Positions 1 to 64,000 of a DNA stretch of 64,000 nucleotides are shown piece by piece. Source of the stretch: Gilliamella apicola (GTDB lineage Bacteria > Pseudomonadota > Gammaproteobacteria > Enterobacterales > Orbaceae). Under the pieces are notes generated by a model that was not told the DNA's origin, made no database searches, and saw only the letters and a program-made list of their open reading frames with translations. A program made the position numbers and the translations under genes. The DNA is taken from positions 1,736,001-1,800,000 of the forward strand of contig NZ_CP007445.1 of NCBI RefSeq assembly GCF_000599985.1. Direction: 5' to 3'. The number at the start of each line of letters is the position of its first letter. Position 1 is the stretch's first letter.

Positions 1-665
1 TACTGCCGAAATTGATCGAGTTGCAAAGGAATAACTTGCACATTCCTAACTATTGGATATAAAGAAGCCAAAGACAACCTATATTCGTTGGCAAAACTTT
101 GACTATAAACGAACCAACGTGTGTGGTTAACTTCAACGATCGCATCATTACGAAAAGGGAATGGTAACTCAAACGAAGATGGTGAAAGATAAAATCCTTG
201 CCCTTGAGCTTTCATAATTGCTTCTTTTAATGTCCATAATTGAAAGAAATCAAAATGTGGATCATTAAGTGCTATTTGATACTCATTTTTAGTCATCACA
301 TTCTGGTAGTCAATAATGTTAATTGGCGTAACATATTCAATGTCAATACCAACTTCGCCATTAGTACTATATACACAAGCAACCCAATCATGAGCATGTG
401 AAATATTGAAATTTCCTTCTATTGAATGAATAAATGGTTTCCGATAAAGACCGTAATCAATAACGGGTAAGTAGGATTGTTGAAATTGTTCATGACGCTG
501 CAAAGAATAAAGCAACAGCATTTTGCCAACTAAATTGCGACATTTATCTCGATCAAATCTGAATTTCTCGATATCTAACTGCGCGGAGTGGCTAAGTATT
601 TTTTTTTGATCTTGCAAAACAGACCACGATAGCTTATTGATATTCGCTAAATAAATAAAGTTCAT
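1..665 (-). CDS. Sfp-type 4'-phosphopantetheinyl transferase (3' end outside window)
   Basis: This enzyme moves the 4'-phosphopantetheine arm of coenzyme A onto the conserved serine of carrier domains, so it would activate the NRPS immediately upstream. It is absent from simple ORF lists because its stop lies beyond base 1; 221 codons are visible. The start is the ATG at 665-663, preceded by AGGTAAAG. Family motifs are clear: NISHAHDWV, then GEVGIDIEYV with the Mg-binding D and E, then FFQLWTLKEAIMKAQGQG, the W-KEA-K signature. It lies 64 bp after the NRPS stop on the same strand, separated by a terminator-like hairpin, so it may be partly cotranscribed. The final residues are unseen, but the visible length is already close to that of many Sfp/EntD enzymes. 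Confidence 0.93.
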   Translation of the reverse strand, partial: MNFIYLANINKLSWSVLQDQKKILSHSAQLDIEKFRFDRDKCRNLVGKMLLLYSLQRHEQFQQSYLPVIDYGLYRKPFIHSIEGNFNISHAHDWVACVYSTNGEVGIDIEYVTPINIIDYQNVMTKNEYQIALNDPHFDFFQLWTLKEAIMKAQGQGFYLSPSSFELPFPFRNDAIVEVNHTRWFVYSQSFANEYRLSLASLYPIVRNVQVIPLQLDQFRQ

Positions 666-683
666 TATCTTTACCTAAAAAGC

Positions 684-715
684 ATCCCCTTAAAATAAGA
701 TTTTTTTAAGGGGAT
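684..715 (-). terminator. Hairpin between NRPS and phosphopantetheinyl transferase
   Basis: An 11-bp perfect inverted repeat (ATCCCCTTAAA with TTTAAGGGGAT) has a 10-nt loop. On the minus strand it is followed by GCTTTTTAGG, a short U-tract. It would end or attenuate the NRPS transcript before the transferase gene, whose SD starts only a few bases later. Confidence 0.6.
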
Positions 716-729
716 AATTAACATTAAGG

Positions 730-3700
730 TTATAAAATCTGAGCTAAGATCTCTTGTTCATGAGATAAAATTGTGTAGTGATCACAATCTAACTTAACCA
801 GTTTTAATTGAGAATTATTCTGTAAATAAGTATCAATATTATTTAATACATATTTTTCAGCTAAATCTCCACCTTGTTCAATCTGTACAGCTTTAAACAA
901 CACAACTTGAGTCCGTTTCAATTGAGCAGATATTGGCTGTATAACGAGCTTGTTATCAATTTTTGCATAAACCTCAATTTGATCGCGTACATGGGCAGGT
1001 AGATTTAATCGATCCATAGCATGAGTAATGTTTACTGGGTGATTATATTGCTCCAAATCCTGTTCTTTTAATAGCCAAGTGTCTAATAGATAAACTTCTA
1101 TCTTTTCGATTCCTTGCTGCTCAAGTAGTACTGCGATTTGTAATGCAATGTTGCCACCTAAAGACCAACCTAGTAATTTGATTGGCTGATCTTTTGTTGC
1201 AACTTTACTAATATGATCCAGATAATATTGCGCTAATACATTGAGATCCTCAATAGGTTGGTCATGATATAAATTGTAAGAATCTACACCAAAACAGCTG
1301 TATTTTGAGGATAACTTATTCGCTAATGATTGATAAACATCACAACCGCCTAGTCCAGGGTGAATCATAAAAATTTGTGGTTTTTCATGATCAACTCTTA
1401 ATTCCACAATAGGATTAAACTGCTGTTTAGCCGTTGAGATTTTTTTCGCTAATTCCCGAATTGTGTTGACACTTAAAATATCAACTAAACGCATTTTAAC
1501 TTTAAACGCATCATTGATTCGGTTATTAAGCATCATAGCCAAGATACTATTACCACCTAATCGGAAGAAACTATCTTGCATACTAATTTCTTCAGCAGGA
1601 ATTTTAAGGATATTAGCAAGGACTTCACATAATGTTCTTTCAGCATCATTTTCTGGCGCGACATACTCAACCTTATCGGTAAGCTCTGGTTTTGGTAGCG
1701 CTCGACGATTTAACTTACCATTTGAAGTAATTGGTAATTCTATTAAATATATAAATGCTGACGGAATCATATATCCCGGTAAAGTTTCATTTAAATGAGC
1801 TTGTAATAATTGGCTATCAATCTCCTCATTAGCAAGATAATAAGCAACCAAATACTTACTGCCCGAAGCCTGTTCATAAGCGATAACAATGCTATGTTTA
1901 ATTCCATTATACTGGGTTAATCGAGCCTCAATTTCACCAAGTTCAATTCTGAATCCGCGAATTTTAACTTGGAAGTCATTACGACCTAAATACTCAATAT
2001 TACCATCAGCTAAAGAACGAACAAGATCACCAGTTTTATAAATTCGACCATTGTAATCTTGTGCTTTTTCTGCTTCCGTTTGGAAAGGATTAGCAATAAA
2101 ACGTTCATTTGATAATGGAATGTTATTTAGATAACCTCTAGCGACATTATCACCACCGACATACAACTCACCAATTCCGCCAATAGGTACTGGCTGTAAT
2201 AATTCATTAAGAACATAAGCCGAAGTATTAGCAATAGGTTTACCAATTAATACTTGTGAAATATTTGGATTATTACAATCATAATAAAGTACATCAATGG
2301 TTGCTTCTGTTGGTCCATAAAGATTATGTACCTGACAGTTTGGCATCAACACTTGACATTTTTTCACTTCATAAAGATTAAGTGCTTCACCACTACAGAA
2401 CAGATATTTTAATCCCTGAACTTTTGGAACCAAATTAGGTTGCGCTTCTAATGTTTCCACAAATGCAACTAACATAGACGGTACAAAATGTAAGACGGTG
2501 ATTTGTTCAGCTTCAATCAACTCCGCAAGATAGACATTATCTTTATAAAGTTCTGAATGAGCAAACACAATACAAGCACCATACCAATTCGCCCAAAATA
2601 GCTCCCACACCGAGACATCAAAGGTATAGTTTGTTTTTTGTAAAATATGATCCTTTTCAGTAATCGGATATTCGTTATTCATCCAAATAATACGATTAAC
2701 CGCACCTTGGTGCTCTAACATTACACCTTTTGGCTTACCGGTCGTACCACTGGTATAAATCACATAAGCTAAGTTTTTAGGCTGTGCTAATGGCGTTGGG
2801 TTAGTTGTTGAATATATACTCAAGCAATTAATAGTTTGTGAGGATTGCAAGTTCAATGCAACTTGATCTTTAGAAACTAACGAATTGATCTTTTCGTAAC
2901 TTAAGTTAGTCGTTAACACAACCTTAGCTTTGGTATCTTCTATCATATAACTGAGACGATCTTCAGGCATATTAGGATCCATTGGTACATAGGCTCCTCC
3001 TGCCTTCAAAATAGCTAAGATACTTACCAGCATATATTTACATCGTTCAAGACAGATTGCCACCAAATCATCAGGCTGAATATTAAAGTTTACACGCAAA
3101 TAATGTGCTAGCTGATTAGCTTGTTCATTAAGCTCATGATAGGTCAAGCGATCATTTTCATAAACTAAAGCTAAATTATTTGGTGTTTTTAATACTTGTC
3201 TTTCAAACAGTTGATGCATTGTCACATCGGTTGGGTAATTGCAACGCGTCTTATTCCAATCAAAAATCACTTTTTGATAAGTTAAGTTATCAATCAGACG
3301 TAAGTCTGTCAGAGTTTGTTGCTGTTGATACATCTTTGTAAATTGCTGCAAGATTGATTCATAAATAGTGATATAGTGTTCAATCGTCTGCGGCTTATAG
3401 AGTTTAGTAGCATAATTGAACAAGCCAGTTATTGCTGGTTTAGAATCATCAAGCATTACGGTCATATCAAACTTAGCAGCTTGATAACTTGCATTGTCAT
3501 TATAATAACGTTGCAATAAATTATCCTCGTTCCCGTCTTCACCAAATGACTGAACGCCAAACATTACTTGGAAAATAGGATGCCTTGAGGTATCTTTTTC
3601 AATCGATAAAGCATCAACTAAGCGCTCAAATGGTAGATCTTGATATTGTTGAGCTTGTGTAATTAATTCACTGGTCTGCAAAATGAACATTTTTAGGCTC

Positions 3701-6700
3701 TCGCTTGGTTCAATACATTTTCTTAATGCTAATGTATTAACAAAGAAGCCGATGGTATTTTCAGTACCCTGATAATGTCTTCCTGCAATTGGTGAACCAA
3801 TGACAATATCTTTTTGATTGCTAAATGAACTAAGTAGTAAATAGAAACCACTGAGTAGCACAGAATAAACACTAACATTGAGTTCTTTTGCTAAAGAACG
3901 TATTTGTTGGCTGACATCATAATCAAGCTCAAACATGAGATTTTGACCAGTATAATCAATTTGCTGCGGACGAACATAGTCAGTCGGTAAATTAAGCGGT
4001 TCAAAATCAGCTATTTGATCTTGCCAGAACTGCAATTGCTGATTCAAAATATCACCTTGCAAATACTGCCGTTGCCATAAAGCAAAGTCTTTATATTGCA
4101 CTTCGACAGGTGGCAAATTAAGTGCTATCGCTTGATTACTATCACCTAAAGATAAAGCCTCATAGTATTGATATAACTGTCTGAACTCATTAATGAACAG
4201 ATCAATTGACCAACCATCAAATGCAATATGGTGAATCACAATACTCATATAATTTTCTTGAGCTAATTGATAGCGACAAATCGAAATCGGTAACTCATGA
4301 GATAACATGAATACTTTGTATACATGATTATGAATCGCTTTATCTAATTCAGCTTGGCTATCACAATAATGATTTTCGATTGCTAACGGTTGTTGTTGCA
4401 AACTTATCACTTGTTGGTAGGCAACACCATCTGTGGTATTTTTAATTAATGAACGCAATACTTCATGGCGCTGAACAATTTCTTGTAAAGCTTGCTCAAC
4501 AAACGAGATATTAGTCTCTGGCAGAAGTTTAAATACTAATGGTATATTGTATGCGTTGCTACCTCCTTCATAACAATCAATAAACCATAAACGTTCCTGC
4601 GCAAAGGATAATCTCTGTTCTTGTACATTAGCCACCTGTTGTATGGTAATTGATTGACGTTTTTGGTGATTACCTTCAATAAATTTCGCAATGTCCTGAA
4701 TGGTACGATAGGTAAAAATATCCCCTACACGCACATCACGTTCAAAAGTTTTGGCTATTTTACTTGACAATTTAATAGCTAAAATACTGTTACCACCTAA
4801 TCTAAAGAAGTCATCGACCACACTAATTGAGTCGATATCCATATCTAATAGTTCAGCAATATCAGCGACTAACTGCTGTTCAGTCACTGTACTAGGAGCA
4901 ACATAGCTTTCTTGCATAACAAAATTAGGTTTTGGTAATGCTTTACGATCAATTTTACCATTCACATTAACAGGCATAACCGTTAGATGTACAAAGGCTG
5001 CCGGAACCATATATTCAGGTAATGTTTGTTCTAAATAGTTGGTTAATTCAGTCTGATCTATGGCTGTATCAGATACATAATAAGCGGCAAGATATTTATT
5101 ACCTTGATTATTAGTCAGCGCCACAACAAGTACCTGCTTAATTTGAGGATGACTGACTAATCGCGTTTCAATTTCACCTAATTCAATTCTGAAACCGCGG
5201 ATTTTAACCTGAAAATCATTACGACCAATATATTCAATATGACCGTTCGGTAAATAACGAACCAGATCGCCCGTTTTATAAATTCGAGCATTATAATTTT
5301 GCGTTTTTTCCTCACTGGTTTGGAATGGATTTGTGATAAATGACTGATTTGTCAATTCAGGGTTATTTAGATAACCACGACCGACACCCGCACCACCGAT
5401 ATATAATTCTCCAATAACACCTGGAGGCACAGGACGCAAATATTCATCAAGAACATACAAAGTAACGTTTTTAATGGCTTGTCCCAAATCTGTATTTAGG
5501 TCATCTTTACTATAACGATGAGCCATAGCCCAGACAGTCGTTTCACTTGGTCCATAAACATTAATTAACTTGATACCCTGCTGACAATATCGATTCACTA
5601 ATTTAGCATTAACCGCTTCACCCCCCACTGTTAAAACAGGGACTGAAAGCAGATCATCTTGATCGAGTAAAGCTGGTGGGATAAAGGCAAAATCAATATG
5701 TTGATCTTGGGTATATTTTGATAATGCTATAAAGTCTAAACGTTTATCTTCTGACAGAATGTGCAACTGATGACCGTTAAGTAAAGCGTTATATATTTCG
5801 AAAGCATGCGCATCAAAAATATAATTTGAATACCACAGAACATTTTTCTGATCTTGTTCATGATGACTTGGTTGTAGATCTAAAATGTCTTGCTGAACTG
5901 TTGCTAAATTGGCTATCCCATGGTGTTCAATCATCACACCTTTTGGTAGCCCAGTGGTACCACTCGTATAAATAACATACGCCAAATGATGGGCTTTTGT
6001 TGAAGTAACCACATTGTGTTTATCAAACTGTAAAAGTTTGTTAGCCATTGATGGATCATCAACAGCAATAACTTCTGGTTGCAATTCAGTTTTTAATTGG
6101 GTTAATTCTTTAGCATAATGAGCATGAGTTAACACACCTTTCGCTTTAGTATCATTAAGAATTAACTCTATTCGTTCTGCTGGCATGCTTGGACTAATTG
6201 GTACATAAGCAGCCCCAGCTTTAAGCACTGCTAAAATACTTACTATCATGTATTGCGATTTATCTAAATATAACGCAATTAAATCATCAGGTTGAATTGA
6301 TAATTGTGATCGTAAATAATTTGCCAGTTGATTCGCTTGTTCATTCAAACTTTGATAAGTTAATGTTATTCTTTCATAAACAACGGCAATAGAGTCAGGT
6401 GTTTTCTGAACTTGCTCTTCGAACAATTGGCTCACGAGTTTATGATGTTCAAATGGAACGATATTCTTTTGTTGGTTAACGATTAATTGGTCATACTCTT
6501 GCTCAGTTAATAAGTTAAGCTTAGATGCCTCTATAGCTGGATTTTTAGCTAAATGTGTTAAGGTTAATTCTATTCCTTTTAATACACGTTTAATAGCTAA
6601 GTCATTAAAGAGTTCTCCAGCATATTTGATTTTAATCGATAGCTTACCAGCAGCCTCGAAGACCACAATTCCGAGAGGATAATCAAGTTTTTCATGACCG

Positions 6701-9700
6701 CCTTGGAACACAATTTTTAATTCATCTTCTTCACTTTCTGATAATGGATAATTTTCAAATACAAATAATGAATTAAATAGACGTGTACCCGATTTTTGTA
6801 ATTCAATCAGATTAATATTACTGTTATTATTCACATTATTAATATGTGTCTGTAACATTTTGATGGTTTCAATGACGCTACCATCACTATGCTCTAAAAT
6901 TACAGGTAATGTATTAATATAAAGCCCGATAGAATTTTCTATACCGTCAATCGGTAAATTACGACCCGATACTGTCATACCAACAACGGTAGTTTTACTA
7001 TTACCAAAAATGCTTAATTGTTGATGCCAACAATATTGAATCAAAGCATTCAATGTAAACTCATTGTTTTTACATAATGATTTTAATTGTTCACATTGTT
7101 GGGAACCAATCTCTATCGAAATTTCTTGTGAATCTTCAACATATTTATGGTCAGCTAAGTTAATATGCCTTAAATCCCCTTTAAGTAAGCTCTCTAGATT
7201 TTCAGGTTCAAGTTCAACATTAAGGTATTGTTTCCAAAATGATGCTGTCTCATTGGTTTTACTTTGTAAGTAAGATTGTGCAACTAAATAACTGATATCT
7301 TCTTGGATAGTTATCTCTTTTTGATGTAATAAAGCTAAATAATTTTGATGCACATCATTTAGTAAGACAGGTAAACTCCAACCATCCAAAATAGCATGAT
7401 GATTATTAAATAAACATCGATAATTCTCATCAGAACATTTAATTAAGGTCACTCTAAATAGTTGACCTTTCATTAAATCATAACCGATTTGTTCATCTTG
7501 TTTGATTAATTGATTGATACTGACTTGTTGTTGCTCTTGAGTTTGATTACTAAGATCAACAAATTGCCAAACAAAATCAGATTGTTTATCAATAATCTGT
7601 ACCAGTTCTTCCACCCATGAGAAACGTAATCGTAATGATGGGAATTTTTGCTGTGTAAAATGCCATGCTTGTTCAAGCAAATTGATATCCAGTGAATTGT
7701 GATAATCCCAAATCATCTGAATTCGATAAGCATTATCTAAATCTCCCTGCGAAACGGCATGATATATAAACCCTTGCTGTAAACTATTTGCAGGATAAAT
7801 TGCTTCTATTTCTTTATCGTTTTGTAAAGAATTTAGCAGTGTTGGAGAGATCAGGTTATTAATATCAGATTGTGTCAAATAGCTACGATCAATAAGTACT
7901 AATTGATCAATGAGCTCATTAAGCTGCTGAGTAAAGGCCGTAACTAAAGCTTCACCGTGTACATTATTAACGTATCCTGTTATGGCAAATTGTAATTGAT
8001 CATCCAAAATACCGCCATTAACGGATAAAAAGTCAGTCATGCGATTATTAGAAGACATTGCTAAACCACTATCTTCATCGCTAAATCGCCATTTATTAGC
8101 TTTTTCAGTACTATCAAATTGACCTAAATAGTTAAAACTGATCGCCGGTAAAGCTTGTTTAATATAACCTATCAAATAGCCATAACCTACACCATGGTTT
8201 GGTATTTGTCGTAAAGTATCTTTAATCGTAGCAACATTATTAATAACATTATGGTTATTCACCATTAGTTTAACTGGATACATACTGGTAAACCAACCAA
8301 CCGTGTTATTAATATCAATATCAGTGTAGAGATCTTCTCGCCCATGACCCTCTAATAAAATATAGTGATCATTACCACTGAATACCAATTTTAATGCTTG
8401 AGCAAGTGCTGTTAATAAAATATCGTTAATTTCAGTTCCATATACTTTATTAATCTGACTAAGTAAACGAGATGTTTGCGTCTTAGATAGCAGCATTTTG
8501 GTTTGATATAGCGTATCAACACGATATTGATCAAGGTGATTATGATACTGATTAATATCTGCCAATATATTTTGCCAATAAGCAGGTTCTTGTGCATTAG
8601 CAATTAGCGTCGGATATTGCTGTTGTTTATTGACCCATTGACGATAACTACTACCTTTTTCACCTAGAATATCTTTAACATTGATATTGGCATCAACGGA
8701 TGATTGTTGGCTTAAATACTGATAAATAGCTTCTAGATCATCTTTAATGATACGCCAACTTACCGCATCAATATTCAAATGATGCACAGCAACATGGATA
8801 CGTGCAGAATTATCATCAAAACCAGTTAAATAACCAAAATGACATAATGCTCCTTGTTCAAGATTAAAATGACTTTGCCAATCGGTGATTAATTGGTGAA
8901 TCTTATCTTGTGACCAACCAGATATATTTTGCGTAGAAAATGGCAACCTATCAGGAAGTGATTGATAAGTTGCAACTAAATCATGATAATTAACCCGTAA
9001 CATATCGTGATACTCAAGCAATTTTTGTACACTTAGTTTGAGTAAATCAACGTCAAGCATTGGAATTTTAAGTAAAAATGCTTGATTCCAATGGTGATAG
9101 TCTGGGAATCGACCAACTTTAACTTCTTTAAAGAACCACTGTTGAATAGGTGAAAGTTCAAGAGTTCCAGTTAAGATTCCTTGTTCGGTTTCCACACTGA
9201 CTTTCGATTCATGACGATTATTAATCACATGATTGCTTAAAGCTTCTACCGTTCTTAAATTGAAAATATCTTTAATGGAAAGATAATAATTAAGAGCCTG
9301 TTTAATTCGGTTGGTAAGTTGAATACTGCTAATACTGTCCCCACCGAGTTTAAAGAAATCATCATGAATACTGATTTCATTGGCTTGTAAACCAAGTATA
9401 TTGGCAAAGGTTTGACAGAAAATAGCTTCAGTTTCATTTGTAGGACCGACATAGTTTTGCTCATCAAGAAGCTGTGGTATCGGCAACGCCTTACGATCCA
9501 ATTTACCATTCATATTCATTGGCATAGCGTCAAGATGAACAAACGCAGCCGGAATCATATATTCAGGAAGTGATTTCTGTAAATAACCAACAAGTTGCTC
9601 TTGGCTTAATAATTGTTTAGCCACATAATAAGCTGCAATATATTTAGCGCCAGCACTATTTTTCAAAGCTAGCACGGCAGCTTGCTGAATATCAGGATGG

Positions 9701-12700
9701 TTGACTAAACAAGTTTCAATTTCTGCAAGTTCAATTCTAAATCCTCGAATTTTAACTTGGAAATCATTACGACCAATATAATCAATATTGCCATCGGCTA
9801 AATAACGTACTAAATCGCCAGTTTTATAGATTCGTGCATTATAATTTTGCGCCTTTTCGACAACAGTTTGGAATGGATTTTGGATAAATACTTTATCTGT
9901 CAGTTCAGGTTTATGTAAATAACCACGACCAACACCTTCACCACCAATATAAAGTTCACCAATTGCTCCTTCAGGTACAGGACGACGTTGTTCATCTAAA
10001 ATATACAGTGATACATTCGTCAATGCTTTACCGATTGGTACACTGTAATTAAATGGTTCTTGTGCTAAGTTAGTTAAATAAGAAACAGTAAATACAGTGG
10101 TTTCAGTTGGGCCATAAGCATTAACCACATTGACATGCGGATAAAGTTGATGGCACTTATTAACATGATATGCGGATAAAGCTTCACCACCAACGAATAT
10201 GTAATTTAATAATTTTAAATTAGCAACTTCATTATCGACTAATGCATTAAAGAAGGTGGTTGTACAACAGAAATTAGTGATTTTTTTATCAGCAATTAAC
10301 TTGTTAAACTGCTCTAAATCTAAAAATGTCTCTTTTTCAACAATAACCAGTGTCACACCATTAAGTAAAGGAGTGTAGAGATCGTAAACAGAACCGTCGA
10401 ATTGATAACCCGAGATACTGAGTAAACGATCGTCAGAATTGATTTTGACATAATTAGCATTAACAATATAGTTATTAAGATTGTGATGCTCAATCAGCGT
10501 TCCTTTTGGATTTCCCGTTGTTCCACTCGTATAGATAACATAAACTAAATCATGCGGATTCACTTTAATTAAAAGATTATCTTTCGCATAATGTTTTAGA
10601 TTATCGACAAAATCAGCTTGATCAACAGCGAGTACGTATAAATTAGCAGCTAAACCAGTTACTTTATCACAATGATTTTCGGTTGTAAGAACCGCTTTAA
10701 CTTGAGCATCTTGCATTATGAATTCGTTACGTGTATCTGGAGCATTAGGATCCATTGGAACATAAGCTCCACCTGCCTTCAAAATAGCTAAGAAGCAGAT
10801 CAAGATATATTGTGAACGATCAAGATAAAGACCAATCAAATCGTTAGGTTTTATATCAAGGTGTTCTTTCAGGTAACGTGCTAACTGATTGGCTTGCTCA
10901 TTAATTTGTTGATAAGATAGCTCAGTATTTTGGAAAATGACCGCAATATTATCAGGCACTTGCTGAACTTTTTCTTCAAACAATTCTGCAATAGACTTAT
11001 CTCTTGCATAAGGTTGGAATGGTTTATTTTTATCAAAGATTAATTTATTGAAAGTAGCAGCATCAACTAAACGCATTTCAGTTAACGATTGTTCTGACTC
11101 ACACATTTGAGCAAACTGTTCTAAAATAGTTTGATAAATAGTGATGTAGTGCTCAATTGTTTCTTGGCGGTACAATTTGCAAGCATAATTAAATAAACCA
11201 GTAATAGCTGATTTAGAGTCATCAAGCATTACTGTCATATCAAACTTAGCAGATTGATAATTGACAATTTCACTTTGATATAAAGTTAGTAGCTCTTCAG
11301 TTTTACCATTATGTATCGCTGATCCAAATGATTGTACACCAAACATTACTTGAAATATTGGATGCCGTGAAGAATCTTTTTCAATCGCTAATGCATCAAC
11401 TAACCGTTCAAATGGTAAATCTTGATATTGTTGAGCTTGGGTGACTAACTCACTGGTTTGTAAAATGAATGATTTTAAACTATCTTTCGGATCAATACAT
11501 TTACGTAGTGCGATAGTATTAACAAAAAAGCCTATAGTATTTTCAATACCTGAATAATTTCGACCCGCAATTGGAGAACCCACAACCACATCTTTTTGAT
11601 TGCTAAAAGTGCCTAATAATAGATAGAAACCACTCAATAATACCGAATAGACACTCACATTGAGTTCATTAGCTAATGAACGGATTTGTTGACTTATTTG
11701 TTCATTAAGTTCAAAAGAAATATCATGACCAGTGTAATCAATTTCTCTTGGACGCGGATAATCTGTAGGCAGATTAAGTTGTTCAAAATCTTCTAACTGT
11801 CCTTTCCAGAAATTTAATTGATTATTTAAAAAATCACCTTTTAAAAGATTACGTTGCCATAAAGCAAAATCTTTATATTGAACTTCGACTGCTGGTAAAC
11901 GTAATGTTTCAGCATATTGGTTATCTCCTTGAGATAGAGCTGTAACATAATGATAAAGATTGACTAACTCGTCCAAAAAGATATCTGTTGACCAACCATC
12001 AAATGCAATGTGATGAATGACAATGCTTAAGTAACTGTCACCAGCAAATTGATAACAGCAAACATAAATCGGTAATTCTTCGGATAAAATAAATGTTCTA
12101 TGCAGATCCTTATAAATTGCAGATTCAAGTTCCGCTTTGCTTGAACAGTTTTGTTTATTAATATTCCATGGGAATTGTTGTAAATAAATAACTTGTTGAT
12201 AACCAATTCCTTGTGCATTGGTTTTAATTAATGAACGTAAAACTTCATGTCGTTCAATAATTGCGTATATTGCTTTTTCAAGTAGATTAATATTTGTAGT
12301 GCTTGTTAGTTTAAATACTAATGGAACATTATAAGCATTACTACCACCTTCATAAGAATCGATAAACCAAAGACGTTCTTGCGCAAAGGATAATAATTGT
12401 TGCTCAATATGTTCAACCGGCATTACACTAATTACTTGTCTTTTTTCCTGATTCTTATCAATGAATTGAGCTATTTTTTGCGCAGTGCGGAAAGTAAAAA
12501 TATCAGCCACTCTAATTGAACGGTCAAATTCTCGAGTCAATTTACTGGATAATTTGATAGCTAAAATACTATTACCACCTAAACGGAAGAAATCATCAGT
12601 AATACTGATAGCACTCGCTTCAAATCCTAATAAACTAGCGATTGCCTCTACGATTTTATGCTCAGAAGTTGAGCTAGGTGCAACATAGCTAGTTTGGGTC

Positions 12701-15612
12701 AATAGGACTGGTTTTGGTAACGCTCTTTGATCAATTTTACCATTAATCGTCACTGGCATAACGAGTAAATGAGTAAATGTTGAAGGAACCATATATTCAG
12801 GTATCACATTGATTAAATACGTAACCAATTCTGCTGAGTCAATTTCATGATCAGCGACATAATATGCAGCTAAATATTTATAACCACTTTGATTATTTAG
12901 TGCCAATACTGTGGCTTGTTTAATCTGTGGATGCATCATTAAATGCGTTTCGATCTCACCAAGCTCTATACGGAAACCGCGGATTTTTACTTGGAAGTCA
13001 TTACGACCGATATATTCAATATTACCATCAGGCAACAAACGGACTAAATCACCTGTTTTATAGATACGATCATTGTAATTTTGCTTTCGTTCATCTTCTG
13101 TTTGAAATGGATTTTTAATGAACACTTTATTGGTCATCTCAACATTGTTCAGATAACCACGCGCTACCCCTGCACCACCGATATAAAGCTCACCAATACA
13201 GCCAATAGGTAATGGGCGTCTTTGTGGATTCAATACATATACCGATGTATTAGGTAATGGTACACCAATAGGAACATTGTTACCGAAAGATGTTTGACTT
13301 TGATTTGTTAAATAAGTCGTAGCAAGCGTTGTTGTTTCTGTCGGACCATAAGCATTTACGAGGTTAACATTTGGGTATAACTTAAGGAATTTATTTACGT
13401 GAACAGCTGATAAGGCTTCTCCTCCCGCTAGAATATAGCGTAATTTTGCTATATTAGGTAATTGAGCATCAACTAATGTATTGAAAAATGTTGAGATAGC
13501 TAGGAAATTGGTAATATGATATTGCTCAATTAACTGATTAAATTTATCTAAATCTAAGAGATTTTCTTTAGCGGTAATAACGACTCCTGCACCATTGAGT
13601 AAAGCACTGAATATTTCATAGATTGATGCATCAAAATGATATCCTGCAATACATAATATGCGATCTGATTCATCAACTTCGACATAATTAGCATCAACGA
13701 TTAAGCGATTAACACTGTGTTGCTCAATTAAAGTTCCTTTTGGATTTCCCGTTGTTCCGCTAGTATAAATAACATAAGCTAAATCATTTGGTTTAGTTTC
13801 AATAACAGTATTATCTGTTGAATACTTTTGTAAGGTTGCAATAAAGGATGGATCATCAACCGGAACAATTTCAACAGCTGGCATTAACTCATTCAGTTTA
13901 TCAACGTAATGAGAATGTGTAATAACTGCACGAATATGGGCGTCCTCTAAAATATATTTATTACGCTCATCAGGTGCCGTTGGATCGATCGGAACATAAG
14001 CGGCTCCAGATTTAAGCACAGCTAAAATAGCAACAATAATTTGCTCGGTACGATCTAAATAAAGACCAATTAAATCATTTGGTTTGATAGAAAAGTGATC
14101 TTGAAGATAATGAGCAAATTGATTGGCTTTGTTGTTTAATTCAGAATAGGACATCTCAATTTGTTCAAAAAGCACAGCCGTATTGTTTGGTGTTTTTTGG
14201 CATTGTTCTTCAAATAATTGAGCAATTATTTTATCACTCTTATAAGGTTGTTGAGTTTGATTTATATCATGAATTAAAAATTTCAAATCATCTTCATTTA
14301 GTACCTCAATATCATTTACTAAGATATCGGCTTGATCATTACTTAAATAGTTAAGTAATTTTATAAATAGTCTCTGATAGAACATCACAAGTTGTTCAAC
14401 CAGTTGTTTATCTAATTGCTGTTCACTAAATTTAACACGATAGTTAATTCGGTTGTTATGTTCTTCTTGTTCAAACACCAATTTATTAGATAAATCTATT
14501 TGAAATTCATGATTAACCGCTCCATCAATCATCCCATTGAGATTCATTTTATGGTCTCGAACAAAGGTTTGTACAAATGCCACATCCAGAATATTAGCAT
14601 TCTCAGCAAACTGTATAATATCGTAAACTGGTAAGTATTTAGCGCCAGTTTGTTTAACCTTTTTATAATGAAGCAAAATATTTTGTATAACAGACTCTAA
14701 TGTTGAATTTTCTTCAAAATGGTAAACAACAGGTAATGTATTAATATGAGCACCGTAGATTAATTCTTTACCTTCATTAAAAGCAATTGGATAAACAAGA
14801 GGAATTGCGCTTTGAGACGTCATTTTGTTTAATAACAAAGCCATTACCAATTGACCAAATAAATAAGGTGTTATCTTATGTTTACGACGTATTGCTTTAA
14901 CTTGATTATAAATATTCTCATCATAGCTAAAGGTAAATTCACTAATATATGGCTTAAATTGATTTAATTGCTTTGGTTTTTCGGTTGATAACTTTAAGAA
15001 AGTAAAGTCGATATTTTTTACATCTTGTAACTCTTCTTTCCAGAAATCTTCCATCTGCTGTTTTTGCGTTGTTAGAATTTCATGATACGAATCATTAAGT
15101 TTTTCATGCATTTGAGCTTGTTCTTCATATGACGGTAGCTCATAAGGTATATCGTTATAGTATTGACTTAATTTATCCCAAAACTCCTGAGTACTTACTC
15201 CATCAACTAAAATATGATGAAATACTAAAATACTTCGATATTGTTGATGACCGACTTTTACAATATGGAATCGTGCAGGAATCCCTTTCTCTAAATCAAA
15301 GGGCTCCGAAACTATTTTATTGATATCTTCGTTACTTAAGGGGTGATCGTGATAAACTAATAACGATTTTAATTTATCTTCTGTGATTGATTCTCTTTTT
15401 TGCCAAAAAATACCATCTTCATGATTTACAATGAAACTCCTAAAAACAAAATGCTCATTAATAATATTCTTAAAACTTTCAAAAAGTTTTGTTCGATTAA
15501 GTTCTCCAGAGATTATATTATCAGATACAATGTTGTAATCACTTCTTGATGGGTTTGCTAACCATTCGTAATAAAAAATTGATTGATAGGGCGTAAGTTT
15601 TATTTTTTTCAT
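730..15612 (-). CDS. Tetramodular non-ribosomal peptide synthetase, C-A-T-C-A-T-E-C-A-T-C-A-T-TE
   Basis: A 4960-residue assembly line. Approximate domain positions: C1 1-430 (HHILVDG); A1 457-950 (YTSGTTGNPKG near 612); T1 Ser near 1011 (LGGNS); C2 1072-1500 (HHIAFDG); A2 1537-2030; T2 near 2087 (LGGDS); epimerase E 2149-2574 (PIQQWFF, HHLNIDAVSW, EGHGRE, TVGWFTSMYP); C3 2600-3030 (HHAILDG); A3 3057-3540; T3 near 3604; C4 3666-4100; A4 4129-4620; T4 near 4683; thioesterase 4742-4960 with GWSLGG near 4815 and a C-terminal DCDH. All core motifs look intact, so it should be active. Specificity residues read by alignment to GrsA are A1 DAYLLGATL-K, A2 DGYCFGAVF-K, A3 DAFFTGVVW-K and A4 DVWHFSLID-K. 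A4 is one conservative change from the EntF serine code; I do not recognise the others. The E domain puts a D-residue at position 2. A C domain at the N terminus suggests N-acylation of the first residue. The start ATG has a weak SD-like AGGCAAAAAAG. Neither a transporter nor an MbtH gene is visible. Confidence 0.97.
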   Translation of the reverse strand: MKKIKLTPYQSIFYYEWLANPSRSDYNIVSDNIISGELNRTKLFESFKNIINEHFVFRSFIVNHEDGIFWQKRESITEDKLKSLLVYHDHPLSNEDINKIVSEPFDLEKGIPARFHIVKVGHQQYRSILVFHHILVDGVSTQEFWDKLSQYYNDIPYELPSYEEQAQMHEKLNDSYHEILTTQKQQMEDFWKEELQDVKNIDFTFLKLSTEKPKQLNQFKPYISEFTFSYDENIYNQVKAIRRKHKITPYLFGQLVMALLLNKMTSQSAIPLVYPIAFNEGKELIYGAHINTLPVVYHFEENSTLESVIQNILLHYKKVKQTGAKYLPVYDIIQFAENANILDVAFVQTFVRDHKMNLNGMIDGAVNHEFQIDLSNKLVFEQEEHNNRINYRVKFSEQQLDKQLVEQLVMFYQRLFIKLLNYLSNDQADILVNDIEVLNEDDLKFLIHDINQTQQPYKSDKIIAQLFEEQCQKTPNNTAVLFEQIEMSYSELNNKANQFAHYLQDHFSIKPNDLIGLYLDRTEQIIVAILAVLKSGAAYVPIDPTAPDERNKYILEDAHIRAVITHSHYVDKLNELMPAVEIVPVDDPSFIATLQKYSTDNTVIETKPNDLAYVIYTSGTTGNPKGTLIEQHSVNRLIVDANYVEVDESDRILCIAGYHFDASIYEIFSALLNGAGVVITAKENLLDLDKFNQLIEQYHITNFLAISTFFNTLVDAQLPNIAKLRYILAGGEALSAVHVNKFLKLYPNVNLVNAYGPTETTTLATTYLTNQSQTSFGNNVPIGVPLPNTSVYVLNPQRRPLPIGCIGELYIGGAGVARGYLNNVEMTNKVFIKNPFQTEDERKQNYNDRIYKTGDLVRLLPDGNIEYIGRNDFQVKIRGFRIELGEIETHLMMHPQIKQATVLALNNQSGYKYLAAYYVADHEIDSAELVTYLINVIPEYMVPSTFTHLLVMPVTINGKIDQRALPKPVLLTQTSYVAPSSTSEHKIVEAIASLLGFEASAISITDDFFRLGGNSILAIKLSSKLTREFDRSIRVADIFTFRTAQKIAQFIDKNQEKRQVISVMPVEHIEQQLLSFAQERLWFIDSYEGGSNAYNVPLVFKLTSTTNINLLEKAIYAIIERHEVLRSLIKTNAQGIGYQQVIYLQQFPWNINKQNCSSKAELESAIYKDLHRTFILSEELPIYVCCYQFAGDSYLSIVIHHIAFDGWSTDIFLDELVNLYHYVTALSQGDNQYAETLRLPAVEVQYKDFALWQRNLLKGDFLNNQLNFWKGQLEDFEQLNLPTDYPRPREIDYTGHDISFELNEQISQQIRSLANELNVSVYSVLLSGFYLLLGTFSNQKDVVVGSPIAGRNYSGIENTIGFFVNTIALRKCIDPKDSLKSFILQTSELVTQAQQYQDLPFERLVDALAIEKDSSRHPIFQVMFGVQSFGSAIHNGKTEELLTLYQSEIVNYQSAKFDMTVMLDDSKSAITGLFNYACKLYRQETIEHYITIYQTILEQFAQMCESEQSLTEMRLVDAATFNKLIFDKNKPFQPYARDKSIAELFEEKVQQVPDNIAVIFQNTELSYQQINEQANQLARYLKEHLDIKPNDLIGLYLDRSQYILICFLAILKAGGAYVPMDPNAPDTRNEFIMQDAQVKAVLTTENHCDKVTGLAANLYVLAVDQADFVDNLKHYAKDNLLIKVNPHDLVYVIYTSGTTGNPKGTLIEHHNLNNYIVNANYVKINSDDRLLSISGYQFDGSVYDLYTPLLNGVTLVIVEKETFLDLEQFNKLIADKKITNFCCTTTFFNALVDNEVANLKLLNYIFVGGEALSAYHVNKCHQLYPHVNVVNAYGPTETTVFTVSYLTNLAQEPFNYSVPIGKALTNVSLYILDEQRRPVPEGAIGELYIGGEGVGRGYLHKPELTDKVFIQNPFQTVVEKAQNYNARIYKTGDLVRYLADGNIDYIGRNDFQVKIRGFRIELAEIETCLVNHPDIQQAAVLALKNSAGAKYIAAYYVAKQLLSQEQLVGYLQKSLPEYMIPAAFVHLDAMPMNMNGKLDRKALPIPQLLDEQNYVGPTNETEAIFCQTFANILGLQANEISIHDDFFKLGGDSISSIQLTNRIKQALNYYLSIKDIFNLRTVEALSNHVINNRHESKVSVETEQGILTGTLELSPIQQWFFKEVKVGRFPDYHHWNQAFLLKIPMLDVDLLKLSVQKLLEYHDMLRVNYHDLVATYQSLPDRLPFSTQNISGWSQDKIHQLITDWQSHFNLEQGALCHFGYLTGFDDNSARIHVAVHHLNIDAVSWRIIKDDLEAIYQYLSQQSSVDANINVKDILGEKGSSYRQWVNKQQQYPTLIANAQEPAYWQNILADINQYHNHLDQYRVDTLYQTKMLLSKTQTSRLLSQINKVYGTEINDILLTALAQALKLVFSGNDHYILLEGHGREDLYTDIDINNTVGWFTSMYPVKLMVNNHNVINNVATIKDTLRQIPNHGVGYGYLIGYIKQALPAISFNYLGQFDSTEKANKWRFSDEDSGLAMSSNNRMTDFLSVNGGILDDQLQFAITGYVNNVHGEALVTAFTQQLNELIDQLVLIDRSYLTQSDINNLISPTLLNSLQNDKEIEAIYPANSLQQGFIYHAVSQGDLDNAYRIQMIWDYHNSLDINLLEQAWHFTQQKFPSLRLRFSWVEELVQIIDKQSDFVWQFVDLSNQTQEQQQVSINQLIKQDEQIGYDLMKGQLFRVTLIKCSDENYRCLFNNHHAILDGWSLPVLLNDVHQNYLALLHQKEITIQEDISYLVAQSYLQSKTNETASFWKQYLNVELEPENLESLLKGDLRHINLADHKYVEDSQEISIEIGSQQCEQLKSLCKNNEFTLNALIQYCWHQQLSIFGNSKTTVVGMTVSGRNLPIDGIENSIGLYINTLPVILEHSDGSVIETIKMLQTHINNVNNNSNINLIELQKSGTRLFNSLFVFENYPLSESEEDELKIVFQGGHEKLDYPLGIVVFEAAGKLSIKIKYAGELFNDLAIKRVLKGIELTLTHLAKNPAIEASKLNLLTEQEYDQLIVNQQKNIVPFEHHKLVSQLFEEQVQKTPDSIAVVYERITLTYQSLNEQANQLANYLRSQLSIQPDDLIALYLDKSQYMIVSILAVLKAGAAYVPISPSMPAERIELILNDTKAKGVLTHAHYAKELTQLKTELQPEVIAVDDPSMANKLLQFDKHNVVTSTKAHHLAYVIYTSGTTGLPKGVMIEHHGIANLATVQQDILDLQPSHHEQDQKNVLWYSNYIFDAHAFEIYNALLNGHQLHILSEDKRLDFIALSKYTQDQHIDFAFIPPALLDQDDLLSVPVLTVGGEAVNAKLVNRYCQQGIKLINVYGPSETTVWAMAHRYSKDDLNTDLGQAIKNVTLYVLDEYLRPVPPGVIGELYIGGAGVGRGYLNNPELTNQSFITNPFQTSEEKTQNYNARIYKTGDLVRYLPNGHIEYIGRNDFQVKIRGFRIELGEIETRLVSHPQIKQVLVVALTNNQGNKYLAAYYVSDTAIDQTELTNYLEQTLPEYMVPAAFVHLTVMPVNVNGKIDRKALPKPNFVMQESYVAPSTVTEQQLVADIAELLDMDIDSISVVDDFFRLGGNSILAIKLSSKIAKTFERDVRVGDIFTYRTIQDIAKFIEGNHQKRQSITIQQVANVQEQRLSFAQERLWFIDCYEGGSNAYNIPLVFKLLPETNISFVEQALQEIVQRHEVLRSLIKNTTDGVAYQQVISLQQQPLAIENHYCDSQAELDKAIHNHVYKVFMLSHELPISICRYQLAQENYMSIVIHHIAFDGWSIDLFINEFRQLYQYYEALSLGDSNQAIALNLPPVEVQYKDFALWQRQYLQGDILNQQLQFWQDQIADFEPLNLPTDYVRPQQIDYTGQNLMFELDYDVSQQIRSLAKELNVSVYSVLLSGFYLLLSSFSNQKDIVIGSPIAGRHYQGTENTIGFFVNTLALRKCIEPSESLKMFILQTSELITQAQQYQDLPFERLVDALSIEKDTSRHPIFQVMFGVQSFGEDGNEDNLLQRYYNDNASYQAAKFDMTVMLDDSKPAITGLFNYATKLYKPQTIEHYITIYESILQQFTKMYQQQQTLTDLRLIDNLTYQKVIFDWNKTRCNYPTDVTMHQLFERQVLKTPNNLALVYENDRLTYHELNEQANQLAHYLRVNFNIQPDDLVAICLERCKYMLVSILAILKAGGAYVPMDPNMPEDRLSYMIEDTKAKVVLTTNLSYEKINSLVSKDQVALNLQSSQTINCLSIYSTTNPTPLAQPKNLAYVIYTSGTTGKPKGVMLEHQGAVNRIIWMNNEYPITEKDHILQKTNYTFDVSVWELFWANWYGACIVFAHSELYKDNVYLAELIEAEQITVLHFVPSMLVAFVETLEAQPNLVPKVQGLKYLFCSGEALNLYEVKKCQVLMPNCQVHNLYGPTEATIDVLYYDCNNPNISQVLIGKPIANTSAYVLNELLQPVPIGGIGELYVGGDNVARGYLNNIPLSNERFIANPFQTEAEKAQDYNGRIYKTGDLVRSLADGNIEYLGRNDFQVKIRGFRIELGEIEARLTQYNGIKHSIVIAYEQASGSKYLVAYYLANEEIDSQLLQAHLNETLPGYMIPSAFIYLIELPITSNGKLNRRALPKPELTDKVEYVAPENDAERTLCEVLANILKIPAEEISMQDSFFRLGGNSILAMMLNNRINDAFKVKMRLVDILSVNTIRELAKKISTAKQQFNPIVELRVDHEKPQIFMIHPGLGGCDVYQSLANKLSSKYSCFGVDSYNLYHDQPIEDLNVLAQYYLDHISKVATKDQPIKLLGWSLGGNIALQIAVLLEQQGIEKIEVYLLDTWLLKEQDLEQYNHPVNITHAMDRLNLPAHVRDQIEVYAKIDNKLVIQPISAQLKRTQVVLFKAVQIEQGGDLAEKYVLNNIDTYLQNNSQLKLVKLDCDHYTILSHEQEILAQIL

Positions 15613-16214
15613 CTTTTTTGCCTATAAAAATAGTATTTGTTTTATAAAATTAAAATCATTTCGTACAGCTCCTTTTTTTTCGCCACTAAACAAGTTTTCA
15701 ATTCCTTTATGAAAACCTAGTAATAAACGCTGATAATTTAGGCATTTTTTACAATTGATAATATTATATATATTATCGGTTTGTGTAAACTGTTTAAATA
15801 AAACCATATTAATATTATGATTTTTATTGTATTTTTAAGTTGAATTGTATAAAAAACAAATTTTTTAGTAGGTTATTAAAACGGATTTTCTTTGTATAAA
15901 ATAAATATTTCACATAAAAACAGACACTTAAAATCGATTGAAAATGTTAACAAAAATTTAAATTTTCTACGAAAAATTTTATTAGATGGAAAATGGTGAG
16001 TTTGCTGGATTTTTAATCAATGGAAGGAATATCAAATTTGATGATTATTATGCTAGTTTATGTTTTGTTTTTAATTATCAATATTTTTTAACGTTTTCTT
16101 GGCAATCACTAAAATTAGACTAATATTAACTTGTTATGTTATTTATCAATAGATTTTTTTTAAACAAATAGAATAAAATAAGCTAATTTTTCTTAGTTTC
16201 ATTATTGTTTTAAT

Positions 16215-16266
16215 AACTCCAAGAGATTTAATTATATGATTATTAATTAAAATATCTCTGGGAGTT
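16215..16266 (-). terminator. Inverted repeat downstream of the phosphatase gene
   Basis: AACTCCAAGAGAT at 16215-16227 pairs with ATCTCTGGGAGTT at 16254-16266 (12 of 13 positions), with a long AT-rich loop. It lies just after the stop of the 16300 gene on the minus strand, but no clear U-tract follows. The rest of the 687-bp gap from 15613 to 16299 is AT-rich and should hold the NRPS promoter; I see no gene in it. Confidence 0.4.
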
Positions 16267-16299
16267 TATAAACTTGATAATCTAAGTTAGATTTATGGA

Positions 16300-16824
16300 C
16301 TATTTCTCTTTCGCGATTTTATCAAGCGCTAATGGTAAAAATTTATCTAATTGATTTTCAACCTTGATATAAGCAGCTATTGGCATTTTATAAGGATCAG
16401 AAAGATCTTCATTTTTACCGGTTGCAAATTCAGCTAACGTATATACTTTACCTTGAGCTTCTGGGTATTTGCTTAAAATTCGATCTTTATGGTTTTGGGT
16501 CATTGTTAATAAATAGTCTGATGAATCAACATCTTCTTTGACTAATTGCGTTGCTTTATGCGAAGATATATCAATATTTCTATCTTTTAATACTTTAACT
16601 GTGCCCTCTTCCGGATTGGTTTCATTAGGATCAACATTTACACCACGTGATTGGACTGAGATATTTAAATTATGTTTTTCCACGTAATCCTTAGCTAAAG
16701 CTTCTGCCATTGGGCTACGCCCAGTATTACCTGTACAAACAAACACAACAACACGATCAAGTGAAAAACAAGAAGCACTAAACAGTACCAATAAACTGAT
16801 TAAATATTTTTTGAAATTAAACAT
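16300..16824 (-). CDS. Low-molecular-weight protein-tyrosine-phosphatase family protein, probably exported
   Basis: 174 aa. The P-loop is FVCTGNTGRSPMAEAL, with nucleophile Cys30 and phosphate-binding Arg36, and the general-acid loop is SDPYKM with Asp143. Together these define the LMW phosphatase/arsenate-reductase fold. The family normally works in the cytoplasm, dephosphorylating tyrosine on proteins such as capsule kinases. Here the first 21 or so residues (basic MFNFKKY, then LISLLVLFSASCFS) look like a Sec signal peptide, with a poor lipobox at Cys19. A periplasmic location is therefore likely, and its substrate is unknown. AAAGG sits 8 nt before the ATG. The gene stands alone between the NRPS and IS remnants; a link to either is not shown. 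Confidence 0.85.
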   Translation of the reverse strand: MFNFKKYLISLLVLFSASCFSLDRVVVFVCTGNTGRSPMAEALAKDYVEKHNLNISVQSRGVNVDPNETNPEEGTVKVLKDRNIDISSHKATQLVKEDVDSSDYLLTMTQNHKDRILSKYPEAQGKVYTLAEFATGKNEDLSDPYKMPIAAYIKVENQLDKFLPLALDKIAKEK

Positions 16825-17065
16825 TATATTGCCTTTTTTATTAACTAAACATTTTTTATAATAACAAAGATAAAGATAAATTCTATATAAATTTATTTTA
16901 GAGCTTTTACCTAAAAAAATTACCTTTCAATTATTTTATTCAAATAAAATCCAATCTTTAACAATATTTATAAAGATGTATCATTCTGTAATGGTGTTTA
17001 AAATATAAGTTAGAAATCTTCATAGATATTACTTTCTCATTTGAAAAAATGATAATGACCCTCAC

Positions 17066-17235
17066 AAAAATATTAGACAGTACTTACCTCTATAACATTA
17101 TTTTTTGATAATACAGATTTTCATACTACTGCGGTAATGTCCTGCCACTGACTGAATGACGATAAATGAGATGTTAATAGATTCCAATACATTCAAATAG
17201 CAGTTCATCAGCTAATTATTTAATTTTGTAATTAC
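17066..17235. repeat. Diverged repeat, copy 1
   Basis: This segment can be aligned with 18535-18700. Shared runs include ATTAGA-AG..TTACCT, a TTTTTCATA block, GCTGAATG or GACTGAATG, TAATAGAT..AATA.ATTCAAAT, and TTTTGTAATT. The two copies flank the pentapeptide-repeat gene in the same orientation. They look like old IS-related sequence; neither has an open frame. Confidence 0.45.
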
Positions 17236-17514
17236 ATTCTTAAATAATATAGATTTTTAAAGTATGAAAAAAGTTTTCAGCTATCACCTTTTCTCTAAAA
17301 TTTCTATTCAACACTTTTTTGCTGTAATCGATATGGCAACAATAAACAACTAAAATTAACTCTACTATGCTCACTTCACTAGTCACTGTGAACTAACACA
17401 TCGTTAGGGAAGCCATGCCGAAAATAAAGTAATAATCCGTTGCTACTCAACGTAGTCATATAGACCTGTTCAATTCGATGCGTGTTACCTGATTTATTAA
17501 GGTGAGATTTGCTC

Positions 17515-17615
17515 TCGCTGAGGTGGTTAATTCATTGATGAAAGAGGTTGATTTGATAAAGTATATTCAACCAATTATTGTTTATATTCAGTGCTAAATT
17601 TTTTGAGCATAATAA
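17515..17615 (-). pseudogene. Remnant of an IS3-family orfA (helix-turn-helix) start
   Basis: Read on the minus strand, this gives MLKKFSTEYKQ, a stop, then LVEYTLSNQPLSS. It resembles the start of IS3/IS150-type OrfA proteins, which typically read KYSTEFK-QLV. The frame is broken at once by a TAA. The rest of the 945-bp gene-free stretch 16825-17769 is AT-rich and holds no other readable gene. Confidence 0.45.
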
Positions 17616-17769
17616 ATATTTCTTTATGATTGTTTAGTTATATCAAAGACAAGACATCGGTCCATTTTTTTGAAAGGATTAAACCTGTTCAATAGCTTGT
17701 ACTGCTTCGTACTCAATAAACCAGTTTACTTACTATAAACGGTCTATAATTACTTTACTATCCATCGTT

Positions 17770-18492
17770 TCACTTCTTTAACCATTTAGGACGCTCGCCC
17801 TTTCCGCAATAAGAATCAATAAGATCGAGTATATGAGAGTACAATTTAAACGAGTTTTTACCAAACATGTTTACAATGTCTTGTTTACTAAATTGACGCC
17901 ATTCACTAACCGAGTGAACCCTCAAATCTACTCTAACCGAGGGAACCCTCAAATCTACTCTAACTTCATCTCCACATATTGAAATAAAACATTTTTCATC
18001 TGATATTATGAATGTTGACTCAGGTAAATAAGTATCTTTCAGTTTGACATTTCTCAGATTAGCATGTAACAAATTGGCACCTCTCAGATCAGTATTTCTC
18101 AGGTCAGCTTCTATCAGGAGGGCAGCTAACAGGTTGGCATCTCTCAGGTTAGCCTCTCTAAGGTCGGCACCTCTTAGATCAACACATCTCATATCAGCAT
18201 TTCTAAAATTGGCATTATTTAGGCTGGCAACTCTTAAGTTGGTCCAACTTAGATCGGCATTACTAAGTTGGGCTCCTCTCAAGTCGGCATATCTCATGTC
18301 GGCATCACTCAGATTAGCTTCCCGCAGATTGGCGTCTCTAAGATCGGCATATCTTAATTTAGCATCGCTCAGATTGATATAACTTAGATTGGAATTACGC
18401 AGGTTGGCATAACTAAGGTCAGCTTGCTCTCCAGATTCGCCATTAGAGTAGATCCAAATTTCATGCTGTTCCAATACTTTTTTAATATCCAT
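17770..18492 (-). CDS. Pentapeptide-repeat protein
   Basis: 240 aa. From about residue 24 to 155 the chain is almost pure A(D/N)LxX repeats (ADLSYANLRNSNLSYINLSD and onward), which fold as a right-handed quadrilateral beta-helix. Family members include DNA-mimicking gyrase-protection proteins, but many have no known role. The C-terminal 80 residues are not repeats. They hold a duplicated nonapeptide (VRVDLRVPS then VRVDLRVHS) and a tail ending KGERPKWLKK. The start ATG has AGGAATAGATA in front. The gene is surrounded by IS remnants, so it was probably carried in. I do not assign a function. Confidence 0.85.
   Translation of the reverse strand: MDIKKVLEQHEIWIYSNGESGEQADLSYANLRNSNLSYINLSDAKLRYADLRDANLREANLSDADMRYADLRGAQLSNADLSWTNLRVASLNNANFRNADMRCVDLRGADLREANLRDANLLAALLIEADLRNTDLRGANLLHANLRNVKLKDTYLPESTFIISDEKCFISICGDEVRVDLRVPSVRVDLRVHSVSEWRQFSKQDIVNMFGKNSFKLYSHILDLIDSYCGKGERPKWLKK
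17906..17959 (-). repeat. 27-bp in-frame tandem duplication
   Basis: Two adjacent 27-bp units, 17906-17932 and 17933-17959, differ at a single base. They encode the repeated nonapeptide VRVDLRV(P/H)S in the tail of the pentapeptide-repeat protein, so the duplication keeps the reading frame. Confidence 0.9.
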
Positions 18493-18534
18493 TATCTATT
18501 CCTAAAATTCTATAAAAAGCCTGATCGTTGCCAA

Positions 18535-18700
18535 AATATTAGAAAGAAGTTACCTGTGTGATTTTGTTGTTTAAGTAATACTGTTTTTCATATTGCGTAG
18601 CAATATAATATCATTGCTGAATGGTGGTCGAATAGAATTATAATAGATCTTAATAAATTCAAATCGTGTTTTATCGGCTAAAACTCTGTTTTGTAATTTC
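18535..18700. repeat. Diverged repeat, copy 2
   Basis: Partner of 17066-17235, on the other side of the pentapeptide-repeat gene. Similarity is patchy but collinear over roughly 160 bp. It is non-coding. Confidence 0.45.
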
Positions 18701-18984
18701 CAAGACCAAAATTTGGGTTTTAATCTATAACAACATCTTTCCGCACCGTATCATCCTAATAATTTTCTTACACTTTGCCTTAATCCATATTACAACAAAA
18801 AATATCCAAAATCAGCACGATAATACTGACTTCCCCGGTAATTTTGAAGTAACACATCTTTAAAGAAATGACAGATAAATAATGCTTGTTTTAATGATAA
18901 CAGACTAAAAGTCGGTGTATATAATGACTCTTTTGAAGACCAACCAATTATATGTTACCCATACAAATTGATATAATTATACAC

Positions 18985-19480
18985 AGATATAATCAGCATT
19001 TACCAGTTTTGATTTAAGTGATATCAGCTACTCAAGCAAAACTTTCTTTGTCGGGATTAAATTGCTTGGCTAACATATTGAGAACAACATCATGGACAAT
19101 ACCCGTATCAATTTTATACTTGAATTTATACTCGGCTTTACTCATAGCCTTTAAGGATTAAACTTACTTTTTCTCTAAGATTTGATATTCTTTATCTCTA
19201 GCATTATGTACTAAACTTGGTACATCTAAATGAGCTTTCTGCAACCAATACTGCTTTTAAGATACTCTTCAAATAATATTGACTGAGGTGGGCTTTTTAG
19301 CTAGGCATAATAACCTGACCAACTCACTTCAAACAATTAGCTGACAAATATTTTCGGATAATAGAATAAATAAGTTTTCATATAATGGTACTTTATCCTC
19401 TTGAATTGTAGATAAAAGCTATGCGTTTTTTTAGAATATCATTCGCCATTTTAATTATTTTGCAAAAACCATAAGCCTTT
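18985..19480 (-). pseudogene. Decayed IS3-family transposase (orfB)
   Basis: Minus-strand fragments match the order of an IS3 OrfB. First comes a broken stretch like GVSWSGYYAWLK (SELVRLLCLAKK in one frame). Then comes YKFKYKIDTGIVHDVVLNML, then AKQFNPDKESFAWVADIT followed by a TAA where WVTDITYI is expected. Several stops and frameshifts are present and the catalytic core beyond the first Asp is missing. This older copy abuts the intact IS element that starts at 19494. Confidence 0.65.
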
Positions 19481-19533
19481 GCTGAACATTAGATGTAAAT
19501 ACCCCATTGTTAGCACACAAACCAAGTAGAAAA

Positions 19534-20358
19534 TCATGCTATTTGCTTCATGTTTCTATATTCAATTGGTGTCATATTATTTAATGCTTCATGCGGTCTT
19601 TCTGTGTTATACATTTCTAACCACTCTTCGGTTATTTTTCTTACTTGTTCCAGATTTTTAAATAAATACAGATCTAATACCTCCGTTCGATATGTGCGGT
19701 TAAATCGTTCTATATAGCCGTTTTGATAAGGACTACCTGGTTTAATATAATCTAGGGTTATTCCATGTGATTTTGCCCAACTTGTAAATCTGTTTGAGGT
19801 AAATTCTGTGCCATTATCAACGCGTATTTTTAATGGATAACCGTGATATTGAGCCAGTCTGTCTAAATAACGGGTAATTCTACCTGCCGATAAACTGACC
19901 GCAATATCAATGCCTAATGCCTCTCGATTAAAGTCATCAATAACATTAAAGGTTCTAAATCGGCGGTGATTTTGAGAACTATCACTCATAAAATCCATTG
20001 ACCAACATTCTCCCAAACGACTTGGTACTGATAATGGCTCTGGATAACGTTGGGGCAATCGTTTATTGCGTTTAGAACGAATATTGAGTTTTAACTGACA
20101 ATAAACTCGATAAATCCGTTTATGATTCCACGTATATCCCAGTTTCCTGATTCGATGAAAACACTTAGGAAATCCCCAACGTAAATGCTTGTCTGTTATT
20201 GACTTAAGTAATGAAATAATCATAGTGTCATCTGCCGATTTAGGTTGATAGTAGTAAGCACAGCGACTTAAATTCACAATAGTGCAACTCATTTTAATTG
20301 TTATACAGTATTGTGACTGTAGTGTTTGTGCCCAACTCTTACGAACTGCCGTCGGCAC
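19534..20358 (-). CDS. IS3-family transposase OrfB (DDE integrase domain)
   Basis: 274 aa with an integrase (rve) core. The catalytic triad is Asp122 (WSMDFMSD), Asp181 (RVDNGTEFTS) and Glu217 (YIERFNRTYR); the end is ERPHEALNNMTPIEY. OrfB supplies strand transfer as the C-terminal part of an OrfAB fusion. The listed start is a GTG whose G is also the last base of the orfA stop (TAGTG). In practice the frame is probably entered by -1 slippage at 20364-20370 upstream. No lesion is seen, so the element may be active. Confidence 0.92.
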   Translation of the reverse strand: MPTAVRKSWAQTLQSQYCITIKMSCTIVNLSRCAYYYQPKSADDTMIISLLKSITDKHLRWGFPKCFHRIRKLGYTWNHKRIYRVYCQLKLNIRSKRNKRLPQRYPEPLSVPSRLGECWSMDFMSDSSQNHRRFRTFNVIDDFNREALGIDIAVSLSAGRITRYLDRLAQYHGYPLKIRVDNGTEFTSNRFTSWAKSHGITLDYIKPGSPYQNGYIERFNRTYRTEVLDLYLFKNLEQVRKITEEWLEMYNTERPHEALNNMTPIEYRNMKQIA

Positions 20359-20615
20359 TATAGCTTTTTTATTATTTCTTGCTGGAGCTGAGAAGTTAAA
20401 CTTAATTCAGCATACATCTGTTTAAGTTTACGATTTTCAGCTTCCAGCTGTTTTAACCGCTTAATGTCCGATGATTGCATACCGCCATATTTATCTCGCC
20501 ATTTATAAAAAGTAGAAACGGCCATACCATATTTACGGCAAAGCTCTTTAATAGGGATACCAACTTCAGCTTCTTTTAAAATGGAGACAATTTGGTGTTC
20601 CGATAATTTTTTCAT
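20358..20615 (-). CDS. IS3-family transposase OrfA (helix-turn-helix)
   Basis: 85 aa. An HTH_Tnp_1 domain (ILKEAEVGIPIKELCRKYGM, then STFYKWRDKYGG) is followed by a leucine-zipper-like coiled coil (LKQLEAENRKLKQMYAEL). OrfA binds the terminal inverted repeats and dimerises. An SD-like AAGGAGAATTTCAAT precedes the ATG. Its last codons carry the slippery sequence that gives OrfAB. Confidence 0.92.
   Translation of the reverse strand: MKKLSEHQIVSILKEAEVGIPIKELCRKYGMAVSTFYKWRDKYGGMQSSDIKRLKQLEAENRKLKQMYAELSLTSQLQQEIIKKL
20364..20370 (-). promoter_or_regulatory. Programmed -1 frameshift site A-AAA-AAG in the IS element
   Basis: In frame with orfA the codons are ATA AAA AAG CTA TAG, so the heptamer A_AAA_AAG sits one codon before the stop. 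After slipping back by one, the ribosome reads GCT ATA GTG CCG directly into orfB. This is the standard IS3-family route to the OrfAB transposase. Confidence 0.85.
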
Positions 20616-20641
20616 ATTGAAATTCTCCTTAAAAATATTAT

Positions 20642-20731
20642 AGAGAATTTTCTACTTTTTTATGTACTATTTTAGGGGATAGTTACAGAGAATTTTCTAC
20701 TTTTTTATGTACTATTTTAGGGGATAGTTAC
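20642..20731. repeat. Perfect 45-bp tandem duplication of the IS terminus
   Basis: 20642-20686 and 20687-20731 are identical. Each contains the outer end of the IS inverted repeat (GGGGATAGTTAC), so the element carries two nested right ends. The following 553 bp, 20733-21285, are very AT-rich and hold no gene I can see, only the palindrome at 21184. Confidence 0.95.
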
Positions 20732-21183
20732 ATTGGTTAATCAATTGTTTAAAAGTCTTTTAAGATTAAGATGATTAAGCATGGATCATATCATCATAAA
20801 TTAATGATATTTAGTAAAAAACAATAGTTCTTTTTTTTATCTTGATTTTTTTATTAAATATCATATCTATTCTTTATAAAAGACCGTCTAATTGTCATTA
20901 TGTAAGATTAATTTATATTTAAGAAATCTGTGGAAAATACAATTCTTTAATTTTGAAAACTCATCAATATTTTCTACTTGGATTAAATGCTAATTGATAT
21001 CCACATATTTTATGAATATATAATATGTAAGATTTCATACATGGAGAGGTTACTAATACCCAAAATAGTCAATGGACTTTAATTCTTTATTACAAAAATA
21101 ATCATTTATATGGATTTAAGTTGCCAGATAACATTTAACATATAAAATAATTATCCGATAGAAAAGTTTAATAGTATTTATAC

Positions 21184-21205
21184 AACTATTTTTTAAAAAA
21201 TAGTT
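21184..21205. terminator. 22-bp perfect palindrome downstream of the methyltransferase-like gene
   Basis: AACTATTTTTT is followed directly by its reverse complement, AAAAAATAGTT. It lies 80 bp after the stop of the gene ending at 21286. It is AT-only apart from the end pairs, so a weak terminator or a protein-binding site are both possible. Confidence 0.35.
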
Positions 21206-21285
21206 TTAACAGATTACAAAGAGAAATTAATAATTCTTTGTTGAAATAAAAAATATCCATTAAACTCCTTTTCTTAAAATATAAA

Positions 21286-22917
21286 TTATTTATTAAGATC
21301 ATGTCGTTCTTTCAGCTTACCAAAATGAGACCAGCTTTTTGTTGTTGCTCCGATTAAATTTGCGCCAAAATAACTAAAAAAAGATGAATGATGATTTTGC
21401 TTAGTAATTGCATCCATACATGCCCTAACAATAATTTGTCTTTCAATCTTCGATATATCTTTACCATATAAATTTAACATTGGGAGCCAATCATAAAGTG
21501 CTCGACAATTATCAAAAACAAATAAATCTAGATACATATTTCTACTTTTTGCTTTATATTTTGCTCTCCAATGAGCATCTGTATTGACATGATGTGCATT
21601 ACCCAAGTGGTTAATCGCTAATTCTATCCAAAGACGTGGCATAGGAACATCACAAAAAACACCTCCATAAGGATCAGGGAGAGCAGAAATAATTTCCTCA
21701 ATTGAATTCGATAAACCTTGAGACAAAATATTTTTATAAGAAGATTCAGCATTTCTAAGCAGATCATATAATCGGACACTATCAAAATATGATAATGTTC
21801 CACTTTTAGAGTTTGTAAATTGCTGAAACCAGTATTTTCCTAAATTAGTTTTTGAATCTTTAAGTCTCAAAATAAAATTCCAAATAGGAAATTCTTGATG
21901 ATTTATAAATACTTCACCTCCTGATAGTTGTTCTAAATCATCATCAAATTCACTCCGAATATTATAGCCAGGAATGGTAACCATCTTGATTAAATTTGAC
22001 TGAATTTTGTCCTGTTCCATTTTTATGAACATACGTTTAAGTGCTGCAGTACTACCAACCCTTAACATTGGTTGAATATAGCTAGCGACTATAGTTGGAT
22101 AATGAGTTGAAAATGCACTATAAGCAGATTCAAAATTTAATTCAATCAAATCCTCAAATATTTTCTCATCACCGTCAAGCTCATAATTTTCTATTTCAAT
22201 TCTACTTACATAGCCATTACTATCTGCTCCTTCAAAAAATCTAGAACCTTTGCTATTTCCAGTATAAATAGACTCTTCAAGAAAAGCATGACTTCTAAAA
22301 TAAGATGATAAAAAATCGATATTTTCATCTGTTTTGTCTGGCAAAGAACTGTTAACGATGAGAACACCTAAGTCAGCAAATGAGTTACTTTCAAAAATAG
22401 AGTTTATAGTGAGCAAGGGTTTAGATTCTTTACTAAATAGAGGAGCAGTAAAATCCAAGTATATAATATCAAATTTAAATGAGGTTATTTTTATAAGATC
22501 AGATATTGCACCATTGAAGATTTTTAAAAATGGATATTTTGCTTTAGCTTTCTTCAATGCAGATAAATAAATTTCTTTGTTTGATTCAATAGCCCAAACA
22601 TTTTCAATTTGAACACCAAGTTTAATCATTATTTCTAGATCATTTTCTGGCTCTGGACCACAAAAATACGCTATTTTTAACTGCTGTGGTTGTTTATTGT
22701 CATATAAATTGTTAGAAAAATTAATCCAAGACTCAATAAATTTATCGTCTGGATTTTTAGTTGGCAATATTTCATCAAATGCGTAGTCCCAAAGACCCCG
22801 TATATAATTAGTTTTTAATATACGCTGTTCGTCTCTATCAACCGTTAATTTTTTAATAGCTTCATTCCAAATTTTAATTCGGCTTTTTTCTTTTATATCC
22901 TGTGTATATGTAAACAT
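21286..22917 (-). CDS. Methyltransferase-like protein of a two-gene putative defence module
   Basis: 543 aa, no close family recognised. Residues 80-165 look like a class I SAM-dependent methyltransferase fold. KIAYFCGPEPENDLE (81-95) replaces the usual glycine-rich loop. VWAIES (108-112) ends beta-2 with an acidic residue, and FDIIYLDFTAPL (149-160) sits at motif IV. The last 350 residues are unassigned and hold tryptophan-rich stretches. Without the GxGxG loop, catalysis is uncertain. A 178-bp gap separates it from the ATPase gene upstream on the same strand, so the two probably form an operon. The ATG has only a weak SD-like GGTAG. A sensor or effector role is inferred from context only. 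Confidence 0.55.
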   Translation of the reverse strand: MFTYTQDIKEKSRIKIWNEAIKKLTVDRDEQRILKTNYIRGLWDYAFDEILPTKNPDDKFIESWINFSNNLYDNKQPQQLKIAYFCGPEPENDLEIMIKLGVQIENVWAIESNKEIYLSALKKAKAKYPFLKIFNGAISDLIKITSFKFDIIYLDFTAPLFSKESKPLLTINSIFESNSFADLGVLIVNSSLPDKTDENIDFLSSYFRSHAFLEESIYTGNSKGSRFFEGADSNGYVSRIEIENYELDGDEKIFEDLIELNFESAYSAFSTHYPTIVASYIQPMLRVGSTAALKRMFIKMEQDKIQSNLIKMVTIPGYNIRSEFDDDLEQLSGGEVFINHQEFPIWNFILRLKDSKTNLGKYWFQQFTNSKSGTLSYFDSVRLYDLLRNAESSYKNILSQGLSNSIEEIISALPDPYGGVFCDVPMPRLWIELAINHLGNAHHVNTDAHWRAKYKAKSRNMYLDLFVFDNCRALYDWLPMLNLYGKDISKIERQIIVRACMDAITKQNHHSSFFSYFGANLIGATTKSWSHFGKLKERHDLNK

Positions 22918-23095
22918 AATCTACCAATCATTATTTATCTAATAAGTTAAGATAAATATGTGCCATTTAATTAAACACTTTTACTTGATAATTTTCAATT
23001 CTCTTAAATAATTGCCAATGTTAGCCAACCTACTAGATTTAGTATAGAATTTATCATAAAAGTATCATTTCAAATCTATATTATTCTATTAACAA

Positions 23096-25228
23096 TTAGT
23101 ATTTAAAATATTCTTTTTTAGCTTTATCAGTTATCGAATAAGCATATATTTGTCCATTATGGACTCTATTTACAAGGTTATATTTTTCATCCAGTTTTTT
23201 ACCACGACTCGCAATTAGATGTGATGATACATCTAACTCTTCCGCAACCTCCCTGGCATACATAGGCTCTTCATTTTTATGAAGTTCATAAAGTAGCGAA
23301 AATTCAATTTTTGGAAGGAGTTTAGATTTATCTATTTTTTCTAGTTCATTTATAATATTTTCTGACACAGAAGTGATTTCTACTGGAGACTGGCACTCTA
23401 TACATCGCATTTTATTAAATTCAAGATAACTTAAATGTTCATATGGATATGTTTTAGAGCAAGTCAGATTAGTACATATTATTTTTTTTGATTCTTTTAA
23501 AAAAGTTTCAATTTTTTTTGTAAAATCAAAAGGTCTTGCTATAAAGTATTTTCTCGACTCTGATCCTTCAGGTTTTCCCCACCTTAAATTCAAAACTTCC
23601 GCTAAACCATAGTTTATAGAGTAAATAGAGACTTTATCTCCGTCTCTATCGCTCATCTCATTATATTTTGATATAAAAAAATTTAACTCTAACGTTTTAA
23701 CAAATTGCTCTAAATTTGGAGAGAAATAAAAATGAGATGTAAACGGATTTGTTGCTACAGATTTATAAACCTCCCCAGATAACTCTCCTATAATTATTTT
23801 TTTTCTGATATCCTTCAAGCTATCAGTAATTATTTCTAGAAGTTCTCTTTGTTGTAATGAACTTATTTTTTCATTATATGAGATAAGACTATAAGTAGTA
23901 GTATCAAAGAAAGAATTTATAACATTTTCATAATACTTTTTCGCAGCTGCACCTAAAATGCTTCTATTAATTGAATTACCATATAAAATATTACTTTTGT
24001 AACAATAATACAGGACATACCCAATTATTCTTGGGACATTCATTGAAATTTGAAATATTAGCTTATAATACTCATCCATTGATTCTTTTTTTGTATCAAA
24101 GAAATAATCAACGGGTTGTGTAGAATAGTAATTAATTCGACTTTCAATTAGTCTTTTTGTGAAATCAACAGCTCTATCCTCCATTGTATTCCTATCAAAC
24201 TCTGAATAAAGATTATAAAAATCCAAATCAATTATATCAATTTTACCTTTATCAATATCTCCAAAATGAATTCTGTTCGGATATGCTGCTATTTTGAATT
24301 TAACAAACTCATTAGACCAATTATTTAGTGGAGCTAAAATTACATCTACAAATCTCTTTAAAGATGCCTCTTCAATTTCTGAAAAGTCATCTAAAAAAAT
24401 TACTAAATGCTTAATATTAATAATTGATAAAATATCTTTGATATCATCTATTACACCTTTTATTCTAAATACTTTTAAAAATATTTGTGAAAAGTGACTT
24501 TCCCATTCATCTTGAGTTTTGCTCTCTAACTTACCTTTATTGGAGTATGTTTGACTCAAACTAACAGTAATCTTATTAAAATCAGCACTTATTTCTGCCT
24601 TATCTGCATCGTTAATTGAATTTTCTGTAAGATCTTCTGTTGCTGACTTAACTCTTTTATTAATTTCAGCTACAATTGGGATTTCGATCGCTTTCAAATG
24701 TTCATTATTTTGTATTTGTTGTAATAAATATTCTAATTTTTTTTGTACATCATTAGTTTTATCAAATCCTAATATTCCTTTTATTTTATCTATAGTAGAC
24801 TGAAATTGTTTATTAAGTTCTTTAATGATTTCTGAAAGGATAGTTTGAATAAAGACTCTTTCGATTAAATATTTATGCAGTACTTTCTCTGGAAATTTAT
24901 TTGATAAGTAGTCTATTGATACTATATCACTTTTTGCGCTTTCAAATATTGTTTTTGTATCGAGATAACATGATATATATTCTTTCTTTTTTCTGTATTC
25001 ATTTTCTAGTCTTAGAATTATGGTTGATTTACCAGTGCCCTTTCTTCCAATTAAAAATGTAGTATTATCAGTCAAACAACTTTTGAAAACTTGCTCATTT
25101 GGAAGCAGATCGACATATAGTTCTTGGATAAGAGTATTTCCTCTTTCATCAAGTAAATCAGCTCTTCTATATTTTTTTAAAGAATCACTTGCTGAAAAAA
25201 AATTATTTTTCTCATTGTCTGTGTACAT
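23096..25228 (-). CDS. P-loop ATPase with zinc ribbon and winged helix (Sll1717-type), putative defence component
   Basis: 710 aa. Walker A is FLIGRKGTGKST (residues 58-69), with a Walker B-like HLVIFLDDFSEIE near 276. A central helical region carries charged linkers. A CxxxxC...CxxC zinc-ribbon-like motif (ICTNLTCS ... RCIECQ) lies near 586-610. A C-terminal winged helix (YAREVAEELDVSSHLIASRG) spans about 645-705. The GRKGTGKST loop and overall design recall the Sll1717-family P-loop ATPases, which commonly occur in defence islands. It would drive a nucleotide-dependent switch for the methyltransferase-like partner downstream. The 361-bp gap 25229-25589 toward guaA is AT-rich and holds only a terminator. 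Confidence 0.65.
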   Translation of the reverse strand: MYTDNEKNNFFSASDSLKKYRRADLLDERGNTLIQELYVDLLPNEQVFKSCLTDNTTFLIGRKGTGKSTIILRLENEYRKKKEYISCYLDTKTIFESAKSDIVSIDYLSNKFPEKVLHKYLIERVFIQTILSEIIKELNKQFQSTIDKIKGILGFDKTNDVQKKLEYLLQQIQNNEHLKAIEIPIVAEINKRVKSATEDLTENSINDADKAEISADFNKITVSLSQTYSNKGKLESKTQDEWESHFSQIFLKVFRIKGVIDDIKDILSIINIKHLVIFLDDFSEIEEASLKRFVDVILAPLNNWSNEFVKFKIAAYPNRIHFGDIDKGKIDIIDLDFYNLYSEFDRNTMEDRAVDFTKRLIESRINYYSTQPVDYFFDTKKESMDEYYKLIFQISMNVPRIIGYVLYYCYKSNILYGNSINRSILGAAAKKYYENVINSFFDTTTYSLISYNEKISSLQQRELLEIITDSLKDIRKKIIIGELSGEVYKSVATNPFTSHFYFSPNLEQFVKTLELNFFISKYNEMSDRDGDKVSIYSINYGLAEVLNLRWGKPEGSESRKYFIARPFDFTKKIETFLKESKKIICTNLTCSKTYPYEHLSYLEFNKMRCIECQSPVEITSVSENIINELEKIDKSKLLPKIEFSLLYELHKNEEPMYAREVAEELDVSSHLIASRGKKLDEKYNLVNRVHNGQIYAYSITDKAKKEYFKY

Positions 25229-25521
25229 AATTATAATCCATATATAAAATAAAATTTAATAAATTTGATTTTCTAAATATATTGTTTGATTTATTTCTCA
25301 TTTTTTATTTTATCATATTTACTGAATTCACCAATTAAAAGCTATATACTTTTATTGTTCCCATATAGGAAAAATGGAATGATGATACAAATACTAAAGC
25401 TTTATCAATTATATGATTTCATTATTTTTTATCTAGATAATACTTTTCTTCATCAATTAATCTAACCTCAGGGTAAACTTCATATATATCAAGCCCCATT
25501 GAGCTAAATAATTAAAATAAA

Positions 25522-25550
25522 AGCCAGTGATATTAGTTATATCACTGGCT
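25522..25550 (-). terminator. Intrinsic terminator of guaA (bidirectional)
   Basis: A 12-bp perfect stem (AGCCAGTGATAT with ATATCACTGGCT) and a 5-nt loop. On the minus strand it is followed by TTTTATTTTAATT, and on the plus strand by TTTTTAG. It lies 40 bp beyond the guaA stop. Confidence 0.9.
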
Positions 25551-25589
25551 TTTTAGATATAGATCTATATTAATAACAAAAAGAGAAAG

Positions 25590-27173
25590 TTACTCCCACT
25601 CTATAGTCGCAGGTGGTTTTCCGCTTATGTCGTATACAACTCGTGATATACCATTTACTTCATTGATAATGCGATTCGATACTCTTCCTAAGAAGTCGTA
25701 TGGAAGATGAGCCCAATGGGCGGTCATGAAGTCGATGGTTTCAACGGCACGCAGTGAGACAACCCAATCATATCGGCGTCCATCGCCCATGACGCCAACC
25801 GAGCGTACTGGTAAAAATACGGTAAATGCTTGACTAACTTTGTGATATAAATCGGCTTTGTAGAGTTCTTCGATAAAAATCGCATCGGCTTGTCTCAATA
25901 AATCACAATACTCTTTTTTCACTTCACCCAGTACCCGAACACCTAAACCCGGTCCCGGGAATGGATGGCGATAAAGCATATCGTAAGGTAAACCAAGTTC
26001 CAGACCGACTTTACGTACCTCGTCTTTGAATAATTCACGTAATGGTTCAACTAAGCCCATTTTCATATCTTCAGGTAATCCACCCACATTATGGTGAGAT
26101 TTGATGACATGAGCTTTACCTGTGTCAGCAGCAGCGGATTCAATAACATCAGGATAAATAGTTCCTTGAGCAAGCCATTTGACATCTTTTAATTTTGCTG
26201 CTTCTTCATCAAAAACGGCAATAAATTCACGACCAATAATTTTACGTTTAGCTTCTGGATCGGTTTCGCCTTTTAATGCCGCCATAAAACGGTCTTCTGC
26301 ATTAACAGCAATAATATTTAAACCAAATTTATCACCAAACATCTCCATTACTTGCTTTGCTTCATTTAAACGCAGCAAACCATGATCAACAAAGACACAA
26401 GTTAACTGATCCCCAATAGCTTGATGTAATAATAATGCGGTAACGGATGAATCAACGCCACCAGAAAGACCTAATAATACTTTATCCTTACCAACTTTTT
26501 GTTTAATACGATCAACTGCATCCGTGATAATAGATGAAGGTGTCCATAATTTTTCACATTGGCAGATATCAATAACAAAACGTTGCAGTAACTCTAATCC
26601 CTTAACAGTATGCGTTACTTCTGGATGGAACTGCACGCCATAAAACTGTTTTTCATCATTAGCCATAATGGCAAATGGGCATGTTTCTGTTTGCCCAATT
26701 AAAGTAAACGTGTCGGGTAATGAAGTGACTTTATCGCCATGACTCATCCAAACATCGAGTTGCTCAAGTCCCGCATCACTTGTGCTATCCAAAATACCTT
26801 CGGTTAATTTGGATTTTGCAACAATATCAACTTTAGCATAACCAAACTCACGTTGATTAGATGCTGTAACTTGTCCGCCCTGACCTACTTGGATTGCCAT
26901 AGTTTGCATACCGTAGCAGATACCTAATACAGGTACACCAGCGTTAAATACATATTCAGGCGCTCTTGGGCTATTTTGTTCGGTGGTACTTTCAGGGCCA
27001 CCTGATAAAATGATGCCTTTAGGATTAAATTGTTTAATTTTTTCTTCCGAAACATCCCATGGCCAAAGTTCACAATACACACCGATTTCACGAACTCTTC
27101 GAGCAATTAATTGCGTTACTTGTGAACCAAAATCCAAAATCAATATACGCTGTTGGTGGATGTCTTTATTCAT
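25590..27173 (-). CDS. guaA: GMP synthase (glutamine-hydrolysing)
   Basis: Converts XMP, glutamine and ATP to GMP in the cytoplasm. The N-terminal class I amidotransferase has nucleophile Cys near 86 (GICYGMQTM) with the His/Glu pair in FHPEVTHT. Next come a PP-loop ATP pyrophosphatase ([11 protein letters not shown], near 235) and the C-terminal dimerisation domain ending PPATIEWE. The ATG at 27173 is chosen over an adjacent TTG; AGGAATTAAAATTG precedes it. It gives 527 aa, the usual length. guaB is not adjacent, unlike E. coli. A strong terminator follows. The gene borders an accessory region; guaA 3' ends are known integration sites. Confidence 0.98.
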
Positions 27174-27477
27174 CAATTTTAATTCCTAAAATATAAGCCA
27201 ATATAAAAATTGCTTGGTATTGTATCATCTAATCATTAAGCTTAAATAGCATATCAGTATTTTTTATGTAATAAATATTCATAAAAAAGATATTTAGCAT
27301 ATTAGGGAAACAAAAGTTACGATTAAGGTGAAACATGGCTCAAAGAATTGTAGGTTTAATCATTGATAAATATTTTTAAATAACCCTCTGAATAATAAAA
27401 ATATATACAGTAAACATAATTTTACTGCGTATAAATTTTTTTGAAATCTTCGATTCATAAATCTTTGCTTATATATC

Positions 27478-27954
27478 CTAACATTGAACTGTTTTAATAA
27501 CAGGTTTTGCTTTTGACTTGTGATAACCAAAAAAACAGAGATTATTTTTTAATACTTTTTTACATATTGATTTCATGAGTAAAACTTCATTCAATCCAAA
27601 TGGGCAAAAAAAAGATAAAAGCCATAGTCGTTTTGTTTCATCTTTTTCATTGCATTGGACAAAATTGATATAACTTTTCGTTTTATTTAAATATTGCCAT
27701 TCTTCTTCCTTATTCAAATAAGCCCAATTGAGGTACCCTAATGGCCTATTATTTTTAATCAGTAAAATAAAGTTTTTAGACTGTATGATAGGAAGTAATG
27801 CTTCTAATGCTGAACTTATTGCCGCATTTCGATAATTAGGGTTTCTATTCCATAACCACATGGTGTAGCCTAACACTTCGGATTCATTCCACACGGTATC
27901 TTGATATATATTTGGTGCAATGACTTGGATTGAGTTTTGATTAGAAAAGTTCAT
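27478..27954 (-). CDS. HlyC/RtxC-like toxin-activating acyltransferase homologue lacking catalytic residues
   Basis: 158 aa, aligning along its length to HlyC-family lysine acyltransferases, which acylate RTX toxins. Shared blocks are VLGYTMWLWNRNP (HlyC LGHVSWLWASSP), LLPIIQSKNFILLIKNNRP, YLNWAYLNKEEEWQYLN and RLWLLSFFCPFG. The catalytic His23 of HlyC (SPLHRN) is Tyr41 here (NPNYRN), and Asp92 (FIDWIAPFG) is Ser114. Both are considered essential in HlyC, so the protein is probably not a standard acyltransferase. No RTX toxin gene or secretion genes lie nearby. The gaps on both sides (27174-27477 and 27955-28330) are AT-rich and apparently empty. Confidence 0.75.
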   Translation of the reverse strand: MNFSNQNSIQVIAPNIYQDTVWNESEVLGYTMWLWNRNPNYRNAAISSALEALLPIIQSKNFILLIKNNRPLGYLNWAYLNKEEEWQYLNKTKSYINFVQCNEKDETKRLWLLSFFCPFGLNEVLLMKSICKKVLKNNLCFFGYHKSKAKPVIKTVQC

Positions 27955-28330
27955 TTCGTTTTACCTCTAATAACATTAATTTAAAACCGATTTATTTATT
28001 AAAAGATAAGAATTATTTTTATGTAGTAACTTAGAATTACTGACATAAACATTACTTGTTTAGTCATTTAAAAATGAATGAAATGAGCAAATACAAAAAA
28101 TAACTATTTAATTAGATCACTGAAAATAGAATTAGCTTAAAACTAAAAATAAATTAAACTAAATAAATTATTCTTAAATGTAATGAATTTGAACGCAATA
28201 ACAGCTATAAACAATATATAACAAACATTATTTTTAACTATTTTTGTTTTTATAAAGGACAAAGCTTAATAGATTGGTAGAAATGAGAGGTTATTTAATA
28301 ACCTCTCATAAATTGAAATATCAATAAAAA

Positions 28331-30481
28331 CTATTTACCAGCATTTTGTTCTTGCGCTGATTGAATAGCGGTTAATGCAATAGTATAAACGATATCGTCA
28401 ACTAACGCACCACGAGACAAGTCATTAACAGGTTTACGCATACCTTGTAACATTGGACCAATAGAAACAAGATCAGCAGAACGCTGCACAGCTTTGTATG
28501 TAGTATTACCAGTATTTAAATCAGGGAAGATAAACACTGTTGCTTTACCTGCTACTTGTGAATTTGGTGCTTTAGATTTAGCCACATCAGGCATAACTGC
28601 TGCATCATATTGTAATGGACCATCAATCATTAGATCTGGGCGTTTTTCTTGAGCAATACGAGTTGCTTCTTTCACTTTTTCAACATCAGCGCCTTGACCA
28701 GAACTACCTGTTGAATATGAGATCATCGCAACGCGTGGTTCAATACCAAAGGCAATTGCGGTATCAGCTGATTGGATAGCTATTTCAGCAAGTTCTTGTG
28801 CGTTCGGATCTGGATTGATTGCACAGTCACCATAGATATATACTTGGTCTGGCATTAACATAAAGAACACAGATGATACAAGTGAACTACCTGGCGCAGT
28901 TTTAATTAATTGTAACGGTGGGCGAATAGTATTTGCAGTAGTATGGACAGCACCTGATACTAAACCGTCAACCTCGTTTGCTTCAAGCATCATTGTACCA
29001 AGCACAACATTATCAGCTAATTGCTCACGTGCAATAACTTCGGTCATACCTTTATTTTTACGTAATTCAACTAAGCGCGGCACATATTTTTCACGGATAT
29101 TATCTGGGTCAACAATTTCAACACCAGCACCTAATGTAACGCCTTGAGAAGCGGCTACTTTACGAACTTCATCAGGATTACCAATAAGTACACATTTTGC
29201 AATATTACGCTCTGCACAAATTGCTGCAGCTTTAATAGTTCTTGGTTCATCACCTTCTGGTAAAACTACCACTTTTTTCGCATTACGTGCAAGCTCAGTT
29301 AGTTGATAGCGGAAAGCTGGAGGTGATAAACGACGAGTTGAATTTACCACTTCATTTAATGATTTGATCCAATTTGCATCAATATGGTCAGCAACAAAGT
29401 TTTGTGTATTATCCATACGTTCTTTGTCATCAACCGGAATTTCTAAATTGAATTGTTGTAAATTAATTGAAGTTTGGAATGTATTTGTTTTAACTGTAAA
29501 TACAGGTAAACCTGTATCAAAAGCTGGTTGGCATAATTTATAGATTTTTTCATCAATTTCATAACCACCAGTTAACAATACACCACCAATTGCCACACCA
29601 TTCATAGCAGCTAAACTGATTGTTACTAGTACATCAGAACGGTCAGCAGAGGTCACAAGTAATGCATTTGGTTGCAAATGACTAATGATATTTTGCACAC
29701 TACGTGAGCAGAATGAAATATGTTTAATACGACGGCTTTGAATTGAACCTTCATTAATGATTTTGGCATTAAAATGTTTAGCGATATCAATTGCACGGCA
29801 AGCACTTAAATCAATATTCCAAGGAATACAACCAAGAACAGGAATTGGACTATGACGATTTAAATCTTCAATGGTGATTTTTTTACCATCAAATTTATGA
29901 GTATGGTAAATTTCCGCTACATCTGGACGAGCAAGAGATTGCTCTTCTACAGGTGCATTTACTTTATTAACAATGACACCTACGATTTTTTCATTTTTAA
30001 CGCCACCAAAATTAGAACGGGCAATTTCAATACGATCTTTTAATTGCTCTGGTGTGTCTTTACCCATATTAACAACAAAGATTATTTCAGCACCAAGCGT
30101 TTTAGCAATGTTATTATTTAATTCATTGGCAAACGGGTAATCAGCAGTAGGAACAATACCTTCAACTAATACTACATCAGCCCCTTTGGTATTTTCAGCG
30201 TAAAGGGCAACGATTTCTTCCATTAACACATCTTGTTGATTTAAACCTAGTAGGTTTTCAACATGACTCATTTTAAGTGGTTTTAAAACGGGAATTGATG
30301 TGTTATTACTAACCAAAGTAGTAGTATTGTCAAGGGCATCACCACCCGCTCTTGGCTGGGCAACTGGTTTAAAAACGTTTAAGTTAATACCTTGACGCTC
30401 CATAGCTCGAATAACACCAAGACTCACACCTGTTAACCCTACATTGGATCCGGTTGGAATTAGCATAATAGTACGAGACAT
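28331..30481 (-). CDS. pta: Phosphate acetyltransferase
   Basis: Catalyses acetyl-CoA + phosphate = acetyl phosphate + CoA, the step paired with AckA. 716 aa is the long enterobacterial form. It has an N-terminal BioD-like P-loop domain ([18 protein letters not shown]), a middle DRTGG region, and the C-terminal PTA_PTB domain from about 390 ([15 protein letters not shown], then [20 protein letters not shown]). The ATG is preceded by GAGGAAATTAATT. It follows ackA on the same strand with a 67-bp gap that holds a hairpin, so expression is probably from the ackA promoter with some attenuation. Confidence 0.97.
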
Positions 30482-30517
30482 AATTAATTTCCTCTTAATT
30501 CTTTATTATGTAAAAAC

Positions 30518-30538
30518 AAACCGCCATTTCGGCGGTTT
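30518..30538 (-). terminator. Hairpin in the ackA-pta intergenic region
   Basis: An 8-bp stem (AAACCGCC with GGCGGTTT) and a 5-nt loop. On the minus strand it is followed by GTTTTTAC. It is terminator-like, yet pta starts 37 bp further on and has no other obvious promoter, so it probably acts as a partial terminator. Confidence 0.7.
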
Positions 30539-30548
30539 TAATCGTTTA

Positions 30549-31754
30549 TTAAGCAGTTAAACGCGCTGCATCCTGAGCAATAACAAGTTCTTCATTGGTT
30601 GGAATCACCATCGCAACGGTAGAGCCGTCTTTAGTAATTGTTCCTCCATTGCCAAAACGTGCAGCTAGGTTACGTTCTTGATCAAGTTCAAAACCAAGAA
30701 GACTTAATTTTTGTAATGTCATGCGACGAACTTCTTCAGAGTTTTCACCAATACCACCAGTAAATACGATTGCATCTAAACGACCGTCTAAAAGCATTGC
30801 ATAACCACCAATGTATTTAACTAAACGGTGAACAAAGACATCTAAAGCATTTGTTGCATTTTCATCTTTACCATAGTTGTCAGTTACATAACGGCAATCG
30901 CTACTTACACCTGTTAAACCTAATAAACCAGATTTTTTATTTAAAAGATTATTAATATCAGCAACTGACATATTTAAGTTATCGTGTAAGAAGAACATGA
31001 TAGCAGGATCGATATCACCACTACGTGTACCCATTACTAAACCTTCAAGTGGAGTTAAGCCCATTGAAGTCTCAACACATTTACCATTTTTAACAGCAGT
31101 AATTGATGCACCATTACCTAAATGACAAGTAATTACATTTGTTTCTTCAACTGGTTTATTCAATAATCTTGCAGCTTCACGGCTAACATAATAGTGGCTA
31201 GTACCGTGTGCGCCATAACGACGAATACCGTGTTTAGTATAAAGTTCGTTAGGAATAGCATACAAATAAGCTTCTTTCGGCATAGTTGTATGGAATGCAG
31301 TATCAAATACAGCAACATTTTTAGTTTTTAGATGAGGGAACTCGGCAAAAGCTTCACGAATACCGATCAAATGCGCAGGATTATGTAAAGGTGCAAATGC
31401 TGCTGCCTCTTCAATACCTTTTAATACAGAATCATCGATTACGACAGATTGAGTATATTTTTCACCGCCGTGAACGATACGGTGTCCAATAGATTTAATA
31501 CTATCTAATAATTCTGGTTTTTGAGGGAAGATGCTATTAACAATAAATCTGATTGCTTCACTATGAGCAGCGCCAGCACCTAAAGAAGCTTCGTTCTTAA
31601 CACCATCAAGTTTCCACTTAATACGTGCATCAGGAAGATTAAAACATTCAGCTAACCCAGATAAAAACTCATCACCATTTTCAGGGTTAATAATGGCAAA
31701 TTTTAATGAAGAACTTCCGCAATTAAGAACAAGAGCGTTATTACTTGATGACAT
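30549..31754 (-). CDS. ackA: Acetate kinase
   Basis: Makes ATP and acetate from acetyl phosphate and ADP; cytoplasmic ASKHA-fold enzyme. 401 aa from the ATG at 31754, which starts [20 protein letters not shown] and has AGGAATTACT upstream. A start 14 codons earlier would add a hydrophobic extension not found in the family. Signatures are NCGSSSLKF and [10 protein letters not shown] near the N terminus, [22 protein letters not shown], and VFTGGIGEN. It is divergent from yfbV across a 174-bp gap that carries a small hairpin (31787-31804). Confidence 0.97.
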
Positions 31755-31928
31755 AGTAATTCCTATAAATTGAATAAAAAGATATATACCAATCAAAATT
31801 GGTAACTCAACACATGATTTAAAAATCGATGTGACTACATTAAGGTGACTTCTGATATCTTGCTTTTTGAGATAAAATAGAGAGAGCCCCCAATTTGAAT
31901 GACATTATTTTAAGACAATAAGAAGTGA

Positions 31929-32402
31929 ATGTCGAGGAATCCCAACAAGATGAATTTAGTTAATACATTTAAGGCTGGACAAAGATATATGAAGCTTTGT
32001 CCGACTGATCAGCAATTGATGCATTCATTTCCTGAATTAAAAATCATTAACCACATAAAAACCATAATAAAATATTTGCCACCAATCATTGTCGGTCTGA
32101 TTGTATGGCAATATTATATGCCTGCGCAGCTTGCAGTAACAATCTTAACTATTTTGTTTGCCTTGAGCTTACCATTACAAGGTATATTTTGGTTGGGTCG
32201 ACGTTCACAATCACCTTTACCCCTTAATTTAGTGGATTGCTATAACCGAATCAAATTACAACTCATCGAAAATAAAGTATTAGATCTTAACGCAAACTCA
32301 AATGAAAAATTAACTTTTGAATCATTTATGCAACTTATAAACTTATCTAAAATTCATTTAGGTAATTATTTTGGACAAGATGATGATGCATCTAACCAAT
32401 AA
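31929..32402 (+). CDS. yfbV: YfbV family membrane protein (UPF0208)
   Basis: 157 aa. Two transmembrane segments (PPIIVGLIVWQYYM and LAVTILTILFALSLPLQGIFW) are followed by LGRRSQSPLPL, the signature of YfbV. In E. coli YfbV is an inner-membrane protein reported to insulate the Ter macrodomain. The start at 31929 matches the E. coli N-terminal length (about 17 residues before the GQ-Y motif) and has AGAAGTGA before it. Divergent from ackA as in E. coli. Its end lies 13 bp before the next gene. Confidence 0.88.
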   Translation: MSRNPNKMNLVNTFKAGQRYMKLCPTDQQLMHSFPELKIINHIKTIIKYLPPIIVGLIVWQYYMPAQLAVTILTILFALSLPLQGIFWLGRRSQSPLPLNLVDCYNRIKLQLIENKVLDLNANSNEKLTFESFMQLINLSKIHLGNYFGQDDDASNQ

Positions 32403-32415
32403 TGAAGATTTATTC

Positions 32416-32922
32416 ATGCAAAAATTTTTAGAAAAATTAAAAAATCAAATAAATGCACTTGAACAAGAGATCAATTTAATAGATCAACAACCTTTTCAAG
32501 AACATTATTTTGATGAACATTTGTTTAACACAAGCAAAATCGAATCCAATAAACAATTCTATCTTGATAAAATAAACCAGACTTATCAAGCCCTTTGTGA
32601 TGCTGCTCTATCACAAAAATTGGAGCAAATAGAATTTTTGTCGGAAAAGCTTATTGATCAAATCACCGCTTTAACCCGTGAGATTGCTACTGGACATTTA
32701 CGTAAGCAGCCAACAGACTATTTAATTCAAGAAACACTTGCAGAAAAACACTCAAGACATTTGGATTATCTAAGGCGATTACAAGATATGAAATATGAAT
32801 TTGAATTTTCATCAGAGTCAATTGATCATATTAAAGTTGCTACATTAGATAATCGAATCTATCGCTGTGAACAAGCAATAAAAAAAATTGAATTAGAAAT
32901 GGAAAACGATAGCCTAGATTGA
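32416..32922 (+). CDS. priC: Primosomal replication protein N'' (PriC)
   Basis: 168 aa, mostly helical. It shares the PriC pattern: an N-terminal LEKLKNQINALEQEI, then DEHLFNTS, a long LEQIEFLSEKLIDQITALTREI block, HSRHLDYLRRLQDMKYE, and a C-terminal DNRIYRCEQAIKKIE. PriC helps reload DnaB at stalled forks. I chose the ATG at 32416 because it aligns with the E. coli start and has TGAAGA 7 nt upstream. An upstream TTG at 32371 would overlap yfbV. The gene forms an operon with yfbV. Confidence 0.85.
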   Translation: MQKFLEKLKNQINALEQEINLIDQQPFQEHYFDEHLFNTSKIESNKQFYLDKINQTYQALCDAALSQKLEQIEFLSEKLIDQITALTREIATGHLRKQPTDYLIQETLAEKHSRHLDYLRRLQDMKYEFEFSSESIDHIKVATLDNRIYRCEQAIKKIELEMENDSLD

Positions 32923-33107
32923 ATTAAGTTATTTGCTTATATCTGCTCTTTTTAATACAGTTTTCAACATCTATCTCGATGGAAATCTGGGTACTTAACA
33001 AGTTTATATGATTACAATAAAATTTATATAATTCAATATAATAAAACTTAAATTTACATAAAACATAAATGTTTCATATAAATTTAGGGCTTATTATATC
33101 GGCTTTA

Positions 33108-33659
33108 TTATCTACCTCGTCTTGCTTTCCACATTTTTGATCTTTTTTTTCTCCTTTTTTTATATACTGTCCGATAACAATCACGATTACCAACATAAAT
33201 CTCATTTAGCGTTAAATCCGATGGAATATCTTTAAAATAGTCATCTAGTTCATCCCATGGAGAAGGAAGTGTAATAGCCATACCATAGTCGTCATCAAGA
33301 ATAAGTTCACCCCAAAAAATAAGCTGTTTTTTTGTTAAATTAAGCAGTTCTCCCATTGTAATGCCAGCATATAATTCATTTTTATATTTATTTCTATATT
33401 TTCCTTTATAATTTTGATTACACCATAAGTCTTCAATTCGACCATTAGAATTTGTAGAAATAGTTATCGTTCCATTATTCAAGGAATATATATATTTAAG
33501 TTCGTATCCAACTTCATTTGAAGAACATGGTTTTTCCCACGTTCTTTCTTCAACATCAAAATTTTCATATAATTCGTCTGCATAAAATTCCACATCATGA
33601 CCAATCTCAATATTACCCAAAGATTTGTAGCTTATTATATCTGCATTAAAATCTATCAT
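33108..33659 (-). CDS. Hypothetical protein, possible toxin-immunity protein
   Basis: 183 aa, family not recognised. The sequence begins MIDFNADIISYKSLGNIEIG. It has beta-rich acidic stretches (YELKYIYSLNNGTITISTNS, then ITLPSPWDELDDYF) and a very basic tail (VYKKRRKKRSKMWKARRGR). Size, acidic body and position 33 bp after a SUKH-type gene on the same strand suggest a second immunity protein of a polymorphic toxin locus. No toxin gene is present here. The function is inferred from context only. The 185-bp gap toward priC has nothing visible. Confidence 0.5.
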   Translation of the reverse strand: MIDFNADIISYKSLGNIEIGHDVEFYADELYENFDVEERTWEKPCSSNEVGYELKYIYSLNNGTITISTNSNGRIEDLWCNQNYKGKYRNKYKNELYAGITMGELLNLTKKQLIFWGELILDDDYGMAITLPSPWDELDDYFKDIPSDLTLNEIYVGNRDCYRTVYKKRRKKRSKMWKARRGR

Positions 33660-33692
33660 TTGGATGCTCCTTTTTGATAAATTATCCCTTTT

Positions 33693-34337
33693 TTACCTTA
33701 CAAGCCCTTCTCTTTTAAATTTCGCTATCAACTCACGTCCTTTTTCAGAAAGTTCTAATTTTTTTAAACACACCTGAATTATTTTTTTCGAAAACATAAA
33801 AAAGTATTTAGAATCGTTCATCAAAAAATCTATATAATCATCAGAATAAGGAACATTAGGATCATAATCTTCGATTTCGGTTTTAATAATTTTTGTTAGA
33901 AATTCATCAAAGGAATTAGCGACAAGCTTTAAATCTAGATTCTGCTCTAAATAACCATTTCTGACTGTCATATCAAAATATAGATCATTTACTTCATGAT
34001 CCCAATGATAAACTTTGCCATTTGGATACAAACAAAGTAAATCTCCGAAATTTAAAGATGCTATAGCAATGGACCGTTTAGGGATTCTATCTAAATACAT
34101 CCAGTTATTAGCAATTACATCTTCCCGATCTCGTTTCTTAGAGAATCCGAACATTACTTCAAGCGGAAGTGATTCACCTTGACAGTCAATGGAATAATCA
34201 AACACATCCTCATCAAAAGCAATGACATTATATTTCTTTAAAAATTTAATATAAGAATTCTGAGAATCTGTTGTAATTTTTAATTTAGAAATAAGCTTAT
34301 CAATATTTCTTGGCACAGCATATTTTGATTCAAACAT
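33693..34337 (-). CDS. SMI1/KNR4 (SUKH)-like immunity protein
   Basis: 214 aa. The central part has the order expected of the SUKH fold: IKFLKKYNVIAFDEDVFDYS, GESLPLEVMFGFSKKRD, the IPKRSIAIASLNFGDLLCLY strand pair, NGKVYHWDHE, and NSFDEFLTKI. SUKH proteins usually neutralise nuclease-type toxins delivered by contact-dependent or type VI systems. No cognate toxin lies in this window, so it is an orphan immunity gene, perhaps protecting against a neighbour's toxin. The 334-bp gap 34338-34671 holds no gene and probably carries the cysK promoter. Confidence 0.6.
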   Translation of the reverse strand: MFESKYAVPRNIDKLISKLKITTDSQNSYIKFLKKYNVIAFDEDVFDYSIDCQGESLPLEVMFGFSKKRDREDVIANNWMYLDRIPKRSIAIASLNFGDLLCLYPNGKVYHWDHEVNDLYFDMTVRNGYLEQNLDLKLVANSFDEFLTKIIKTEIEDYDPNVPYSDDYIDFLMNDSKYFFMFSKKIIQVCLKKLELSEKGRELIAKFKREGLVR

Positions 34338-34671
34338 TCGATTTCCTTAAATAACATCCATAAATAAAAACTTATTTACTACCAACCTAACAGTACTTGT
34401 TTTATCGTTTTGCTTCATTAAAAATCATTAATTTATCAAATAATTCTGAATTTTTATACTGGGATGATATCAAATTATATTAACTTCAATTGTGTACTAT
34501 TTTATGAACACATTTTTAGTTATCAATAAAATTACATCTTTCTTATATCAAAAACGAATATTGTTATAATTATTATTTAGTATCATCTTTTTAAGTTACC
34601 TTTATAATATTGTTATCGTCAGCGATTATTAAAACGCTATTCCCTTTAAAGTTATTTATAAGGATTATTTA

Positions 34672-35637
34672 ATGAGTAAAATATTTGATGATAATTCACA
34701 AACCATCGGTCACACGCCTCTAGTTCGTTTAAAACATTTTGGTAACGGTAATATTTTAGCCAAAGTGGAATCTCGCAATCCTAGTTTTAGTGTTAAATGT
34801 CGTATTGCATCAAATATGATTTGGGATGCAGAAAAACGCGGGTTATTAACATCGGATGTTGAATTAATCGAACCTACTAGTGGTAATACAGGTATTGCTC
34901 TTGCAGCAGTCGCTGCAGCACGAGGTTATAAACTAACCTTAACCATGCCAGAAAGCATGAGTATAGAACGTCGAAAATTACTTAAAGCTTTAGGTGCTAA
35001 TCTAATTTTGACTGAAGCGGCAAAAGGCATGAAAGGCGCAATTGAAAAAGCCGAAGAGATTGTTGCAAGTAATCCTCAAAAAAACATCATGCTGCAACAA
35101 TTTAGTAATCCAGCCAACCCAGAAATTCACGAAAAAACCACTGGACCAGAAATTTGGAACGATACGGATGGCCAAGTAGATATTTTTATTGCTGGTGTAG
35201 GTACTGGTGGTACTTTTACAGGTACAGTTCGGTATATTAAAAAGACTCAAGGCAAAAACATAACAGCCGTAGCTGTTGAACCGGCTACATCTCCAGTTAT
35301 TAGCCAAGCCCTAGCGGGTGAGCCAATTAAACCAGGACCACACAAAATTCAAGGTATTGGCGCTGGGTTTATTCCAGAAAATTTAGACTTAAGCTTGATT
35401 GATATAGTTGAAAAGGTCACAAATGAACAATCCATTGAAACTGCGCGAGAATTAATGGAAAAAGAAGGTATCTTAGCAGGTATATCATCCGGTGCAGCCG
35501 TTTATGCAGCTGATCGTTTAGCAAAATTACCTGAAAATGCCAATAAAACCATTGTGGTAATTTTACCGTCATCTGGTGAGCGTTATCTTAGTACGGATTT
35601 ATTTAGTGGTATTTTTACTGAAAAAGAACTTGGTTAA
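34672..35637 (+). CDS. cysK: Cysteine synthase A (O-acetylserine sulfhydrylase)
   Basis: Makes L-cysteine from O-acetylserine and sulfide with PLP. 321 aa, very close to E. coli Cys[21 protein letters not shown], the PLP Lys in [10 protein letters not shown] (near 42), the substrate loop [10 protein letters not shown], the PLP-phosphate loop GTGGTFTG, and the end [10 protein letters not shown]. The ATG has AAGGATTATTT before it. The gene stands alone and is followed at once by a strong shared terminator. Confidence 0.97.
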
Positions 35638-35653
35638 ACCAAATCTCGAAACG

Positions 35654-35684
35654 AAAAGCGCGACCAAGTTTGAGTCGCGCTTTT
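35654..35684. terminator. Bidirectional terminator between cysK and ruvB
   Basis: An 11-bp stem (AAAAGCGCGAC with GTCGCGCTTTT) and a 9-nt loop, between convergent cysK (plus) and ruvB (minus). A second AT-only palindrome, ACTTTTTTAAAAAAGT, lies at 35698-35713. Confidence 0.93.
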
Positions 35685-35715
35685 GTATATCTTTTTTACT
35701 TTTTTAAAAAAGTAA

Positions 35716-36720
35716 TCACTCATCTTGAATAATACCAAAATGTCGATAAGCATGTGGTGTTGCAATTCGACCCCTTGGCGTTCTTTGAATATAACCTTGT
35801 TGAATCAAAAACGGTTCGAGCACATCTTCGATGGTTTCACGCTCCTCACCTATGGCAGCTGCAATGTTATCAAGACCTACAGGCCCACCCATAAACTTTT
35901 CAATAATGGTGAGTAATAATTTACGGTCCATATAATCAAAACCTTCGTTATCTACATCTAACATATCAAGTGCTTGGGACGCAATTTTTTGATCAATCAC
36001 ACCTTTTGATTTTACATCAGCATAATCACGCACGCGACGCAATAAACGATTAGCAATTCGAGGCGTTCCGCGTGAACGTTTGGCAATTAAATGAGCACCC
36101 TCATCAGATAAGTCCATACCTAAAAATTTAGCACTACGACTAACAATATATTCCAAATCCTCAACCCGATAAAACTCAAGGCGTTGCACAATACCAAAAC
36201 GATCACGTAATGGCGAGGTTAACGAACCCGCTCGCGTTGTTGCACCAATAAGTGTAAATGGAGGCAAATCGATTTTAATTGAACGTGCTGCGGGACCTTC
36301 CCCTATCATAATATCAAGCTGATAGTCTTCCATAGCTGGATATAAAATTTCTTCTACTACAGGTGAAAGGCGATGGATTTCATCAATAAATAGCACATCG
36401 TTAGGCTCTAAATTGGTTAACATTGCAGCTAAATCACCAGCCTTTTCTAATACAGGGCCGGAAGTGGTACGTAAATTAACGTTCATTTCGTTAGCAACAA
36501 TATTAGCTAAAGTTGTTTTACCTAGTCCAGGCGGACCAAAAATTAACACATGATCAAGTGCATCGCTACGTTGCTTGGCAGCTTGAATAAAAATTTTCAT
36601 CTGTTCACGTACTTGTGCTTGCCCAATATATTCGTCCAAACTTTTAGGACGAATAGCACGATCCAGTGATTCTTCTTCCTTTTTGGCTTGAGGTGCAATC
36701 AAGCGATCCGCTTCAATCAT
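35716..36720 (-). CDS. ruvB: Holliday junction branch-migration helicase RuvB
   Basis: 334-aa AAA+ motor of the RuvABC resolvasome. Walker A is GPPGLGKTT (62-70) and Walker B is FIDEIHRLS. Sensor motifs are [10 protein letters not shown] and [13 protein letters not shown], with a C-terminal winged helix ([13 protein letters not shown]). It starts 13 bp after the ruvA stop, so the two genes are cotranscribed in the order ruvA-ruvB, as usual. ruvC is not in the window. Confidence 0.98.
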
Positions 36721-36733
36721 AGTAAATCCCTAT

Positions 36734-37342
36734 TTATAATGCTGATTTTAATGCTTCGCGAATAAGCGTTTCACAATCCATATCAGGTAATATAACTTTA
36801 TTAATAATTCGACTGGCTTCTTGTGGTTTATAACCTAATGCGATGAGTGCTGATACAGCTTCGCTTTCTATTTGGTTAGATGATTTTTTAACGCTGCTGG
36901 CTTCTATAACTGTACTTATCGGTGAAAGCTGCTCAGCAAAACGTTTAAGGCGATCTTTCATTTCCACAATCAAACGTTCTGCTGTTTTAGTGCCAACACC
37001 TGGTAATTTAACTAAAGTTTTAATTTCACCCTGCTCAACGGCACTAATAAATTGTTGTGCAGACATTCCAGACAAAATTGCCAACGCTAATTTAGGGCCT
37101 ACACCATTGACCTTAATCAGTTCACGAAACAATTCTCGTTCTTGTTCTTGATTAAAGCCATATAATATTTGTGCATCTTCCCGCACCGCAAAATGGGTTA
37201 ATACAATGACTTCTTGCCCATTGTCAGGAAGTTCATAAAAACAGGTCATCGGCATAAAAACCTCATAGCCGACGCCACCCACTTCAATAAGAACTTTAGG
37301 TGGTTGCTTTTCAATAATGGTTCCACGTAGACGACCTATCAC
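36734..37342 (-). CDS. ruvA: Holliday junction-binding protein RuvA
   Basis: 202 aa with an N-terminal OB fold ([20 protein letters not shown]), two helix-hairpin-helix motifs ([16 protein letters not shown] and [16 protein letters not shown]) and a C-terminal RuvB-binding domain ([17 protein letters not shown]). The start is GTG with AAGGATAAATT upstream. The tetramer holds the four-way junction open and loads RuvB. A LexA-box candidate lies about 170 bp upstream. Confidence 0.98.
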
Positions 37343-37507
37343 AATTTATCCTTAGTAATTTACTGTTGGTTGAAATAATTGACGGCTCTTGAAAATAAAA
37401 TATTCATTATTTAATCATTAATTTTTATTTGACGAACAAGAGTAGCAATTAATTTGAAAGTAATTGGTCGTTAGTTTACCTGATAGAAAAAAATTAATAA
37501 AGAAAAA

Positions 37508-37523
37508 CTGTATAAATAGACAG
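37508..37523. promoter_or_regulatory. LexA (SOS) box candidate upstream of ruvAB
   Basis: CTGT-ATAAATAG-ACAG exactly matches the enterobacterial SOS-box pattern CTGT-N8-ACAG, with an AT-rich core. It lies in the 260-bp gap between ybaB and ruvA and would place ruvAB under LexA, as in E. coli. Confidence 0.7.
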
Positions 37524-37602
37524 GCAATAGCTGAAAGAAATTCGCCGATTACTGTTTAATAATCGGCAAAAAAATTAGATTAGATTAATATAATAAAATC
37601 AA

Positions 37603-37941
37603 TTAAAACGGCATCTTAAAGCCCGGTGGTAACTGCATACCGCCAGTTACTTGTGCCATTCGCTCTTTTTGTGCGTCATCTAAACGACGAGTCGCATCAT
37701 TGTAGGCAGCAGCAATTAGATCTTCCAACATCTCTTTATCATCTTCCGTAACTAAAGAGGGATCAATTTCAACACGTTTACAGTTATGTGAACCATTTAT
37801 TGTTACTTTAACTAAACCAGCGCCTGATTCACCAGTCACCTCTAATTTGGCAATCTCTTCTTGTGCTTGTTGCATTTTTGCTTGCATTTGTTGAGCTTGC
37901 TTCATTAAATTGCCCAAACCACCTTTTCCACCTGAAAACAT
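37603..37941 (-). CDS. ybaB: Nucleoid-associated protein YbaB/EbfC
   Basis: 112 aa. It begins [20 protein letters not shown], continues with a helical [20 protein letters not shown], and has the conserved [20 protein letters not shown] core. It binds DNA as a dimer. The gene is 32 bp downstream of dnaX, the conserved dnaX-ybaB pair. recR, which follows in E. coli, is not here; ruvA comes next. Confidence 0.96.
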
Positions 37942-37973
37942 ATTTATTCCTCATTAAAAAATTTAGCCCATAA

Positions 37974-40040
37974 TTATACAGGACGAATGCTCGCCTCATC
38001 AATCTTCGCTTCAAAATATTGACAGATCATCGATACTTTTGGATCTTCATTTATGGTCATCTTAGCTTGTGCAAGCTTTTGTTGATAAAGATCTTCACGC
38101 ATTTCTAGAGGCGTTTTATTATCCTTATTATCATCAACAATGATCTTAACATTTAATGCTCGTTGACGATGATTAGCTATCGCTTTTTCAACTTTAGTAA
38201 CATTACTTGATGAGTTGATCAGATGTTTTACCGTAGATCGCGTATGCAAAATGATATTATTTTCATCCGCCTGTTCAATGAACGAATTACTGACAATTTG
38301 TTTGATAAGTGGCGATAAATCCAACTGTTCTATTTCAAAACACCACGCATCTTTCTCTGCCATTTCCTCAATTAATTTTTTTGTCATTTCAGGTGTTTTA
38401 TCACCGTTGAGCGATTCCCGAAAAGTTTTAGTGTCAATAATTAAATCATCTTTAGTCTCAACATAACCGCAAGCTTGCCACTGATAATTTTCAGCCGTAA
38501 TGACTTCTTCTGTCTCGTTGTCACTCTTATCTTCATCATTATTTTTGAAATCTATTTGTTTATTATCAGCGAGTTGAGTAATATTTTTAGCATGAGGTAA
38601 TTGTGAATGAATTACCTCTAATTTTGGCTCTAAAGGCTCAACTTTAGGTTTAGACTTTTTTGCTTTTTGTTCTCCTTTGATTAACTGCATCCGCATTTCT
38701 AATATATTTTTTGTAACAGAGGATGCATCATCAGGAATAGATAGATCTTGAACACTTGATTGAGCAATCGGTACAGGTTGAGAATCAACAGGTATGTTGC
38801 TATTTTGATTCGAAGTTAAGTTAGATTCCGATTCTGGATTGCTCTTTTTTTTTGATAAAAACTGAGCTGATTGTATGTGTGACTTAGGTTCAGCAACAAT
38901 TGATGGCTCAACCTGTGGTTTAATACTTGGTTTAGGTGCTATAGTTGTATCATTATTTTTAGGCATGAAAGCTAAAGCACGTAAAAAACTCATTTCAGTA
39001 CCTATTTTTTTATCTGGAGCATACGTCAAATCTTTTCTACCCATCAATAGGATTTGATAATATAACTGCACATCATTTGGCGCCATATATTTTGCTAGAA
39101 AACGAATTCGTTCTTCTTGATCGGTATAATCGCCTAATGCGGTTGGTACAACTTGCAACAAAGCAATTTGATGTAAAAGTGCAATACTTTCTGCTAATAA
39201 ATTATCCCAATCTGCACCTTGTGCTGCTGCCATATCAATTTGCTGCATTAAGGCATTACCCTCATTATGGTACAGTGCTTCGATCAGTGAAAAAGGGATG
39301 GATTTATCAAGAGTACCTAACATCAACGTCACTGATGCTGTATCAACTTCGCCATTACCAAGTGCGATGGCTTGGTCAGTTAAACTTAATGCATCACGCA
39401 TACTGCCATTAGCCGCTTTAGCCAATAACGATATCGCTTTTGGATCGTTTTTAATCTGCTCCAATTTTAAAATATGAGTAAGTTGCTCACCAATGAGCGA
39501 CGTATCAAGAACATTTAAGTGTAAATGCAAGCAGCGCGACAATATAGTAATAGGTAATTTTTGAGGATCAGTCGTAGCTAACAAAAATTTGACATGTTCT
39601 GGTGGCTCTTCTAATGTTTTAAGTAGTGCGTTAAAACTACTGCGTGATAGCATATGCACTTCGTCAATTAGATAGACTTTAAAACGCCCCTTAGTAGGAA
39701 GATATTGAATGTTATCCAAGATCTCTCTTGTATCTTCTACTTTAGTTCTAGAAGCAGCATCAATTTCAAGCAGATCAACAAAGCGCCCTAACTCAATATC
39801 ACGGCAATTATCACATTCACCGCAAGGTGTGGCGGTTATACCTGTTTCGCAGTTTAAGCCTTTTGCTAATAGACGAGCAATAGATGTTTTTCCAACGCCT
39901 CGAGTACCCGAAAACAGATAAGCATGATGAACTCGTCCTAGAGATAGCGCGTTAGATAAAATTTTTAAAACATGCTGTTGACCAACCACTTCAGAAAATG
40001 ATTTAGGCCGCCATTTACGTGCTAGAACTTGATAACTCAT
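37974..40040 (-). CDS. dnaX: DNA polymerase III subunits tau and gamma
   Basis: 688 aa (tau). AAA+ clamp loader: MSYQVLARKWRP at the start, Walker A GTRGVGKTS, the zinc-binding cysteines of CETGITATPCGECDNC, DEVHMLS, and sensor 1 LLATTDPQKLP. A variable Ser/Pro/Lys-rich linker (about 370-520) leads to the conserved tau C-terminus, which contacts DnaB and the polymerase (ending EASIRPV). The ATG at 40040 is preferred over one three codons upstream because it matches E. coli MSYQVLARKWRP. A slippery heptamer at codons 461-462 should yield a gamma form of 463 aa. Confidence 0.97.
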   Translation of the reverse strand: MSYQVLARKWRPKSFSEVVGQQHVLKILSNALSLGRVHHAYLFSGTRGVGKTSIARLLAKGLNCETGITATPCGECDNCRDIELGRFVDLLEIDAASRTKVEDTREILDNIQYLPTKGRFKVYLIDEVHMLSRSSFNALLKTLEEPPEHVKFLLATTDPQKLPITILSRCLHLHLNVLDTSLIGEQLTHILKLEQIKNDPKAISLLAKAANGSMRDALSLTDQAIALGNGEVDTASVTLMLGTLDKSIPFSLIEALYHNEGNALMQQIDMAAAQGADWDNLLAESIALLHQIALLQVVPTALGDYTDQEERIRFLAKYMAPNDVQLYYQILLMGRKDLTYAPDKKIGTEMSFLRALAFMPKNNDTTIAPKPSIKPQVEPSIVAEPKSHIQSAQFLSKKKSNPESESNLTSNQNSNIPVDSQPVPIAQSSVQDLSIPDDASSVTKNILEMRMQLIKGEQKAKKSKPKVEPLEPKLEVIHSQLPHAKNITQLADNKQIDFKNNDEDKSDNETEEVITAENYQWQACGYVETKDDLIIDTKTFRESLNGDKTPEMTKKLIEEMAEKDAWCFEIEQLDLSPLIKQIVSNSFIEQADENNIILHTRSTVKHLINSSSNVTKVEKAIANHRQRALNVKIIVDDNKDNKTPLEMREDLYQQKLAQAKMTINEDPKVSMICQYFEAKIDEASIRPV
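38655..38661 (-). promoter_or_regulatory. Programmed -1 frameshift site of dnaX
   Basis: Codons GCA AAA AAG TCT contain A_AAA_AAG. After slipping, the ribosome reads GTC then TAA, ending gamma one residue later. A GGAGA element about 10 nt upstream and a CTAAAG/CTTTAG stem about 9 nt downstream match the E. coli arrangement of an upstream SD stimulator and a downstream hairpin. Confidence 0.85.
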
Positions 40041-40186
40041 AATCACCATTGCTTATTACTAATGAAATTGGTTTTTATCATAGCATAAAGTCCTAAGTTA
40101 GTCTGCAACCAGACAATAACCGACCTAATATTAGACAGCATCTTTCTACATAAACGTATGCTTAACCTGAAACTTTTTTACAAAAT

Positions 40187-41365
40187 TTAATTTTGATTTA
40201 AATAAGCCCAAGTATATTGTGCATAGAATTCAGCGCCTAATGCCATTCCATCTTCATCCACGTTAAAACAACCATGATGATGTGGCCATTGAGTATCTTT
40301 ATCTGGATTACCCGAACCAACTAAAGCAAAAGCACCTGGTATATTTTCTGTATAGTAACTAAAATCCTCACCACCTGTTGTTGGTGCTTCAAAGTATAAT
40401 GCCTTTTCACCAAATGATTCGACAATTACTTTTTGTGCTAGTAATGCGCTTTCTTTATCATTGATTACTGGCAAAGTGCCATAGATATATTCAACTTCGG
40501 CTGTTGCGCGGTACATTGCAGCAACTTGATTAGCATAACGTCGGATTGCCGATTCAATTTTGTCACGCACGGCAACGTTAAAACAACGCACTGTTCCATC
40601 TAATACCGCGTTTTCGGCAATAACATTAAAGCGTGTACCAACATCCATACGGCCAATTGTCACAACAGCGGGATCAAGTGGTGATACTTCGCGCGACACA
40701 ATGGATTGGACATTCATAACAAATGCGGAAGCAACCATTACTGCATCAACGGTATCATGTGGCATAGAACCATGACCACCTCTTCCTTTAAAACGCACAG
40801 TTAACAAATCAGCAGAAGCAAAACTCGAACCGACTACACAAGATATTTTACCAACTGGCATTTGTGACCAAATATGCATACCAAATGCACTATCTACACC
40901 ATCAAGCACACCTTGTTTAATCATGCCTTTGGCACCTTGAGCAACCTCTTCAGCGGGTTGAAAAACAAGTCTTACATTACCTTTTAGTTGATCGCGAATC
41001 TCATAAAGCGCTTTTGCCGCTGTCAGTAACATAGAAGCATGGGTATCGTGACCGCAAGCGTGCATTTTACCGTCAATCGTTGATTTATAATCAATGTTTT
41101 CACTCAGTTCTTGTACGGGTAACGCATCAATATCAGCTCTTAATAAAATTCTTTTACCTGGCTTGCCTCCTTGAATTTCAGCAATAATCCCTGTAGGTTC
41201 CGTACGTCGATAGGTAATTCCTATTTTATCAAGCTCCTGAGCAATTCTATCTGTGGTTCTAAACTCTTCCCACGGTAATTCAGGATGACGATGAAGATCG
41301 CGACGAAAAGCGACCATCTCATCAATATTTTGTTGTATCAATTTTTTTATGTTTGGATTCGTCAT
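40187..41365 (-). CDS. M20 family amidohydrolase / metallopeptidase
   Basis: 392 aa with the HipO/YxeP-type M20D layout: RRDLHRHPELPWEEF at the N terminus, HACGHDTHASML with metal ligands near 100, the catalytic Glu in QPAEEVAQGAKGM, a lid-dimerisation domain (RGGHGSMPH), and GGEDFSYY near the C terminus. Relatives hydrolyse N-acyl amino acids, hippurate or aminoacylated conjugates. The exact substrate cannot be read from sequence. The membrane protein gene upstream on the same strand (150-bp gap) may import the substrate. Confidence 0.9.
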   Translation of the reverse strand: MTNPNIKKLIQQNIDEMVAFRRDLHRHPELPWEEFRTTDRIAQELDKIGITYRRTEPTGIIAEIQGGKPGKRILLRADIDALPVQELSENIDYKSTIDGKMHACGHDTHASMLLTAAKALYEIRDQLKGNVRLVFQPAEEVAQGAKGMIKQGVLDGVDSAFGMHIWSQMPVGKISCVVGSSFASADLLTVRFKGRGGHGSMPHDTVDAVMVASAFVMNVQSIVSREVSPLDPAVVTIGRMDVGTRFNVIAENAVLDGTVRCFNVAVRDKIESAIRRYANQVAAMYRATAEVEYIYGTLPVINDKESALLAQKVIVESFGEKALYFEAPTTGGEDFSYYTENIPGAFALVGSGNPDKDTQWPHHHGCFNVDEDGMALGAEFYAQYTWAYLNQN

Positions 41366-41515
41366 TTCACTACCTTTAATATTTCAATTTGTTCTACTTT
41401 TATAACACTAGCCATTGTTGAGCTATCATTAAATAAATACTGTTAATTTCCATTAATTGCTATTGATAATGCTAATAAAGGTGATTATCAAATTTTTTTT
41501 GGATTTTATAATTAA

Positions 41516-42766
41516 TTATTGCACTGCTGATGCAGGGCCTACTATCATATTCACCATTATTCCTGCTAATACAACTGAAACGATAGTCACCGATATAAAT
41601 CCTCCAATCAACATTGGCGGTAACATATGACTGGTTAGTATTTCTTTCTCTTTTGGATCTTTAGTTAAATTATTAATGACTTCATTAGTGATTATGTAAT
41701 CGGCAGGAAAACCATACAACGCTGTAAGTGCAATTGAAAAAGCCAGTTCTTTACTCACTTTTAATATTTTGCCAACAATAATCGAAAAAATAAACATACC
41801 GACAACTGCAGATAAAATAAAGATGACTAGAGGCGTTAGCAAACGCATAAGCATTTCGGGTGTTGCTCGACTTAATGTATCAAAAATAAATAACATTAAC
41901 CCCATCACCGTTATTCCAAATCCACCTGCTTTTTTTAATGGATGGCGTTCTAAAAAACCAAATGATGCAGCAATTACACCAAATAACAAACATAATACAA
42001 ATGGACTTACACTAACTATTGGTTTTAAAACTTCTGAAACAAAGTAAGCTAAAAAACCGATGATAGCAATACGTAAAAAAATGAAATACGATGAATTATA
42101 GCTAGAGGGAATTTTTGCAAACAAACTTGGCATTGGATTTTCATCAGACGATATTGCTTGTTGTTTATCAATGGAGGATTTAGGGTCATTACTTACATGC
42201 CAAGTGCCTGCATGATATTGCTTTAAAACTTTTCGCCCTTCGCGCTTTAGCATGATAGAAGTAAGTGGATAACCAATAAATCCTTGCATCACATAAATAA
42301 TAATGGCAAAAACAGCCAAATCAGGCAATCCCGCGTCTTTTGCCCCATTAGCCATAATAATTGCCGAAACAATACCACCCACTAAAGGAGGAATAGCAAC
42401 CACTACCGTATTAAAATCGAAGAGCAGATACCCAACTATGATAGCCACAATAATAATACCAACAATTCCTGCAAGAGAAATTAAGATGGTTTTCCATTGC
42501 AATAATAATTCTTTAATAGATAAAAGAGTACCCATGTTAACAATGAGTAAATACATAAACATAACCGCAACGACTGTTGGTACTCCTGCTCGTGCCACAA
42601 TATCGGTAGGAAAGAATGTCCAATATCCTAATAAAAAAAGAACAGCGCAGATAAATACAGACGGAACCCATGCTTTGGTACGGATCGAAACGATATCGCC
42701 AAGATAAAGAATAACCAGTAACAGCACTAATGCCAACATTTGTGGCATGTCATTCATTGGTGACAT
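41516..42766 (-). CDS. Polytopic inner-membrane protein, putative transporter
   Basis: 416 aa with about 10-12 hydrophobic segments, for example MLALVLLLVILYLGDIV, ILISLAGIVGIIIVAIIVGY and PFVLCLLFGVIAASFGF. A conserved-looking loop, IPPLVGGIVSAIIMANGAKD, resembles the re-entrant glycine-rich loops of sodium/carboxylate carriers. A cytoplasmic hydrophilic linker lies near 185-215. It could belong to DUF3100, but I am not sure. GGAGTTTTT lies before the ATG. Pairing with the M20 amidohydrolase suggests uptake of a peptide or N-acyl amino acid. Confidence 0.6.
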   Translation of the reverse strand: MSPMNDMPQMLALVLLLVILYLGDIVSIRTKAWVPSVFICAVLFLLGYWTFFPTDIVARAGVPTVVAVMFMYLLIVNMGTLLSIKELLLQWKTILISLAGIVGIIIVAIIVGYLLFDFNTVVVAIPPLVGGIVSAIIMANGAKDAGLPDLAVFAIIIYVMQGFIGYPLTSIMLKREGRKVLKQYHAGTWHVSNDPKSSIDKQQAISSDENPMPSLFAKIPSSYNSSYFIFLRIAIIGFLAYFVSEVLKPIVSVSPFVLCLLFGVIAASFGFLERHPLKKAGGFGITVMGLMLFIFDTLSRATPEMLMRLLTPLVIFILSAVVGMFIFSIIVGKILKVSKELAFSIALTALYGFPADYIITNEVINNLTKDPKEKEILTSHMLPPMLIGGFISVTIVSVVLAGIMVNMIVGPASAVQ

Positions 42767-42842
42767 AAAAACTCCATTTTTACTATTTTTATTTACTATA
42801 TTTTTTTCAATAATCGTTATTATGGCCTAATTATTCATGAAG

Positions 42843-44681
42843 TTATATATTCTTTACTATAAAATCTTTAATTTCCTCTAAAAATAGATTGCCATATTTT
42901 TCTAATTTAATTTTTCCAACTCCCGTAACATTAATTAGCTCTTTTTTACTTGCTGGCGTTGTTTGCACCATTTCTAATAATGTTGCATCGCTAAAAATAA
43001 TATAAGGTGGTACATCTTCACTATCAGCAATATCTTTACGTAATCGTTTCAGATTATTGAATAACATACGCTCTTCAAAGGATAACATCGCTGTCATATT
43101 TATTGATCGAGCATAACGATTTAGGCGGCTTTTCTTAACAATTTCAAGGCGAGGTTTGGCTAGCGATAATGGAATTTCACCTCTAAGTATTTTTCTAGCT
43201 TCTTGAGTTAATTGTAAGGTTGGCAAACTTGAAGAAGTTGAAATATTTTGAATCAAATAACCTAAATGAATTAGCTGTCGAATCACACTTAGCCAATAAT
43301 TACTAGATTGCTCTTTACCAATACCATAAACAGACAATTTATCATGACCATTCTCTTTAATTTGAGATCGAGCAGAACCTCGTAAAACATTAACAATGTA
43401 TTGTGCACCATAACGCTGTTCTACTCGATAAATACAAGATAAAACTTTTTGTGCATCAACTAAACCATCATATTTTTCGGGTGGATAAAGACAAATATCA
43501 CAATTATTACAAGGCTCAGTTCGTTTCTCGCCAAAATAGTTAAGCAATACAATACGACGACAAGTTAAACTTTGTGCAAATGATTCCATAGCATCAATTT
43601 TATGTTGTTCAATCTCTTTGTGTACCCCGTCCGCTTTTTCAGCGATTTGTTGATGATACCAATTCAAATCATTTTTATTAAACAACAAGATTGCTTCTGC
43701 TGGCACGCCATCTCGCCCCGCTCTGCCCGTTTCTTGATAATAGGCTTCAATAGTTCTAGGGCAATCAGCATGTACCACAAATCTAACATTAGGTTTATTA
43801 ATACCCATACCAAATGCTACGGTCGCGACAATGATTTGCACATTATCTTTTAAAAACGCTTCCTGCGCTTTTTGACGCTCACTGTAAGAAAGCCCTGCAT
43901 GATAAGCCATAACAGAAAATCCACGACTGGCAAGTCGAGTCGTCATATCTTCAACTTTGGAACGGCTAGAACAGTAAATTATCCCACTATTCCCTTTTTG
44001 CGTTTCAATAAAAGAGACCACTTGTTCTGTTAAATTAAATTTTTCAACAACTGTATATCGAATGTTGGGACGATCAAAACTACGAACAACAACCAAAGGA
44101 TCGACCAATTGAAGTTGGTGAATGATATCGGTTTGTGTCATCTTATCGGCGGTGGCGGTTAACGCAACAATCGGAACGTTCGGAAATCGAGAGGACAACT
44201 GCCCTAGTTGTCGATAATCAGGTCTGAAATCATGCCCCCATTGTGATATGCAGTGAGCTTCATCAATCGCGATAAGTGAAGGAGGATGGCTTTGAATCAT
44301 TGATATAAATGAACCTACGGCAAGCCTTTCAGGAGAGATATATAGTAATTTTATCGAGTGATTTAAATATCTTTCAACTACCTCTTGCTGTTCTGCCAAG
44401 GACTGGGTAGCATTAAGAAGCGCCGCGGGAATACCATTAGCAAGCAGTTGATCAACCTGATCTTTCATTAATGAGATTAAAGGAGAAATAATTAACGCAG
44501 TGCTTGGCAATAGTACCGCTGGAATTTGATAGCATAACGATTTTCCGCCACCAGTTGGAATAATTGTTAATGTATCTCGTCCATCGATAATTGATTCAAT
44601 AATTTCTTTTTGTTGATTTCTAAATGATTTATAACCAAATATATTGTGTAAAACATCTTCAATCTGATCTTTTATCGACAT
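42843..44681 (-). CDS. recQ: ATP-dependent DNA helicase RecQ
   Basis: 612 aa. Helicase motifs are in order: FRNQQKEII, Walker [37 protein letters not shown], and [10 protein letters not shown]. Next come the zinc-binding RQC cysteines ([12 protein letters not shown] ... CNNCDIC), a winged helix, and an HRDC domain ([20 protein letters not shown]). It unwinds recombination and replication intermediates. The ATG at 44681 (MSIKDQ) is preferred over an upstream TTG. Confidence 0.97.
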
Positions 44682-44929
44682 ATTAACCAAAACAAATAAC
44701 CCCCTATATCAATTCAGGGAGTATAGCTAAAATAATTTCAACAAACTACTACCGACTTACATTTATTTGCTATTTATAAAAAACATAGAAATATTCGATT
44801 AACAGTCACAATAATAAAAAATTCACCTCTTGAGCATTTTTAATTTAATAATTAAGTACCATTTATTGATTAATTTATAAACATTATGTATCGACAGATT
44901 AAAAAAACGTCTATTTTTAAATTTTTTAC

Positions 44930-44958
44930 TTGATACAAATTGAATTGCCCGTTAATAT
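44930..44958 (+). promoter_or_regulatory. Sigma-70 promoter of tRNA-Val
   Basis: TTGATA (44930-44935), a 17-bp spacer and TAATAT (44953-44958), placing initiation about 10 bp before the mature tRNA. Confidence 0.75.
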
Positions 44959-44975
44959 TTGCGTGTTTCCGATAT

Positions 44976-45052
44976 ACGCCCGTAGCTCAGTTGGTTAGAG
45001 CATCACCTTGACATGGTGGGGGTCAGTGGTTCGAGTCCACCCGGGCGTACCA
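44976..45052 (+). tRNA. tRNA-Val (anticodon GAC)
   Basis: 77 nt including an encoded CCA. The acceptor stem is ACGCCCG/CGGGCGT and the D arm is GCTCAGTTGGTTAGAGC. The anticodon stem is TCACC/GGTGG around TTGACAT, with GAC at 45010-45012. The variable loop is GGGTC and the T arm is AGTGG-TTCGAGT-CCACC. It reads GUC/GUU codons. It marks the border between core genes and the phage-rich region, but I found no repeated 3' tRNA fragment to prove integration here. Confidence 0.97.
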
Positions 45053-45110
45053 TTCTTGCTAAGAATTTATAGCTATTTTGATCTTAAGTCTGTTTCCTAT
45101 AAAATTTTCA

Positions 45111-45347
45111 CTAATTGAATACGGCTAATATAGCAAACACTGATATAATAAAATCAATTAAAATTAAAATAACAGTAAACTTTCCTAATTTATAGTAAGT
45201 TCTATTATTCGGCTTTTCACGTTTATTTCTATTAAAATACATCAACAATATTCCTGCTATAAAGACTGGTAACACTATGTACCAAAAAAGAAAAGGAATG
45301 CATCCGATGTAAAGTAAAAGTAAGTCGGTTGAAGAAAATTTATACAT
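45111..45347 (-). CDS. Small hypothetical membrane protein
   Basis: 78 aa with two hydrophobic segments (LLLLYIGCIPFLFWYIVLPV through GILLMYF, and FTVILILIDFIISVFAILAV) separated by a basic loop (NRNKREKPNNRTYYK). No family recognised. It is convergent with tRNA-Val. The 428-bp stretch 45348-45775 upstream is AT-rich with no convincing gene. Confidence 0.5.
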   Translation of the reverse strand: MYKFSSTDLLLLYIGCIPFLFWYIVLPVFIAGILLMYFNRNKREKPNNRTYYKLGKFTVILILIDFIISVFAILAVFN

Positions 45348-45775
45348 ATGAATTTATATCACAATTTAATTTTATTAAGTTAATAAGATCATACTTAAAT
45401 CAAGAAATAAATAATATAGCATTTAATATTAGAGTTTACATAATTTTTTATTTTCTATTTAGATAGTTATTTTTTGTGTCTGCAACACATTACCCACTGA
45501 AAATAGTTCAAGCAGTTAAAAAAGTAGTTAATTTAATACAAAAAAATGATGCTTGGCTTTTACACATTAGAAAGCTTAACAACGATAGTATTTTGTAAAT
45601 AGATAAGTTGATTAAATCACGTGCGGATTGATTTAATTAAAACAGGGAAAACTCAAACTAAAGTTAATTTTTAGATACGGATAATATTTGTTATAAATAA
45701 TTAGAGTTAATCACTCATTACCCTATGACATTAAAATCTTCCCAAAGACATCAAAATAGATCTGTAGGTCGAATA

Positions 45776-46366
45776 TTACCAATCTTTTTTTAACCATTTA
45801 GCACTGACTATGAATGAATCAGAGTTATTATCTTTGTCAAGAAAAACTCCATTTGCTTTAATTTTATTAAGCAAATCTCTTTTTTTCTCTGCTAAAAGTA
45901 ATGTATACTTAAACGAATCTCTTTTTGTCGCTGCGTAGACAAATGTATTATCAATAATCGTGGATGAATATGTCCATGGTTTAAGTGTAAGTTTAAATTG
46001 AATCTGATTAACTGAGTCAATTGTTTTTTTTACTTCATTGGCTAATGCGACTAGAGAGTCTCTACCTCCATTTCGACGTTTTAGCTCTAGCAAATATTTT
46101 AGTTCAACTGAGAATTTTTTTATTATTATAATTGTTTTTTCTAGGTTAATTGCGACATCATGAAAAACACATACTCGAATACCATTTTTATAAAAAACAA
46201 ATTCTTTGATCCACAAAAAGTTGTCATGAGGACTGAAAGATTTGGGAAAAGTCTGAAGATTAGAAAAGTCAACTTTATTATTTGGTCTTCTATTATAATA
46301 GAATCCATTTTTTAGTGGTGTTTTTATTAATTTTTTTGGGTAGTTATCCTTATTAGATGCATTCAT
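45776..46366 (-). CDS. Hypothetical protein
   Basis: 196 aa, soluble and lysine-rich. It begins MNASNKDNYPKKLIKTPLKN and holds a helical stretch (INLEKTIIIIKKFSVELKYL) and FVYAATKRDSFKYTLLLAEK. No family recognised; position in the phage-derived zone suggests a cargo gene. Upstream, 46560-46800 on the plus strand contains broken protein-like frames (FHGWDGEKI, and later KTEYLKDDVVDITTTDEEK running to a stop). This may be a decayed gene of unknown type. Confidence 0.5.
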   Translation of the reverse strand: MNASNKDNYPKKLIKTPLKNGFYYNRRPNNKVDFSNLQTFPKSFSPHDNFLWIKEFVFYKNGIRVCVFHDVAINLEKTIIIIKKFSVELKYLLELKRRNGGRDSLVALANEVKKTIDSVNQIQFKLTLKPWTYSSTIIDNTFVYAATKRDSFKYTLLLAEKKRDLLNKIKANGVFLDKDNNSDSFIVSAKWLKKDW

Positions 46367-46805
46367 GAAAATTTATCCTTAAATTAGCAATATAGTTCTT
46401 ATTAAATAAGAATAGTGTTATTTATAGATTATATGATTTATCCTTATATGTATACAGGAAAGCTTTTATACTGAAACGTATAGTTAATCTGAAACTTTTT
46501 GACAAAATTTTACGCTTTTGTATATAAGGAACCTATATAATTTCAATAAACTCTGCGATCCACCAGCTTTAATATACATTATTAACACAAATCAGCGAAT
46601 TTCATGGTTGGGATGGAGAAAAATATAAATTGATAATGCAAAACAACATCAACATTATATCAAAGTTGCATCAGTACAGAAAAACAATTATTAAATGAAA
46701 CATTACCCAAAACCGAGTATTTAAAAGATGACGTTGTGGATATTACAACAACTGATGAAGAAAAAAGTTGCTCACTTGATGAAAGACGTAACGAACATTA
46801 ATAAA

Positions 46806-46994
46806 TCACATGGCTATTAAGTTTGTCGAGAGAGTTGCTCGTATTTTTGCTGAGGTTTCGAGCTGATCTAAACCTTTTGAAGCCTTTGAATCACTATTGT
46901 TCAATTTTTCCCTAACTTTTTTAGATTCTCCCTGCAAATTTTTAGTCTCTAACTCAACTTTATACGTTATTTGACAGTCTACGAATTTAGGCAT
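46806..46994 (-). CDS. Small hypothetical protein
   Basis: 62 aa from the ATG at 46994 (MPKFVDCQITYKVELETKN), chosen because GGAGAAAATA stands directly before it. A longer frame from 47060 lacks this support. Lysine- and serine-rich with a probable coiled coil (LQGESKKVREKLNNSDSKA). No family recognised; divergent from the RHH regulator's promoter. Confidence 0.45.
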   Translation of the reverse strand: MPKFVDCQITYKVELETKNLQGESKKVREKLNNSDSKASKGLDQLETSAKIRATLSTNLIAM

Positions 46995-47101
46995 TATTTT
47001 CTCCAGGCATAAAAAACGCCACGAGGACAGTTCTTGATGGAATATATTTAAAATAATCATATAAATAACATAAAAATTTAAAGATTTTTTAAAAAAAAAT
47101 G

Positions 47102-47130
47102 TTGACCACTATAGTAGGCGCATCTATAGT
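47102..47130 (+). promoter_or_regulatory. Sigma-70 promoter overlapped by an inverted-repeat operator
   Basis: TTGACC (47102-47107), exactly 17 bp, then TATAGT (47125-47130). ACTATAG (47108-47114) and CTATAGT (47124-47130) form a perfect inverted repeat, with centres 16 bp apart, covering the spacer and -10. This is the form expected of an operator, possibly for the RHH protein encoded 200 bp downstream. Confidence 0.65.
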
Positions 47131-47136
47131 TATAAC

Positions 47137-47278
47137 ATCAACAGGATGTTGATAAAACAAACTTATCGGTTTCCGATAAGAGCTTAAGGGAGAAACAATA
47201 TCTTAATTCTCATAGTTTTAGTAATCTGAAATTGTCCAATTTATTAGAACTAATTCAAAGATGAGGAGGCAATCCTCA
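47137..47278 (+). ncRNA. Structured 5' leader with three hairpins upstream of the RHH gene
   Basis: Three perfect short hairpins follow the promoter: ATCAACA/TGTTGAT (47137-47153), CTTATCGG-TTT-CCGATAAG (47162-47180) and TGAGGA/TCCTCA (47262-47278). The leader is about 190 nt long, unusually structured for a 61-aa protein. It may be a regulatory leader or an independent small RNA. Confidence 0.45.
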
Positions 47279-47328
47279 CCAGAGACCTTAAATATTATAA
47301 TTGTTTATTTGAAAATCAAGGAGATTAT

Positions 47329-47514
47329 ATGGCATTAACAAGGGCTGAGATTCAAAAAAAAAGTGACGCAAAACGAGGCGTTAGATCAAAGGGATACAAA
47401 TTACCCAATGATATTATAGACCTAATTAGCGAATTGAGCGATAAAACGGGAAAATCTCAAAGTAAAATTATTGAAGAAGCAATACTGATGCTCAATAATT
47501 CCCTCGAAAAATAA
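47329..47514 (+). CDS. Ribbon-helix-helix DNA-binding protein (phage type)
   Basis: 61 aa: MALTRAEIQKKSDAKRGVRS, then KGYKLPNDIIDLISEL and KTGKSQSKIIEEAILMLNN, the beta-strand, helix and helix of an Arc/CopG-like fold. Related phage proteins share the ALTRAEIQ-SD-KRGV start. AAGGAGATTAT precedes the ATG. It is probably a repressor of its own promoter at 47102-47130. A TGGGTA/TACCCA hairpin lies just after its stop (47524-47543). Confidence 0.8.
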   Translation: MALTRAEIQKKSDAKRGVRSKGYKLPNDIIDLISELSDKTGKSQSKIIEEAILMLNNSLEK

Positions 47515-47565
47515 TTAATTTGTTGGGTAGCATATGGTTACCCACTAATTAGATTTTTAAATACT

Positions 47566-47641
47566 CGTTTATCCCTGCACGTGCAGGAAAGTTTTATATT
47601 GTTGGGCTCTATCGGTTTAACCCTGTATATACAGTGAATAC
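47566..47641. repeat. Two CRISPR-repeat-like palindromic elements
   Basis: CGTTTATCCCTGCACGTGCAG (47566 on) and CGGTTTAACCCTGTATATACAG (47613 on) share the form CGGTTTAnCCCTG-palindrome, which resembles type I-E repeats read in reverse. They are 47 bp apart, too close for a normal 61-bp repeat-spacer unit, and no cas genes are present. Related single copies lie near 46440 and 53620. They are flanked by the inverted pair TTGTTGGGC/GCCCAACAA. Confidence 0.3.
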
Positions 47642-47759
47642 ATGGATATCGAGAGGCTCAAAAGCCCAACAAAGATAGGCTGGAGTTATTCCTCTTACGA
47701 GTATTGTATTGCTCACCCTCTCGACATAGATTTCAAAGATTAAATTCATTAAATAATAT

Positions 47760-47990
47760 TTATTTTATTCTTGTGCAGTGCGAGAATGTCTTGATCTTTT
47801 CATTATATTTCGAGTCAGCAAACGTCACTGAAATTTCTGAGGTGAGTTTAAACTCATCGTCAGATATATATTCGAGTTTATTATTACTAGTTATTTTTCT
47901 ATCACTATTGGGCAATTTTGAAAATAGATCATCGTTTTCCTTTGTATATACAACTAGCGCTATTTCTTGATTAACTGGTGTCGAATAATC
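47760..47990 (-). pseudogene. Hypothetical protein fragment without a start codon
   Basis: The minus strand gives a protein-like frame, DYSTPVNQEIALVVYTKEND through KITSNNKLEYISDDEFKLTS to SHCTRIK and a stop. No start codon follows the upstream TAA. An overlapping plus-strand frame has a less protein-like composition and was rejected. It is probably the 3' end of a decayed phage-zone gene. Confidence 0.35.
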
Positions 47991-48098
47991 CTGAAATTAT
48001 GCTTTATTGAGTATCCTTATAAAAGCATCCATTGGAATTATTTTGCTTGTTGCTATTGGTCTTTTAATTTGTAAATGCAATTAAAAATAATCAATAAA

Positions 48099-48117
48099 AA
48101 ACCCTCTTAGAGGGTTT
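48099..48117 (-). terminator. Terminator of the lipoprotein gene
   Basis: ACCCTC-TTA-GAGGGT, flanked by A and T runs. On the minus strand it is followed by TTTTTTATTG, a clear intrinsic terminator 11 bp after the stop of the gene ending at 48128. Confidence 0.88.
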
Positions 48118-48127
48118 GATTAAATTT

Positions 48128-48784
48128 TTATTGTTTCTTTATTTCAAGCCGCTTGTCATAATCTTCATAAACTATCGTACCACCGTGTTCGGTTATCGCT
48201 AATACAGAAACATCAGAAAGTTTAAATGTCTGAGCCTTACCAGCTACTAACTGATACCAAGAATACGGTAGATAATTTTTAGCATCAGCAAAAACACCAT
48301 GAACGACAATGTCTTGATTTCTGTCTAAATCATTTTTGACTGTTATTTGAACTGATGGATTAAATTTAGAAAAAGAAGCTTTTTGTTGTTGTCGAATCTT
48401 GCTTCTAAGGTTGTCTGAAATAAATACAATCATTCCACCACCAGATTCTCCGTTTCGTATTTGTATATCCCCAGTTGAATCTTTACCACCGACAGTTATC
48501 GGAATTTCAAATAAAGCTTTCGAGTCCATTTTCTCACGATAGCATTCTATATATTTAGCGTCTGTAAAAATATTTGAAATTGTTTTTTTTGCTTCTGCCA
48601 CGTCAGATGATTCTTGTCTTGAATCATTATAATTTGTGCATGACATTACCTCAACAACAAGTTTCGATTGAACTGTTTTAGCTGTTTCACTATTGACATC
48701 ACTCAAATTAACGGTTGGAGCTAACTCCACTTTACAACCAGACAACAATGCGACAGACATTAATCCTATTAATATTTTTTTCAT
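48128..48784 (-). CDS. Prophage-associated lipoprotein (DUF7424-like)
   Basis: 218 aa. MKKILIGLMSVALLSGC is a lipoprotein signal peptide with Cys17 as the lipidation site. The mature part includes VELAPTVNLSDVNS, EIPITVGGKDSTGDIQIRNG and a C-terminal domain (VHGVFADAKNYLPYSWYQLV). This design matches small lipoproteins found near phage lysis or terminase genes; the family name is from memory and not certain. AAGGAAATAACAC stands before the ATG. It sits downstream of the terminase remnants on the same strand and is one of the few intact genes of this prophage zone. Confidence 0.65.
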   Translation of the reverse strand: MKKILIGLMSVALLSGCKVELAPTVNLSDVNSETAKTVQSKLVVEVMSCTNYNDSRQESSDVAEAKKTISNIFTDAKYIECYREKMDSKALFEIPITVGGKDSTGDIQIRNGESGGGMIVFISDNLRSKIRQQQKASFSKFNPSVQITVKNDLDRNQDIVVHGVFADAKNYLPYSWYQLVAGKAQTFKLSDVSVLAITEHGGTIVYEDYDKRLEIKKQ

Positions 48785-48828
48785 GTGTTATTTCCTTTAA
48801 TCAGATAAATGAAAAACAAAGTAACAAA

Positions 48829-49041
48829 TTAATCATACTTTTTCAAATGGTTCACCAACACAAATTTACTATGCCAATTAGAGCCATTTAAATCACCGTT
48901 ATGCTCTATTGCTATTATTTTATGGTCACCATTATATTCAGTTAATTTCGATTCAATGCGATCGAGCAAGTCAATACAGTATTGAAGATTGTTTAATTCA
49001 TCAGATGGAGAGCTATCTTTATAACCAAGACAAATGAAAAC
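48829..49041 (-). pseudogene. 3' fragment of a hypothetical gene
   Basis: The minus-strand frame VFICLGYKDSSPSDELNNLQ through LTEYNGDHKIIAIEHNGDLN to VLVNHLKKYD and a stop is clearly protein-like. It has no start codon after the preceding TAA at about 49044. It appears truncated at its junction with the terminase remnant. Confidence 0.45.
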
Positions 49042-49646
49042 TTAATTATTTAATCCGACAATTGAGTCTGCATTCTCAATGGTTCTGCTCGCTGTTGTTT
49101 ATATTGAGCAATAGTAGCTAGGAGAATTTTGCCTAAATCTTAAATCGGTCGGACTTACCTTTGTTTCAGGATTCCACGTCACACAGATTTAAGAATTAGC
49201 TTCACGAACTATTGGCGTTAATATACGCTATGCCATTTTAGAAAGATTTTCAGCCTTATCAACCCAGCATATCAAAATACGAGCTTTTAATTTTATGCTA
49301 TATAGGTTGTGTCGCAATCCACGAAAAACATAACTAATTAAACCGTTTTTTGTTCTGATATAGTTTTGACCAATATCATAATAATCATTAAGCCAATTAA
49401 CGGAACGAACAGCTTGTTTAACTTCTTCCATACTCGAATCATCTAAGGAGTTCATTAACTCACGAGCACAAAGTATAACGCCACTTATTACTGTTTCTGC
49501 AAACTGATAACCTTTTACTCCTGTCATTAGTGCAAATGAACGAGTTTTAACGTTACCTAGACCACCGTGTGTACCTTGATACCTGACGTTTTCAGCAATA
49601 AATACAAATATCAGTTTTTTGGTAATTGTATTTGTGCTGTTGTCAT
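49042..49646 (-). pseudogene. Phage terminase large subunit, broken and truncated
   Basis: Pieces in order match a Terminase_3-type large subunit: MTTAQIQLPKK (ATG 49646), a shift at an A run, then IAENVRYQGTHGGLGNVKTR, FALMTGVKGYQFAETVI, RTKNGLISYVFRGLRHNLYS and ARILICWVDKAENLS. After two in-frame stops come VTWNPETKVSPTDLRFR and a final stop. The nuclease half is missing. At least one frameshift and two nonsense changes are present. It lies directly after the small subunit on the same strand, the usual order. Confidence 0.75.
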
Positions 49647-49666
49647 AATTTACTTGTCTGGTAAAA

Positions 49667-50038
49667 CTAACTCCACCCTGATAGGTTTAGGTGACATACT
49701 GCCGTCTGATGATTGATTTCTTGTTTTTCGCTATAATCATGATTAGCAAGCATTAGCTTTACGATAGGAGAATTAAACTCACCTGTTAAACCTTTATTAA
49801 TCAACTTATTTTCCTGAACTGTCTTAATGGCTTCTAATGTGTCAGAAAATTCGTTATCTTTTCTTGCATATTCATTCATTGCTTCGCGACTTTTACCTAA
49901 ATAACACGCTAGCCCAGCCAAACTAGGTACTACATCGCCAAAAGTTTCATAGCCCCCAAGTAAATACTCCTTAGCCTTAATTAAACATTCAACCAGTTCA
50001 CTTGGGCAACCTACTTTTTTCTTACCACCCTTTTTCAT
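49667..50038 (-). CDS. Phage terminase small subunit, C-terminus altered by frameshift
   Basis: 123 aa from the ATG at 50038 (MKKGGKKKVGCPSELVECLI), which has AAGGTATAAAT upstream. The core is typical of DNA-packaging small subunits: YETFGDVVPSLAGLACYLGK, DNEFSDTLEAIKTVQENKLI and NSPIVKLMLANHDYSEKQE. After NHQ the frame turns to TAVCHLNLSGWS. The other frame instead gives DGSMSPKPIRVELVLPDK and a stop just before the large-subunit start, so one base has probably been lost near 49705. The DNA-binding core is intact. Confidence 0.75.
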   Translation of the reverse strand: MKKGGKKKVGCPSELVECLIKAKEYLLGGYETFGDVVPSLAGLACYLGKSREAMNEYARKDNEFSDTLEAIKTVQENKLINKGLTGEFNSPIVKLMLANHDYSEKQEINHQTAVCHLNLSGWS

Positions 50039-50110
50039 ATTTATACCTTTAGTTTTTAGATAATAAAAAACCACCCGAAGGTAGTTGCTTGTTAAGTAAG
50101 ATTTTAAATA

Positions 50111-50515
50111 TCATAAATCTAATTTCTTTTTTAAAAATGCTTTCAATAAATCAGATCCAACATCTTTCATAACATTTAAAGGTGATTAACTTAAACCTTT
50201 TAATTTTTCATATATTGAAGGTTCTTGTAACATTTGCGCAAACTCAATTCCTTCAGCTGTTAATCTTACCAATGCATAATCAACTGAATCAATAGAACTT
50301 AACGAGTAGGAATACCCCAACTTCTCTGGATTTCCCCTAGATAAATTAAAAGCGCTAACATATTCTTTCTCTATCAATATACTATAATGATGAAGACCTT
50401 GAGGAGTTGTAATATCAAATCCTGCATTTTTTAAATCTGAAATTTCTATGAACGGTTGGGATGACTCCAAAAAGACATTCATTAATCCTTTTAAATATTC
50501 CAAATCTGTTTTCAT
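50111..50515 (-). pseudogene. DUF2513 phage protein with an in-frame nonsense codon
   Basis: The ATG at 50515 (MKTDLEYLKGLMNVFLESSQ) has AGGTTTATAAGA before it. It resembles DUF2513 proteins (MKTD-DLIR-LL start; LRLTA-G-EF motif, here VRLTAEGIEF). The first stop is TAA at 50186-50188 after YEKLKGLS. The same frame then continues SPLNVMKDVGSDLLKAFLKK to a stop at 50111, which matches the family's usual C-terminal helix. The TAA is therefore probably a point mutation. 109 aa are read before it. Confidence 0.6.
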
Positions 50516-50749
50516 TCTTATAAACCTGTTTTTATTAACATGCATGTAACTATATACAGTAAATAATTTTTGAGCAATCCTTTTGTTAAAAATTTTAACT
50601 TTTAGTTAATAAAGAGTAGCTAAAAAGTTATTTTTTTGTTAATCTGAGTTACCCAACAAATCAATATGTTAGCCAATCTCTACCAATCATCAGTAATTAA
50701 ACGATATATTAACCAATAATTTGGATCTGCCCTTGTTCTTCCAATTCTT

Positions 50750-51050
50750 TCATTCTTGATTGATAAGCTCAATTGCTGATTTTTTTAAATTAGCTCGTGT
50801 TATTTCATCTAATAAAAACCATTCACCGTGATTTCTAAATCCGCTATATTTTTGGTGTAATTTTGTTTCTAAATTTGGGGCCTGCGCATACTTTCAATAT
50901 TAGTTGCAATTTTCCAGAGGACATACCTTGAATTTCTTTCATTCTCTGTTTAAATCTTGTCGTTTTACCTATTTTAGTCATTCCAGTTTCTTTGCAATAA
51001 AGAGCATAGACAAAGCAATTTTTGTCATTATTTCCTTTGTTATTATTCAT
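50750..51050 (-). pseudogene. GIY-YIG nuclease-like protein (T5orf172/MUG113 type), frameshifted
   Basis: The first 55 residues read NCFVYALYCKETGMTKIGKT, then FKQRMKEIQGMSSGKLQLIL, the GIY-YIG-like core of T5orf172 proteins. The frame then ends in CAGPKFRNKITPKI. In the next frame the expected C-terminus follows: QAPNLETKLHQKYSGFRNHG, then EWFLLDEITRANLKKSAIEL and a stop at 50750. A single indel near 50890 explains the break. Confidence 0.7.
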
Positions 51051-51298
51051 TAACTCATTGTAAAACCTGTTAATAGCATTGCATTTATAAAATGAGATGA
51101 TCTCACACCAATAAATCTTAGAGCATCAGAAAATTCATTAATACTGTCAGTTATCTCTTAAATATTTGATTGAGCCCCTAACAAATAATTTTGATGATTT
51201 TCACCTACACTGTTGGCGAGGCTAACTATGAGTCTTTTATTTATTTCAAGCCTATCTTTATTAGTTAAATCTTCAAATTTAATTTGAGTTAAAGTCAT
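51050..51298 (-). pseudogene. Small phage gene interrupted by an in-frame TAA
   Basis: The ATG at 51298 starts MTLTQIKFEDLTNKDRLEIN through NYLLGAQSNI. A TAA follows at 51158-51160, and then the same frame continues EITDSINEFSDALRFIGVRS to FTMS and a TAA. That last stop overlaps the ATG of the GIY-YIG gene (TAATG). This tight coupling shows the whole 82-codon frame was once one gene. Family not recognised. The 246 bp beyond, to 51545, hold no other gene. Confidence 0.55.
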
Positions 51299-51544
51299 AT
51301 GATATCCTCTATAGAATGAGCCTACGTCTCACACAGAATAAACAGCCCAAGAGTTAGACATTAACTGTCATTCTCATAGGCTCATTCTGTAAAGCTTTCG
51401 GTTGATATTTGTCATGTGATTGGCATTGTGATAGAAAAATAGGTTGCGGTGCGTTTTTGCACCGATTGAAAGTAAAATTGAATGTTTATGAATTTTAGGC
51501 ATAAAAAAAATCGCCATTTAGGCGGTTATTGTTTGTCAATTTGT

Positions 51545-51840
51545 TTACTTTTTCTTGTATATGATATTTTCTAACCAACCTATAGCAAATATATAGGCAA
51601 ATAGAAAAAATAATGCTGACTTAAGAATAAAATAATTATCTATATCACGGTAAAAATTTTTTCTAAAACAAATGCTGCCCTGTATTCCCATAAATACATC
51701 CAAATTATCAGGATGCGACGCCTCCATTTTAAAGATTTTTTATGTTTATAATCTTGCTCTGTAAAACGAGAACGTCGAAAATAATAACATGCCCACAGAG
51801 TAGCTATCGATAAAAAATAATAAATAAAAATAATAAGCAT
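51545..51840 (-). pseudogene. Two-TM membrane protein split by a frameshift, possible immunity gene
   Basis: One frame gives MLIIFIYYFLSIATLWACYY, then RFTEQDYKHKKSLK. A second frame, entered near 51725, gives MEASHPDNLDVFMGIQGSIC through FFLFAYIFAIGWLENIIYKK and a stop at 51545. Joined, they form a protein of about 98 aa with a TM helix at each end. The junction lies in AAAAAATCTTTAAAATGG, so either an indel or an overlapping start is possible. It sits 3' of a PAAR effector, where immunity genes are usually found. Confidence 0.5.
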
Positions 51841-51842
51841 TA

Positions 51843-52064
51843 TTAATCCTCTTCACTTTCAATTGTATATTGCTCACCGTCAGGAGTAATAAAGAGGAAA
51901 TATTTTCTAACGCCGTCGTTGCCATCACGAACACTAACAAATTCACACCTATGAACTAATTTGCCTACATTCGTAATAGTCTCAGATTCAGGGACTACTA
52001 GCGCAGATTCATCGGTATCGTTATCATGAAATAAAACATTATTGACGTCACCCAAAATGTTCAT
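51843..52064 (-). CDS. Small acidic protein downstream of the PAAR effector, candidate immunity protein
   Basis: 73 aa from the ATG at 52064: MNILGDVNNVLFHDNDTDES, then VGKLVHRCEFVSVRDGNDGV and FLFITPDGEQYTIESEED. Acidic and soluble; no family recognised. It starts 19 bp after the PAAR gene ends, on the same strand. Such tight coupling is typical of an immunity or adaptor protein of the effector; this role is inferred. Confidence 0.5.
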   Translation of the reverse strand: MNILGDVNNVLFHDNDTDESALVVPESETITNVGKLVHRCEFVSVRDGNDGVRKYFLFITPDGEQYTIESEED

Positions 52065-52082
52065 TAACAAAATTATATCCAG

Positions 52083-53045
52083 TCAAGCCTCACCAATCAA
52101 CGCGAGGCTTTTCATTTGGGTATAATGCCGAACCAAATCTTGACTCCCATAATGCCACAATTTTCTTACGGGTGTACCATATTCGTCCTTTTTAGGTACT
52201 AGTTTGAGTTTGCCACGCACAGATATTCCTATATCAACCAAATCATAAACCAGCATTCCTACTGACTCGGACATACCTAATTCTCTAGCAGCTGCCTGAT
52301 AAGTGGATTTCAAAAAATCGTCATGACCAGTTATACCCTCCTGTATGCTATTCACACTATGAGCGCCAACATATGCACCAATTACACAACCCACATCCGT
52401 TGTGCACATAAGTGCGCCAGTTGAAATCATAGCTAAACCGCCCAAAATTGATATGCTACGTTCAGCCCAAACTAACGATTGTTCCAAAAGGTCATCTTCT
52501 TCTTCCTTGATTTTTTCAGCGCCCTCTTCATACGTCATAGCGCCACTGTCCACCTGTTCAACAATATCATTAGCAAACGCTTCAATGTCTTGCTTAAATG
52601 CTTGTTTAATATCATTATAATATAAGTGTTTTTCACATAATTCATCAGCGCATTGTAAGAGACGGCGCACGTCAATTCTGATTAAGTAGTTTTCGTCATT
52701 ATTCTCTGAGTTAAATTGTTTCTGATTACCAGCAAACGAATTAGATTGGACAGAGCCACCACTAACCACGACAAATATAGTGCTGTTTAAGGCTATGATT
52801 CTATGCCCACCGATTGGCGTACATTTACACGCAACAATACAGCCATCATATGCAACGGGTTTGCCATCGATAATAAAGTTGTTTGCTCCCTCTATAATTC
52901 TGCCTGTGCTTCTACATTTAGGACAGGAGACCAAATCACCTAATAGAGCAACACCATCCATACCACAATAGCCATTCCCTGACGCTGTGATAATCCTACC
53001 ACCATAATTGGTCATATCTCCTAAAACAGCTACTTGCTTGGTCAT
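52083..53045 (-). CDS. PAAR-domain type VI secretion effector (DUF4225-like C-terminus)
   Basis: 320 aa. Residues 1-95 form the PAAR cone: AVLGDMTNYGGRIITASGNG, YDGCIVACKCTPIGGH and the usual cysteine/histidine zinc ligands. It sharpens the type VI secretion spike and carries cargo. Residues 150-200 are helical and acidic. Residues 190-230 hold a hydrophobic hairpin (ISILGGLAMISTGALMCTTD, VIGAYVGAHSVNSIQEG). The tail (DLVRHYTQMKSLALIGEA) resembles DUF4225 effectors, possibly membrane-active. No hcp, vgrG or other T6SS gene is present. Two small genes downstream may confer immunity. Confidence 0.8.
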   Translation of the reverse strand: MTKQVAVLGDMTNYGGRIITASGNGYCGMDGVALLGDLVSCPKCRSTGRIIEGANNFIIDGKPVAYDGCIVACKCTPIGGHRIIALNSTIFVVVSGGSVQSNSFAGNQKQFNSENNDENYLIRIDVRRLLQCADELCEKHLYYNDIKQAFKQDIEAFANDIVEQVDSGAMTYEEGAEKIKEEEDDLLEQSLVWAERSISILGGLAMISTGALMCTTDVGCVIGAYVGAHSVNSIQEGITGHDDFLKSTYQAAARELGMSESVGMLVYDLVDIGISVRGKLKLVPKKDEYGTPVRKLWHYGSQDLVRHYTQMKSLALIGEA

Positions 53046-53139
53046 ATTACACCCTCACATTGTCGTTATATCCACTGTGAATATGTATATAGTTTATACA
53101 AATTAGCTATATTAATCTGATTTTTTGTGTTAAATAGTG

Positions 53140-53399
53140 TTAAACAATGTAAAAATCAATGATTTTAATTAGACCGATTGCCTTTTTATCCTGATTACAC
53201 GTTTCAATAAATTCACGTTTTAATTGCTCGTTATCAGCGATGATTTGATTATTTCTAGCGATGGTTTGCTGTAGTTGTTCGATTTTATTGGTTAATTCTA
53301 ATTTATCGTGTTTTAGACACTCATTTTTCCGATAGTTGTTGTAACCGAAATAAATAATTAGGACAAAAATAATGACAACTAATATTCTTAATTATTCAT
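53140..53399 (-). pseudogene. Rz-like inner-membrane spanin remnant
   Basis: ATG at 53399 with AGGGAG upstream, then an immediate TAA. In the adjacent frame comes ILVVIIFVLIIYFGYNNYRK, a TM anchor, followed by the coiled coil LELTNKIEQLQQTIARNNQI and EQLKREFIETCNQDK to a stop at 53140. Size, single N-terminal TM and position after a lysozyme end are those of Rz. One missing base near 53390 silences it. Confidence 0.6.
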
Positions 53400-53600
53400 T
53401 ATTGAACTCCCTTAAACAAGAGACACAGCACCTTTTCTTTTTCCCTACGATTTACTAACCCATTTAAAACAAATCCACCTGATTTATGCATAATTCTTAA
53501 CACTTCACTTTCTGCAATATTATTAATTTTCATAACCCATTGCATTCAATTACAATCAAGACCTAATAATTCTCTCATACTCGTTCGCACTGCGTAAACA
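53399..53600 (-). pseudogene. 3' remnant of a phage lysozyme (endolysin)
   Basis: The final frame reads MHKSGGFVLNGLVNRREKEK and LCLLFKGVQ, matching the GGK-LNGLVNRRE-E--LC end of T4/P22-type endolysins. Stops and shifts precede it and the catalytic part is gone. Its stop overlaps the Rz-like start (TAATG), the standard lysis-cassette arrangement. The following 53600-54233 region is AT-rich. It contains scattered protein-like words on the minus strand (TIVGKELGFAVDTIIRLID) but no usable frame. Confidence 0.6.
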
Positions 53601-54233
53601 TATCTTTAAAGAATAGTTACCTTTATGTATACAGGTAAAACTCTTATTATGACTTATTGTCTATTAATTAAAATAATTAGTTAAAATTTTTACCAACTTT
53701 TTTACTGTTTTTATATGATTTTATTAAAATGTTTTTAATGCTTTCTTGTTATCAAAACTACTCTATTTTTAAAGATGTTTAGTTAGAAACCTATCTACTT
53801 GCATATAGTTATCAGAAACACCAACTCCAATCATGATATCATTAAAATACCAGCGCAGATCTCATATGTACCATTTAGTCAATGAGCCTTATGATAGTAT
53901 CAACAGCAAATCCCAACTCTTTACCAACGATGGTTAACCCTATAGTAACTAAATTGGTATTTTTAGAAATTAAAATTTACCGCGAAAAGTAAAATATTGG
54001 TGATGCGTATGTATTAAGAATGGATATTCGTGTTAATTAAAAGAAATAACAATATAGAAAATGCTAATTAGATAGTTATTATAATTATAGAGGCTACTAT
54101 CGATAGGATACTGAGCAAATCAATAATTATATTTAACCATTTGCTCAAATTAAAAATATGAAGTTAACAATTAATAACTTTCATAATTGACAATATGGTT
54201 AATTTTATTAACAGAAGCAACTGGTAAAATATT

Positions 54234-54902
54234 TTAATAATCATTAATATAGTTATCACCAAATTGCCATATCAATTTTGACATAACTTTATCATGATAA
54301 AGATTTTTAAAATGATTGAATTCATTTATTTCTTTAGATTTAATCCTTAGACTCCATATTATTAATCCCACTATTTCAAAAAATCCCATGAATATCAGGT
54401 ATAATAAATTTGAAAATTCAAAGCTTATAGCATTTTGGGAAAGGCTTGGCCTTATATAAAGATAGGCAAAAAATAACATCAAAATTCCACTAACAAAAGT
54501 CATAAAATAATATACAAGGTTCATCCTATTAATACTTTTAATATTTATAGAGATTTCCTTGCCATTAAATTCCATATAATTATATAGTTTATTAAAATAA
54601 TTGTAGGGTACAATATGTTTTGAAGAATTAATTAACTCATAAATATAAAGACCGATTTTTCTGTCAATTGATTTAACTAAACTCATTTTATTTAAAATCG
54701 TTAATTCTACTTCTGATTCTTTAACTAAATTTTCATCCGAATTTTTATTCTGAAGAATAACTTGAATTGTATTTTTAGCTTTATTAGGTATTCTCAACTT
54801 AACTAACGAACTAACAGGCTGGTATATTTTTTTAAAAAATATTGATAGGGTTAACAATATCTCTAAAATATCGGTGAAAAGATTTGCATATGACTCAGAC
54901 AA
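54234..54902 (-). CDS. Hypothetical membrane protein with two central TM helices
   Basis: 222 aa. The start is a TTG supported by a strong AGGAGAATAAAAA. Residues 1-125 are soluble and lysine/asparagine-rich. Two TM segments follow (LVYYFMTFVSGILMLFFAYL and LLYLIFMGFFEIVGLIIWSL), then a short cytoplasmic tail. No family recognised. It lies between the decayed prophage and the Mu-like region and could be phage cargo. Confidence 0.55.
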   Translation of the reverse strand: MSESYANLFTDILEILLTLSIFFKKIYQPVSSLVKLRIPNKAKNTIQVILQNKNSDENLVKESEVELTILNKMSLVKSIDRKIGLYIYELINSSKHIVPYNYFNKLYNYMEFNGKEISINIKSINRMNLVYYFMTFVSGILMLFFAYLYIRPSLSQNAISFEFSNLLYLIFMGFFEIVGLIIWSLRIKSKEINEFNHFKNLYHDKVMSKLIWQFGDNYINDY

Positions 54903-55010
54903 TTTTTATTCTCCTCAAAATTTCCTAAAGATTAATATTTAAACAGAAAATAATCAAGCTAAATTTTCACAATTTTAATTAATAAACCTGTTGTCATCAC
55001 CCTGACTTAT

Positions 55011-55036
55011 TTATATTTATATTTATATTTATATTT
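55011..55036. repeat. Simple sequence repeat (TTATAT)n
   Basis: Four exact copies of TTATAT plus a partial one, in an AT-rich gap (54903-55284) that has no other feature. Such tracts can slip in replication; no gene depends on it visibly. Confidence 0.8.
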
Positions 55037-55284
55037 ATCATTTTCTATCACATTCTTATTAGTTAGGAAATAGATTTTACCCCATCGGGAGATTTAAATT
55101 GACATAATATAAAATGAATAGCAACTGGATATTGACCTGAAATATAACATGATAAATAATAACAGTATGATGAGATAAATGGGATATAACAAAATAAACA
55201 GGGAAATAATGAAATTGTTTTTTGAAAAAGTGTTACAAAATATGAAATAAAAAATTACCTAAAAATTTTTGCTCTAAAAATTGA

Positions 55285-55647
55285 TTAGGCATCGTTGAAA
55301 TCAAATAAGGTTGGTTGTTTTTCTTTTATCATTCGTTTATGAACTCGATCAATTACTTTTCTGATACCACGTTCAGTCATATTATATTTTTGGCTTAGTT
55401 CTGCATAGTTGTTACCTTTAAATGCATCATAGATTTGTAGATCACGTTGATTAAGTTTGAAGATATAATCACGTGGAAAGGTAAAGTTCTGACCACCAAA
55501 AAGTTCTGAAATCGCATTTGCAATACTATCTCCTAATTGCACTGCAATATCTTCAGGTAATCCATAATCCATAGCTTCGTTAGCAACAGATAATGATACA
55601 TGTGTTAGTAATTCATGACGTTTAATAGACATTGCAGACTTAGTCAT
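55285..55647 (-). CDS. Mor-type middle-operon transcription activator (Mu-like phage)
   Basis: 120 aa. It matches Mor/C proteins: an N-terminal dimerisation region (AMDYGLPEDIAVQLGDSIAN, then FTFPRDYIF) and a C-terminal helix-turn-helix (YAELSQKYNMTERGIRKVID). In Mu, Mor activates the middle promoter that leads to late gene expression. Here it is the last Mu gene: no C gene, lysis or head and tail genes follow, so its target operon seems deleted. It sits 3 bp after the preceding gene. Confidence 0.88.
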   Translation of the reverse strand: MTKSAMSIKRHELLTHVSLSVANEAMDYGLPEDIAVQLGDSIANAISELFGGQNFTFPRDYIFKLNQRDLQIYDAFKGNNYAELSQKYNMTERGIRKVIDRVHKRMIKEKQPTLFDFNDA

Positions 55648-55650
55648 AAT

Positions 55651-56157
55651 TTACGCTCCAGTTTTCTTCTTATACCAATCTAGCGCTCCTGGTATATTTT
55701 TTTCTAATTTATTAAAGTCAACTCCAGCCCTATACATCTGTTCAAAATATTCTTCATTACTGCTACGAATTGGTTTGTCTTCTTCTTTATGTTCAACGTA
55801 TGCAAATAAATGCTTAGTTGATTCATAAACAGATTTTAAATAATTATGATTTTTAAAAGGTTTATAATCACTAGTCAAACGCTTAGCGTGAATATTATTG
55901 ACGGTTTCTCTTAATGCGTGTGCTAGATGTCTACTTGGTTGAAATAGTTGTAGTACCTCATTTATTAAATTTACTGCTCGTGAGTTACTCAAATTTGATT
56001 TTTGAGTACGGAATAAACCAATATAGGCAATCATCGGTTTAGCACAACCATAGCTCAAATTGCTTACCAGCATAAGGAGTTCTCTGCCAGAATCATCTTC
56101 CATCAATGCTTCTAAATTAATTTCGTTATGACAAATTGGGCAACGTGTTAATTTCAT
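55651..56157 (-). CDS. Mu-like phage protein with an N-terminal CxxC pair
   Basis: 168 aa. It begins MKLTRCPICHNEINLEALME (a CxxCH, zinc-ribbon-like start). Then come SGRELLMLVSNLSYGCAKPM, LVSYIGLFR-like AYIGLFRTQKSNLSNSRAVN and QPSRHLAHALRETV. Mu-like phages carry a conserved protein of this kind between GemA and Mor, perhaps with a DNA-binding role; it has no firm function. SD-like AGGAAGAGGC lies upstream. The gene is intact. Confidence 0.65.
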   Translation of the reverse strand: MKLTRCPICHNEINLEALMEDDSGRELLMLVSNLSYGCAKPMIAYIGLFRTQKSNLSNSRAVNLINEVLQLFQPSRHLAHALRETVNNIHAKRLTSDYKPFKNHNYLKSVYESTKHLFAYVEHKEEDKPIRSSNEEYFEQMYRAGVDFNKLEKNIPGALDWYKKKTGA

Positions 56158-56167
56158 GCCTCTTCCT

Positions 56168-56758
56168 TTATATACGTGCTTGCCAACATTTTAGACTTTC
56201 AATTACAACCATTGCTTGCTTTTCAGTCAGCCAATCCATCACTTCAACACCAGTAATACGTTTTACATATGAATTGATGGCTTTTTCAGAACGGTTTTTT
56301 ACTTTACCTGCATCAGCTAGTTTTAGCCATAATGAGCGTATTTTTTTGTGAACAGGTTCTGTAGCAGTTATCTTTCCCGCTTTTTTTGGTGATTTAACTT
56401 TAAAACCTTTTGATTTTAGATTATCTAGTACTTTTTCTAATTCCCGAATTGTCATCATTTTAGTGCTGCTTTTTTTGGTTAGCACTTGTAATAGATGGCG
56501 ATATGTATCGTCATCTATATTTAACTGGGACTTTGCAATGTGAATTAATCTTATATATTTATGCTTCATAGATTTTATCCTTAAACAATAAATTATTGAT
56601 TTTAACTTGATGTATTCAGCGTATAGCTCGTCGTATAAATTACCGTCAATATATCCCTGACCGTCAGTTATGCGCATAAATGAATGTTCATGGCTTATCG
56701 AAACATAATGGTCAGGTATATATCGGATAGGGTTTGAAAATTTATAATTTATTCCCAT
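56168..56758 (-). CDS. GemA/Gp16-like regulator, apparently fused to a 63-aa upstream sequence
   Basis: From Met64 (base 56569) the protein is a standard Mu GemA/gp16 (DUF1018): MKHKYIRLIHIAKSQLNIDD, then YRHLLQVLTKKSSTKMMTIR and VMDWLTEKQAMVVIESLK. That start has its own strong AAGGA. The frame is open for 63 more residues upstream (MGINYKFSNPIRYIPDHYVS through KSIIYCLRIKS), beginning at an ATG with AAGGTAAGTT. Either two proteins are made from nested starts, or a short gene has lost its stop and fused. GemA in Mu modulates host gene expression. Confidence 0.75.
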   Translation of the reverse strand: MGINYKFSNPIRYIPDHYVSISHEHSFMRITDGQGYIDGNLYDELYAEYIKLKSIIYCLRIKSMKHKYIRLIHIAKSQLNIDDDTYRHLLQVLTKKSSTKMMTIRELEKVLDNLKSKGFKVKSPKKAGKITATEPVHKKIRSLWLKLADAGKVKNRSEKAINSYVKRITGVEVMDWLTEKQAMVVIESLKCWQARI

Positions 56759-56902
56759 AACTTACCTTCTTCATAGGAAATGATTTCTGCACTAATTAGA
56801 ATTGATTTTAACCATTCCTCTTCGTCGTTTTCTGCATCCCAATCTTGTATTGTAATCCCATCGATATTGGTTAGATTTAAAAATGCGAATCTTTTTTTTC
56901 AT
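56749..56902 (-). pseudogene. Small phage gene with an A8-run frameshift
   Basis: The ATG at 56902 is followed by eight A residues. Read straight, the frame is nonsense-like. With one A fewer it reads MKKRFAFLNLTNIDGITIQD, then DAENDEEEWLKSILISAEII to LWE and a TAA at 56749, overlapping the next start (ATGGGAATAA). Ribosomal or polymerase slippage at A8 could restore the 50-aa product. Its compact acidic sequence and operon fit suggest a real gene. Confidence 0.45.
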
Positions 56903-57086
56903 CAAAAATAGAATCGTAAACTTTTTTAATGGCGAAACTGAATGAGTTCATCCCGTTACTGTTTATTTCGACGTCAATTATAAATTCAGCTCTATAATTC
57001 CATACACCAAAAACCAATTTTATTTTTTGTTTTGCTCTATTGAAATTTGCTACATAATTTGGATCAAAGTTAATTAAATTAGTCAT
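56877..57086 (-). CDS. Small Mu-like operon protein, unknown function
   Basis: 69 aa from the ATG at 57086 (MTNLINFDPNYVANFNRAKQ). It is preferred over a TTG two codons upstream and has AAAGGAACTTG before it. Contains KLVFGVWNYRAEFIIDVEIN and ends FDEKKDSHF. No family recognised. It overlaps the genes on both sides, as is common in Mu early operons. Confidence 0.55.
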   Translation of the reverse strand: MTNLINFDPNYVANFNRAKQKIKLVFGVWNYRAEFIIDVEINSNGMNSFSFAIKKVYDSIFDEKKDSHF

Positions 57087-57222
57087 TTGCAAGTTCCTTT
57101 AGTTCGTCAATGATTCGGTCAGCTTCGCATTCAGATAATCCGCGTTCTTTGCAAATCGCTATAAAATTAGCAATATTGCTCAATATAAATTGATGCAAAA
57201 TATAAAAATCTTGTTGTAGCAT
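57079..57222 (-). CDS. 47-aa Mu-like operon protein
   Basis: A short frame missed by length cut-offs: MLQQDFYILHQFILSNIANF, then ERGLSECEADRIIDELKEL and AND. A strong AGGAGG lies 10 nt before the ATG. Its stop overlaps the next start. It begins directly after Gam, so translation is probably coupled. The helical composition looks genuine; function unknown. Confidence 0.6.
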   Translation of the reverse strand: MLQQDFYILHQFILSNIANFIAICKERGLSECEADRIIDELKELAND

Positions 57223-57224
57223 GA

Positions 57225-57746
57225 TTAATTAACCTCCTGTTCGAAAGGTACTATCGCAAAATCTTCAACATCCTTTTTTATTGTTATACCTGGTATATGT
57301 GCAACAATATTAGGCTCATTTAAAATTGCTTCTTTGTTGACCTCTTCTTTAGTGCGAACAAATCGATTAATACCCAGTTGTTTGAGTGTTTCTATCACAT
57401 TTTCAACGCTACGAATTATGCATGATGGAGGTCGATTGCGCCATTGAACTTCACCCGTAACCAAATTGGCTGTTTTAATTTTGCCATTGTTAGTTAATTC
57501 ATCACGATTTGCTTCGCACCATATTTGAATGCCTTTTTGTAGCTGCGTTGACTTCTGTTTTAATGTTTCAATGTTAGATGAAAAACTAGCAGTAATAATC
57601 GCAATTTGGTCATTCATTTCTGTTTCAAGTCGAATTAACTCACGTTGAATATCCCCAAGGCATTTGATTGCTTCTATAGCTTGTTCCTTGCTTTGAACAA
57701 CATAAACTGAAGCAGCAGCTTTTATACGTTTTTTTTGTTTTAACAT
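57225..57746 (-). CDS. gam: Host-nuclease inhibitor Gam (Mu-like)
   Basis: 173 aa. Matches the Mu Gam family: KRIKAAASVYVVQSKEQAIE at the N terminus, a long helical hairpin (LGDIQRELIRLETEMNDQIA), LQKGIQIWCEANRDELTNNG, then TGEVQWRNRPPSCIIRSVEN. Gam is a Ku-like dimer that binds linear DNA ends and protects phage DNA from RecBCD. The gene is intact and sits in the early operon between B and GemA. Confidence 0.93.
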   Translation of the reverse strand: MLKQKKRIKAAASVYVVQSKEQAIEAIKCLGDIQRELIRLETEMNDQIAIITASFSSNIETLKQKSTQLQKGIQIWCEANRDELTNNGKIKTANLVTGEVQWRNRPPSCIIRSVENVIETLKQLGINRFVRTKEEVNKEAILNEPNIVAHIPGITIKKDVEDFAIVPFEQEVN

Positions 57747-57758
57747 TCTTTGTTACTC

Positions 57759-57947
57759 CTAATGCAAACGACTTATATCACGCTCTTTCCATACAATTCG
57801 ACAACCATTTAATTCGAATTGACCGAACCTGTAATAGCCTTCATGTCTGTAATATGTTGCTTTACCAGTGGCTATAAACTTAGTGCATTTAGGGTGGTGT
57901 TCAATTTCAATTGTAGGTTTTGATAGCAAGTCTATGATAAAAACCAA
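57759..57947 (-). CDS. Small Mu-like operon protein
   Basis: 62 aa; no ATG in frame. The start is a TTG with GAGGAATTAACTG upstream. Sequence includes KPTIEIEHHPKCTKFIATGK, then YYRHEGYYRFGQFELNGCRI and VWKERDISRLH. Not recognised. An overlapping 41-codon frame (57907-58032, MGNNQVINNAINAVNKAVYI) occupies the upstream gap and may be another tiny gene, but its SD is weak. Confidence 0.5.
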   Translation of the reverse strand: MVFIIDLLSKPTIEIEHHPKCTKFIATGKATYYRHEGYYRFGQFELNGCRIVWKERDISRLH

Positions 57948-58021
57948 CGACAGTTAATTCCTCATTTTCTAGTATGTAGACTGCTTTGTTGACAGCATTT
58001 ATTGCATTATTGATTACTTGA

Positions 58022-58390
58022 TTATTTCCCATTTTCATCACTCACAATTAGAATATTCATCTCTTCAGGTTCAAACTCAATTGAGTCATAATTAACAATT
58101 CGAATACCGCATGAACCATCCATTACAGGGTATCCATCAATTTCAGATAATTTTTGAATTAGATGATTTACTCCATAATCTTCAGTTACTACCAGTCTTA
58201 ACGCCTCACTAGTAATTCTTTTTAAAACTGCTTCGGTGATATCACCTTTTGCTAGCCTTAACATTTCTTCGCTATCACTCCAAAAATTATTTATTAAATG
58301 TAATAATTTATTGGTCTTTTCTGAGTGTTCAATTTCAATGTGTATCTCAGAAATACCGTTCCATTCAACACTATAAATTGTTTTTTTCAT
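58022..58390 (-). CDS. DUF2528-like phage protein
   Basis: 122 aa: MKKTIYSVEWNGISEIHIEI, then NNFWSDSEEMLRLAKGDITE and IQKLSEIDGYPVMDGSCGIR. This pattern matches the DUF2528 proteins of Mu-like prophages, whose function is unknown. Its ATG overlaps the stop of the B gene (TGATG), so it is translationally coupled. Acidic and soluble. Confidence 0.7.
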   Translation of the reverse strand: MKKTIYSVEWNGISEIHIEIEHSEKTNKLLHLINNFWSDSEEMLRLAKGDITEAVLKRITSEALRLVVTEDYGVNHLIQKLSEIDGYPVMDGSCGIRIVNYDSIEFEPEEMNILIVSDENGK

Positions 58391-59619
58391 CACATATCAC
58401 CACGTTCCTTAATGCACTCAATGATTATTTCACCTGTCACGGTTGGTGACCCAATTCGTGCAGCTAGATTTAATGCATTTGAAACTAAATTATTAACTGC
58501 CAACGGATAACATAATGAACGCACTTGCTTTTCACCTCTGCGATTTGATGCCACTCGTAGGCGTTTGATGATTTCATTAAATGCTGATGCGTCAAATAAT
58601 GCTGTATAGTCCATATCAACACGTGCAAATTTATGCTTGATATACTCTTCGACTTTGAAATCTAACGGTTTAATATTTACCACTTCACAACGTTGCACAA
58701 CTTCACGAACTTCAGGGTTATACTCTGATAGTTTGGTTTGTAACTCCGTTTGTCCAATTAGGATAATTGACAGTAATTTTTTAAAACCCTCTTGGAGTTC
58801 ATAAAATCTTTTTAGATGTTTCAATGTTGGAATTGGCAATCCGTGCGCCTCTTCAATTATCAGCAGATGTTTACGACCTGATAATGCACTGTTCTTGAGT
58901 AATTCATGCATTTGACGAGCACGTGCTTCAGCACTTCGGCGTGGCTTGGCTTGCGGGTTAATAGAGCTAATAATCGCACTACTAATATCCATACTTTTTA
59001 GCGACTTACCTTTAACTTCATTGTCCTCTAAACCTAGTACGTATGGTTCAATAACCGTTATGGGTTCATGATTGATATTAATGAAATCAATCAGATCGTG
59101 ACGCAATGTTGATTTACCACTACCACTTTCACCAATAACAGCTAACATACCGCCGTGCTGAGCGGTTTGACGCATCGCTGCACGGACGTAGCGAATATCG
59201 TCAGATAGATAAACGTCCGCATCTTGTGTCATTTCATCAGTGAATGGGTCGCGCGGAATGCGAAAATGAGCACGTGCATCTCGATTTATTGTTTGTTTTC
59301 GTAGTAACATATATGCTGACTCCTTTGTTAATTTCTCATTTGAGTCAACTGGCGCGGACTCATCCGCCAAGACGTTTTCTGCGCCAGTTTCTTCTTCAAA
59401 AATATTTAGCAAATAATCGTTATTTAAACCTAATTTAATTAGTGCTTTTCCAATTTTCTGCTCTAACTCATCACGTTCAATTGAGCGTGGCCAAATATTG
59501 CGATTAACAATTAAATTAATAACTGCCTGACTAATGCAATTTCCTCTAAATTCAATATGCTTGGCTAATTGCGCTTGCTTAATATTGAATTGCTTCATTA
59601 CATTTTTTAATTTCAACAT
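58390..59619 (-). CDS. MuB-like transposition target-DNA-binding ATPase
   Basis: 409 aa. An N-terminal helix-turn-helix (MKQFNIKQAQLAKHIEFRGN) is followed by an AAA+ domain with Walker A GESGSGKST (163-171), Walker B LLIIEEAHGLP and a sensor-like IILIGQTELQTKL. MuB coats target DNA and delivers it to the MuA transpososome. It begins at the stop of the transposase gene. It is intact, although its partner transposase is frameshifted. Confidence 0.92.
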   Translation of the reverse strand: MLKLKNVMKQFNIKQAQLAKHIEFRGNCISQAVINLIVNRNIWPRSIERDELEQKIGKALIKLGLNNDYLLNIFEEETGAENVLADESAPVDSNEKLTKESAYMLLRKQTINRDARAHFRIPRDPFTDEMTQDADVYLSDDIRYVRAAMRQTAQHGGMLAVIGESGSGKSTLRHDLIDFININHEPITVIEPYVLGLEDNEVKGKSLKSMDISSAIISSINPQAKPRRSAEARARQMHELLKNSALSGRKHLLIIEEAHGLPIPTLKHLKRFYELQEGFKKLLSIILIGQTELQTKLSEYNPEVREVVQRCEVVNIKPLDFKVEEYIKHKFARVDMDYTALFDASAFNEIIKRLRVASNRRGEKQVRSLCYPLAVNNLVSNALNLAARIGSPTVTGEIIIECIKERGDM

Positions 59620-61399
59620 TATTTAACACTCCTGAATATTCCTGTTGTACCATCACCTACAGCAATAGGTGTTTTGAATGTATGAATTAACGAATCCAAT
59701 GAGTCTTCTGGCACACCATCTTTGTAACGTGCTGATAACAATTTGTTTTCATCTGTTGTTAATTTGCGACCAATTTCACTAGTAATTCGCATCAAAGCAG
59801 CAGTTAGTGTTAATATTGGAATTGATGGTTTTAAATGTTCCGGTGTATCAATCTCTTTGCCTTTTTGTTCAAAATATGCAGGGTGATTAATGTTATCCAG
59901 ATAACTAAGTGTGTTTAGTTTGCCTTTAAATGGCGCAACTGATTTTTGTTTAGCTTTTTTGATTTCATCCGCAGTCATATCAGGATACGCAACTTGATCT
60001 AGTTCTATTGCTGCATGTTCTATTTCGGTATTACCTTTTGATTTATATTCTTCACCTATAACTGGTGCATCTAAATACTGCCCGAACTGATCATAGTTGC
60101 GGTCGGGTTCAACACGATAAATCAGTGCTTCGCCATCATAGCGTGGCACCTCAATTTGAATAGCACAATCACCATACACTAAAGAACGGACGGTAACTTT
60201 ATCTTTAACAGCTACACCATCTAGGCCTTTTAAACTATATATTAAAGAGTTTTCAGCTTGCGGGTGTTTAAAGCTGATAGTCAAATCAGAATTAACTTGA
60301 CGTTCTTGTTCTCGACTGGCCATCAGCGCTTTACAGACCTCTACAGCAGGCAATATTCTTAATTGCTCAGCAGAGATATGTTGCCACAAGGTTTGGCGTG
60401 ATGCTGGTTCTGATAACCCAGTTCTATGTAATCTTGTATCTTGCCCTGGTAACATGTTTGAGTTATATGCTTCAGCCCACTTTATTGCTGCATCATTTAA
60501 TTCATCAATACTATTAACTGGTTGGAACTTTAGACGGCTTTCAAACTGCGTTTCGATAATGTTGTTAGCATTTTCAACGCCACCTTTTGCCCGTGCATTT
60601 CCTGCTTCATGTTCTAAATATTTTACTTCTAAATGATCTAATAGGTTTTTAATAGCTGATGCAGTATTTGCAGAACCTTTGTCCCAATAAAGTAATTTAG
60701 GCACTCCATGGAATAACCTCCCATCTCGTTTACTCCATGCGAACATTAAAAACTGGAATAATGAATGCTGATTTTCGCCTGCAGCTTCGACATACCACGG
60801 AATAATGACACCTGATGCTCGATCATACAGCGTATAGCGCCATACCTATATTTAACTTTTGCATAGTTTTCCAACTTGTTTTTATAAAAATCGCGGTCAC
60901 GCATGATATGTTGTTTATTTTTCATGTAATAAATTAGGCATAGAGATGGATCTACTTCGTGTACATGATTGGGATGTAATGTTCGTAATGACCGGACGGG
61001 ATTTGCCACTTGTTGTGCTTTTACATTCATTTTGCGAACGCGTAATAATCTTGCAAAATGATTAGTACTTACACTAATTTCATAACCATTTTGTTTTGCG
61101 ATACTTGTTGCGGTGGTAGTAAACATAGTTTGTTTACCATTATCACGCACTGATTCTTTACATATTGCCCCAACAACATTTAAAGAAACATCAGAAACAC
61201 TTGTATCACCTTTATCAGATCTACATTTTCGATCACTTGACCAACCGCAAAATTCTTTTAATTGTCGATAAATGGTTTGCTTAGAAACACTTAAAAATTC
61301 TTTAGCTTCATTCATAATAGTGCTTCTTGAACCAAACTCTGTCTTATCTAGCTTAATTGCTAATTCATTTAAATAGTTGCGAATATTAGGTGATACCAT
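59619..61399 (-). pseudogene. MuA-like DDE transposase disrupted by one frameshift
   Basis: The N-terminal part (61399-60746) starts MVSPNIRNYLNELAIKLDKT and carries the first catalytic Asp in HEVDPSLCLIYYM. Near 60842 it leaves frame after VKYRYG. In the next frame RYTLYDRASGVIIPWYVEAA continues straight into the C-terminal part (from 60746, MFAWSKRDGR). That part has the second Asp (LLYWDKGSANT) and Glu (GGVENANNIIETQFESRL), then the MuB-contact region. Adding one base (TAT TGG CGC) restores the frame, giving about 590 aa. No slippery heptamer is present, so this looks like a mutation that inactivates transposition. Confidence 0.88.
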
Positions 61400-61423
61400 T
61401 TTTAATTCCTTTGATATGAAATA

Positions 61424-62425
61424 TCATTTATATAAATCTTGGACATTCTCATTTACTAAAGATTCTTGTCGTTGTTGGGCTTCCATAATATCGCTGTCAA
61501 ATTTGTTCCAAAGTTCACGATGCACATAACGAGCTTGATCTAAAGTTAATACGGCCGAACCATTTAACGTTAATAATGCTATTTGCATTGATTCGGGTAA
61601 TGAATATGGTTTTTCAGGATCGTAATCAGGGTCATTTTCCATTATATCGAGCATTAATTTATACATTATGTCTACATACTGCCTTTGTTCTTCAAATAGC
61701 TTATCTATGCGTGATTGGGTTTCTGCTATTTGTTTTTTAAACGGCTCTAAACGCTCATCAAGTGGCACGGTTTTCATTTCAAATTGAGCTAATTTTATCG
61801 CTAGCTCTTCTTTTTCTTTAGCTACATCAGCATTACGTTTGCTAAGCGCCTTGTAGTCAGCTTGTAAATTGCTGTTTTCTTTTTTGAGCAAATCTTTTTC
61901 TTTATTGTTTTTGGAAATAAATTCTTCTGCTAGTTCAACTAACGATTCTTTATCACCAGCTTTCGCTACTTCAATCAGTGCCGTTTTTTGGTCTTCCGGT
62001 AATTTACGATATTGGCGTAATTCACGATAACCGATACCCATACGAGAAATGGATTCAAGGGCTTCTTCTCCAAGTGAATGTAAATTTGCTATCGCTTCAT
62101 TTGCATGTTGTGGAGTCCAACCTAGCAACTTGCAAAAACCTTCCTATGTATTTTTTGAAGACGAATCTTCACTTTTATTATTTGTAATATATTGATATAG
62201 CTTATTTTCTTTTACATAAGATAATTTAGCAATGAAGACAGTATTCATAAATTTAGCAAACGCATCAGCCATCTGGGATTGGCCTAACAATTGATTAACT
62301 AGGTCACGTTCTTCATTATATTCACTTTGAATAGAAGTAAAGTTGTTCATTGCATCATTAATCCTTTGCTCATCAATTGCTGGTAGTTCAATTGCTTCTT
62401 TAGTTGAATTTGCTACTCTTGCCAT
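61424..62425 (-). pseudogene. Mu-like early gene split by an in-frame amber codon
   Basis: The first part (62425-62144) runs MARVANSTKEAIELPAIDEQ to SEDSSSKNT and stops at TAG. The same frame goes on EGFCKLLGWTPQHANEAIAN, then GIGYRELRQYRKLPEDQKTA, a coiled coil, and ends at 61424. Mu/BcepMu-type phages have one protein here with a TWEEFC-like segment. The Trp codon TGG has become TAG (TWEGFC to T-stop-EGFC). The whole frame is 333 codons. Downstream re-initiation at the TTG at 62128 is conceivable. Confidence 0.75.
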
Positions 62426-62436
62426 TTTGGTTATCC

Positions 62437-62742
62437 TTATCTTGCACCAGCCATAATACGCTGGGTGATCTCTGTTATTTGGTCTTGCATTTTATTGATA
62501 TGAATTGCATGAGCTTGGGCTATTTGCAACATTTGCACACTATGAGCAAACAGTCCGTTATCAAGCTTAATAACTAACCCTTCTTCGATTAGTGTTTGTA
62601 ACGATCGTGTAACATTTACTGGTGATTCATTTATCATTTTTGCAATATCACCATTTGATAAGCCTGTCAAAGTATAGCCTTTCAATGCTTTTAGCACCTT
62701 TAAGATTCGTGTACCAGAAGTAGAAATTTGTGATTTATGCAT
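62437..62742 (-). CDS. Winged-helix regulator of the Mu-like early operon
   Basis: 101 aa: SGTRILKVLKALKGYTLTGL, then SNGDIAKMINESPVNVTRSL and QTLIEEGLVIKLDNGLFAHS, an IclR-type winged helix, followed by a C-terminal helix (IHINKMQDQITEITQRIM). Such proteins occur early in Mu/BcepMu-like genomes and probably regulate early transcription. It starts 45 bp after the gene upstream and is intact. Confidence 0.75.
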   Translation of the reverse strand: MHKSQISTSGTRILKVLKALKGYTLTGLSNGDIAKMINESPVNVTRSLQTLIEEGLVIKLDNGLFAHSVQMLQIAQAHAIHINKMQDQITEITQRIMAGAR

Positions 62743-62787
62743 GTTTTTCTGCCTTTTGCTGTATATGAAAAACTGTTACAATCAGTG

Positions 62788-62979
62788 TTAGCAGGCTTGT
62801 TTTAAGCCGAGTTTTACTGCTATATCGTGTGTTTTACCACGATGAGCGCGGCTTAAACCATTTAGAACGTTATAAACAACAACTGGGTGGTAACCATTCT
62901 CAATCGCCCAAGATTTGATGGTTTTACCTCTTTGTTGAAATTGTTGTTTAACTTGTTCGGGAGTGAGGACGTTTGGCAT
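62788..62979 (-). CDS. BcepMu gp16-like DNA-binding protein
   Basis: 63 aa: MPNVLTPEQVKQQFQQRGKT, then KSWAIENGYHPVVVYNVLNG and SRAHRGKTHDIAVKLGLKQ. The layout matches the BcepMu gp16 family, a small helix-turn-helix protein at the head of the early operon, in the place of Ner. AAAGGAGATAAAA lies before the ATG. It is the first phage gene; no repressor is found on the other side. Confidence 0.8.
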   Translation of the reverse strand: MPNVLTPEQVKQQFQQRGKTIKSWAIENGYHPVVVYNVLNGLSRAHRGKTHDIAVKLGLKQAC

Positions 62980-63010
62980 TTTTATCTCCTTTGATATAAG
63001 TTATTAATAA

Positions 63011-63385
63011 CTAATTTATAATTTATATGATATATTTAGTGTTTTTTGGCTAGTTGGTTGTGATTTTCATCCAGAATATGAGGAAAAAATAAAAAATTAT
63101 ATGATGGGTAAACTGAAAGATCCTGATAGTGCACAATATAAATTTAAAGGCTATATGCAAGGAAAAATAGATGGTCACGATGCAACTATTTATGTTGTAT
63201 TTATTAATGCTAAAAATGGATTTGGTGCGTTTACTGGTTATCAAGAATATGAATTTGCAATCTACAATAATCCATCTGAAATAAGTGGATTTCTTTTATC
63301 CCAAGGTGGAGTTGAAGAAGTTAGCCATTTAACAAACACAGATAGGTTTGAAGTTATTGAGAAAATGAAGATTATTGATGGTTAA
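63011..63385 (+). pseudogene. Small lipoprotein gene lacking a proper start
   Basis: The frame opens after a TAA at 63008 and reads YDIFSVFWLVGCDFHPEYEE, containing a lipobox-like LVGC. It continues IKNYMMGKLKDPDSAQYKFK and FINAKNGFGAFTGYQEYEFA to a stop at 63385. No ATG, GTG or TTG precedes the lipobox; an ATG at 63101 would give a 94-aa cytoplasmic piece. The signal peptide start was probably lost where the Mu-like segment joined this gene. Confidence 0.5.
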
Positions 63386-63415
63386 TATTGAATATTTAAA
63401 TAAATAGGGTTGAGT

Positions 63416-63730
63416 ATGAATAAATTAAATTTACTAATTTTATGTTTAGCTTTAGGTTTAACTGGCTGTGCTACTGTTACCGATATGCACGCTACTGGAG
63501 GCAGTAAGTCAGATGGTATAGTTGAAATGTCTTATGAATATCAACCAATGCAACGAGTTAATATTGATAAAGACAAAGCATTACAATCTGCAATAAAAAG
63601 ATGTCAATCGTGGGGGTATCAAACAGCAGAAGCATTTGATGCAGGTCAACGCTCTTGTGTTTGGGGTGATTTTTTAGGATGTAATCAGTTTAAAGTTACT
63701 TATCAGTATCAGTGTTTGGCAGAAAATTAG
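63416..63730 (+). CDS. YecR-like lipoprotein
   Basis: 104 aa from the ATG at 63416, with AGGG upstream. MNKLNLLILCLALGLTGC is a lipoprotein signal peptide with Cys18. The mature part, ATVTDMHATGGSKSDGIVEM, then SYEYQPM, RCQSWGYQTAEAFDAG and VTYQYQC, follows the YecR family. That family occurs both near flagellar genes and in prophages; its function is unknown. It is outer-membrane or periplasm anchored. Confidence 0.8.
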   Translation: MNKLNLLILCLALGLTGCATVTDMHATGGSKSDGIVEMSYEYQPMQRVNIDKDKALQSAIKRCQSWGYQTAEAFDAGQRSCVWGDFLGCNQFKVTYQYQCLAEN

Positions 63731-63805
63731 ACAGAGGTAATATGGAAAGAAACATCTTTACAACAGAATATAAAATAAAATTTAGTTAAACTAGAGGAAA
63801 TGGGA

Positions 63806-64000
63806 ATGGCATACACAATTCAAACTGGTATTATCCACCAAATAAAAAAAGAACAAAATACAAAGGGTTCAGCTGCAACGTTACAACTACAAGAAGCATT
63901 GCATTCAAATAATGAGCATTTAAAAAATTTTGTTGAATACGCAGAACAACAGCTACAAAAATCAGGACGCAATAGTTCTATTAGTGGTGGTTTTGGTATT
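63806..64000 (+). CDS. Start of a putative NdpA/YejK-type nucleoid-associated protein (partial)
   Basis: 65 codons are visible, running off the window. MAYTIQTGIIHQIKKEQNTK, then LQLQEALHSNNEHLKNFVEY. The IIHQ-KKEQ start resembles NdpA-like nucleoid-associated proteins, which begin with a similar strand and helix. The ATG at 63806 is chosen because AGAGGAA ends 6 nt upstream; another ATG at 63800 overlaps that SD. The assignment is tentative because most of the gene is outside. Confidence 0.5.
   Translation, partial: MAYTIQTGIIHQIKKEQNTKGSAATLQLQEALHSNNEHLKNFVEYAEQQLQKSGRNSSISGGFGI

Follow-up and report, generated by a model that had tools for sequence, protein, structure and literature searches.

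A one-protein, four-module NRPS and its linked phosphopantetheinyl transferase in Gilliamella apicola, predicted to make an N-acyl tetrapeptide ending in serine

A single 14.9-kb gene of Gilliamella apicola encodes a complete four-module NRPS which, together with the adjoining gene for its presumed activating phosphopantetheinyl transferase (PPTase), probably makes an N-acyl tetrapeptide ending in Ser, perhaps a secreted lipopeptide. The pair lies in the window analysed here, a stretch of 64,000 nucleotides at positions 1736001–1800000 of a 3,139,412-base, single-contig genome. The NRPS reading frame opens with ATG and has no internal stops. Screening with Pfam returned five Condensation-type domains (four C and one E), four AMP-binding, four AMP-binding_C, four PP-binding and one Thioesterase domain. 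The core motifs follow in the correct order, with HHxxxD found five times, A3, A5, A7 and A8 four times each, the carrier motif GG(N/D)S four times and the TE motif GWSLGG once; A10 was recovered by pattern scan in two of the four A domains, and its lysine is present in all four by alignment. Each module thus carries the C, A and T core motifs of a type I modular NRPS and the chain ends in a release domain, the TE. Structural relatives in the PDB tile the protein in the same order as Pfam and the motifs, and these three lines of evidence agree with a sequence-only reading of this DNA that had described four modules, 14 domains and intact motifs in a protein of 4960 aa, with an epimerisation domain after module 2.

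Features of the NRPS–PPTase unit, in window coordinates (domain boundaries are approximate from A1 onward)
Feature	Position	Strand	Description
PPTase	1..665	(-)	Sfp-type phosphopantetheinyl transferase, 221 aa; ACPS and AASDHPPT_N matches
Junction hairpin	683..716	(-)	hairpin then T-run, attenuator- or terminator-like; between NRPS stop and PPTase start
NRPS gene	730..15612	(-)	4960 aa, C-A-T-C-A-T-E-C-A-T-C-A-T-TE, 14 domains
TE	733..1395	(-)	type I thioesterase; GWSLGG
T4	1438..1650	(-)	LGGNS
A4	1693..3225	(-)	pocket DVWHFSLIDK, predicted Ser
C4	3259..4629	(-)	Pfam, motif and tree
T3	4663..4905	(-)	LGGNS
A3	4921..6441	(-)	pocket DAFFTGVVWK, predicted branched aliphatic
C3	6475..7815	(-)	DCL position; own clade
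E	7843..9165	(-)	epimerisation domain; HHLNIDAVSW
T2	9229..9450	(-)	LGGDS
A2	9469..11025	(-)	pocket DGYCFGAVFK, predicted hydrophobic residue
C2	11038..12411	(-)	LCL position; groups with C4
T1	12463..12690	(-)	LGGNS
A1	12718..14235	(-)	pocket DAYLLGATLK, predicted hydrophobic/aliphatic residue
C1	14263..15612	(-)	presumed starter C, divergent; residues ~1–450; motif LTPYQSIFYYEWLANPSRSDYN and HHILVDG

Ten pocket residues per A domain were read from an alignment anchored on A1 motifs. A4 carries a Ser code, which bears out the Ser that had been proposed as the final residue. Elsewhere in the family the same columns return codes that we assign to Thr (DFWNIGMVHK), Phe (DAWTIAAVCK) and Tyr (DASTVAAVCK), and one near Gly (DILQLGVIWK), supporting the extraction. 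All four codes are identical in the own genome and in two other Gilliamella genomes (G002 and G007); G006 differs, with DAYLLAACLK in A1 and DGYFLGGVFK in A2. Since A1–A3 read as hydrophobic, and since the A1 pocket of two relatives (P0004 and P0005, DAYFLGGTFK) is closer to Val/Ile codes, the exact identity of residues 1 and 2 is uncertain. The pockets predict the series hydrophobic-(D)hydrophobic-aliphatic-Ser, in which the E domain that follows T2 should give residue 2 the D configuration, and the predicted product is an N-acyl-aliphatic-D-aliphatic-aliphatic-Ser tetrapeptide.

The NRPS begins with a C domain that has no module upstream of it. In a tree of C domains from seven proteins (P0004, P0018 and P0022 being left out and the wrongly cut P0005_C4 row ignored), C1 forms a clade of its own, separate from C2/C4, C3 and E. 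Its xHxxxDG is kept in 31 of 31 aligned proteins, and the first His of HHxxxD is replaced in the C1 of some relatives. By single sequence, the best PDB match of C1 is to SrfA-C chains (43 bits); the starter C of RzmA scores about 30 bits by profile. SrfA-C chains are also among the tied top rows by fold, in a comparison that did not separate C subtypes. SrfA-C has a condensation domain that does not act as a starter. Neither profile nor fold placed C1 especially near the RzmA starter C, and the tree covers C domains within the family. Domain-family searches of the own genome found no second complete C-A-T module: outside this NRPS, the C-domain searches hit a single 156-aa fragment and the carrier searches one 102-aa frame, taken as the fatty-acid ACP, and two further AMP-binding frames are present. 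As there is no other complete module to supply it, C1 presumably accepts an acyl donor, most likely of the fatty type.

The PPTase gene lies on the same strand as the NRPS gene and starts 64 bases past its stop, outside the span of the NRPS gene to which the earlier reading was attached. Its sense codons occupy genome positions 1736003–1736665, the final base of the stop codon falling beyond the window. The best NCBIfam match is AusB, at 66.6 bits against a cut-off of 225. A PPTase partner in a two-gene unit had been claimed, and the pairing holds across species, at two different loci. The own genome has a second PPTase-like gene (L008:1213–1830, 205 aa); a typical AcpS was not seen there, the only further ACPS-family match being a weak 58-aa frame. 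The PPTase of G007 (L044, ORF 7769–8398) matches from residue 16 only (16–221), and an ATG with the usual first codons is present upstream of the matched part.

A scan of the NRPS–PPTase junction found one hairpin against 0.4 expected. Its sequence is near-identical in all four Gilliamella loci, and the junction folds with z of −4.0 in the own genome and −3.1 in G006. Two further junctions, those of G083 and G246, have strong hairpins of different sequence (z −5.2 and −4.5). In G198, whose PPTase ORF is listed from its earliest start, an inverted repeat of 10 bp without mismatch (L068 1361 and 1384) stands before the next likely PPTase start, and the stretch overall folds no better than shuffles (z −1.0). 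The junction hairpin may reduce how much PPTase is made per NRPS.

Condensation domains were searched for in 60 genomes, 35 of them of the same genus, counting the own genome (G000). A full orthologue of the NRPS occurs in four of the 35 (G000, G002, G006 and G007), each exactly 4960 aa long and each followed by the PPTase; G002 carries a second NRPS locus. Some condensation match was found in eight, these four together with G001, G005, G014 and G021. One of the latter, G014 (74% complete), has residues 1–259 of C1 at 92.7% identity, running into the end of contig C22, and the phosphatase gene that flanks the unit in G000 precedes this partial NRPS as well; a scan of a genome collection with C1 returned one locus, in a Gilliamella MAG (93% over 1–259), which is this same contig end. 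In G021, contig C18 (L045–L047) holds a different, multi-protein NRPS cluster. With G014 counted as lacking the PPTase, a PPTase match (E ≤ 1e-15) was obtained in four of the 60 genomes, exactly those with the full NRPS, and in none of the other 56.

Identity of the NRPS among the four Gilliamella genomes is 90.2–96.2%, and dN/dS is 0.085–0.12 in all six pairs; the gene is under purifying selection. Intact, same-length orthologues in three other genomes, together with these dN/dS values, exclude chance. In G006 the unit is flanked by aspartate antiporter and aminotransferase genes, not by the phosphatase and MatE genes, and G007 lacks the two other downstream genes seen in G000 and G002. Because the neighbours differ in this way, the NRPS and PPTase are the part that stays together. 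An empty site, sought in 34 genomes by way of the two genes flanking the unit, was not found; where both genes occurred without the unit, they lay far from each other or on separate contigs. No transporter, receptor or immunity gene is common to all loci within the flanking genes examined.

Synonymous divergence of the NRPS is 0.17 between G000 and G002 and 0.46 for both G000/G007 and G002/G007, against 0.27–0.49, 0.54–0.70 and 0.52–0.72, respectively, for three flanking genes. Since the NRPS values are the lower ones, exchange of the NRPS between Gilliamella species may have occurred, with the caveat that three genes are few and that the dS of the PPTase (0.36 for G000/G002) is among the flanking-gene values and not lower.

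Several other features of the window and of the genome were observed. Upstream of the NRPS unit, at window 17770–20615, a pentapeptide-repeat protein is encoded beside a two-ORF transposase, presumably IS3-like. A HlyC-type acyltransferase (RTX toxin acyltransferase family) lies at 27478–27954, the ten genes scanned including no RTX gene, and Mu-like prophage genes (Gam-like protein, transposition protein, transposase pieces) occupy the minus strand at 48128–62128. Elsewhere in the genome, L082:4758–10952 (genome 1516757–1522951) is an apparently decayed siderophore-type locus, in which a TonB receptor is split into two overlapping frames and a 156-aa condensation-type fragment, 30–31% identical to two NRPSs of G021, is followed by two ORFs resembling exporters; Pfam confirms the first of them as an ABC exporter.

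With C1 as the query, 1014 protein matches were obtained. Among the best 120 listed, module order was examined in the first 30 (P0003–P0032) and is that of the window NRPS in 11 (P0003–P0008, P0013, P0017–P0019 and P0022). Ten of these have overall identities of 46.5–80.5% to the window NRPS; the eleventh, P0003, is 98% identical in C1, was taken as part of the Gilliamella cluster and was left out of the whole-length identities. Single motifs were missed by the patterns in some relatives, for example A8 of A3 in P0008 and A5 of A4 in P0022. At position 4, ten of the 11 have Ser and P0022 a Thr-like code. Five-module relatives (P0009, P0010, P0011 and P0015) start with a Tyr-like module and E, and end on a Ser-type code. 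Among the matches listed, the named relatives with the same order are from Entomomonas asaccharolytica (P0007: 4961 aa, 62% identity over the whole length) and Orbus wheelerorum (P0008: 4946 aa, 60%); both share the 14-domain order by motifs, a diagnostic C1 motif and the Ser at position 4. Their pockets differ: A1 and A2 are both DAYFLGVTYK in P0007, and DAYFLGVTFK and DAYFIGATFK in P0008, compared with DAYLLGATLK and DGYCFGAVFK in the window.

Relatives of C1 also occur in Serratia and Chryseobacterium, and the type is therefore not confined to insect bacteria. Within the order, C1 (E ≤ 1e-20) matched 10 of 394 genomes, seven in its own family (47–100%) and three others (25–27%). In a second genus of the family the PPTase adjoins three of five NRPS copies, two of its genomes (G083 and G198) each having two NRPSs and one linked PPTase. 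A plasmid search with C1 gave 172 records, all below 60% identity (20.6–23.8% among the 20 matches listed), so that collection holds no near plasmid relative. In the midpoint-rooted protein tree, Entomomonas is sister to the group of P0006 and Orbaceae (support 93). The tree itself neither shows nor excludes transfer into Entomomonas; patchiness of the distribution favours it.

Trees of the individual domains bear on how the family has evolved. In the A-domain tree, A4 sorts by position, and A3 does likewise within the P0001–P0008 group. In three of the 12 four-module proteins treed (P0006, P0007 and P0008), A1 has A2 of the same protein as its sister, the two having been homogenised there. 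In P0018/P0022 and in the window lineage, to which P0004 and P0005 belong, the A1s remain separate from the A2s, P0013/P0017 being unresolved in this tree. The two domains are 90.8% identical to each other within P0006, against 54.2% in the window NRPS, and A1 of P0006 is 63.2% identical to A1 of P0008. Constraints holding all A1 or all A2 domains together were rejected for five proteins, with p-AU of 0.002 and 0.007 that are post hoc, the groups having been chosen after the first A-domain tree was seen. In the C-domain tree, C2 pairs with the C4 of the same protein in P0007, P0013 and P0017; P0005 has an extra HHxxxD in A3. Domain exchange of the A1/A2 sort is known in NRPS evolution, and the family offers a natural series for studying such exchange inside one NRPS gene.

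Taken together, these data suggest how the unit would work. The PPTase would turn the four carrier domains into their holo form, and C1 would couple a non-peptidyl acyl donor, most likely fatty and drawn from acyl-ACP or acyl-CoA, to residue 1. A1–A3 would load hydrophobic, probably branched-chain residues, as predicted from their pockets, with the E domain flipping residue 2 to D and A4 loading Ser. The TE would then free the chain as a free acid, or as a small lactone if the acyl group has a 3-hydroxyl. The most likely role of the product would be that of a small secreted lipopeptide serving competition or surface life in the gut, the weakest step of the scheme; a dedicated role as signal, protease inhibitor or surfactant, as the sequence-only reading had it, is speculation.

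An unlikely though real contender is a product that is not a lipopeptide, C1 accepting an aromatic or short-chain acyl-CoA, or some other small acid, to give a capped hydrophobic tetrapeptide, for example a protease inhibitor or signal. C1 is distant from the solved lipo-starter domains, and phenylacetyl-CoA can serve starter C domains according to PMC11546977; the same source, however, gives beta-hydroxy fatty acids as the donors in surfactin, lichenysin, fengycin and arthrofactin, and the genes examined at the locus include no dedicated acyl-CoA gene. That the peptide or its Ser bears an iron-binding group, as in enterobactin, is very improbable. The end of the protein, in which T and TE come after a Ser-activating A domain, does resemble EntF (PDB 5ja1 match), and the NCBIfam EntF model scores 1551 bits against a cut-off of 2400, but three of the residues are hydrophobic, hydroxamate, catechol and TonB-receptor genes are absent from the flanking genes examined (19 in the own genome, four in G006, three in G002 and one in G007), and a TonB receptor occurs at a different locus of the genome that appears to have decayed.

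We give equally little credence to the gene being an intact, recently spread passenger that currently makes no product. The patchy occurrence of the full gene within the genus, its different locus in G006 and an NRPS dS that falls below the values of three flanking genes in all three pairs would suit such a passenger; a dN/dS of about 0.1 across 4960 codons, the constant length in four genomes and a PPTase dS for G000/G002 no lower than that of the flanking genes speak against it. A bolder proposal is tenable but doubtful: that unrelated insect-gut bacteria (Orbaceae and Entomomonas) make an undescribed class of small acyl-peptides with one protein and a private type of initiating C domain, and that selection acts on the terminal Ser and on the resemblance between residues 1 and 2, which A1–A2 recombination inside the synthetase would have restored in several lineages. 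If so, the residue 1/2 pair could change together between host lineages.

Orbaceae-like bacteria had been called an unusual source of NRPSs; this is not supported, NRPSs already being among the most frequent Gilliamella cluster classes in surveys. In these surveys, NRPSs make up 34.9% of Gilliamella clusters by antiSMASH, within 744 clusters from 477 bee-gut genomes (PMC10673953), are among the most abundant types, mainly in genomes derived from Apis (PMC9598484) and account for nine clusters in Gilliamella, Orbus and Entomomonas MAGs combined (PMC12282196). PMC10673953, in which almost none of the bee-gut clusters matched MIBiG, gives such links only for Paenibacillus larvae clusters, and the earlier suggestion that the metabolite may be new is compatible with this. 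In the literature searched, there is no description of the synthetase, its product or a cross-genus family. Gilliamella NRPS clusters are already known as class counts, and the individual two-gene unit is intact and maintained; the family, seen in Orbaceae, Entomomonas and metagenome contigs, is uncharacterised in the literature searched. With one gene plus its PPTase, the assembly line is compact and open to testing, and it belongs to a genus of bee-gut bacteria that grows in culture (PMC10673953). Should the peptide be produced in the gut, it would provide a defined molecule with which to study how Gilliamella strains with and without the unit compete or settle.

Colibactin (clb) is made by Frischella perrara, a honeybee-gut symbiont living beside Gilliamella, according to PMC12990990. 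The clb island is a hybrid NRPS–PKS system, whereas the window NRPS has no PKS domain by Pfam. The aureusimine pair, AusA and AusB, shares the layout of one NRPS and one PPTase. AusA, however, is a two-module synthetase with reductase release, unlike the four modules, E and TE found here, which set the window NRPS apart from the aureusimine type; the NCBIfam AusA model scores 2567 against a cut-off of 2500 as the total of five partial matches along a protein of twice the length. The surfactin, fengycin, arthrofactin and rhizomide synthetases have a C domain first, are multimodular and use TE release. The window NRPS is like these starter-C lipopeptide synthetases in all three respects and differs from them in the divergent clade of its C1 and in being one protein with a linked PPTase.
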